Source of the DNA: an uncultured Clostridia bacterium
GTDB lineage: Bacteria > Bacillota > Clostridia > Oscillospirales > Ruminococcaceae
Assembly: GCA_944382845.1 (NCBI GenBank)
Contig: CALWNN010000021.1
Span: 1-32,159, forward strand
Reading direction: 5' to 3'
DNA length: 32,159 nucleotides
A model generated the notes under the pieces. The model was not told the DNA's origin and searched no databases. It was given only the letters and a program-made list of their open reading frames with translations. Shown piece after piece: positions 1 to 32,159 of the stretch (positions are counted from its first letter, which is position 1; each line of letters opens with the position of its first letter). The position numbers were made by a program, and so were the translations under genes.

Positions 1-34
1 CGTTGTAGATTTTACAAAATTAAAACTAAACTGT

Positions 35-127
35 GGAGAAGTCGCCTAGCCCGGTTTATGGCGCACGACTGGAACTCGTGTATGGGTTAATAGCTCATCG
101 AGGGTTCGAATCCCTCCTTCTCCGCCA
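35..127 (+). tRNA. tRNA-Ser(GGA)
   Basis: A complete class II tRNA with encoded CCA. The 7-bp acceptor stem GGAGAAG/CTTCTCC closes perfectly. The anticodon arm is CACGA, loop CTGGAAC, TCGTG, giving anticodon GGA, which reads UCC and UCU. A long variable arm follows, and the T-arm has a GAGGG stem and a TTCGAAT loop. Discriminator G fits serine. A rho-independent terminator lies about 30 bases downstream. The promoter is probably at or before the window edge. Confidence 0.97.
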
Positions 128-158
128 TACTTGGACTATGAAATAGATGTCCGTTCAG

Positions 159-184
159 AAAAGCCCGTATTTACGGGCTTTTTT
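159..184 (+). terminator. Terminator of tRNA-Ser
   Basis: Hairpin AAGCCCGTA/TACGGGCTT with a tiny loop followed by a run of six T. The same hairpin, base for base, ends the tRNA-Leu transcript at 14862-14887. Confidence 0.9.
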
Positions 185-261
185 CGTGTTCTGATTTTTC
201 CTGTAATATTTTCCACCTGTTTGAACTTAATTTAACTGAAATTTATATTACCAAATTAATA

Positions 262-490
262 TTTAAATCGGAGCAAAGCGTTGATAATTACATCTCCTTC
301 GGAGCTGTGCTTAATCACGTTGCGACGATTGCAATCTGTCGCTTACTGCAGCAAGCTGCAGATGGGAGCTTTGCTCCTCAGTTTTTCAGTGGGGGATTAA
401 AACCCCCACTGAAAAACTGAATGGAACCCTGCCTCCCATAGGAGGCGGACCCGCCTAATAGAGGCGGGGGACATCGGCGAATTGGTTATA
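262..490 (+). repeat. Structured intergenic repeat, copy A
   Basis: The largest of four related intergenic repeats in the window. The left end is TTTAAATCGGAGCAAAGCG and the right end is GGGGACATCGGCGA followed by TTGGTTATA. The interior is a chain of hairpins; the best is a perfect 18-bp stem (378-395 with 403-420, 7-base loop). Others are built on CTCC/GGAG and GCCTCC/GGAGGC. No ORF is apparent. The rest of the gap between the tRNA and the glucosidase (185-261 and 491-722) shows no gene. The family is not one I recognise. Confidence 0.75.
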
Positions 491-722
491 CAGGTTTAAC
501 CCAAAACAGGCTATTCTATAATTTACAATAAGCTCGCACTATTTTCAGTTTTGTAAAGTCTGCAAGGACTGCAATGCGTTTTTATGGAGCGGTGCTGTAT
601 TTGCGGTGTGTTTTAAGCATTATTTTTCAACGCTGCCCTTATAAATCAAACAATATGTTGTGCAAATATTTTTCCGATGTCTTGAATAAAAATAGAGTAC
701 TTTTGCAGGATATGTAACCAAG

Positions 723-745
723 TTAGCAATATCCGCTATTGCCAA
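723..745 (+). promoter_or_regulatory. Palindromic operator overlapping the glucosidase -35
   Basis: Inverted repeat TTAGCAATA-5 bases-TATTGCCAA; 8 of 9 positions in the arms are complementary. The right arm covers the -35 hexamer at 739-744, the classical place for a repressor of a sugar-utilisation gene. The regulator is not in the window. That a protein binds here is an inference. Confidence 0.5.
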
Positions 746-767
746 TTCGCTGTATCTGTGATATAAT
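739..767 (+). promoter_or_regulatory. SigmaA promoter of the GH1 gene
   Basis: The -35 is TTGCCA (739-744), the spacer is 17 bases, and the -10 is TATAAT (762-767) with an extended TG one base upstream (759-760). Transcription should start near 774, giving a leader of about 55 bases before the ATG at 829. Confidence 0.75.
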
Positions 768-828
768 AAATTGGCTTAAAATAAATTATTATCATAATAA
801 TCAGCTTAGACTATCGGGAGGTATTTTT

Positions 829-2178
829 ATGAGTTTCAAAAAGGACTTTATCTGGGGCGCAGCGTCCGCCGCATATCAGATTGAGGGCGCTTATGATGAG
901 GACGGCAAGGGTCTTAACATCTGGGATCTATATTCCCATGAAGAGGGCGTGGTAGCTCACGGTGAAACGGGCGATGTTGCCTGCGACCATTATCATAGGT
1001 ACAAAGAAGACGTCCGTCTTATGAAAGAAATTGGCATCAAGTATTATCGCATGTCAATCAGCTGGACCAGAATACTGCCAAAAGGCACTGGAGAAATCAA
1101 CCGGAAGGGCGTGGATTTTTATAACAGCCTTTTTGACGAGCTTATCACCAACGGAATCGAACCGATGGTAACACTTTTCCATTGGGACTATCCTTATGAA
1201 CTTCACTGCAAGGGCGGCTGGCTCAACGACGAATCTTCAGATTGGTTTGAGGAATACGCCGCCGTCTGCGTAAAGCTTTTTTCCGACAAGGTCAGGTATT
1301 GGATGACAATTAACGAGCCGCAGGTATTTGTAGGTCTTGGCTATGACAACGGTGAATTTGCACCATGCATAAAATCAAGCCTGCCTGAAATTTTAAGAAT
1401 GTCACACAATATTCTGCTTGCCCACGGCAAGGCTGTAAGAGCAATAAGAGCAGGTGCAAAAAGAGAGCCTGTTATCGGCTTTGCGCCTACAGGTCCCTGC
1501 ATTACGCCAAAGGACAACACCGTTGAGGAAATCGAAAAAGCAAGATATCAAAGCTTTGATATGTGGCCAAAGGGATTTGTATTTTCCAACAGCTGGTGGG
1601 GTGACCCTATTGTTCTTGGCAAATACCCTGACAAGGCATTTGAATATTTCGGGGATACTCTCAGAAACCTTATCAAAGATGGCGATATGGAAATAATCTC
1701 TTCGCCTATTGATTTTTACGGAGCAAATATCTATCGCAGTTCAAGTACGGGAACGGTCAACGGCTACGACTCCAACGAATATATCGGTTGTCCGAGGAAC
1801 TCTATGGACTGGGTCATTACCGACGACGCTCTTTACTGGTCAGCAAAATTCCTTTATGAGCGTTACAAGGTGCCGATTCTGATTACCGAAAACGGCATGC
1901 CTTGTCACGACAGAGTTTCTCTTGACGGCAAGGTGCATGACCCCAACAGAATTGACTATGTGACAAGATACGTCAAAGGACTTAAAAAAGCCGCTGAAGA
2001 GGGAGCTGACGTAATGGGTTATCTTTATTGGTCTATTATGGATAACTTTGAGTGGACAAGCGGCTATGACAAGCGTTTTGGTTTGATTTATGTGGACTAT
2101 CTCACACAGGAAAGAACCATAAAGGACTCAGGTTACTGGTATAAGGGCGTAATCGACTCTAACGCCGAGAATATTTAG
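829..2178 (+). CDS. GH1 beta-glucosidase / 6-phospho-beta-glucosidase family
   Basis: A 449-residue family 1 glycoside hydrolase, the usual length for the family, with a single (beta/alpha)8 barrel and no signal peptide, so cytoplasmic. It hydrolyses beta-glucosides by the retaining mechanism. The N-terminal signature FIWGAASAAYQIEGA begins at about residue 7. The acid/base Glu163 lies in TINEP and the nucleophile Glu354 in ITENG. The reading frame is open further upstream, but ATG 829 has a GGGAGG ribosome-binding site 8 bases before it and starts exactly where the family starts; the longer form would begin inside the promoter. The gene stands alone, with no PTS or transporter gene beside it. 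Repeat copies A and B flank it in opposite orientation. Whether the substrate is phosphorylated cannot be settled here. Confidence 0.95.
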   Translation: MSFKKDFIWGAASAAYQIEGAYDEDGKGLNIWDLYSHEEGVVAHGETGDVACDHYHRYKEDVRLMKEIGIKYYRMSISWTRILPKGTGEINRKGVDFYNSLFDELITNGIEPMVTLFHWDYPYELHCKGGWLNDESSDWFEEYAAVCVKLFSDKVRYWMTINEPQVFVGLGYDNGEFAPCIKSSLPEILRMSHNILLAHGKAVRAIRAGAKREPVIGFAPTGPCITPKDNTVEEIEKARYQSFDMWPKGFVFSNSWWGDPIVLGKYPDKAFEYFGDTLRNLIKDGDMEIISSPIDFYGANIYRSSSTGTVNGYDSNEYIGCPRNSMDWVITDDALYWSAKFLYERYKVPILITENGMPCHDRVSLDGKVHDPNRIDYVTRYVKGLKKAAEEGADVMGYLYWSIMDNFEWTSGYDKRFGLIYVDYLTQERTIKDSGYWYKGVIDSNAENI

Positions 2179-2418
2179 GCTTGTCTAAAAATGTTTTAAT
2201 GATGTCGGAGCAGATAGTAATTAGACATTTGATAATAGTGCAGAAATATAACTAAGCATGTTTTCGCAACAGGGAGATTTTCAGAGACAACTACTTGAAA
2301 ACCATTGATGAGTTTATAAAAAACGGTAAATACAAAGATAACTGAGCTTCACTTTAACAGTATCATGTTTGCCGGTGGTATATCGACTGAAAGCTTGGAA
2401 TTTTCATTCACTGGGGAA
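2179..2418. other. Intergenic region with a possible gene relic
   Basis: No intact gene. A stretch at 2256-2345 (plus frame) reads without a start codon and ends in IFRDNYLKTIDEFIKNGKY plus three residues and a stop. It has protein-like composition and could be the C-terminal scrap of a decayed gene, but I do not recognise it. No convincing terminator follows the glucosidase gene; the hairpins of repeat B may serve. Confidence 0.3.
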
Positions 2419-2632
2419 TATAACCAAGTCGCCGATGTCCCCCTGCCTAAACGGCAGGTCTTGCTGATTATTCAGCAGGTCTGCCTCCTATTAGGCGAGT
2501 CTGCCTCCCATCTTCAGCTTGCTGCAGTCAGCGACGGTTGATTTTCGTCGCAAAGTGATTAAGCACAGCTCTGAAAGAGCTGTTTAGCTCTGAAAGAGAT
2601 GTAGTTATCAACGCTTTGCTCCGATTTAAAAA
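2419..2632 (-). repeat. Structured intergenic repeat, copy B (inverted relative to A)
   Basis: Read on the minus strand it has the same ends as copy A: TTTAAATCGGAGCAAAGCG followed by TTGATAA, and GGGGACATCGGCGA then CTTGGTTATA. The interior is related to A but rearranged, with hairpins such as AGAGCT...AGCTCT, CTGCTGA...TCAGCAAG and CTGCCGTTTAGGCAG. It ends 11 bases before the small KTR gene, and the AAAGGAG ribosome-binding site of that gene sits at its edge. Confidence 0.75.
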
Positions 2633-2643
2633 GGAGACCCCCT

Positions 2644-2778
2644 ATGCAAAACACAGAATGCCTCCTATGCCCGACTTGCAAAGGCAAAACTTGTGACAGA
2701 ATACGAGAAGATATGATTTTAATAAACTATCCTCTCTACTGCCCGAAATGTAAGCAGGAGCATTTAATCCAAGCATAA
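2644..2778 (+). CDS. Small cysteine-rich KTR-domain protein
   Basis: A 44-residue protein with two CPxC knuckles: LCPTCKGKT at 8-16 and YCPKCKQE at 32-39, together a likely zinc ribbon. The pattern CP-x-C-KGKT...REDM...FPLYCPKCKQE matches the Cys_rich_KTR family, small proteins usually found beside conjugative elements in Firmicutes. Here the usual KTR motif reads KTC, and the protein is slightly shorter than typical members. The start has an AAAGGAG site 9 bases upstream. It is an orphan: no transfer gene adjoins it, so it is probably a leftover of an element. Function unknown. Confidence 0.75.
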   Translation: MQNTECLLCPTCKGKTCDRIREDMILINYPLYCPKCKQEHLIQA

Positions 2779-2793
2779 ACAATTTAAATAATT

Positions 2794-2828
2794 AAAAGCG
2801 GAGACCATGTGTTTTGGTTTCCGCTTTT
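2794..2828. terminator. Bidirectional terminator between KTR gene and nadA
   Basis: Stem AAAAGCGGAGACCA / TGGTTTCCGCTTTT, 14 bp with one wobble and a 7-base loop, with A and T tracts on both sides. It serves both convergent transcripts. Confidence 0.85.
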
Positions 2829-2856
2829 AGTTTTCTACATACAACTCTATATTTTA

Positions 2857-3798
2857 CTATTCTCCAAGTTCAAGCATTTTGTCAATGCACACTCTTGCTG
2901 AAGTTATTTCCTCATCGGTCATAAGTATTTCGTGGGCATCACTCTCGTCACCGCTATCTATAGCCTTGCAGCAGTTATATACATCCATAAGAGTTGTAAG
3001 TTTCATGTCGGCGCAAGTTATTTTCTTTGAAAGAGGATAGAATTTTTTATCAGGGCATTCGTACTGAAGATGCTCGGCGATGCTTATTTCCGTTCCGATA
3101 ATGAATTCTTTTGCGTCTGAGCTTTTTGCAAAATTCATTATTCCCGAAGTTGAGCCTATGTAATCGGCAAGATTGGAAACTTCTGGCTTGCATTCGGGAT
3201 GAACAAGCAAAAGAGCATTCGGGTGTAAAGACCTTGAAGTGTGAACTTCCTCGGCATCCACAGCAGCATGAACAGGGCAGCCGCCGTTTAAAAGCATAAT
3301 ATCCTTTTCGGGAACTGATTTTTTTACAAAAGCTCCAAGGTTGCAGTCTGGAACAAAAAGTATCTTTTCAGCGTCCATTGCTTTTACAATTTTTACAGCA
3401 GACGCAGAAGTAACGCATACATCGCAAACAGATTTAAGTGCGGCTGTTGTGTTTATGTATGCGACCACCGCTCTGTCGGGTTCTTTTTCCTTTATACTTT
3501 TGATGTATTCTGGTGTCATCTGCTCAGCCATAGGGCATCCTGCGCTTATGTTTGAAAGAAAGACTCTTTTGTCAGGGGAGAGTATTTTTGCGGTCTCAGC
3601 CATGAAATGTACTCCGCAAAACAATATATTCTTGCTTGTAGCCTTTGATGCGTCAACGCTCAGCTTGTATGAATCACCAGTAAAGTCTGCAATTTCAATA
3701 ATCTCTCTTGCCTGATAGCTGTGAGCAAGAATACAGATGTCCTTTTCTTTTTTAAGCCTTATTATTTCTTCCTGAATATTTTTCATTTCGTATGTCAT
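2857..3798 (-). CDS. nadA: Quinolinate synthase NadA
   Basis: A 313-residue quinolinate synthase, which condenses iminoaspartate with dihydroxyacetone phosphate in NAD biosynthesis using an oxygen-sensitive [4Fe-4S] cluster. The three cluster cysteines are Cys61 in FCGVHFMAETA, Cys174 in NGGCPVH and Cys262 in TCADMKLTTL. Their spacing resembles the longer Bacillus-type enzyme. ILAHSYQ (23-29) is the usual substrate-binding start. The frame is open to 3900, but the promoter at 3862-3890 makes the first available ATG the one at 3798 (next at 3786). The GGAGG nearest it lies about 25 bases upstream beside a small hairpin, so the start is less certain than the identity. No nadB or nadC adjoins; they are usually neighbours. 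Confidence 0.93.
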   Translation of the reverse strand: MTYEMKNIQEEIIRLKKEKDICILAHSYQAREIIEIADFTGDSYKLSVDASKATSKNILFCGVHFMAETAKILSPDKRVFLSNISAGCPMAEQMTPEYIKSIKEKEPDRAVVAYINTTAALKSVCDVCVTSASAVKIVKAMDAEKILFVPDCNLGAFVKKSVPEKDIMLLNGGCPVHAAVDAEEVHTSRSLHPNALLLVHPECKPEVSNLADYIGSTSGIMNFAKSSDAKEFIIGTEISIAEHLQYECPDKKFYPLSKKITCADMKLTTLMDVYNCCKAIDSGDESDAHEILMTDEEITSARVCIDKMLELGE

Positions 3799-3861
3799 AC
3801 AGCGATCATTTTCCGTAAAAAGGAAAATTTCCTCCTTTGAATTATAATTTGCATTAAAAAT

Positions 3862-3890
3862 ATTATAACATCCAAAGCATATTTCGTCAA
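3862..3890 (-). promoter_or_regulatory. SigmaA promoter of nadA
   Basis: On the minus strand TTGACG (3890-3885), 17-base spacer, TATAAT (3867-3862). It lies just after the T-run of the atp terminator, so nadA has its own transcript starting near 3855. Confidence 0.85.
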
Positions 3891-3891
3891 G

Positions 3892-3926
3892 GAAAAACAA
3901 AAAGCAGGCTTGAACTTGCCTGCTTT
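3892..3926 (-). terminator. Terminator of the atp operon
   Basis: Stem AAAGCAGGC / GCCTGCTTT (9 bp, 8-base loop); on the minus strand it is followed by TTTTTGTTTTT-like sequence. It starts only 6 bases after the atpC stop. Confidence 0.88.
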
Positions 3927-3931
3927 GATAA

Positions 3932-4354
3932 TCAGAATTTTGACGAGATATTGTGTCTTCCGGAGAATTTAAGTCGTGTCATTGCACGGCTTAAAGCCGC
4001 CTGAGTGTGGTAATACTGTTTGATGCTAAGCTTTTGACGGAGTCTTTCTTCTGCTCTTTCCTTTGCAGCCTCCGCACGCTTTATGTCAATGTCCTCAGGA
4101 TTTTCAATTGAATCTGCAAGGATATTTACAAACTTCGGCATGATTTCAACAAATCCGTCGCTTACAATAGCGTTGTGCCACTCATCCCCCACACGAAAAC
4201 GGATCTCTCCTGCACTTATACAGGTGATGGTAGGCTGATGATTCGGAAGAACACCAATGTATCCGTCAAGTCCTGGAAAAACAAGTTCGTCACATTCTCC
4301 TGAAAAGAAAACGTGGTCGCTTGCAATAAGGTCAAGTTTAAATTTATTAACCAT
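3932..4354 (-). CDS. atpC: ATP synthase F1 epsilon subunit
   Basis: 140 residues, the normal size. The N-terminal beta sandwich (1-85) carries the family pattern VFPGLDGYIGVLPNHQP and a later GFVEIMPKFVNILAD. The C-terminal helical hairpin (90-135) is rich in Arg, Lys and Glu. Epsilon links the gamma shaft to the c ring and can inhibit ATP hydrolysis. It is the last gene of the operon, 2 bases after atpD, and a terminator follows. Confidence 0.95.
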   Translation of the reverse strand: MVNKFKLDLIASDHVFFSGECDELVFPGLDGYIGVLPNHQPTITCISAGEIRFRVGDEWHNAIVSDGFVEIMPKFVNILADSIENPEDIDIKRAEAAKERAEERLRQKLSIKQYYHTQAALSRAMTRLKFSGRHNISSKF

Positions 4355-4356
4355 AT

Positions 4357-6649
<2,293 letters not shown>

Positions 6650-6669
6650 AAAATATCCTCCTTTTTCGT

Positions 6670-8166
6670 TTATCTTGAAGCCTTGAACTGCTTAGCTGCG
6701 TCTATAATTCTATCCTCAAGTTCTTCACTGTAGGTTTTCTTTTCGTCGATTTCCTTGATGATCTCCGTTTGAGTTGCTGCAAAGTATTCAAGAAGCTCTT
6801 TTCTGAACGTTCCTATTTCCTTCAAAGGAATATCAAGCATAATTTTTTTTCTTGCACAGCAGAGCAGAATTATTTCATCGTGAAGAGAATATGGATGATA
6901 CAAAGGCTGCTTTAAAAGCTCGACAAGGCATTTTCCGTGATTCAAAAGCTCCTGTGTGGACTTATCAAGCTCTGAACTGAACTGGGTGAAAACTTCCATT
7001 TCACGGTACTGAGCAAGGTCGATACGAAGATTTCCGGAAACCTTTTTCATGATCTTTGTCTGTGCTGCACCGCCGACACGGGAAACTGAAAGACCTACGT
7101 TTACGGCTGGCCTGATACCTGAGTTAAACAAGTCTGTTTCAAGAAATATCTGACCGTCTGTAATTGAAATTACGTTTGTAGGAATGTAAGCGGAAACGTC
7201 CCCTGCCTGTGTTTCAATTATAGGAAGCGCTGTTATTGAACCGCCGCCGTGTTCGTCGTCAAGTCTGCTTGAACGTTCAAGCAGTCTTGAATGGAGATAG
7301 AAAACGTCGCCGGGGTATGCTTCACGTCCGGGAGAGCGCTTTAAAAGCAGCGACATTGCTCTGTAAGCTACAGCGTGCTTTGAAAGGTCGTCGTAAACGA
7401 TAAGCACGTCCTTGCCTTTATCCATAAAATATTCAGCCATAGCTGTTCCGGCATAAGGAGAAATGTATTGGATCGGAGCCAGATCGCTTGCCATAGCGCA
7501 TACAACAATTGTATTCTCCATAGCGCCGTGCTTTTTGAGGTCGTTTACAAGCTTTGAAACGGTTGACGCTTTCTGACCTATGGCAACGTACACGCATATC
7601 ATGTCCTTGTCTCTCTGGTTAATGATCGTATCAACCGCAATAGCTGTTTTACCTGTTTGTCTGTCGCCGATAATAAGTTCACGCTGTCCTCTTCCTATGG
7701 GGAACATAGCGTCAATTGAAAGAATACCTGTTTCAAGAGGAACAGATACTGATTTTCTTGTGGCAACGCCGGGAGCTTCTCTTTCAATAGGATAGTAGTC
7801 GTCGTAGGTGATTTCGCCTTTGCCGTCAATAGGCTGACCAAGAGCGTCAACAACTCTTCCTAACAATTTATCACCCACTCCAACACCGGCACGCTTGTTT
7901 GTTCTTACTACCTTGGAACCTTCACTCAGACCCCTGTCGGTACCGAGAAGAACAACTCCAACGGTTTTTCTTTCTATATTCTGTACGATTCCCTTGACGC
8001 CATTTTCAAACTCAACAAGCTCGCCGTACATAACGTGATTAAGTCCATAAACATTTACAATACCGTCGTTTATGGAAATAATACTGCCTGTTTCGCTGAC
8101 TTGCATTTTTGCGTCAAAATTCTTGATTTCGCTTTTTAAAACAGAAATAATTTCAGCGCTGTTCAT
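6670..8166 (-). CDS. atpA: ATP synthase F1 alpha subunit
   Basis: 498 residues. It has the non-catalytic nucleotide site with Walker A GDRQTGKT, and the alpha signature [17 protein letters not shown]. Together with beta it forms the alpha3beta3 hexamer. Start 8166 follows a GAGG site; the 40-base gap from atpH is the longest within the F1 genes. Confidence 0.98.
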
Positions 8167-8206
8167 TATGTAATCATGCCTCTTCTAAGGAAGCATATCC
8201 TCCTTT

Positions 8207-8728
8207 TCAAAATTTTTGCGGAATATTCCCGGTAAGTTTTCTGCTCAATGCTTCAAGTGCGCCTTTTACACTATTGTCATAGACCATATCGCCTATTTTC
8301 AATGTATACCCTCCCATAAGAGAAGGATCGATACTGGTTTTCAGAATAACGTCAGACGCATTGTATCTGGCTTTTAAAGAAAGGGCAAATTTTTCTTTGA
8401 ACTCGTCAGAAATTTCATTTGCTCCGGTAAGCTCACCGCAGACAACATCAAGCCTGTCAAGTCTTATGTTTTCGTAAGCGTCAAAGATCTCATCAAGACA
8501 TCTGCTCATTCCGATATCGGTCATGACCTTTAAAAAGCTTGTTATTTCTTTTGGGAACAGCTTATCAACAATCCTGTATTTATCCTTTTTGTCAAAGGTG
8601 GGACTTGAAAGAAACTCTGAAAGCTCATCCGATGAATTAAGTATCTCTTTTGAACTTTTTACAATCTCATAACTTACATCAAGCTCGTAAAGCACCTGAC
8701 CACAGACCTGTTCATTGTAGCTTATCAT
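8207..8728 (-). CDS. atpH: ATP synthase F1 delta subunit
   Basis: 173 residues, helical, weakly conserved as usual for delta, with the C-terminal pattern LMGGYTLKIGDMVYDNSVKG (residues about 139-158) typical of the family. It joins the top of F1 to the b-subunit stator. Its start overlaps the atpF stop by 4 bases (ATGA), so the two are probably translationally coupled. Confidence 0.95.
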   Translation of the reverse strand: MISYNEQVCGQVLYELDVSYEIVKSSKEILNSSDELSEFLSSPTFDKKDKYRIVDKLFPKEITSFLKVMTDIGMSRCLDEIFDAYENIRLDRLDVVCGELTGANEISDEFKEKFALSLKARYNASDVILKTSIDPSLMGGYTLKIGDMVYDNSVKGALEALSRKLTGNIPQKF

Positions 8729-9210
8729 TTATATGCACCTACCTCAGACAAAAATTCGTCAATGGTATCCATGTCCGACTGGTCTGAGCCTTTTTTTGCA
8801 CTGACTCTCTGAGCTGCAAGAAGCGCAAGATTTGCAATTTCTACCTTAGCGTCGTCAAAAGCCTTGTCCTTTTCTGCAAGAGCTTGTTTCTGAGCGCTTT
8901 CAATTATCTCGGCAGATTCCTTCCTTGCATTTTCGATAATCGCTTCGCCGACTTTTTCAGCCTGTTCGGAAGCTTTCTTTGTAATTTCCACGATCTGCTT
9001 CTGAGCGTTTGCAAGCTCTGCCTCGTAGTCGGTTTTTAATTTTTCAGCTTCTTCTTTAGCCTTGTCTGCGTTTTCAAGTTCACTTTTGATTTTTGCTTCA
9101 CGCTCGTCTATAATTTTGCAAACGGGAGCAAACAGGAATTTTTTAAGCGCAAAATAAAGTATGAGAAGATTTATGATTGTGAACAGTAAATTCCAGTCCA
9201 GTTTAAGCAT
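8725..9210 (-). CDS. atpF: ATP synthase F0 b subunit
   Basis: 161 residues: one N-terminal membrane helix (about 6-26, NLLFTIINLLILYFALKKFLF) followed by a long charged helix rich in Ala, Glu and Lys that dimerises as the peripheral stalk. An AAAGGAG site lies 9 bases before ATG 9210. Confidence 0.96.
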   Translation of the reverse strand: MLKLDWNLLFTIINLLILYFALKKFLFAPVCKIIDEREAKIKSELENADKAKEEAEKLKTDYEAELANAQKQIVEITKKASEQAEKVGEAIIENARKESAEIIESAQKQALAEKDKAFDDAKVEIANLALLAAQRVSAKKGSDQSDMDTIDEFLSEVGAYK

Positions 9211-9248
9211 AAAGAATTACTCCTTTCGGAAAGATCAGATAATAGATA

Positions 9249-9464
9249 TTAAAGGAAGAACAGAATAAGTAAAGCTACGATAAGTCCATAGATAGCGGTT
9301 GCTTCTGCAAGTGCGCATCCTAAGATAAGAGAGCTTCTGATATCCTTTTTGGCTTCAGGCTGTCTTGCGATAGCCTCAACCGCTTTTCCTGTTGCGATAC
9401 CGATACCGATCCCGGCGCCTATACCTGTTAAAACGGCAATTGCCGCACCGATTGCTACTGACAT
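9249..9464 (-). CDS. atpE: ATP synthase F0 c subunit, second copy
   Basis: 71 residues: two membrane helices joined by the polar loop ARQPE (33-37), with the ion carrier Glu54 in helix 2 (LAEATAIYG). At the site where sodium-driven rings have Gln in helix 1 there is Ile21, and Ala55 replaces the sodium-binding Ser, so proton coupling is likely. The protein is identical to that of the copy at 9504-9719; base differences are silent. A GGAGG site precedes the start. Confidence 0.96.
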
Positions 9465-9503
9465 AATAAATTCCTCCTGAAAGTGAATTTTACAAATTTA
9501 ATA

Positions 9504-9719
9504 TTAAAGAAAGAAAAGAATAAGCAAAGCCACAATAAGTCCATAGATAGCGGTTGCTTCTGCAAGTGCGCATCCTAAGATAAGAGAGCTTCTGATATCC
9601 TTTTTGGCTTCAGGCTGCCTTGCGATAGCCTCAACCGCTTTTCCTGTTGCGATACCGATGCCGATACCGGCTCCTATACCTGTTAAAACGGCAATTGCCG
9701 CACCGATTGCTACTGACAT
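9504..9719 (-). CDS. atpE: ATP synthase F0 c subunit, first copy
   Basis: 71 residues, identical in protein sequence to the copy that follows at 9249-9464. The frame is open 13 codons further upstream, but ATG 9719 has GGAGG 8 bases ahead and gives the same start ([12 protein letters not shown]) as the second copy. It lies 25 bases after atpB. Two tandem copies can raise c-subunit dose, which the ring needs in 9-15-fold excess. Confidence 0.96.
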
Positions 9720-9744
9720 AATTAATTCCTCCGTTAAAAACAAT

Positions 9745-10440
9745 TTATTCTTCCACATCTATAGCTTCTTCAATGTAGAGGGAAGTAAGAAAGACGAAAA
9801 CGTAAGCTTGAATAAGACCGTCGAAAATGTCAAAGTATAGTGAAAATACTACCGGAATAAATACCGGAACGATCGCTTTGAGCATTTCCATGATAATTGT
9901 CGCCGCAAGTATGTTTCCGAAAAGTCGCATACAAAGTGAAAGAGGTCTTATACCAATTTCAAGAACGTTAAGCGGCGTAATGATAGCCACAGGCTTTGTA
10001 AAGCTTTTAAGCCAGCCTTTAGTGCCTTTTGCTCTTATTCCGGCAACTTCAATAAGAATAATGCTCATAAGCGCAAGAGCAGCTGTAACGTTCAGATCCT
10101 TTGTTGGCGGAATGAAACCGAAAAGCCCGATGAGATTTGAAAATCCGAGATAAATAAGGACTGTTGAAAGGTAAGGAAAGTATCTCATTCCTTTTTCTCC
10201 GACCTGATCTCTACAGAAATTTCTCAGGAAGCTTACAAAGGCTTCAATAATTACTTGTTTCTTGTCGGGAACAAGCTTAAGATTTCTGGTGAAAATTATC
10301 GACAGCAATATTATAACAGCCATAATGATCCATGTTACAACAACGCTGCTCGAAACGGGTATGCCGCCGAAAATGGGAATTGTAAAAACGACTTGCGTTT
10401 CCATTGTTTCTTCAATGGCGGCGGTTAGCTTTTCCACCAT
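9745..10440 (-). CDS. atpB: ATP synthase F0 a subunit
   Basis: 231 residues, polytopic. The essential Arg lies in [18 protein letters not shown], which faces Glu54 of the c ring and forms the proton channel. ATG 10440 (MVEKLTAAI) has GGGGGTGA 6 bases upstream. The frame is open to 10503, but the ATG there has no ribosome-binding site. No atpI precedes it. Confidence 0.95.
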
Positions 10441-10635
10441 AAACATCACCCCCATGAAATGATTACAAAATAAAAAAATCAATAATGACCAGCCAAGCGT
10501 CATACATTAATAAGATAATATAATAACGTGCAGCTATAACTCTGCAATCACCATTGATTTTAATATACATAATTATTAAATTACATGCTAAAACCTGAAT
10601 AGGTTAAAATACCCTTGGTTTTATCCTTATAATAG

Positions 10636-10664
10636 ATTATAATACAAATGAGTTACTATGTCAA
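10636..10664 (-). promoter_or_regulatory. SigmaA promoter of the atp operon
   Basis: Perfect consensus on the minus strand: TTGACA (10664-10659), 17 bases, TATAAT (10641-10636). The start near 10629 gives a leader of about 190 bases before atpB. The leader is AT-rich and shows no recognisable riboswitch or gene. Confidence 0.88.
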
Positions 10665-10697
10665 ATTAATATTTTGTATTACTAATATGAATTTACG

Positions 10698-11219
10698 TTA
10701 TGGTTTTAAGCATTGTGAATGAATTTTAAGAAGCTTTTTTAAAGTAAATTGTGAAACAAGTCCTGTAAAGAAACCGGTAGCCAAAGAAGCCAATATGAAA
10801 TATGAGATATAGGCAAAAACAGAAACCGTGTCAAGAATTATGTACGCAGCCAAAAGTTGTCCTAAGTTGTGAGCAACGGAGCCCAAAACAGAACTTACGA
10901 AAAGCAGGTTTTTGTTAAAAATCACAGTAAAGACTGCCATAGCAAAAAATGCGCAAAGTCCGCCGGTTAAACTGAAAATAAAGCTTGTGGGAGTTCCTGC
11001 GAAAAACGAGGAAAGGATTATTTTTGTGATTAATACAAAAAAAGCTTTTCTGCGGTTAAGATATACCATTGAAATTAAAATTACAGCGTTTGAAATGCCC
11101 GGCTTTACGCCGCTTATAAACAGAGGCGGGAGTTGGGCTTCAATGACAAAGACGATAAGTGCCGCCGCTGAAAAGATTCCGATTGTTACTATGTCTTTTA
11201 TCGTTGTTCTTGCCTTCGT
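10698..11219 (-). CDS. Gx transporter family protein (Hpre_diP_synt_I), apparent ACG start
   Basis: A 173-residue integral membrane protein. The family signatures are both present: EAQLPPLFISGVKPGISNAV near the N-terminus (about 28-47) and GSVAHNLGQLLAA in the middle, with about five hydrophobic segments. Annotations call such proteins Gx transporters or heptaprenyl diphosphate synthase component I; the true substrate is unknown. The first ATG in frame (11069) would delete the conserved N-terminal 50 residues. The full-length frame runs back to ACG 11219, which has AAGGAGGG at ideal distance, and is closed by TAA five codons upstream; no ATG, GTG or TTG lies between. It is either a non-AUG start or a recent ATG-to-ACG change. 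It lies upstream of atpB but has separate promoters. Confidence 0.82.
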   Translation of the reverse strand, partial: TKARTTIKDIVTIGIFSAAALIVFVIEAQLPPLFISGVKPGISNAVILISMVYLNRRKAFFVLITKIILSSFFAGTPTSFIFSLTGGLCAFFAMAVFTVIFNKNLLFVSSVLGSVAHNLGQLLAAYIILDTVSVFAYISYFILASLATGFFTGLVSQFTLKKLLKIHSQCLKP

Positions 11220-11276
11220 ATTAAACCCTCCTTATAACCAAGTTGCCTTTGACGTATTGTTTTTTGCTTATATTTT

Positions 11277-11305
11277 ATTATATCTTTTCATTCTCGATTT
11301 GTCAA
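11277..11305 (-). promoter_or_regulatory. SigmaA promoter of the Gx transporter gene
   Basis: Perfect consensus on the minus strand: TTGACA (11305-11300), 17 bases, TATAAT (11282-11277). The start near 11270 gives a leader of about 50 bases ending at AAGGAGGG and the ACG start, supporting translation from ACG 11219. Confidence 0.87.
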
Positions 11306-11411
11306 AATTCATATTTATGTAAAATTTACTGCAAAATTGTGTACGATCGGTGATATAATGCAATGTACAAAAATTGTTTAAAATAATGATAAAAAATTGG
11401 CGCGTATGTAC

Positions 11412-11440
11412 TTGATTTTTTTTTTGAAACGTGGTAAAAT
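11412..11440 (+). promoter_or_regulatory. SigmaA promoter of murA
   Basis: TTGATT (11412-11417), 17 bases, TAAAAT (11435-11440). It gives murA a leader of about 310 bases, which contains repeat copy C. A second -10-like TATAAT at 11354-11359 lacks a good -35. Confidence 0.65.
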
Positions 11441-11530
11441 ATAGAGGTTGTAGGACGTGACCCGTCTGTATACAGCATATTGTGATGAAGCAAAATTACT
11501 TTACAGCCATTTTCTGTACAAGCTTGAATA

Positions 11531-11620
11531 TTTTTAAATCAGAGCAAAGCGTGATAATGATGCCTGCTTGTCGGCAAAGCTGCCGAATACTCGGCAGGGG
11601 ACATCGGCGATTTGGTTATA
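11531..11620 (+). repeat. Structured intergenic repeat, copy C (short form)
   Basis: About 90 bases with both family ends: TTTTTAAATCAGAGCAAAGC and GGGGACATCGGCGA followed by TTTGGTTATA. The interior is reduced to one hairpin set around CTGCTTGTCGGCA and TGCCGA. It lies in the murA leader, so it is probably transcribed. Confidence 0.72.
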
Positions 11621-11652
11621 TTAAAATCAGTGCTCAATGCTCTAAATTAAAA

Positions 11653-11757
11653 ATGAAAGTAAAGGCTGTTTACCCGGAAATTTTTACGACTTTACCTATT
11701 GCTTCGGGTTTTCCGGAAATAACAAGCCGCTTTTGCGGTTGTGGGAGTGTGTTCTGA
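11653..11757 (+). other. Possible leader ORF abutting murA
   Basis: A 34-codon frame (MKVKAVYPEIFTTLPIASGF, then 14 residues to the stop) ends in TGA at 11755-11757, directly followed by the murA TTG start (TGATTG). A small hairpin ACAAGCCGC/GCGGTTGT lies just before the murA ribosome-binding site GGGAG. No good ribosome-binding site precedes this frame, and the frame is open back through repeat C, so it may be chance. Confidence 0.3.
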
Positions 11758-13044
11758 TTGTATAAATATGTTATAAATGGTGGAAGAAAGCTTGAAGGGG
11801 AGGTTTCTATAAGCGGTGCAAAAAATGCCGCTGTAGCAATAGTTGCCGCAACAATTCTTTGCGATGAAGCCTGCGTACTTGAAAATGTTCCTGATATTTC
11901 AGATACGGCTATATGCGCCAAGATACTTCGTGAAATGGGGGCAACTATAAATTATACCAACAAAAATACTATGCTTGTTGATACGAGGAATATAAAAAGC
12001 CCTAAAGTTCCACCTGAGCTTGCAAGAACCATGAGAGCGTCAAGCTATTTTCTGGGAACGCTTTTGGGACGTTTTCGTGAAGCTTTTGTACCTATGCCGG
12101 GGGGCTGCGATTTAGGGGACAGACCTATTGACCAGCATATCAAGGCGTTTAACTGCCTTGGGGCACATCACGAGATAATCAACGGCATCGTACATGTCAA
12201 AGCCGACGACCTGATTGGAAACCAGATCTTCTTTGATATCAATACAGTGGGAGGCACTATCAATGCGATTTTTGCTGCGGTAAAAGCCAAGGGTCTTACT
12301 ATAATAGAAAATGCCGCTAAAGAGCCTCATATTGTTGATCTTGCAAACTTCCTTAATACAATGGGAGCCGATATCAGGGGTGCCGGAACTGACGTTATCA
12401 AGGTAAGGGGTGTAAACTTCCTTAAAGGGGTTACTTATGGAATTATTCCAGACCAGATAGAGGCTGGGACTTATATGGTTGCCGCCGCTGCAACAAAGGG
12501 AAATGTTCTTATAAAGAATGTTATTCCTAAGCACCTTGAATCTATAACAGTAAATCTTCGTAAAATGGGAGTTAAGGTTCAGGAATTTGACGATAGTGTA
12601 AGAGTCTCTGTTGACGGACCGCTTATGAGGACTAACATCAAAACTCTTCCTCATCCCGGATTTCCAACTGATATGCAGCCTCAGTTTTCAGCTCTTCTGA
12701 CAATTGCCGACGGTACAAGCATTGTTACCGATAATATTTTCGACAATCGTTTCAGATACGCAGGGGAGCTTAGGAAAATGGGTGCTGATATAACTGTCAA
12801 GGATAAGGTTGCGATTATTCAGGGAGTTGAAGGACTTAAAGGCGCACCGGTCAGAGCTACAGACCTTAGGGCGGGCGCTGCTCTTGTAATCGCGGGGCTT
12901 TGCGCAGAGGGCAGGACTGAGATTGACGATATATATCATATCGAAAGAGGTTACGAGTGTATCGATGAGAAGCTTGCTGCGCTCGGGGCGGATATAAAAA
13001 GAGTATACTTTCAGCCAAAGAATGCTATGGCTGCTTCAAGCTGA
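11758..13044 (+). CDS. murA: UDP-N-acetylglucosamine 1-carboxyvinyltransferase MurA
   Basis: 428 residues. It transfers enolpyruvate from PEP to UDP-GlcNAc, the first committed step of peptidoglycan synthesis in the cytoplasm. Lys22 in ISGAKNAA and the catalytic, fosfomycin-target Cys117 in MPGGCDLGDRPIDQH are both present, so the enzyme should be fosfomycin sensitive. The start is TTG: the codon before it is a stop and there is no earlier or better start, and the protein begins exactly where the family does. First gene of a plus-strand block with walJ and rlmH. Many Firmicutes have two MurA paralogues; which this is cannot be told here. Confidence 0.97.
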   Translation: MYKYVINGGRKLEGEVSISGAKNAAVAIVAATILCDEACVLENVPDISDTAICAKILREMGATINYTNKNTMLVDTRNIKSPKVPPELARTMRASSYFLGTLLGRFREAFVPMPGGCDLGDRPIDQHIKAFNCLGAHHEIINGIVHVKADDLIGNQIFFDINTVGGTINAIFAAVKAKGLTIIENAAKEPHIVDLANFLNTMGADIRGAGTDVIKVRGVNFLKGVTYGIIPDQIEAGTYMVAAAATKGNVLIKNVIPKHLESITVNLRKMGVKVQEFDDSVRVSVDGPLMRTNIKTLPHPGFPTDMQPQFSALLTIADGTSIVTDNIFDNRFRYAGELRKMGADITVKDKVAIIQGVEGLKGAPVRATDLRAGAALVIAGLCAEGRTEIDDIYHIERGYECIDEKLAALGADIKRVYFQPKNAMAASS

Positions 13045-13070
13045 TGAGCTTAACTGTAATGAGAAAATAC

Positions 13071-13107
13071 GGACGAATGTGTTTAGGCGTGTTCGTCCTT
13101 TGCTTTT
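13071..13107 (+). terminator. Terminator or attenuator after murA
   Basis: Stem GGACGAA/TTCGTCC, extendable by wobble pairs, with the tail TTTGCTTTT. The tail is imperfect, and the next gene starts 13 bases later, so some read-through into walJ is likely. Confidence 0.65.
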
Positions 13108-13119
13108 GAAAGGGGCTTT

Positions 13120-13905
13120 ATGGCTAAATTGATCCCACTTTTCTCTTCAAGCAAGGGGAATTCAATATTTATCGGTGAAAAAAACAACGGAATACTTATT
13201 GATGCCGGGGTAAGCTGTAAACGACTTACGGGGGCGCTTGAAATTCACGGCATCCAACCGGATTGCATAAGTGCAATTTTTGTTACTCATGAACATTCCG
13301 ACCACATTAACGGACTTAAAGTTTTTACAAAAAAATATCATACTCCTGTTTTTGCTCAGAATTTAAATCTTGAATTTCTGGCGGAAAAAGATTATGTTGA
13401 CCCCTCCTCGACACTTTATGAGATAGGTCAAGCCTCGGTGGAATATAGGGATTTTCGTGTGAGAGCCTTTGAAACCTCACACGACACAAGGCAAAGCTGC
13501 GGATATCGTGTTGAAACTCCGGACGGTAAAGTATGCTGCGTTTGCACTGATCTGGGATATATTTCAAAAGTCGTCCATGATAATCTTGTGGGAAGCGATC
13601 TTGTTCTTCTTGAAGCAAATTACGATAGGGAAATGCTGAAAAACGGGCCTTATCCTTATATGCTCAAGCAGCGTATCAACTCTGACAAAGGGCATCTGTG
13701 CAATGTTGACTCTGCGAAGGAAATTCATGAACTCGTAAAATCCGGAACTACACATATAATTCTTGGACATTTAAGTCAGGAAAACAACACCCCGAATATT
13801 GCAGGGAATACTGTTGTTCGGACTCTTGACGATATGATTTTCAAAAAGGATTATATGCTGAGAGTTGCTCCTGTCGAAACGAGAGGGGAGGTCGCTTTCT
13901 TTTGA
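13120..13905 (+). CDS. walJ: MBL-fold metallohydrolase, WalJ/YycJ type
   Basis: 261 residues of the metallo-beta-lactamase superfamily. The metal motif THEHSDH is at 56-62, further ligands are DLGYIS-type and GHLS residues. The N-terminus MAKLIPLFSSSKGNSIFIG is typical of the YycJ/WalJ group, which in Bacillus sits by the WalRK genes and is linked to coordinating cell division with DNA replication; members have exonuclease-like folds. Here no walRK genes adjoin. The ribosome-binding site GAAAGGGG precedes ATG 13120. It overlaps rlmH by 4 bases. Confidence 0.9.
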   Translation: MAKLIPLFSSSKGNSIFIGEKNNGILIDAGVSCKRLTGALEIHGIQPDCISAIFVTHEHSDHINGLKVFTKKYHTPVFAQNLNLEFLAEKDYVDPSSTLYEIGQASVEYRDFRVRAFETSHDTRQSCGYRVETPDGKVCCVCTDLGYISKVVHDNLVGSDLVLLEANYDREMLKNGPYPYMLKQRINSDKGHLCNVDSAKEIHELVKSGTTHIILGHLSQENNTPNIAGNTVVRTLDDMIFKKDYMLRVAPVETRGEVAFF

Positions 13906-14387
13906 CCAATGTTAATATTATCACAGTGGGAAAATTGAAAGAGGATTTTCTGAAGGGCGCACAAGCTGAATATTCAAAGAGACTTTCGCCGTTTTGCAAG
14001 CTTAAAGTCGTTGAAATTACTGAATCAAGGCTTTCGGATAATCCTTCTCAAAAGGAGATAGAACACTCTCTTGGTGAAGAGGCAAGGTCAATTAAGCCGT
14101 ATATTGAGCAGAAGGGAAGCTATAGCATCGTTTTGTGTATTGAAGGGATAAAACTTTCAAGTCCTGCGCTTGCCGAGAAAATTCTGAAGTTGGGGGTTGA
14201 CGGGTTTTCCACATTGAATTTTGTTATCGGTTCATCTTTTGGAATTGCGGACGAGATAAAGAAGTCATGTGCTTTGCGTCTTTCAATGTCCGATATGACT
14301 TTTCCGCACCAGCTTGCAAGAATTATGCTTTTAGAGCAGATTTATCGAAGCTTTCAGATTATTAATGGCACAAAGTACCATAAGTAA
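13902..14387 (+). CDS. rlmH: 23S rRNA pseudouridine-1915 N3-methyltransferase RlmH
   Basis: 161 residues, a SPOUT methyltransferase with the trefoil knot. Conserved stretches are FVIGSSFG (107-114), SMSDMTFPHQLAR (128-140), LEQIYRSFQIINGT and the final YHK. It methylates the pseudouridine in helix 69 of 23S rRNA. The first knot loop reads IGSS where many members have IGGS. The start is TTG overlapping the walJ stop (TTGA). The pairing walJ-rlmH is common in Firmicutes. Confidence 0.96.
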   Translation: MTNVNIITVGKLKEDFLKGAQAEYSKRLSPFCKLKVVEITESRLSDNPSQKEIEHSLGEEARSIKPYIEQKGSYSIVLCIEGIKLSSPALAEKILKLGVDGFSTLNFVIGSSFGIADEIKKSCALRLSMSDMTFPHQLARIMLLEQIYRSFQIINGTKYHK

Positions 14388-14405
14388 ACTATCAGGGTAA
14401 AGTTC

Positions 14406-14434
14406 TTGACAAGAATAACTTGTTATGATATAAT
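14406..14434 (+). promoter_or_regulatory. Strong promoter of the tRNA-Leu transcript
   Basis: Perfect consensus TTGACA (14406-14411), 17 bases, TATAAT (14429-14434). Transcription starts near 14441, 300 bases before the intact tRNA-Leu, so two tRNA-like relics are transcribed first. Confidence 0.88.
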
Positions 14435-14458
14435 AGCAATGTTGCATATTAAATCATA

Positions 14459-14578
14459 GCAGAAGTGACGGAATGTCAGACACTCTGGCTTCCGATTCGC
14501 ATAGATAGTGGAGTAACTCATAACGAGTCCACCTCGGTTTTTGGATTTGAGCCGAGTAAAAGTTTCAAATTCTTATAT
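14459..14578 (+). pseudogene. Degenerate tRNA-Leu-like unit 1
   Basis: The first 36 bases (GCAGAAGTGACGGAATGTCA...) resemble the acceptor and D-arm of the intact tRNA-Leu. The 3' half is replaced by a two-hairpin module at 14508-14558: GTGG-AGTA-ACTC / GAGT-CCAC, then CTCGG / CCGAG. A weak T-arm with the canonical loop TTCAAAT follows, but no matching acceptor strand and no CCA. It cannot be a working tRNA. The same module recurs in unit 2. Confidence 0.55.
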
Positions 14579-14743
14579 GCAGGTGTGGCGGAATAGGCAG
14601 ACGCGCTAGCTTCAGGTAGTGTTACGTCTGTGTAAAAAAATAATTCTACCATTCATCACAGAATTTTTTAGTGGAGTAACTTGTTAAAGTCCACCTCGGT
14701 TAAAGAATCTGAGCCGAGTAAAAATTTTGGATTTGTAATATGT
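14579..14743 (+). pseudogene. Degenerate tRNA-Leu-like unit 2
   Basis: The 5' half is nearly identical to the intact tRNA-Leu (14744) through the anticodon loop TTCAGGT, then loses part of the 3' anticodon stem. It is followed by an A/T-rich hairpin (AAAAAA...ATTCT / AGAATTTTTT with TCTGTG/CACAGA) and by the same two-hairpin module as unit 1 (14671-14718): GTGG-AGTA-ACTT / AAGT-CCAC and CTCGG / CCGAG. No acceptor 3' strand or CCA. The stem bases differ from unit 1 but still pair. Confidence 0.6.
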
Positions 14744-14830
14744 GCGGATATGGCGGAATAGGCAGACGCGCTGGCTTCAGGTGCCAGTCGGGGCAACTCG
14801 GTGCAGGTTCAACTCCTGTTATCCGCACCA
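14744..14830 (+). tRNA. tRNA-Leu(CAG)
   Basis: A complete class II tRNA with CCA. Acceptor GCGGATA/TATCCGC, anticodon arm CTGGC-TTCAGGT-GCCAG giving anticodon CAG for CUG, a variable arm TCGGGG...CTCGGT, and a T-arm with loop TTCAACT. Discriminator A fits leucine. Transcribed from 14406-14434 through the two relics. Confidence 0.97.
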
Positions 14831-14861
14831 TATTGGTGAGACCAAATGGATGCTCACCTCA

Positions 14862-14887
14862 AAAAGCCCGTATTTACGGGCTTTTTT
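14862..14887 (+). terminator. Terminator of tRNA-Leu
   Basis: AAGCCCGTA/TACGGGCTT followed by TTTTTT. It is identical to the tRNA-Ser terminator at 159-184. A weaker GGTGAG/CTCACC hairpin precedes it. Confidence 0.9.
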
Positions 14888-14945
14888 CATGTTTTTCAAC
14901 CGAAAATTTTAAGTGTAAAACCGTGGATGCTTTTTAATGATTTTC

Positions 14946-15028
14946 ACCGACCGGAGGGATTTGAACCCTCGACAAATGATTTTTGCAAATATATCGGCAA
15001 GCTTTGAGCAGATTCCGCTCCCGGCCTG
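14946..15028 (-). pseudogene. tRNA-like sequence, possible attachment-site remnant
   Basis: Read on the minus strand it ends with a perfect T-arm (GAGGG-TTCAAAT-CCCTC) and the strand CGGTCGG. A 5' strand CAGGCCG pairs with it at 6 of 7 positions, and GAGC-7-GCTC could be a D-arm. No proper anticodon arm forms and there is no CCA. Accessory genes begin right after it, so it may mark where an element recombined at a tRNA 3' end. On the plus strand ATCGGCA/TGCCGAT plus TTTTT (14993-15036) also resembles a terminator. Confidence 0.4.
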
Positions 15029-15062
15029 CCGATTTTTTATGAAAAAACATTCACAAAGTTTG

Positions 15063-15119
15063 AAAGACCGTTTTGTTTAATATCACGAAATGTGATAAAC
15101 GACAAAGCGGTCTTTTTTT
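15063..15119 (+). terminator. Long hairpin with T-run before the element genes
   Basis: Outer stem AAAGACCG...CGGTCTTT, inner stem ATCAC/GTGAT, followed by seven T. The outer and inner stems are joined by partly pairing T-rich and A-rich strands. It insulates the element genes from upstream transcription. Between it and 15200 lies a six-codon frame (MWQIYY, 15146-15166) and a possible -10 TATACT (15156-15161) without a clear -35. Confidence 0.7.
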
Positions 15120-15199
15120 ATTTCTTAAAGAAGGACGTGATACCCATGTGGCAGATATACTATTAAAAAGGAAAAATAAAACGAACGGAGGAAAAGTCG

Positions 15200-15847
15200 A
15201 TGAATGAAAAATTGATAATCAACACCAATCTGCTTCGCAAGGAGTCAGAGTTCCGAACCAAATCCTGCGTGGTGGAAAAAGCGATAGCAGTTTCTCATGC
15301 TGAGTTTGAAAATTTAAAACGTCACCCCTTGCAGGATAACAACCTGATTGCTGGGAACACAGATTTGATGTACTGCGACAGCGATGATATTTATCATTGT
15401 CTTCTAATCTACGATGAGGAACAGGGTGACGGTCTGCTGATAGAAAGCGAGGGCTGCAGTTATCTGAGATACGCCCAGTATATTCCAAAGGCAAGGGATC
15501 TGGTGGAAAGGCATCAGGATTCCGAAATTCAGCTCACAAACGGTGAAAGAAAACTCCATGAGCTGTTAAACGAAACGGCGGAAAGAATAGCAATGTTTGC
15601 AAAGCTTAGCTATTCGGAATTTTCACTTGATGATGTTCTTCAGGATATCGGCTGTGATTTTGACGAAGTCAAGAAAATGCTTGTTGAAGCGGCAGCAGAA
15701 ATTCTTAATGAACGAAAGAATATTAAATCAGTCAAAATTCATGATCTTGATGTGCCGTTTCAGCCTGATATTTCGGTTGAAATCAAAGAAGAAAACAGTG
15801 AGTGCGAAGATATGTCAGAAGAACCCGATATGGGAATGACGATGTGA
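15200..15847 (+). CDS. DUF6329 family protein
   Basis: 215 residues, soluble, no membrane segment. The segment YHCLLIYDEEQGDGLLIESEG followed by YLRYAQYIPKAR (about residues 73-106) matches my memory of DUF6329, a family of unknown function in gut mobile elements that usually opens the same gene block as here. A helical second half (120-180) is followed by a strongly acidic tail ending DMGMTM. The ribosome-binding site GGAGG is 9 bases before the ATG. It is followed 8 bases later by DUF4314. The family number is from memory. Confidence 0.7.
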   Translation: MNEKLIINTNLLRKESEFRTKSCVVEKAIAVSHAEFENLKRHPLQDNNLIAGNTDLMYCDSDDIYHCLLIYDEEQGDGLLIESEGCSYLRYAQYIPKARDLVERHQDSEIQLTNGERKLHELLNETAERIAMFAKLSYSEFSLDDVLQDIGCDFDEVKKMLVEAAAEILNERKNIKSVKIHDLDVPFQPDISVEIKEENSECEDMSEEPDMGMTM

Positions 15848-15855
15848 GGTAGAAT

Positions 15856-16143
15856 ATGATTTACAACGAAAATAAGGTAGAAATGCTCAGGCAGAGGTAT
15901 CCCGAAGGCACTCGAATTTGCCTTGATCATATGGAGGACCTGTGTCCCGTGGAAAGCGGTACTAAGGGAACTGTGATAGGAGTCGATGATATTGGTTCAA
16001 TAATGGTTAAGTGGGACAACGGCAGAACATTGAATCTGCTTCCCGATGAAGATAAGTTCCATGTGGTTAATCAGGAGCAGATACAGACGGATGAGCAATC
16101 TGAGGATCTTGAAGAATCCGAGGAAATGGATATGTCAATGTAA
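15856..16143 (+). CDS. DUF4314 domain protein
   Basis: 95 residues. Residues 14-72 carry the DUF4314 pattern YPEGTRICLDHMEDLCPV, GTKGTVIGVDDIGSIMVKWD, NGRTLNL, probably a small SH3-like barrel. Family function is unknown; it is common in conjugative elements. The last 20 residues are an acidic tail ending EEMDMSM, like that of the preceding gene. A terminator starts at its stop codon. Confidence 0.88.
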   Translation: MIYNENKVEMLRQRYPEGTRICLDHMEDLCPVESGTKGTVIGVDDIGSIMVKWDNGRTLNLLPDEDKFHVVNQEQIQTDEQSEDLEESEEMDMSM

Positions 16144-16178
16144 CGGTTAAGTTTTGAAAAAGACTTAGCCGTTTTTTT
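16142..16178 (+). terminator. Terminator after DUF4314
   Basis: Stem AACGGTTAAGT / ACTTAGCCGTT (11 bp, one wobble) followed by TTTTTTT; it includes the end of the stop codon. Confidence 0.85.
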
Positions 16179-16208
16179 ATTACACAAACAAGAAGGGATC
16201 GGTGATAA

Positions 16209-17456
16209 ATGATAAAATATTTTGAAGCGTTTGCAGGAATCGGCGCATTCCGTTCTGCTTTTGAAAAAGTAGGCGGGTTTGAGTGCGTCGGATGGTGCGA
16301 AATCGACCGGTTTGCGCAGAAAGCCTACAGAACGCTGTATGACACAAAGGGGGAAATTTTTTATGAGGACATCACAAAATTCGATTACGGAAGTATGCCG
16401 GATTTTGATCTGCTCGTCGGCGGACCGTGCTGTCAGTCCTTTAGCGTTGCAGGGCGCAGAAAAGCTTTTGAGGACGATCGGGGAAACCTCTTTTTCAACT
16501 ATATCGGAATCCTTGAAGCCAAGCGCCCCCGTTACTTTATCGCTGAAAACGTACCCAATCTGCTTGGTATATCGCAGGGGGAATGTTTCAGAATCATCCT
16601 TGAAAAGATTTCTGAACTGGGGTATAGTATGTGCTGGCGAGTGCTTAACTCTGCCGGATTCGGGATACCGCAGTCAAGAAGAAGGCTGTTCCTTGTCGGA
16701 TATCTTGGAAACAGATGTCCCGCCAAAGTATTGGCTTTCGGAGGAAATGATGATGAAGATTGCGGCGAAAGAAAACCTAAACAGCTGATAGGCGGCAGTC
16801 AGGGGTCGAGAGTGTATTTAACAAACGGCACAGCAGTGACCCAATGCAGCGGTTCAGGAGGCATGGGCGGTAAGACAGGGCTGTATTTTATTGATTGCAA
16901 TCCACCGCCAAATTTAACAGAAAACGCAAGGTGCATTACGGCACGTCAGAACAGCGGAGTGAGTAAGCATAAGGGCGAACACTCCGCTGTTTTCTGCGAT
17001 CTGAACGAGAATCCTCAGATTACAGAGAATGCAAGATGTCTGCATACGAGAATGGATATGGGAGTAACAAACGAAACTCATAAGGGGGAAAGATCGGGAG
17101 TTCTGGTCGATGACGGACCAAGAGCGATAATCAATCCTTTTAAGGAAAACACTCGTCAGAACGGCAGAAGAATAAAAGAACCTAACGAGCCGATGTTCAC
17201 GCTTACCGTAACCGATCGGCATGGAATCGTTCACAAAGGTCGAATTCGCAGGCTTATGCCTGTTGAGTGCTGGAAATTGCAGGGATTTACAAAAGAGCAG
17301 TTTGAAAAAGTTGCAGGGGCGGGAATGTCCGATGCTCAACTGTACAAGCAGGCGGGAAATTCAATTACGGTAAATGTGGTTGAAGCTATCGCAAGAAATT
17401 TACTGAAATTTGACGAGGAGGAAAGCGCAAATGGAAAATATGATCAGAATTTTTGA
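16209..17456 (+). CDS. DNA cytosine-5 methyltransferase
   Basis: 415 residues of the C5 methylase family. Motif I is FEAFAGIGAFRSAF (4-17), motif IV is GGPCCQSFS with catalytic Cys75, motif VI is ENV (113-115), motif VIII is QSRRRLFLVGY, and motif X is QAGNSITVNVVEAI near the end. The usual Pro before the catalytic Cys is Cys74. Between VIII and IX the target-recognition region holds an internal repeat, TENARCITAR...KGEHSAV and TENARCLHTR...KGERSGV. No restriction enzyme adjoins, so it is an orphan methylase, perhaps protecting the element on transfer. It overlaps the next gene by 26 bases. Confidence 0.92.
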   Translation: MIKYFEAFAGIGAFRSAFEKVGGFECVGWCEIDRFAQKAYRTLYDTKGEIFYEDITKFDYGSMPDFDLLVGGPCCQSFSVAGRRKAFEDDRGNLFFNYIGILEAKRPRYFIAENVPNLLGISQGECFRIILEKISELGYSMCWRVLNSAGFGIPQSRRRLFLVGYLGNRCPAKVLAFGGNDDEDCGERKPKQLIGGSQGSRVYLTNGTAVTQCSGSGGMGGKTGLYFIDCNPPPNLTENARCITARQNSGVSKHKGEHSAVFCDLNENPQITENARCLHTRMDMGVTNETHKGERSGVLVDDGPRAIINPFKENTRQNGRRIKEPNEPMFTLTVTDRHGIVHKGRIRRLMPVECWKLQGFTKEQFEKVAGAGMSDAQLYKQAGNSITVNVVEAIARNLLKFDEEESANGKYDQNF

Positions 17457-18204
17457 AAATGAAGAATTCGGCAAAGTGAGAACAGTTATTAAGGACGGCG
17501 AGCCGTGGCTTGTAGGAAAAGATGTGGCGGAGATTTTAGGGTATTCCAACACGAGGGACGCTCTTTCACGTCATGTGGATACCGAGGATAAAACCACCGT
17601 CGTGATTTCCGACAGTGGTTCAAATTACAAGAGCAAGACCACTATCATCAATGAAAGCGGCTTTTACAGCTTAGTCCTTTCAAGCAAAATGCCGAGAGCA
17701 AAAGAGTTTAAGCGTTGGGTTACAGCCACGATTTTACCAACTTTGAGGAGAACAGGCGGCTACGTCGGCAACGAAGAAATGTTCATAAAAAACTACCTCC
17801 CATTTCTCGACGAGCCGTATCGGAATCTATTCCGCTTGCAGATGATGGCGATAAATCAGCTCAACGAGCGTATCCGCCACGATCAGCCGCTGGTGGAGTT
17901 TGCAAATCAGGTGTCAAACACCGATAATCTTATCGACATGAACGCTATGGCGAAGCTTGCGAGAGCCGAAAATATCCCCGTCGGCAGGAACAAGCTCTAC
18001 GGCTGGCTCAAAGGAAAAGGCGTGCTTATGGCGAATAATCTCCCCTATCAGGCGTTTATCGACCGAGGATATTTTTCCGTCAAGGAGTCGGTGTTTGAAA
18101 CTCCGACTATGACAAAGACCTATCAGCAGACGTTCGTTACGGGCAAGGGGCAGCAGTTCGTCATAAATCTGCTGAGAAAATATTATGGAAAAGAGGTTTT
18201 GTAA
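17431..18204 (+). CDS. BRO-N / KilAC antirepressor-like protein
   Basis: 257 residues with the two-domain layout of phage antirepressors: an N-terminal BRO domain (5-105; GEPWLVGKDVAEILGYSNTRDALSRHV and FKRWVTATILPTLRRTGGY) and a C-terminal KilAC/ANT-like DNA-binding domain (about 150-250; KLARAENIPVGRNKLYGWLK). It probably binds DNA or a repressor and adjusts element genes. ATG 17431 has GAGGAGG 8 bases ahead; the frame extends 7 codons upstream with no site. It starts inside the end of the methylase gene. Confidence 0.88.
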   Translation: MENMIRIFENEEFGKVRTVIKDGEPWLVGKDVAEILGYSNTRDALSRHVDTEDKTTVVISDSGSNYKSKTTIINESGFYSLVLSSKMPRAKEFKRWVTATILPTLRRTGGYVGNEEMFIKNYLPFLDEPYRNLFRLQMMAINQLNERIRHDQPLVEFANQVSNTDNLIDMNAMAKLARAENIPVGRNKLYGWLKGKGVLMANNLPYQAFIDRGYFSVKESVFETPTMTKTYQQTFVTGKGQQFVINLLRKYYGKEVL

Positions 18205-18206
18205 TA

Positions 18207-18377
18207 ATGGAGATAAGAAGCGTTTCTTTACACGATCTGAGAAAAATGAATGACAGCGAGGGACTTATCCTACAAGGCTGCGGCGGAGATTTGCAGGAAT
18301 GGGTCGACGGTATAAACGATATGCTGACGGAAAGCGGAATATTGCAGAAAGGAGAAAGCGAATGCCAAATCATGTGA
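18207..18377 (+). CDS. Small conserved element protein, 56 aa
   Basis: MEIRSVSLHDLRKM then NDSEGLILQGCGGDLQEWVD and a short C-terminal helix. The EGLILQGCGGD-LQEW block looks conserved and resembles small proteins I have seen in gut mobile elements, but I know no function. It starts two bases after the antirepressor stop and overlaps the next gene by 16 bases in another frame. Both overlaps suggest a tight operon. Confidence 0.7.
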   Translation: MEIRSVSLHDLRKMNDSEGLILQGCGGDLQEWVDGINDMLTESGILQKGESECQIM

Positions 18378-19258
18378 CAAACGTAATCAAATTAAACGGT
18401 GACAGAAAGCAGATTAGTGAGCTTTTGGAGCAGATCCAAAACGATGAGCTCGGACTTGGAACTATTGATTTTGAGAAGATAATTCCCATGCCTGAAAATA
18501 TCTACCGCGGCAATCTCGGTCAGGAGGAAATGAATCTCTACGGCAAAAACAACTGGTACGACTGGTGTATAGCAAATTGGGGTACGAAGTGGTCATCCTA
18601 TGGCTATGAGAAAGACTGTGATTACTCAAATGCCGAAGAACTGCGCTTCTTGACCGCCTGGGCAGCTCCCCATCCTGTAATTCAGCGATTATCGGAGATG
18701 TACCCCGAAATCAAAATTATTCATGAGTGGGCTGACGAGGACATCGGCATGAACTGCGGCAGATACGCGTATTACGACGGAGACCGCGTTGAAGAATTCT
18801 ATCCCGAAAATGAAAAGGAACGGCTTGAATTCGCGGCGAGGGTTATGGACGTTGATCTTGAGGATTACGGACTTTTACTCAACGCTTCTGAAACAGGATA
18901 TATCAATATCTATAGCGCCGACGAATATGAGCGTATAGAGCTATTCGGACAGACCGCGCTGTTTACCAACGGCAGGATAACAGACGCGGATATTCCCAAA
19001 GGAACGTATTGCTACGATTTAAGGCAGTCAGACGATGGAGAGGGTTTTTGTTCCATTGAAAAAATCGTTAAAGTAAATCACGGAGGCTCTGTCATAACCA
19101 AAGAGCCTATCGATCTCGGCGAAAAAGGCTTTGTTACTTTGACCGATGATACCGAACCGAATTTTATCGGCGAAACAAGCACGTTTACGGAGTTTATGAG
19201 CAATGAAGCTAGCTGCTCTATGGAAGAAACTGAAGATTTAGAAATGGAGATGATGTAA
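18362..19258 (+). CDS. Api92-like / DUF1281 N-terminus with LPD28 C-terminal domain
   Basis: 298 residues. The N-terminal half (MPNHVTNVIKLNGD, IDFEKIIPMPE, WYDWCIANWGTKW) matches the DUF1281/Api92 ferredoxin-like fold. The part from about 205 to 265 (LFTNGRITDADIPKGTYCYDLRQSDD, IVKVNHGGSVITKEPIDL) fits LPD28, a domain of large polyvalent proteins of mobile elements. The acidic tail ends EDLEMEMM. ATG 18362 has AAAGGAG 8 bases upstream; an earlier in-frame ATG lies within the previous gene and has no site. Function unknown; perhaps an anti-defence or DNA-processing helper. Confidence 0.8.
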   Translation: MPNHVTNVIKLNGDRKQISELLEQIQNDELGLGTIDFEKIIPMPENIYRGNLGQEEMNLYGKNNWYDWCIANWGTKWSSYGYEKDCDYSNAEELRFLTAWAAPHPVIQRLSEMYPEIKIIHEWADEDIGMNCGRYAYYDGDRVEEFYPENEKERLEFAARVMDVDLEDYGLLLNASETGYINIYSADEYERIELFGQTALFTNGRITDADIPKGTYCYDLRQSDDGEGFCSIEKIVKVNHGGSVITKEPIDLGEKGFVTLTDDTEPNFIGETSTFTEFMSNEASCSMEETEDLEMEMM

Positions 19259-19374
19259 TGACGTATTTATTCATAGGAATGACAGTCGGAGGAATAGTCG
19301 GAGCAACCGTAGGCTGTCTCTTTTCGGCGGTCAAGAATGCCGAAAAGGAAATAAAGAGACTTAAAGAAAAATAA
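19258..19374 (+). CDS. DUF3789 small membrane protein
   Basis: 38 residues: one glycine-rich membrane helix (LFIGMTVGGIVGATVGCLF, residues 4-22) and a short Lys/Glu tail. The layout fits DUF3789, tiny membrane proteins of conjugative elements. The start overlaps the stop of the preceding gene (TAATG), so it is coupled. Function unknown. Confidence 0.8.
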   Translation: MTYLFIGMTVGGIVGATVGCLFSAVKNAEKEIKRLKEK

Positions 19375-19379
19375 CAACT

Positions 19380-19445
19380 AAAGTCGTTTTGCCAATGACA
19401 GAAAACTTCTGTTTTTAGCAAAGCGACTTTCTTTCTGTCATTGGC
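19380..19445 (+). promoter_or_regulatory. Overlapping alternative hairpins after DUF3789
   Basis: Two long stems interleave. Stem 1: 19380-19392 (AAAGTCGTTTTGC) with 19418-19430, 13 bp with one wobble. Stem 2: 19391-19404 (GCCAATGACAGAAA) with 19432-19445, 14 bp perfect. They share two bases and cross in the order 1-2-1'-2', so they are either alternatives or a pseudoknot. A small CAGAA/TTCTG hairpin fits inside stem 1. No strong T-run follows. Confidence 0.65.
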
Positions 19446-19453
19446 TTTAAACG

Positions 19454-19558
19454 ATGGAGAAGGAAAAGTTGAAAGCGGTGCTTTCAACTACGAGTTTTGT
19501 GCTATGCACAAAACATCGGAAGGAGGTGTGCCTCCTTTCGGAGGCAAATAATATATGA
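19454..19558 (+). CDS. Candidate leader peptide of the adenine methylase, 34 aa
   Basis: A 34-codon frame MEKEKLKAVLSTTSFVLC, TKHRKEVCLLSEANNI that stops in TGA overlapping the methylase ATG (ATGA). It runs through three hairpins. Its translation would melt them and bring ribosomes to the methylase start. There is no good ribosome-binding site before its ATG, so it may be a chance frame; the exact ATGA overlap speaks for it. Confidence 0.4.
   Translation: MEKEKLKAVLSTTSFVLCTKHRKEVCLLSEANNI
19467..19545 (+). promoter_or_regulatory. Hairpin leader controlling the methylase ribosome-binding site
   Basis: Three or four tight hairpins in a row: AGTTGAAAGC/GCTTTCAACT (19467-19489), GTTTTGTGC/GCACAAAAC (19494-19514), then AAGGAGG/CCTCCTT (19520-19537) or, instead, GCCTCC/GGAGGC (19530-19545). 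The last two are mutually exclusive, and the second hides GGAGG at 19540-19544, the ribosome-binding site of the gene starting at 19555. Confidence 0.65.
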
Positions 19559-20937
19559 ACAGTTTTATGTCATGGGTAGGCGGAAAGAAAGCGTTAAGAG
19601 AAGAAGTTCTTGCAAGATTTCCAACCTATTATGAAAGGTATATAGAGGTTTTCGGCGGCGCGGGCTGGGTGCTGTTCCATAAGCCGCCGGGTATGGATTT
19701 TGAGGTCTGGAATGATTACAACGGAAATCTTGCAAACCTGTACAGATGCGTCCGTGAAAATCCGAATAAGCTGAAATACAAGCTAAGATACGTCCTTAAT
19801 TCCCGTGAGGATTTTGAGAGAATCGCAAATCTCCATAAGAATGGGATTTTCCCTAAGCTTTGCGACGTTGACAGAGCGGCGAAGTTCTATCAGCTTATTA
19901 GATACAGCTATGCTTCGGGACTTGACAGCTTTGCAAGTCAGCCCCATTCAATATGGTCGGATTTCCCGATGATAGACTTGGCGGCAAGGAGATTGCAGAA
20001 GGTCATAATCGAAAACAAGGATTTTGAAAAGCTGATACGGCAGTACGACCGCCCTGTCAGCTTTTTCTACTGCGATCCTCCGTACTTTGCAACCGAAAAC
20101 TACTACAAAGACGTTGGTTTTAAAACCAAGGATCACATCAGACTTCGTGATACGCTTCTTGGTATTTCGGGCAAATTTCTTGTTTCATACAATGATTGTC
20201 CCGAAATCCGTGAGATATGGAATAAGCCCAATATTCACATTGAGGAGATCAGCAGGCTGAATAACTTAGCGCAGCGATACGACGGAGGCTGTCAGTATGC
20301 AGAACTCTTCATAATCAGAACTGTACTTGACATAAATGATACTGTCGTTGATGTAGAAATTGAAGAACCCGAACCAACAGAACAATTTGCGAATGATGAC
20401 TTTTATGTTGATATTCCTCCGCAGTTCGATGAATCTGAGCAATCCGAAAATGCATTATCGGGATTTTTGAAGATTGAAAAGGACGATCAGACAGACAATA
20501 ATCTATATTACAAGCTGGGCGCTATGTTTAAAAATGGGTTTGGAACGGAAGCTGATATTTCTAAAGCCGTAGAATATTTTAATAAGTCAGCGGATATGAA
20601 TAAGTGGTCAAGCTATCAGCTTGGCAGGCTTTATCTTTTCGGAGCAGAGGGTCTTGAAAAAGATAAAGAAAAGGCTGTAGAGTGGCTTACAAAGTCCGCA
20701 AATGACGGTAATGAATACGCTCAGAACTTACTTGATAATATTGATGATTTTGAAAGTCAAATGCTTAGAAATACTGTTATGGGATTGTTTGTGAATTTAA
20801 GTAGGTGTATTGAAGATGACTATTACAAACGGTACAATTCGGTAAGGCAGACGGTGGATAAAAAGCTTAAGCAGATGATAAGGTTGAAAAAGCAGGATAT
20901 GGGAATTAAAGATGATAATACAATGGCAATGCAGTAA
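19555..20937 (+). CDS. DNA adenine methylase fused to Sel1 repeats and a relaxase-like tail
   Basis: 460 residues. Residues 1-265 are a D12-class N6-adenine methylase: MSWVGGKKALREEV (motif X, 4-17), YIEVFGGAGWVLF (motif I), and the catalytic DPPY at 174-177. A linker (265-315) leads to two Sel1-like repeats (about 317-395: YYKLGAMFKNGFG, AVEYFNKSADMN; YQLGRLYLFGAEG, AVEWLTKSANDGNEYAQ). The end (VDKKLKQMIRLKKQDMGIKDD) resembles the C-terminus of relaxases of gut elements. Such tails are not part of ordinary Dam enzymes, so the gene looks like a fusion left by deletion of the mobilisation genes. No partner nuclease is seen. Confidence 0.85.
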   Translation: MNSFMSWVGGKKALREEVLARFPTYYERYIEVFGGAGWVLFHKPPGMDFEVWNDYNGNLANLYRCVRENPNKLKYKLRYVLNSREDFERIANLHKNGIFPKLCDVDRAAKFYQLIRYSYASGLDSFASQPHSIWSDFPMIDLAARRLQKVIIENKDFEKLIRQYDRPVSFFYCDPPYFATENYYKDVGFKTKDHIRLRDTLLGISGKFLVSYNDCPEIREIWNKPNIHIEEISRLNNLAQRYDGGCQYAELFIIRTVLDINDTVVDVEIEEPEPTEQFANDDFYVDIPPQFDESEQSENALSGFLKIEKDDQTDNNLYYKLGAMFKNGFGTEADISKAVEYFNKSADMNKWSSYQLGRLYLFGAEGLEKDKEKAVEWLTKSANDGNEYAQNLLDNIDDFESQMLRNTVMGLFVNLSRCIEDDYYKRYNSVRQTVDKKLKQMIRLKKQDMGIKDDNTMAMQ

Positions 20938-20945
20938 AAAACAGC

Positions 20946-20984
20946 GGATTCGTGCTTTAATGCAATCGAATCCTTCTATTTTTT
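20946..20984 (+). terminator. Terminator after the adenine methylase
   Basis: Stem GGATTCG/CGAATCC followed by TTCTATTTTTT. The T-run merges with the left end of repeat copy D. Confidence 0.75.
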
Positions 20985-21098
20985 AACTCGGAGCAAAGCC
21001 CGATGTAATGCTCGCACGCTTGCGTTGCAAGCTAAAACATCGGCTGCGACGAGGCAACCTCACCGCAGGAGCTTTAGCTCCTCGGGGATTAGGTTATA
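20981..21098 (+). repeat. Structured intergenic repeat, copy D (divergent)
   Basis: The left end TTTTAACTCGGAGCAAAGC matches copies A-C. The right end is shortened to CGGGGATTAGGTTATA. Interior hairpins: CCGATGT/ACATCGG enclosing GCTTGC/GCAAGC, and AGGAGC/GCTCCT. The TTATA end supplies the stop codon of the convergent kinase gene (21094). Confidence 0.6.
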
Positions 21099-22392
21099 AT
21101 TTAAGTGTAATATTAAGAGCAAATAAGCCATTGCTATTATCTATACAGAATGTACCGTTATGCCTGTTGACAGCATTCCGTATATTGTTAATACCGAATC
21201 CGTGATGTATTTTATCGTCCTTAGTGGTCAGCAAACTGATATTTTCTTCGCTTGCGGGGTTACGGATTGAAATAAACTGATATCCCTGTTGTGTACTCAG
21301 CTTTATATCAATTACTTTATGACCGCTGATCTTACTGCAAGCTTCTATGGCGTTGTCAAGAGCGTTGGTAAAAATGACACACAAATCTACAGGATCAAAG
21401 TCATGCGTAAACGAACCGTCCAAGCGTATTTCCGTATCGAATTCTTTGGCAGCCGAAGCTTTTTCTGCAAGAATCGAATCTAAAATATGATTTCCGCATT
21501 CAAACGACTTTGACGCTATGGTTTTTGACTTTGATAATTTATTTATGTACTGGGCAGCTTCTTCATTCTTGTTTGCTGAAATCAGCGATGAAACGCATTG
21601 CATATGATTAATGTAATCGTGTCTGAAGGAGTGGAACTCTTTCCTCATATTATCCAGAGCTTCATAATGCTTTAACTGAGTGTTAATTTGCTTTTTTAAA
21701 AGCGCGGACGTATCCTCATAGTACTTTTTTGACATATTGCTAATCAGCAGCAAAAACATTATAACAAACATTATAGCCGTTAAAATAAAAAGGAAAAATT
21801 CAAAGAAGCTTTTTTGCATAGCAAATTTATCGGTATCAATGGAAAGCGAGGAAATTATTCCTTCCAAAATAAAAACGCATAAAAGCATTAATATTCCTAC
21901 AGCTTTAGAGGTCGACTTAAATGCAAATGCCAAACTTTTAAAATGTCCTCTTTTGTTTATAAGGCAGATTAAACAGAGGACAAGCAGCTGAAATATCATT
22001 GATGTGATTTTTGTTATTACTAATTCATTTGAAACCGAAGACACAAGCTTAAATATCCATAAAGAGCAGCTTTGTATGAGAGAATCTAAAGAAATTAAAA
22101 AAATCGGCATGTATATTGAAATAAACTTTATTTTTTTAATGAAGATAAACGGAAAGACCAAAAAACGCAGATAATATACGGCAAGCAGTACCGACATCAC
22201 CAATTTTGATGACTCTGCAAAATACAAACTGAAAATCAGCGTGTATAATCCATGAATAACCGATATGGGGAATAATTTAATCAGGCTGAGTTTGAATTCT
22301 GCCAAATTAACGGATTTGATTATCAGTATCAAGTTGACGAGCAAAAATAAGTCGGAAATAATAAATGCTGTATTTGAAATCACATTGTTCAT
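21094..22392 (-). CDS. AgrC-like sensor histidine kinase (GHKL, HPK10 type)
   Basis: 432 residues. The N-terminal 215 residues form six or seven membrane segments, the sensor of this class. Then a coiled linker leads to the H-box FRHDYINH with phospho-accepting His258, the N-box NALDNAIEAC (Asn343) and the G-box HGFGINNIRNAV (398 on). The FRHDYxNH form is characteristic of AgrC/ComD-type kinases, which usually sense secreted peptides. No AgrB-like processing gene is nearby, so the signal is unknown. It follows the regulator gene by 4 bases and is co-transcribed. The stop codon lies within repeat D. Confidence 0.9.
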   Translation of the reverse strand: MNNVISNTAFIISDLFLLVNLILIIKSVNLAEFKLSLIKLFPISVIHGLYTLIFSLYFAESSKLVMSVLLAVYYLRFLVFPFIFIKKIKFISIYMPIFLISLDSLIQSCSLWIFKLVSSVSNELVITKITSMIFQLLVLCLICLINKRGHFKSLAFAFKSTSKAVGILMLLCVFILEGIISSLSIDTDKFAMQKSFFEFFLFILTAIMFVIMFLLLISNMSKKYYEDTSALLKKQINTQLKHYEALDNMRKEFHSFRHDYINHMQCVSSLISANKNEEAAQYINKLSKSKTIASKSFECGNHILDSILAEKASAAKEFDTEIRLDGSFTHDFDPVDLCVIFTNALDNAIEACSKISGHKVIDIKLSTQQGYQFISIRNPASEENISLLTTKDDKIHHGFGINNIRNAVNRHNGTFCIDNSNGLFALNITLKL

Positions 22393-22396
22393 TATA

Positions 22397-23104
22397 TCAG
22401 TCCTTTGTATTATACCTTACTATGTATTCCTGAAAGGCTCTTTTGAAATCGGGCAGATATCTTCTGCTTATGGAAGCACGCTCGTTATTATCGAAATATA
22501 TCGTCTTATTATCGTGATTTCTTATATGCAGAAAGCTTACGATGCACGATCTGTGGGAACGTATAAACCGGTCTTTGGGAAGCAGTTTTTCAATCTCCTG
22601 CATATACCGGCAGCATTCGAGGTGATTGTCGGCGGTTCGTATTACAGTGTGTTTGTCTTTTGATTCGACATAAATGATTTCAGACAATCTAACTTTCCAC
22701 GAACCGTCGTTAGTGTTCAATATCAGAAAATCATCTGTTTTAACAGAATCAAGATAATCGTCAATAGACTTAAACAGCTCGTCTTTTTTTATCGGCTTTA
22801 AAAGGAATCGGAATGTATTTACTTCAAAAGATTGAAAAACGATTTTCGGGAAGGCGGTGAGAAAGATAATAGCAGCGTTTGAATTTTTTAATCTAAGGCG
22901 TTTGGACGTTTCCAATCCGTCCATACCGTCCATTTGATAGTCCATAAATATAATATCGAATTTTTCAGCGCTTTGTAAAAGGGCATTGCCCGTTTTGAAA
23001 TATGCTGTTAATACCGGTTCTTTTTTAAATTTAGAATATTCATTCAAAAGCGTATGCAATTCTTCAAATAATGCTGTTTCGTCATCACAGACGGCAATCT
23101 TCAT
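22397..23104 (-). CDS. LytTR-family response regulator (AgrA-like)
   Basis: 235 residues: receiver domain 1-120 with the acidic pair Asp7-Asp8 and phospho-acceptor Asp55 in IIFMDYQMDGMDG, then a LytTR DNA-binding domain (about 135-230; IIYVESKDKHTVIRT, FIRSHRSCIVSF, ISRRYLPDFKRAF). LytTR proteins bind pairs of short direct repeats 21-22 bases apart and usually activate. Three such sites with identical cores lie in this window, the nearest 85 bases upstream of this gene's start on the divergent side. The ribosome-binding site is AAGGGGG. First gene of the operon. Confidence 0.93.
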   Translation of the reverse strand: MKIAVCDDETALFEELHTLLNEYSKFKKEPVLTAYFKTGNALLQSAEKFDIIFMDYQMDGMDGLETSKRLRLKNSNAAIIFLTAFPKIVFQSFEVNTFRFLLKPIKKDELFKSIDDYLDSVKTDDFLILNTNDGSWKVRLSEIIYVESKDKHTVIRTADNHLECCRYMQEIEKLLPKDRFIRSHRSCIVSFLHIRNHDNKTIYFDNNERASISRRYLPDFKRAFQEYIVRYNTKD

Positions 23105-23128
23105 ATTTTCGCCCCCTTTTTTCTTTTA

Positions 23129-23157
23129 ATTATAACATAGAACTATTTAAATAGCAA
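23129..23157 (-). promoter_or_regulatory. Promoter of the two-component operon
   Basis: On the minus strand TTGCTA (23157-23152), 17 bases, TATAAT (23134-23129). The spacer holds a perfect 12-base palindrome CTATTTAAATAG (23143-23154). The LytTR site at 23188 is 31 bases upstream of the -35, so autoregulation is possible. Confidence 0.65.
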
Positions 23158-23187
23158 GTAAAATTTTACAATAAAATACGTCCGAAC

Positions 23188-23257
23188 TACCGCTTACGCC
23201 GAATTTATGACCGTATTTCAGATATCTATAGACGAACCGATGAAAATGCTTTATACT
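23188..23257 (+). promoter_or_regulatory. LytTR operator 1 and promoter
   Basis: Direct repeats ACCGCTTAC (23189) and ACCGTATTT (23210), 21 bases start to start, then the shared string CAGATATCTATAGAC and a -10 TATACT at 23252-23257 with no recognisable -35. It drives the 11-aa peptide frame and the 148-aa gene. Spacing from the second repeat to the -10 is 42 bases, 5 more than in sites 2 and 3. Confidence 0.7.
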
Positions 23258-23291
23258 ACTCCCGAAATGAAGAAATGGGGAGGGATATAAA

Positions 23292-23327
23292 ATGTGGAGA
23301 TACATCTGGCAGATCATTTTCAAGTAA
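23292..23327 (+). CDS. Candidate 11-residue hydrophobic peptide MWRYIWQIIFK
   Basis: A tiny frame with an excellent ribosome-binding site (GGGGAGGG, 7 bases before ATG). It is the first translatable frame after the LytTR-controlled promoter, about 28 bases from the expected start of transcription. The peptide is rich in Trp and Ile with a basic C-terminus. It could be a signal, a membrane-active peptide or a translation leader for the next gene (15 bases on). It has no leader for secretion. Its existence as a product is a prediction. Confidence 0.5.
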   Translation: MWRYIWQIIFK

Positions 23328-23342
23328 TAGGATGGGATAGTT

Positions 23343-23789
23343 ATGGAAATAGTTGAAAAGCAATATTTATCAGTTGAGTCGCTGCTGTCATACAGGACAA
23401 GATCGACATACAATAAACTCGGTAAGTTGATCGATCACATTTCAAGCAGTCTGAAATCGCTTGAAATGGAGCAGACGGGAAATATTATTTTTTCCTTGAA
23501 AGAAAATACTTACGGAACAGATGAAGTAATACTTGATCTTGAGTTTTTTGTTCCTGTCAGCAAAGAGTTTAAAAGCAACGAATTTTATGTTTATAAGCCA
23601 CAAATCAAACTATACAATGCAGTCAGAGCAAGGCACTCAGGAACCTATGATACGCTTATAAATTCACGCAAGAAGTTTCAGACATATTTGTCTCAGAAGT
23701 GTTATCAGCCGATAACGGATTTTTATTATTATGTTAATAACAGCAATTTAGTGGATATTTATGTAGGAATCAACGGTAATATTGTTTGA
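23343..23789 (+). CDS. Hypothetical protein, 148 aa, in the LytTR regulon
   Basis: A soluble alpha/beta protein with no signal peptide or membrane helix. MEIVEKQYLSVESLLSYRTR at the start, a predicted helix at 24-42, then strands around GNIIFSLKEN, VILDLEFFVPVS and FYVYKPQIKLYNAVRARHSG. The layout (strand-helix-strand with a YxxR and an effector-like second half) recalls GyrI-like or DUF5085 small-molecule-binding folds, but I cannot assign it. The ATG follows a weak GGATGGGAT site. It is the second frame after operator 1; a hairpin GCGGGCA/TGTCCGC with a T-rich tail follows the stop. Confidence 0.75.
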   Translation: MEIVEKQYLSVESLLSYRTRSTYNKLGKLIDHISSSLKSLEMEQTGNIIFSLKENTYGTDEVILDLEFFVPVSKEFKSNEFYVYKPQIKLYNAVRARHSGTYDTLINSRKKFQTYLSQKCYQPITDFYYYVNNSNLVDIYVGINGNIV

Positions 23790-23794
23790 CATCA

Positions 23795-23913
23795 GGCGGG
23801 CAATTTTTGTCCGCTATTTCCTTTTTGTGACAAGTTTCGAGCTGATATGACCGCTTACGCCGAATTTATGACCGTATTTCAGATATCTATAGACAAAAAT
23901 GACCACTTATGAT
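23795..23913 (+). promoter_or_regulatory. LytTR operator 2 and promoter of the VWA gene
   Basis: A block closely similar to 28426-28545 over about 105 bases. It starts with a terminator-like hairpin (GCGGGCA/TGTCCGC, 23797-23815), then ACCGCTTAC (23850) and ACCGTATTT (23871), 21 bases apart, CAGATATCTATAGAC, AAAAATG and -10 TATGAT (23908-23913). The position of the -35 reads ATCTAT, far from consensus, as expected for an activator-dependent promoter. Confidence 0.7.
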
Positions 23914-23930
23914 AGCATAGCTTGTATATA

Positions 23931-23971
23931 AATAACAGATAAAAATTGCACGAAAAGTAATGTCTGTTATT
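23931..23971 (+). promoter_or_regulatory. Leader hairpin of the VWA gene
   Basis: Stem AATAACAGA/TCTGTTATT (9 bp, 23-base loop) followed after 14 bases by TTTTTT. It may be an attenuator. The rest of the leader to 24100 shows no convincing gene; the start of the VWA gene has GGAGG 6 bases before ATG. Confidence 0.35.
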
Positions 23972-24099
23972 TCAGATATATATTTTTTCGTAATGATTTC
24001 TTTTGCTGCTTTTGCCAGTGATCAGAGTATTCAATGAGAAATTAAAGAAATCGTACAGAAAACAAGTGAGATGCGGTAAATTCGCAGAATGGAGGAAAT

Positions 24100-27000
24100 A
24101 TGAAAAACAGACTTGTTCAGAAAACAAAAAGACTTTTGTCGGGCGTTGTTGCTGTTGCGATGACGGCAACTATGTTACCGGCTTTTCCCGCGGTTGCAGA
24201 AAGCAGTGAGAAATATCCGTATACACTCTTCGCGGGCTCAGGCGAAGAAGGAGCGATTACTGTTAACGCGGGCAACTTCTGCGTAAATGGAAATGTTGCG
24301 ACAGGCGGTACGATCGTATCAAGCGGTAATATGAACATCAATGGCACAAAGACTGAAAACGCGGATGAAGCAATGATTTTCATCTTTGATAAGATTGATT
24401 CCAAGTATTTCTCAACAGGCAATGTTGATGAATTCACTGAGGATTATACTCTTGAAGAAATCAACATCAACATTAACACACCCACAGAGGTAATGGGTGA
24501 AACCACCCTTACAGGTAACATTAACATCAACACAGCGCTTAAATCCCTTGAAGATGTAAATCTCTACGGCGAGGTTAAGAACACAAATGATTCCTTGATT
24601 TTTTCTAAATATGGTGATATAATCATAGATAGCCAGAATGTTAATCTTAACGGTCTGGTTTACGCGCCGTTTGGCGACGTTGAGATTACAGCTCAGAATC
24701 TTAACCTCAACAATGTTGTGATTATTGCCGATACTATCACTCTTAATTGTCCTAATGTTAACGCGAATTACAGCGGTAATGCCGCTGAGTTTGTGGGCGC
24801 TGTTTCTGATCCTTTGGATATCCCTGCCAATGAATGGCAGTATATGAAGGATGAAAACGAGAATGGCTTACCTGATTTCTTTGAAGATATGAATAACTGG
24901 GAGCTTCTCAAAGATACAGACGGCGATAAGCTTCCGGACAGTATTGAACAGTATCTTGGAAGCGACAGTACGTTAGTAGATACCGACGGCGACCTTCTTG
25001 ATGACTATTATGAGGTATTTGTTATCGGAACTGACCCGACTGTGATCGATACAGATGAAAACGGAATTACAGACGGTGATGAGGATTTTGACGAGGACGG
25101 TCTTACAAATTACGAAGAATATATTCAGACAACTTCACTTTGGTCGGAAGATTCGGATAGCGACAGTCTTACTGACGGCGAAGAAGTAAATACATATGGA
25201 ACTGATCCTTTAGAGCCTGATACTGATTTTGATGGTCTTGAAGATGGCGATGAAATATATCTTGGAACTGATCCTACAAATCCCGATACAGATGGAGACG
25301 GCATTCTTGATTGTGATGAGAAATTTTATCAGACCTTTACGCATATAGTAGAGAATGAGGACTGCGCTGTTGAAGAAGTTATCGTATCTATGGAAGGTAC
25401 AGGCAATCTTCAGACGAACACTACTATCGAAAGCGTAATGGATAAAGATGTGATTTGCAGTGAGGTAGTCGGCTTGGTTGGTGAGCCATTCTCCATTGAA
25501 ACAACTTCACAGTTTGATACTGCTACGCTCACTTTTAAAATTGATCGGTCAAAGCTCGGTGATACCGTATTTGACAACCTTATGTTCTTATGGTATGATG
25601 AAGAAAATTATGAATTTGTAGAACTGGAAACATTCTATGATTACGAGAACAGCACCGTAAGCATTGAAACAACTCATTTCAGCAAATATATGGTTGTTGA
25701 TAAGTATCTTTGGTTTGAAGCGTGGGCTGTAGAGTTTAATTATAATCCTGCTGAAGAAGGCACTCACGGAGAACCCACTATTCGTTATAATACCGTATTG
25801 GCAATTGACTGTTCTGGTAGTATGAGTGGCAATGACCCAATAACAACTGTATCTGGAATAGATTCTGCATACGAAGCACAGTTTTCAAAAACTTGTCAGA
25901 GAATCAAGGCGGCAACAGGTTTTATTACAAATATGAATGATTGCGATAAAGTTGCTGTTGTCCTCTTTTCTGGAAGTGCATATGTAGCGGCAGAAATGAC
26001 AAATGATACTGAAACATTAAAGCTTGCTTTGCAAAATGTAAATAACAGCGGCTCCACAAGTTTTAATGCAGCTATTACTACATCTGTGAACGCTTTTGAT
26101 TCGAGTGATATTGGTGATGTCAATACAAACAATAGAATAATTCTTTTGTCAGATGGTGGTTCTTCAGTTTCTGACAGCGTATTGGATACGGCCAAGTCGA
26201 AGGATATTGAAATTTATACAATCGGGCTTGGCTCAAGTTCAAATGATGCAAGGCTTGAATATATCGCTGATTATACAGGTGGAGAATTTTTCAAAGCATA
26301 TACTGCTGATGAATTAATTGACATCTATACTGAGGTAGGCATTAATAGTGATTTTGATACCACTGATACCGATGGTGATGGTTTATACGATGCTGTTGAA
26401 TCTGCTGGAATAAGGCTTCAGAATGGAGTGATTTTAAAAAACAACCCTGAAACTGATACTTTTTATGCTAATCCCGCTAAGATAGATACGGACGAAGATG
26501 GACTGAATGATGGTGTCGAAATAGACCCTACTATCCGTTGGAAAAGTGGGAGTGCTCATTCAGGTCAGAGAGAGTATTTCTTTGTAATGTATTCTAATCC
26601 TGGCGACAAAGATTCGGATGGAGATAGTATTAATGATTACGAAGATCCTTTAAAATTAGAACACGGAATTTGTAGAAGTTTGTCTCTATATGATAAAACT
26701 TCCCTTTATAGCGACATTGATAATCAAATTAAAACAGATTTTAGTTGGATTATGCAGAATAAAAACATTGGTTATTACTCCACATCAGACTGTATAGATA
26801 TCTTGTACAAATATGATGAACTTATAACACAATTAAGCAATGAATATTTTATACCTAAAGCCGCTATCCAATCAATTTTACTTCGAGAATTACGTTGCTA
26901 TGATATTAGAGATGATATAGCTGACTCATTGGTTATGCAACAATTTACATATCAATATCTTGTTGATGTGTATAATAATTCCGAGTGGTGGCAGCAATTG

Positions 27001-27375
27001 TTAATGGGATATCCAGATATCCCAATTCCTTACAGAGAAGACTCAAGCGTTGGATATGGTCAAATATTTGCTAATACGGCGATAAATGCAAATAACTGGG
27101 CTGTTAACACAGGTGTTTTTGAGGGAGAAATCTACAATTATGATATCTGGACTGAGCGAGAATATATTTGGACAAAATTAAAAGATGATAACGAATACAA
27201 TATTGAGATGATTTCTCTTATATTAATGTATGGCGTTAGTGATAGAGGCTTTGGGGATAAGTATTGGAAATATGATGAAGCACAAATGAAAAAAATGTTG
27301 TCTATATATAATGGTGATGATGATTATGGTGCTGAAGTGTATAACTGCTATCTTATCTTTGATAAATACAACTAA
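24100..27375 (+). CDS. Secreted VWA/TSP3 protein with lysozyme-like C-terminus
   Basis: 1091 residues. A signal peptide (1-33, ending AVAES) is followed by glycine/asparagine-rich beta-strand repeats (40-235; FCVNGNVATGGTIVSSGN, VYAPFGDVEIT), about seven calcium-binding DxDxDG TSP3 repeats (252-405), a conserved linker ending TTHFSKYMVVDK (about 535), a VWA domain with MIDAS D570-x-S572-x-S574, and three more TSP3 repeats (755-850). The last 240 residues are different: ELxxxD with Glu930 and SSVGYGQI (982-989) with a following TA recall lytic transglycosylase folds. That DNA is visibly richer in A and T. The layout suggests a polymorphic effector with an exchangeable tip. The tip assignment is inference; the rest is firm. 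Confidence 0.85.
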   Translation: MKNRLVQKTKRLLSGVVAVAMTATMLPAFPAVAESSEKYPYTLFAGSGEEGAITVNAGNFCVNGNVATGGTIVSSGNMNINGTKTENADEAMIFIFDKIDSKYFSTGNVDEFTEDYTLEEINININTPTEVMGETTLTGNININTALKSLEDVNLYGEVKNTNDSLIFSKYGDIIIDSQNVNLNGLVYAPFGDVEITAQNLNLNNVVIIADTITLNCPNVNANYSGNAAEFVGAVSDPLDIPANEWQYMKDENENGLPDFFEDMNNWELLKDTDGDKLPDSIEQYLGSDSTLVDTDGDLLDDYYEVFVIGTDPTVIDTDENGITDGDEDFDEDGLTNYEEYIQTTSLWSEDSDSDSLTDGEEVNTYGTDPLEPDTDFDGLEDGDEIYLGTDPTNPDTDGDGILDCDEKFYQTFTHIVENEDCAVEEVIVSMEGTGNLQTNTTIESVMDKDVICSEVVGLVGEPFSIETTSQFDTATLTFKIDRSKLGDTVFDNLMFLWYDEENYEFVELETFYDYENSTVSIETTHFSKYMVVDKYLWFEAWAVEFNYNPAEEGTHGEPTIRYNTVLAIDCSGSMSGNDPITTVSGIDSAYEAQFSKTCQRIKAATGFITNMNDCDKVAVVLFSGSAYVAAEMTNDTETLKLALQNVNNSGSTSFNAAITTSVNAFDSSDIGDVNTNNRIILLSDGGSSVSDSVLDTAKSKDIEIYTIGLGSSSNDARLEYIADYTGGEFFKAYTADELIDIYTEVGINSDFDTTDTDGDGLYDAVESAGIRLQNGVILKNNPETDTFYANPAKIDTDEDGLNDGVEIDPTIRWKSGSAHSGQREYFFVMYSNPGDKDSDGDSINDYEDPLKLEHGICRSLSLYDKTSLYSDIDNQIKTDFSWIMQNKNIGYYSTSDCIDILYKYDELITQLSNEYFIPKAAIQSILLRELRCYDIRDDIADSLVMQQFTYQYLVDVYNNSEWWQQLLMGYPDIPIPYREDSSVGYGQIFANTAINANNWAVNTGVFEGEIYNYDIWTEREYIWTKLKDDNEYNIEMISLILMYGVSDRGFGDKYWKYDEAQMKKMLSIYNGDDDYGAEVYNCYLIFDKYN

Positions 27376-27415
27376 AAATAACATCACCGCTGTACTAATT
27401 AAGTAGGAGGCAAAA

Positions 27416-27976
27416 ATGATGAAAAGGCTTCTATCTTGTGCGTTATCGTTTTTATTCTTGCTCTTGTTAACATCATGTACTGATGATTGGATGCCGTATG
27501 AAAACACAGAGTATGATATTAATCAGAAAGTTAAAGGTAATATATTCCTGATTTCAGAAATTGAATCTGAGCTTTTGGAATTAGCTGCAGAATATGATAA
27601 CGATGCTAAACTGACATTTGTTCAATATAAATTTGAAAGTGAAACTTCCGGTACTGCTGAATTTCAATTCTTTAGAGAATACGAAAAAAATGGTAAGTAT
27701 TATAGTGTTCTTATCACCTTATTTGCAAATATTGATGATAGCATTATATACAAAGTATGCTATGAAGAAGGCATTAGTAAAAGAGTTACCGGATATAGAA
27801 ATGCCATTATTCGCAATGATGAAGACGCATACGATATTTACACTTCATATTTGAACAACACCGATTTAGAAGAAAGAAACGATCTTTTGTATTCGACGGT
27901 ACTTTTTTATGATGATAATGTTGTTGTATGCAATTACGACGAAAACAATGATTTAATTTCAAGGTCTGAACTTTAA
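27416..27976 (+). CDS. Lipoprotein, candidate immunity protein
   Basis: 186 residues. A lipoprotein signal ends LLLLLTSC with Cys21, so the mature protein is anchored outside the membrane. The rest has no membrane segment and no family I recognise; it is acidic and alpha/beta-like. It starts 40 bases after the VWA gene with AGGAGG 5 bases ahead and shares its A/T-rich composition. Position, export route and composition fit an immunity partner against a cell-wall-acting C-terminal domain, but this is inference. A strong terminator follows. Confidence 0.75.
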   Translation: MMKRLLSCALSFLFLLLLTSCTDDWMPYENTEYDINQKVKGNIFLISEIESELLELAAEYDNDAKLTFVQYKFESETSGTAEFQFFREYEKNGKYYSVLITLFANIDDSIIYKVCYEEGISKRVTGYRNAIIRNDEDAYDIYTSYLNNTDLEERNDLLYSTVLFYDDNVVVCNYDENNDLISRSEL

Positions 27977-28051
27977 TAGCAATTTACACACTCTATGAAT
28001 AAATTACCATTGTTTTATAATCCAAACAACTAAAAGTGCACTTAGACATTA

Positions 28052-28095
28052 ACGGCAGATGTTGTAGTTTTTCTACATCATCTGCCGTACTTTTT
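28052..28095 (+). terminator. Terminator after the lipoprotein gene
   Basis: Stem ACGGCAGATGTTGTAG / CTACATCATCTGCCGT (16 bp, one mismatch) with a TTTTT loop and TTTTT shortly after. Confidence 0.9.
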
Positions 28096-28096
28096 A

Positions 28097-28425
28097 TACA
28101 CAAATTCATAATCTGCTGTTTTGTTTTTGCACAATGGGAATTAAGCATTGGATATGTAACGTATCAATTTCTCGGGTGTAGGTTCTTTTCTGTTTCTACA
28201 GTATTACATCACTAACAGTTATATTTTCTAACCAATAGTATATCTGATTATATGATAAATTACACAAACTAAAGGAAATTTGCAGTGACTAATGGTTATA
28301 TGACATACGAAATCTTGATATCATTTCTTTACAGGAAATTGACACTATATCTTTTTCTAAATCAGAAGGTCGTGTATGAACAATGTGATCGAGAATATTA
28401 GTAAAAAAGACTTCTACTTTATTTC
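28097..28425. other. Intergenic region without a recognisable gene
   Basis: A/T-rich. The only frame of note is a 28-codon one starting at 28376 (MNNVIENISKKDFYFISSGN...) with AGAAGG ahead; it runs into the operator 3 block, so it is probably chance or a relic of a gene displaced when the promoter block was copied. Confidence 0.5.
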
Positions 28426-28545
28426 GTCGGGTAATTTGCTGTCCGCGGTTTCCTTTTTATGACAAATTTTAAGCCGATATGACCGCTTACGCCGAATTTT
28501 TGACCGTATTTCAGATATCTATAGACAAAAATGGTTGTTTATGAT
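28426..28545 (+). promoter_or_regulatory. LytTR operator 3 and promoter of the YD-repeat surface genes
   Basis: Closely similar to 23795-23913. ACCGCTTAC (28482) and ACCGTATTT-like repeat (28503), 21 bases apart, CAGATATCTATAGAC, AAAAATG, -10 TATGAT (28540-28545). The leader to 28658 contains a CTGACA/TGTCAG hairpin and no gene. Confidence 0.7.
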
Positions 28546-28657
28546 ATGTTTTAACGGAGTAAATTGGCGGTGATGCAGCGCTGACAAAGCCCAATTCTGT
28601 CAGTTACGAATATTAGCAGTCATTACTCAAAAAATTACAAAGATATGAGGATGTAAT

Positions 28658-31030
28658 ATGAAAAAGTCAAGAAAAAAGCAGGCAGCTATCGGCATAGGGG
28701 CATTTACAGCCGCTGGTCTGTGTGCAGCCGCTGTATTTGCATTTACTACTGCGCGGCTTAATGATAATCCGTGGGAACACGCCCTGCTTGCCGGAGAAAC
28801 AAATGGCACACTCAGTGCGGATAATAAAAACTTTATTGTTAATGGAGATATACGTTCAAACGGAAGTATACGTATAAATTCGGAAACAGTTAAGGTCAAT
28901 GGATATGTCGCTGCTGTTTCATCTGTAACAGGAACCGTGCCGGATGAAGATATTTTTGAAAATGTTCAATCATCAGCATTTCCTAATGTTTATGAAAATG
29001 TATATAGCATTGCCGATGAATACGAATTGACGCTCGATACAAATTCGTCATATAAAAACAGCAGTCTGGTTCTTGATGATAAAGCAATATCTTCAGCCAC
29101 ATTAAACATAGATATAAATTCCGAATATGAGCCGACATCCGATGAAGTTTCTGACATAACCGGAAAAATCGGAGCCTTCGGCGCAAATTTCTTTGCTAAA
29201 ACATATTCAAACTTCGACAGATGGTCGCAGATACTTCCTGTTATGTACAACTCTTCTGATACGGAAACGCATTCCTTGGCCGAGCTTGGGCAAAACAGTA
29301 ATTTTATTCCTTTACAGGAGCAGAACGTAAGTAATTCATGGTCTGATTATGATAAACTTTCAGGAGCGGCAATTACAAATAATTTTTCTGAATCAAATCT
29401 AACGAAGTATATGTCTGATTTGAAATCAGACAATCCCGTAACGAAAATCTGTTCGGAGGATAGCATTACTATCCAGGCAAGCAATTCAATAAACCCTGCC
29501 GAAGCTGAATCGGCTAAGAAAATAACGGTTGAGGGCGGTCATTTTTCTTTAAATGGAGAGTATAGCGATCTTGAAGAAATAAAGTTTAATTCGTGGGGAG
29601 GTTCTCAGCTTATTGGAGATTATCCGAATCTTAAATATATATATAAGACATCAGGTTCCGATCTTAATCTTGTAGGAAATTTCCCCTCTTTAGAATGCGT
29701 ATATATGCAGGGTGGTCAGCTTCTTATTGGTTCCGGAGACAGCGGATTTAACGCCGACGGAGTAAAAATTATAAACGATTACGGCCCCATAGCAATCTAT
29801 ACGGCGAAGGACGTCACTTTAACAAATAGTGATATCGTCACAACGCAAATGATTCTTGTAAGAGGAAACGGTTCGGATCAGCCCGGGTCTGTATTTAACT
29901 CAGAAAATACAATAATGGCGGCAAGGTCCGGTGTGATGTTTGAAGATATGAACGATTCAAATATCAGGCGTTTTGACAAGTTGCCGATATATTATTCTAC
30001 ATATCCGATGTCAATAAATAATTGCAATTTCAAGCTGTTTCAAGGTACTATTATAAACAACAATAATGCGATAATTATGTCAAATGCAAATATAAGTAAG
30101 TTCCGTGGCTATTTGTTTGCCCCTGATGGAGTAGATGAATACAGGAATTCGTCAGCTGTCGGTTTTTACATAAATACATATGCATACAACATATCACCGA
30201 ATATAAACAACCTAAATAAACAGCCGAATGGTTCAGAAAGAATAGGCAGAATAAGCGAATTTGAGTATGGAAAATTCCCTAATGAATTACTGAATAAAAT
30301 ATCGGATTCGGATAAATTTCTTGCCGATCTTCAGAATAACGATGTCGGATTGGAATTAGGCGAAAGCAGTAAAAAGCCGGGAGAGCTTGTAATAGGAAGA
30401 TATATACTTGCCGATGGGGATATAAATATTTGTGCTGATACTATAATTAACGGTGATGATTCCATTGCGGTTATTGCTTCAAGAAACGGAAATATAACAA
30501 TTAATGTGACCGATAGTGCGAAAATTACTGCTATTATCTATGCTCCCTGCGGTAAAGTTACGATAAACGGAAACGAGTATGAAATCAAAGGACGAATATT
30601 TGCTGAAAATATAGAGATCAATGCTTCATCATTTGAAATAACGAGCGGCAGCGAGGATATATCGTATCTCGGATTTGTTTATGACAAAAAGACCGATGAT
30701 ACGTCAAGCGAATCTGAAAGCAGTTCAGATTCGTCTACAACGGAATCAACTGAGGATAGCAGCAGCGAATCAAAAACTGAAAGCAGCGGTTCAGAGACTA
30801 CAAGCGAAAGCACCACCGAATCCACAAGCGAAGAAAGTTCAAAGCCGGATGAAAGTTCGTCTGAAAGCAGCGGCGGTGAATCGGGATTTGATAATCCCAA
30901 ATATGAGTATGATCTGCTTAACAGACTTGTAAAAGTTATTTACGATGATGACAACTATATTGAATATATATATGACGCTAATGGAAATATAACCAAGATC
31001 GTTACTGTGGCAGACGGAAAAGAGCAGTAA
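28658..31030 (+). CDS. Surface protein with beta-repeat region, Ser-rich stalk and YD repeat
   Basis: 790 residues. A signal or anchor helix (7-32) is followed by LLAGETNGTLSADNKNFIVN, which aligns with the same region of the VWA protein (LFAGSGEEGAITVNAGNFCVN). Asn/Gly-rich strand repeats continue to about 660; YAPCGKVTINGNEYEIKGRI near 628-647 matches YAPFGDVEIT of the VWA protein. Then a Ser/Glu/Thr stalk (about 682-745) and a single YD repeat (YEYDLLNRLVKVIYDDDNYI, then YIYDANGNITKI). YD repeats normally occur in long series in Rhs/wall-associated proteins; one copy is unusual. No LPXTG. The next gene starts 18 bases on. GAGG site 7-8 bases before ATG. Confidence 0.82.
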   Translation: MKKSRKKQAAIGIGAFTAAGLCAAAVFAFTTARLNDNPWEHALLAGETNGTLSADNKNFIVNGDIRSNGSIRINSETVKVNGYVAAVSSVTGTVPDEDIFENVQSSAFPNVYENVYSIADEYELTLDTNSSYKNSSLVLDDKAISSATLNIDINSEYEPTSDEVSDITGKIGAFGANFFAKTYSNFDRWSQILPVMYNSSDTETHSLAELGQNSNFIPLQEQNVSNSWSDYDKLSGAAITNNFSESNLTKYMSDLKSDNPVTKICSEDSITIQASNSINPAEAESAKKITVEGGHFSLNGEYSDLEEIKFNSWGGSQLIGDYPNLKYIYKTSGSDLNLVGNFPSLECVYMQGGQLLIGSGDSGFNADGVKIINDYGPIAIYTAKDVTLTNSDIVTTQMILVRGNGSDQPGSVFNSENTIMAARSGVMFEDMNDSNIRRFDKLPIYYSTYPMSINNCNFKLFQGTIINNNNAIIMSNANISKFRGYLFAPDGVDEYRNSSAVGFYINTYAYNISPNINNLNKQPNGSERIGRISEFEYGKFPNELLNKISDSDKFLADLQNNDVGLELGESSKKPGELVIGRYILADGDINICADTIINGDDSIAVIASRNGNITINVTDSAKITAIIYAPCGKVTINGNEYEIKGRIFAENIEINASSFEITSGSEDISYLGFVYDKKTDDTSSESESSSDSSTTESTEDSSSESKTESSGSETTSESTTESTSEESSKPDESSSESSGGESGFDNPKYEYDLLNRLVKVIYDDDNYIEYIYDANGNITKIVTVADGKEQ

Positions 31031-31048
31031 CTCAGATGGAGGAAAACA

Positions 31049-32159
31049 ATGAAAAAAGTAGTTAAACGATTAATTGCTCAAGCTATAGCAGTAGCAATGA
31101 CTGTGCAGATGGTGGGACAGATATGCCCGCCGTTTAACAGTATTAAAGCATATGCCGACAATGTTTCAGAGCAGGATATAAACGCAGAAATAGCGGAAGA
31201 CGCGGCTGGTAATGCTGAATTTCAGGATGATTCCGCTTCAAGTACTGAAGAAGAACTGCGGTTTGAGGATATGACTGTATCAAACAATCTGACGCTTAAT
31301 GCGTTAACGGAGGTTCAGAATCTTTATATCAGCGGCGGTACATTGGACTTAAATGGAAATACACTTATTGTACACGGAGATGTGATCATTAACGATCGTG
31401 GTAGTTTGAACTTCAATAAAGGTGAGCTCATATGTAATAATTTCTCAATGAGTGGAACATATTATTCGCATTATTTATATATGCAAAACCCCAACGATAA
31501 GCTTGTAGTCAACGGCGATTTTAATTTCACAGGCGGATATTTTTCAAGTGATATAGGAAATTCGGGTGTTATTGAAGTAGCAGGCGATGTAAATATAACC
31601 TATGGTTTCACACCGTCAGGAAATAATAAGTTTATTCTTAACGGTCTTGATAAGCAAAGCGTATATATAAATGGCGGCAGCTGCAAATTCAACATTCTTG
31701 AAATTGCAAACACCGATGACGAAGGTGTTGTCAGCAGTGTAGCCTTAAATGCTGATAGTATAATAGGTTCGCTTAATCAGCTTCATTATACCGTTGGAGG
31801 CTCAATAGGAACTGTTCTTCAAGATGATTCTGAAATCAACGATAATTATTGTTTGGCTGTAGGCGACCTTGATCTTAACGGAAACACTCTGATTATCAAC
31901 GGAGATTTTATACAGTCCGGAGGAAATGTAATCCTTAACGGAGGACATCTGATCGTAAACGGAAACTATCTCATTCAGACGGAAAACGATGATGGAACCT
32001 TCAGCTACAGTACGGGAAAACTCAATATGACAAATGAATCCGACCTTGTAGAGGTATCGGGTAACTTTGTTATGGGCTCAACCAAAAATCACAACGGATT
32101 TCTGACAAACGGTACGCTGAAAATCGGCGGAAACTTTTCACAGGTTAATTACGGATCGG
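31049..32159 (+). CDS. Large secreted surface protein, 3' end beyond the window
   Basis: 370 codons are visible and the frame is still open at the window edge. A signal peptide (MKKVVKRLIAQAIAVAMTVQ, ending IKAYA) is followed by an acidic stretch (about 35-75) and repeats of the type LDLNGNTLIVHGDVIINDRG, LDLNGNTLIINGDFIQSGGN, LIVNGNYLIQ, LKIGGNFSQV, which suggest a parallel beta-helix. GGAGG 7 bases before ATG 31049. It forms an operon with the preceding gene. The repeats resemble the N-terminal parts of the two other surface proteins. A long Rhs/YD region with a toxin tip may follow outside the window, but that cannot be seen. Confidence 0.8.
   Translation, partial: MKKVVKRLIAQAIAVAMTVQMVGQICPPFNSIKAYADNVSEQDINAEIAEDAAGNAEFQDDSASSTEEELRFEDMTVSNNLTLNALTEVQNLYISGGTLDLNGNTLIVHGDVIINDRGSLNFNKGELICNNFSMSGTYYSHYLYMQNPNDKLVVNGDFNFTGGYFSSDIGNSGVIEVAGDVNITYGFTPSGNNKFILNGLDKQSVYINGGSCKFNILEIANTDDEGVVSSVALNADSIIGSLNQLHYTVGGSIGTVLQDDSEINDNYCLAVGDLDLNGNTLIINGDFIQSGGNVILNGGHLIVNGNYLIQTENDDGTFSYSTGKLNMTNESDLVEVSGNFVMGSTKNHNGFLTNGTLKIGGNFSQVNYGS

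Follow-up and report, generated by a model that had tools for sequence, protein, structure and literature searches.

A GHKL sensor kinase and a LytTR response regulator encoded in this window (the whole stretch of DNA analysed, 32,159 nucleotides) appear to control a gene for an 11-aa peptide together with a set of weapon-like secreted proteins. We see about an even chance that the pair forms an AgrCA-like two-component switch, whose signal would most plausibly be the 11-residue peptide encoded behind the first regulated promoter. Conservation, promoter geometry and gene pairing are the elements of this account that the sequence supports. The core genes, repeat sites and promoters are these:

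21094..22392, minus strand: GHKL sensor kinase, 432 aa, about seven hydrophobic segments followed by SPOB_a and HATPase_c_5 (Pfam, hydropathy)
22397..23104, minus strand: LytTR response regulator, 235 aa, Response_reg and LytTR domains (Pfam)
23189..23218, plus strand: LytTR-type direct repeat site 1, half-sites 23189-23197 and 23210-23218
23229..23257, plus strand: promoter 1, TAGACG-17-TATACT
23292..23327, plus strand: ultrashort peptide gene, MWRYIWQIIFK, 11 aa, strong Shine-Dalgarno GGGGAGGGA; candidate autoinducer
23343..23789, plus strand: DUF5085-like soluble protein, 148 aa; candidate cytosolic binder of the peptide
23795..23815, plus strand: terminator-like hairpin after the 148-aa gene, weak (z -1.8; 11 of 200 shuffles as good)
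23850..23879, plus strand: LytTR-type direct repeat site 2
23890..23918, plus strand: promoter 2, TAGACA-17-TAGCAT
28482..28511, plus strand: LytTR-type direct repeat site 3, apparently a copied cassette
28522..28550, plus strand: promoter 3, TAGACA-17-TATGTT

An earlier sequence-only reading had placed three sites of the same core, each with half-sites 21 bases apart, at 23189, 23850 and 28482, and these coordinates prove exact. The pattern ACCGCTTAC-n12-ACCGTATTT matches perfectly at all three positions, and a window scan allowing up to three mismatches finds no further copy; shuffled sequences average 0.05 matches, and none of 100 shuffles reached three. Across the whole 2.14-Mb genome (93 contigs) the window's three are the only perfect copies, with three imperfect matches elsewhere (two to three mismatches), the same number that a reversed-pattern control returns. 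Each site consists of two 9-base half-sites at the 21-base spacing followed by TAGAC[AG]-N17-TANNNT, and a 45-base block with one free position fits all three with zero mismatches. The half-site spacing thus holds, but the two halves agree with each other at only five of nine bases. The same reading described the promoters as lacking a -35, which is too strong, since all three carry a degenerate -35 (TAGAC[AG]) at the optimal 17 bp before the -10; its TATACT is the -10 at site 1, but the TATGAT that it named for sites 2 and 3 sits five bases upstream of the 17-bp position. Similarly, the regulator gene diverges from site 1 but not from sites 2 and 3. The sites do, as claimed, precede different genes: the 11-codon ORF and the 148-aa gene, a VWA/TSP3 protein and a lipoprotein, and two beta-repeat proteins.

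Sites 2 and 3 have 119 bp in common at 86.6% identity, a stretch that takes in the greater part of the terminator-like sequence closing the 148-aa gene. This likeness marks one of them as an apparently copied promoter cassette, as if the second promoter had been duplicated ahead of a new operon, so the three sites do not count as independent evidence for the motif. A search for the motif in related genomes, which the earlier reading had proposed, recovers the 45-base block (up to three mismatches) in two others of 397, G225 and G391, each time upstream of a gene of about 470 aa; these two genes are related to each other, have no Pfam match and are absent from the window. When a loose consensus, picked after the sites had been seen, is applied to 14 regions, 21 bp is the sole best period in seven, ties for best in five and is not best in two, and in four of the 14 (L027, L103, L104 and L145) the direct repeats hardly exceed shuffles, if at all.

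A contig scan with the regulator kept 80 loci, of which the closest are L022-L027 (regulator orthologues 51-89% identical), and a search of 100 relatives gave seven matches, including those in genomes G300, G002, G049 and G021 at 38-52%. The arrangement recurs in these relatives and the 21-bp period is common among them, which supports the earlier claim of an AgrC/AgrA-like pair with a local regulon of secreted proteins; the GHKL, LytTR, VWA and TSP3 domains that it named are likewise found by Pfam. A phage-borne system was considered and rejected: the regulator matches 55 phage records, all below 60% identity (26-32% in the 20 listed), and viral contigs show neither a relative of the DUF5085-like alignment or of the VWA protein's C-terminal domain nor a match to the peptide or promoter pattern.

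An ORF of 8-14 codons with a strong Shine-Dalgarno sequence opens the divergent strand in the window and at L022-L027, L103, L104 and L135-L137, with a gene of about 150 aa next. The encoded peptides are hydrophobic and aromatic. MWRYIWQIIFK is encoded in the window, L022 and L024, MWRYIWQIIFKK in L023, MWRYIWQIIFG in L026 and MWQYIWQIIFG in L025; more distant loci encode MSWIDHILHLIFG (L103), MFRRIWFIVFGY (L104), MGFWHKLY (L027), MGFWDCIWYWIFG (L136), MSFWRYFCYWLFGV (L137) and, twice, MSWLGYLWYWILGK (L135, where the second copy has its own ribosome site). A fixed rule places an ORF of this kind between LytTR/GHKL pair and DUF5085-like gene at 12 of 14 divergent loci, the window included, these loci having been selected for a DUF5085-like gene divergent from the regulator. 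Three contigs go by two handles each (L024 and G225, L026 and G259, L027 and G168, equal in length and position) and enter the 14 once. Within 300 bases the count rises to 13 of 14, L145 encoding MWREIMEIINKIFG but 271 bases upstream, and the sole locus missed is L105/G021, where kinase, regulator and DUF5085-like gene are present and the tiny ORF is absent. In the background, where some contigs occur twice and genes needed a ribosome site of their own, as the 14 loci did not, the rule picks 20 of 935 genes, five of which are true cases. A degenerate peptide pattern matches in 3 of 394 genomes, always at this system.

The tiny ORF is conserved at the amino-acid level. Over ten codons, the window and L025 differ by 11 nucleotides and only two amino acids, where 6.6 amino-acid changes are expected (0 of 5000 simulations as low); the window and L026 differ by six nucleotides and one amino acid (p 0.0012), and L025 and L026 by seven nucleotides and one amino acid (0 of 5000 simulations as low). 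Pairs drawn from the window, L022, L023 and L024, which are the closest, are at most one base apart and uninformative. Tandem copies within a single genome, G200, differ only synonymously. Comparative sequence makes a strong case that the ORF is translated, and its amino-acid conservation makes it the best candidate for the signal; the input that the earlier reading had left unknown can be narrowed in this way to a gene that it had listed as a target.

Conservation of this kind is also a property of arrest peptides, and 15 bases separate the stop of the tiny ORF from the following start, as would suit a leader peptide that tunes translation of the 148-aa gene by ribosome stalling or translational coupling. 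We consider this decidedly unlikely. Two stand-alone tiny ORFs, MIWDILSWFMP (L032) and MFIWDILNWFI (L036), divergent from related LytTR/GHKL pairs whose kinases were confirmed in identity, run into a strong hairpin and T-run, with neither a DUF5085-like gene nor a recognised downstream partner; moreover, the ORF is duplicated with its own ribosome site at L135, and very different peptides occupy equivalent positions. These two ORFs came from a hydrophobicity filter on the 80 loci that scored 17: six known loci, L032, L036, L030, L034 and seven others, among which several ORFs fall within the regulator gene and seem incidental. As a point against the AgrCA-like account, a tiny ORF was not seen in the co-directional relatives L141, L143 and L147, nor in the upstream region of L168. 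A trp-type attenuator was rejected, there being only 15 bases between the tiny ORF and the 148-aa gene.

Measured against agr, the locus has a GHKL kinase and a LytTR regulator by Pfam, and 21-bp-period direct repeats upstream of its promoters. The kinase scores 21.7 bits against the staphylococcal NCBIfam AgrC model, far under its cutoff of 500. A profile built from two AgrB sequences finds no AgrB in the window or at the 80 regulator loci, and PF04647 has no match on the window's contig; nor does the locus hold an AgrD with amphipathic leader, thiolactone region and acidic tail, the position being occupied only by the 11-codon ORF. With AgrB and AgrD missing, an agr locus was rejected. The earlier statement that no AgrB or AgrD is present is therefore right for the locus, but elsewhere the genome (G000) has intact AgrB matches at C73 and C64, besides a match with an internal stop at C33. 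The two intact matches would allow the pair to be an orphan AgrCA responding to an AIP made by agr loci in other parts of the genome, the tiny ORF being incidental. This is very improbable, given that PF04647 matches in only four of nine tiny-peptide genomes (G000, G259, G241 and G205) and has no match in G225, G002, G168, G200 and G049 (the last 75% complete), several genomes thus seeming to do without AgrB, and given how few amino-acid changes the tiny ORF has accepted.

The 148-aa protein has no Pfam match of its own and no TM-like segment by hydropathy. Two of its relatives score 24.8 and 24.3 bits against PF16895, below the gathering cutoff of 30, and a sequence search of the PDB with the DUF5085-like alignment gives three weak matches, the best (E 0.022) a tRNA pseudouridine synthase. 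The alignment has 22 matches in 19 of 397 genomes of the family sample; 15 adjoin a LytTR/GHKL pair, and seven have no such system in the stretch fetched, several of these near contig ends. Among five sampled genomes of the window's genus only G000 has the gene, which makes the module accessory. In G230 it follows AgrA, AgrC, AgrB and a 69-aa ORF that is AgrD-like by eye, with no Pfam match, and on Ruminococcus albus 7 pRUMAL03 it lies behind regulator and kinase and ahead of two RiPP genes of the huazacin family; from these neighbourhoods, the gene appears to be a frequent companion of peptide-signalling loci.

The DUF5085 proteins described from other bacteria confer immunity from within the cytosol and have a GyrI-like fold; TipE and ExiA/ExiB counteract toxins that act on membranes, ExiB by means of a hydrophobic GyrI-like cleft, according to PMC10434224 and PMC12744356. 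That role, together with the hydrophobic and aromatic character of the peptides, would fit a tiny toxin instead of a signal: the 11-aa peptide would be an ultrashort membrane-active toxin or bacteriocin, the DUF5085-like protein its cytosolic immunity, and the two-component system would sense something else. We judge this unlikely, because tiny ORFs also stand alone without a DUF5085-like gene (L032 and L036), the core occurs with no window-effector homologue or other recognised effector nearby (L023, L103 and L104), and at L140, where the identity of the regulator was confirmed, a DUF5085-like gene comes after AgrB and an AgrD-like ORF.

Promoters 2 and 3 precede the remaining genes of the putative regulon:

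24100..27375, plus strand: 1091-aa protein with signal peptide and beta-repeats (by eye), TSP3, VWA and a C-terminal lysozyme-like domain
26677..27375, plus strand: C-terminal 232-aa domain of the VWA protein; candidate peptidoglycan-cleaving toxin
27416..27976, plus strand: 186-aa lipoprotein, lipobox by eye; candidate immunity protein
28658..31030, plus strand: 790-aa surface protein, weakly DUF7305/bactofilin-like, C-terminal RHS repeat
31049..32158, plus strand: beta-repeat secreted protein, truncated by the contig end

The 232-aa domain has no Pfam match and no direct PDB match, and recurs in four other genomes of the 298 searched, each of another genus, at 85, 56, 37 and 32% identity. 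E71, S124, G126 and Q129 (a Glu plus S-x-G-x-x-Q) are invariant in five relatives, and goose-type lysozymes are the sole three matches in a PDB profile search, weak (E 0.22-0.23) and aligned around the Glu only; taken together, these features suggest a muramidase. In G202, downstream of a LytTR regulator, a GHKL kinase and AgrB, the domain ends a related VWA protein; it stands behind a Peptidase_C39_2 domain in G132, is encoded alone in G043 and lies on a contig-edge fragment in G144, where the 39 residues upstream of it are 69% identical to the window's VWA protein; regulator and kinase identity were confirmed at L161 and L164. The lipoprotein has no Pfam match, and homologues lie directly downstream of the domain at L160/G144 (75%) and L161/G202 (29%), with none recognised at the other two carriers, L162 and L163. 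A candidate immunity gene, as expected of polymorphic toxins, is therefore linked to the domain in the window, L160 and L161, and domain recurrence and gene pairing sharpen the earlier term "surface effector" to a possible toxin and lipoprotein immunity pair for the VWA operon. VWA-protein homologues also lie beside the two-component system at L026/G259 and in G021. At L026 the available 271 aa of the VWA protein are 86% identical to the window's, as against 47-59% for the 148-aa protein, the kinase and the regulator; the effectors therefore probably move independently of the core.

The 790-aa protein scores 23.6 bits against RHS_repeat (cutoff 22) and 22.5 against DUF7305 (cutoff 27). The last ORF runs past the contig end and has a longer relative, of about 1690 aa, at L136; a deaminase-like C-terminus noted there by eye was dropped, as Pfam gave no support. 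Matches to the last protein occur in 3 of 18 genomes searched, each adjoining this kind of two-component system. G300 carries homologues of both the 790-aa and the last protein at a locus where tiny ORF and DUF5085-like gene are both absent, and G241 carries a last-protein homologue with a CBM2/TSP3 protein.

The simplest account is that the tiny peptide takes the place of AgrD in an AgrCA-like feedback switch. The hydrophobic, Trp-rich peptide would be translated and, after export or membrane insertion, act outside the cell or within the membrane by binding the multi-pass GHKL kinase; no exporter or processing enzyme for a leaderless 11-mer was recognised among the annotated neighbours. The kinase would phosphorylate the LytTR regulator, as is established for these families, and the regulator would then bind the 21-bp-period repeats that abut weak -35 elements and activate the three promoters. 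Promoter 1 would feed back, yielding more peptide and a DUF5085-like cytosolic protein that may bind or sequester it. Promoters 2 and 3 would yield secreted surface proteins, one with a lysozyme-like candidate toxin domain and a candidate lipoprotein immunity gene next to it, roles that we infer from the domain's recurrence and the gene pairing. The outcome could be a density- or kin-controlled antagonism of neighbours.

Somewhat tentatively, at a little under an even chance, we propose a new class of Gram-positive pheromone in gut and rumen relatives of Ruminococcus: encoded, leaderless, unprocessed hydrophobic peptides of 8-14 residues, sensed by AgrC-like GHKL kinases without AgrB or AgrD, handled in the cytosol by DUF5085-like proteins and in control of lysozyme-like and RHS-like surface weapons. 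Among the matches listed from open-licence PMC articles, none describes a tiny-peptide LytTR/GHKL system. Peptide genes of 8-14 codons fall below the usual annotation limits, so a whole signal class could be missed. If the tiny peptide is the missing chemical signal, it would be a new kind of bacterial messenger; AgrC-like kinases that now count as orphans in gut Firmicutes would have a ligand that can be tested, and synthetic 11-mers would open the control of contact-type toxins in these commensals to experiment.

The system resembles agr of S. aureus and Clostridia in its multi-pass GHKL kinase, its LytTR regulator, its direct-repeat sites beside weak promoters and its secreted effector regulon, but differs in the missing AgrB and AgrD and in a candidate signal that is an ORF of 8-14 aa without leader or conserved Cys/Ser. 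Its -35/-10 spacing is 17, as compared with 18 and 20 at the AgrA-regulated P2 and P3 (PMC4227749). Like polymorphic toxins of the TSP3/VWA/RHS type, the VWA protein has a C-terminal domain that is spread over several genera, some of its occurrences being in other contexts, and a candidate immunity gene is linked to it; unlike them, the VWA protein is tied to LytTR-type promoters, and its toxin role is putative. The 148-aa protein is similar to TipE and ExiA/ExiB in size and, through two relatives, in weak PF16895 profile similarity, but those scores are under the Pfam cutoff, and its neighbours are a two-component system and a tiny ORF instead of an LXG toxin. The LytTR-GHKL-hypothetical-huazacin cluster of R. 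albus 7 pRUMAL03 likewise has kinase, regulator and DUF5085-like gene adjacent, but it is co-directional, no tiny ORF was seen in it, and RiPP genes come next. Streptococcal SHPs and phenol-soluble modulins are also short hydrophobic peptides whose genes are tied to regulation; SHPs differ in being longer than the tiny peptides, processed and active on cytosolic Rgg, and modulins in their length of about 20 aa or more.

Short reading frames accompany the regulators at several of the compared loci, and at one of them, L135, the tiny-peptide gene itself is duplicated:
about 2431-2561, L135 (genome G200): two tandem tiny-peptide genes
12260-12298, L034 (R. albus KH2T6): 12-aa ORF, MWERIWGKGGGH
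4895-4945, L108 (genome G418, from another family): 16-aa ORF, MFMFMREWLNWLMGVL
1695-2174, L102 (genome G300): divergence of the regulator and the homologue of the window's 790-aa surface protein

The L135 copies encode the same protein, differ in their DNA at synonymous sites only, and are each preceded by a ribosome-binding site of their own. The L034 ORF lies 3' of a LytTR/GHKL pair and 5' of a gene that appears radical-SAM-like by eye; this ORF may constitute a minimal modified-peptide precursor. At L108, the ORF and a related regulator are divergent, and a terminator-like repeat, recognized by eye, follows the ORF. The 790-aa homologue of L102 is the first gene divergent from its regulator, and the gap between them contains, as judged by eye, only a hydrophobic short ORF that lacks a clear ribosome site.

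Two loci carry series of lipoprotein-like genes 3' of the core, and two others encode proteins of about 470 aa:
253-2291, L025: three tandem 207-aa lipoproteins (called by eye)
1-8000, L027: numerous small lipoprotein-like genes in alternation with short DQWWITGF ORFs
5517-6944, L024, and 11578-12975, L106: ~470-aa proteins (MGRFF...)

The L025 lipoproteins are near-identical to one another, and a short ORF, MYIIKPSN, precedes two of the three; the triplet is possibly an orphan immunity array. Pfam assigns DUF5104 to the one L027 lipoprotein tested and finds the two short ORFs tested to be DUF4474-like at scores below cutoff, the remaining lipoprotein-like genes and short ORFs at this locus being assigned by eye. 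The L024 and L106 proteins (genus g64) are mutually homologous, are both driven by the window-type promoter cassette, and have no Pfam match.

The remaining segments involve the window, its genome and an R. albus plasmid:
7441-17072, L164 (contig C33 of the window's genome): second LytTR/GHKL locus
15200-20937, window: DNA methylases plus LPD28 and DUF1281_C domains
4784-9100, L168 (R. albus 7 pRUMAL03): LytTR/GHKL pair, DUF5085-like hypothetical gene and two huazacin-family RiPP genes

At L164, the second pair is accompanied by an AgrB match interrupted by an internal stop and, by eye, an AgrD-like remnant; next in line is a gene product of 2286 aa that carries VWA, lectin, PKD and transglutaminase-like domains. 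The window segment adjoins the system and resembles part of a mobile element. At L168, the DUF5085-like gene is flanked by the LytTR/GHKL pair on one side and the two huazacin-family RiPP genes on the other.
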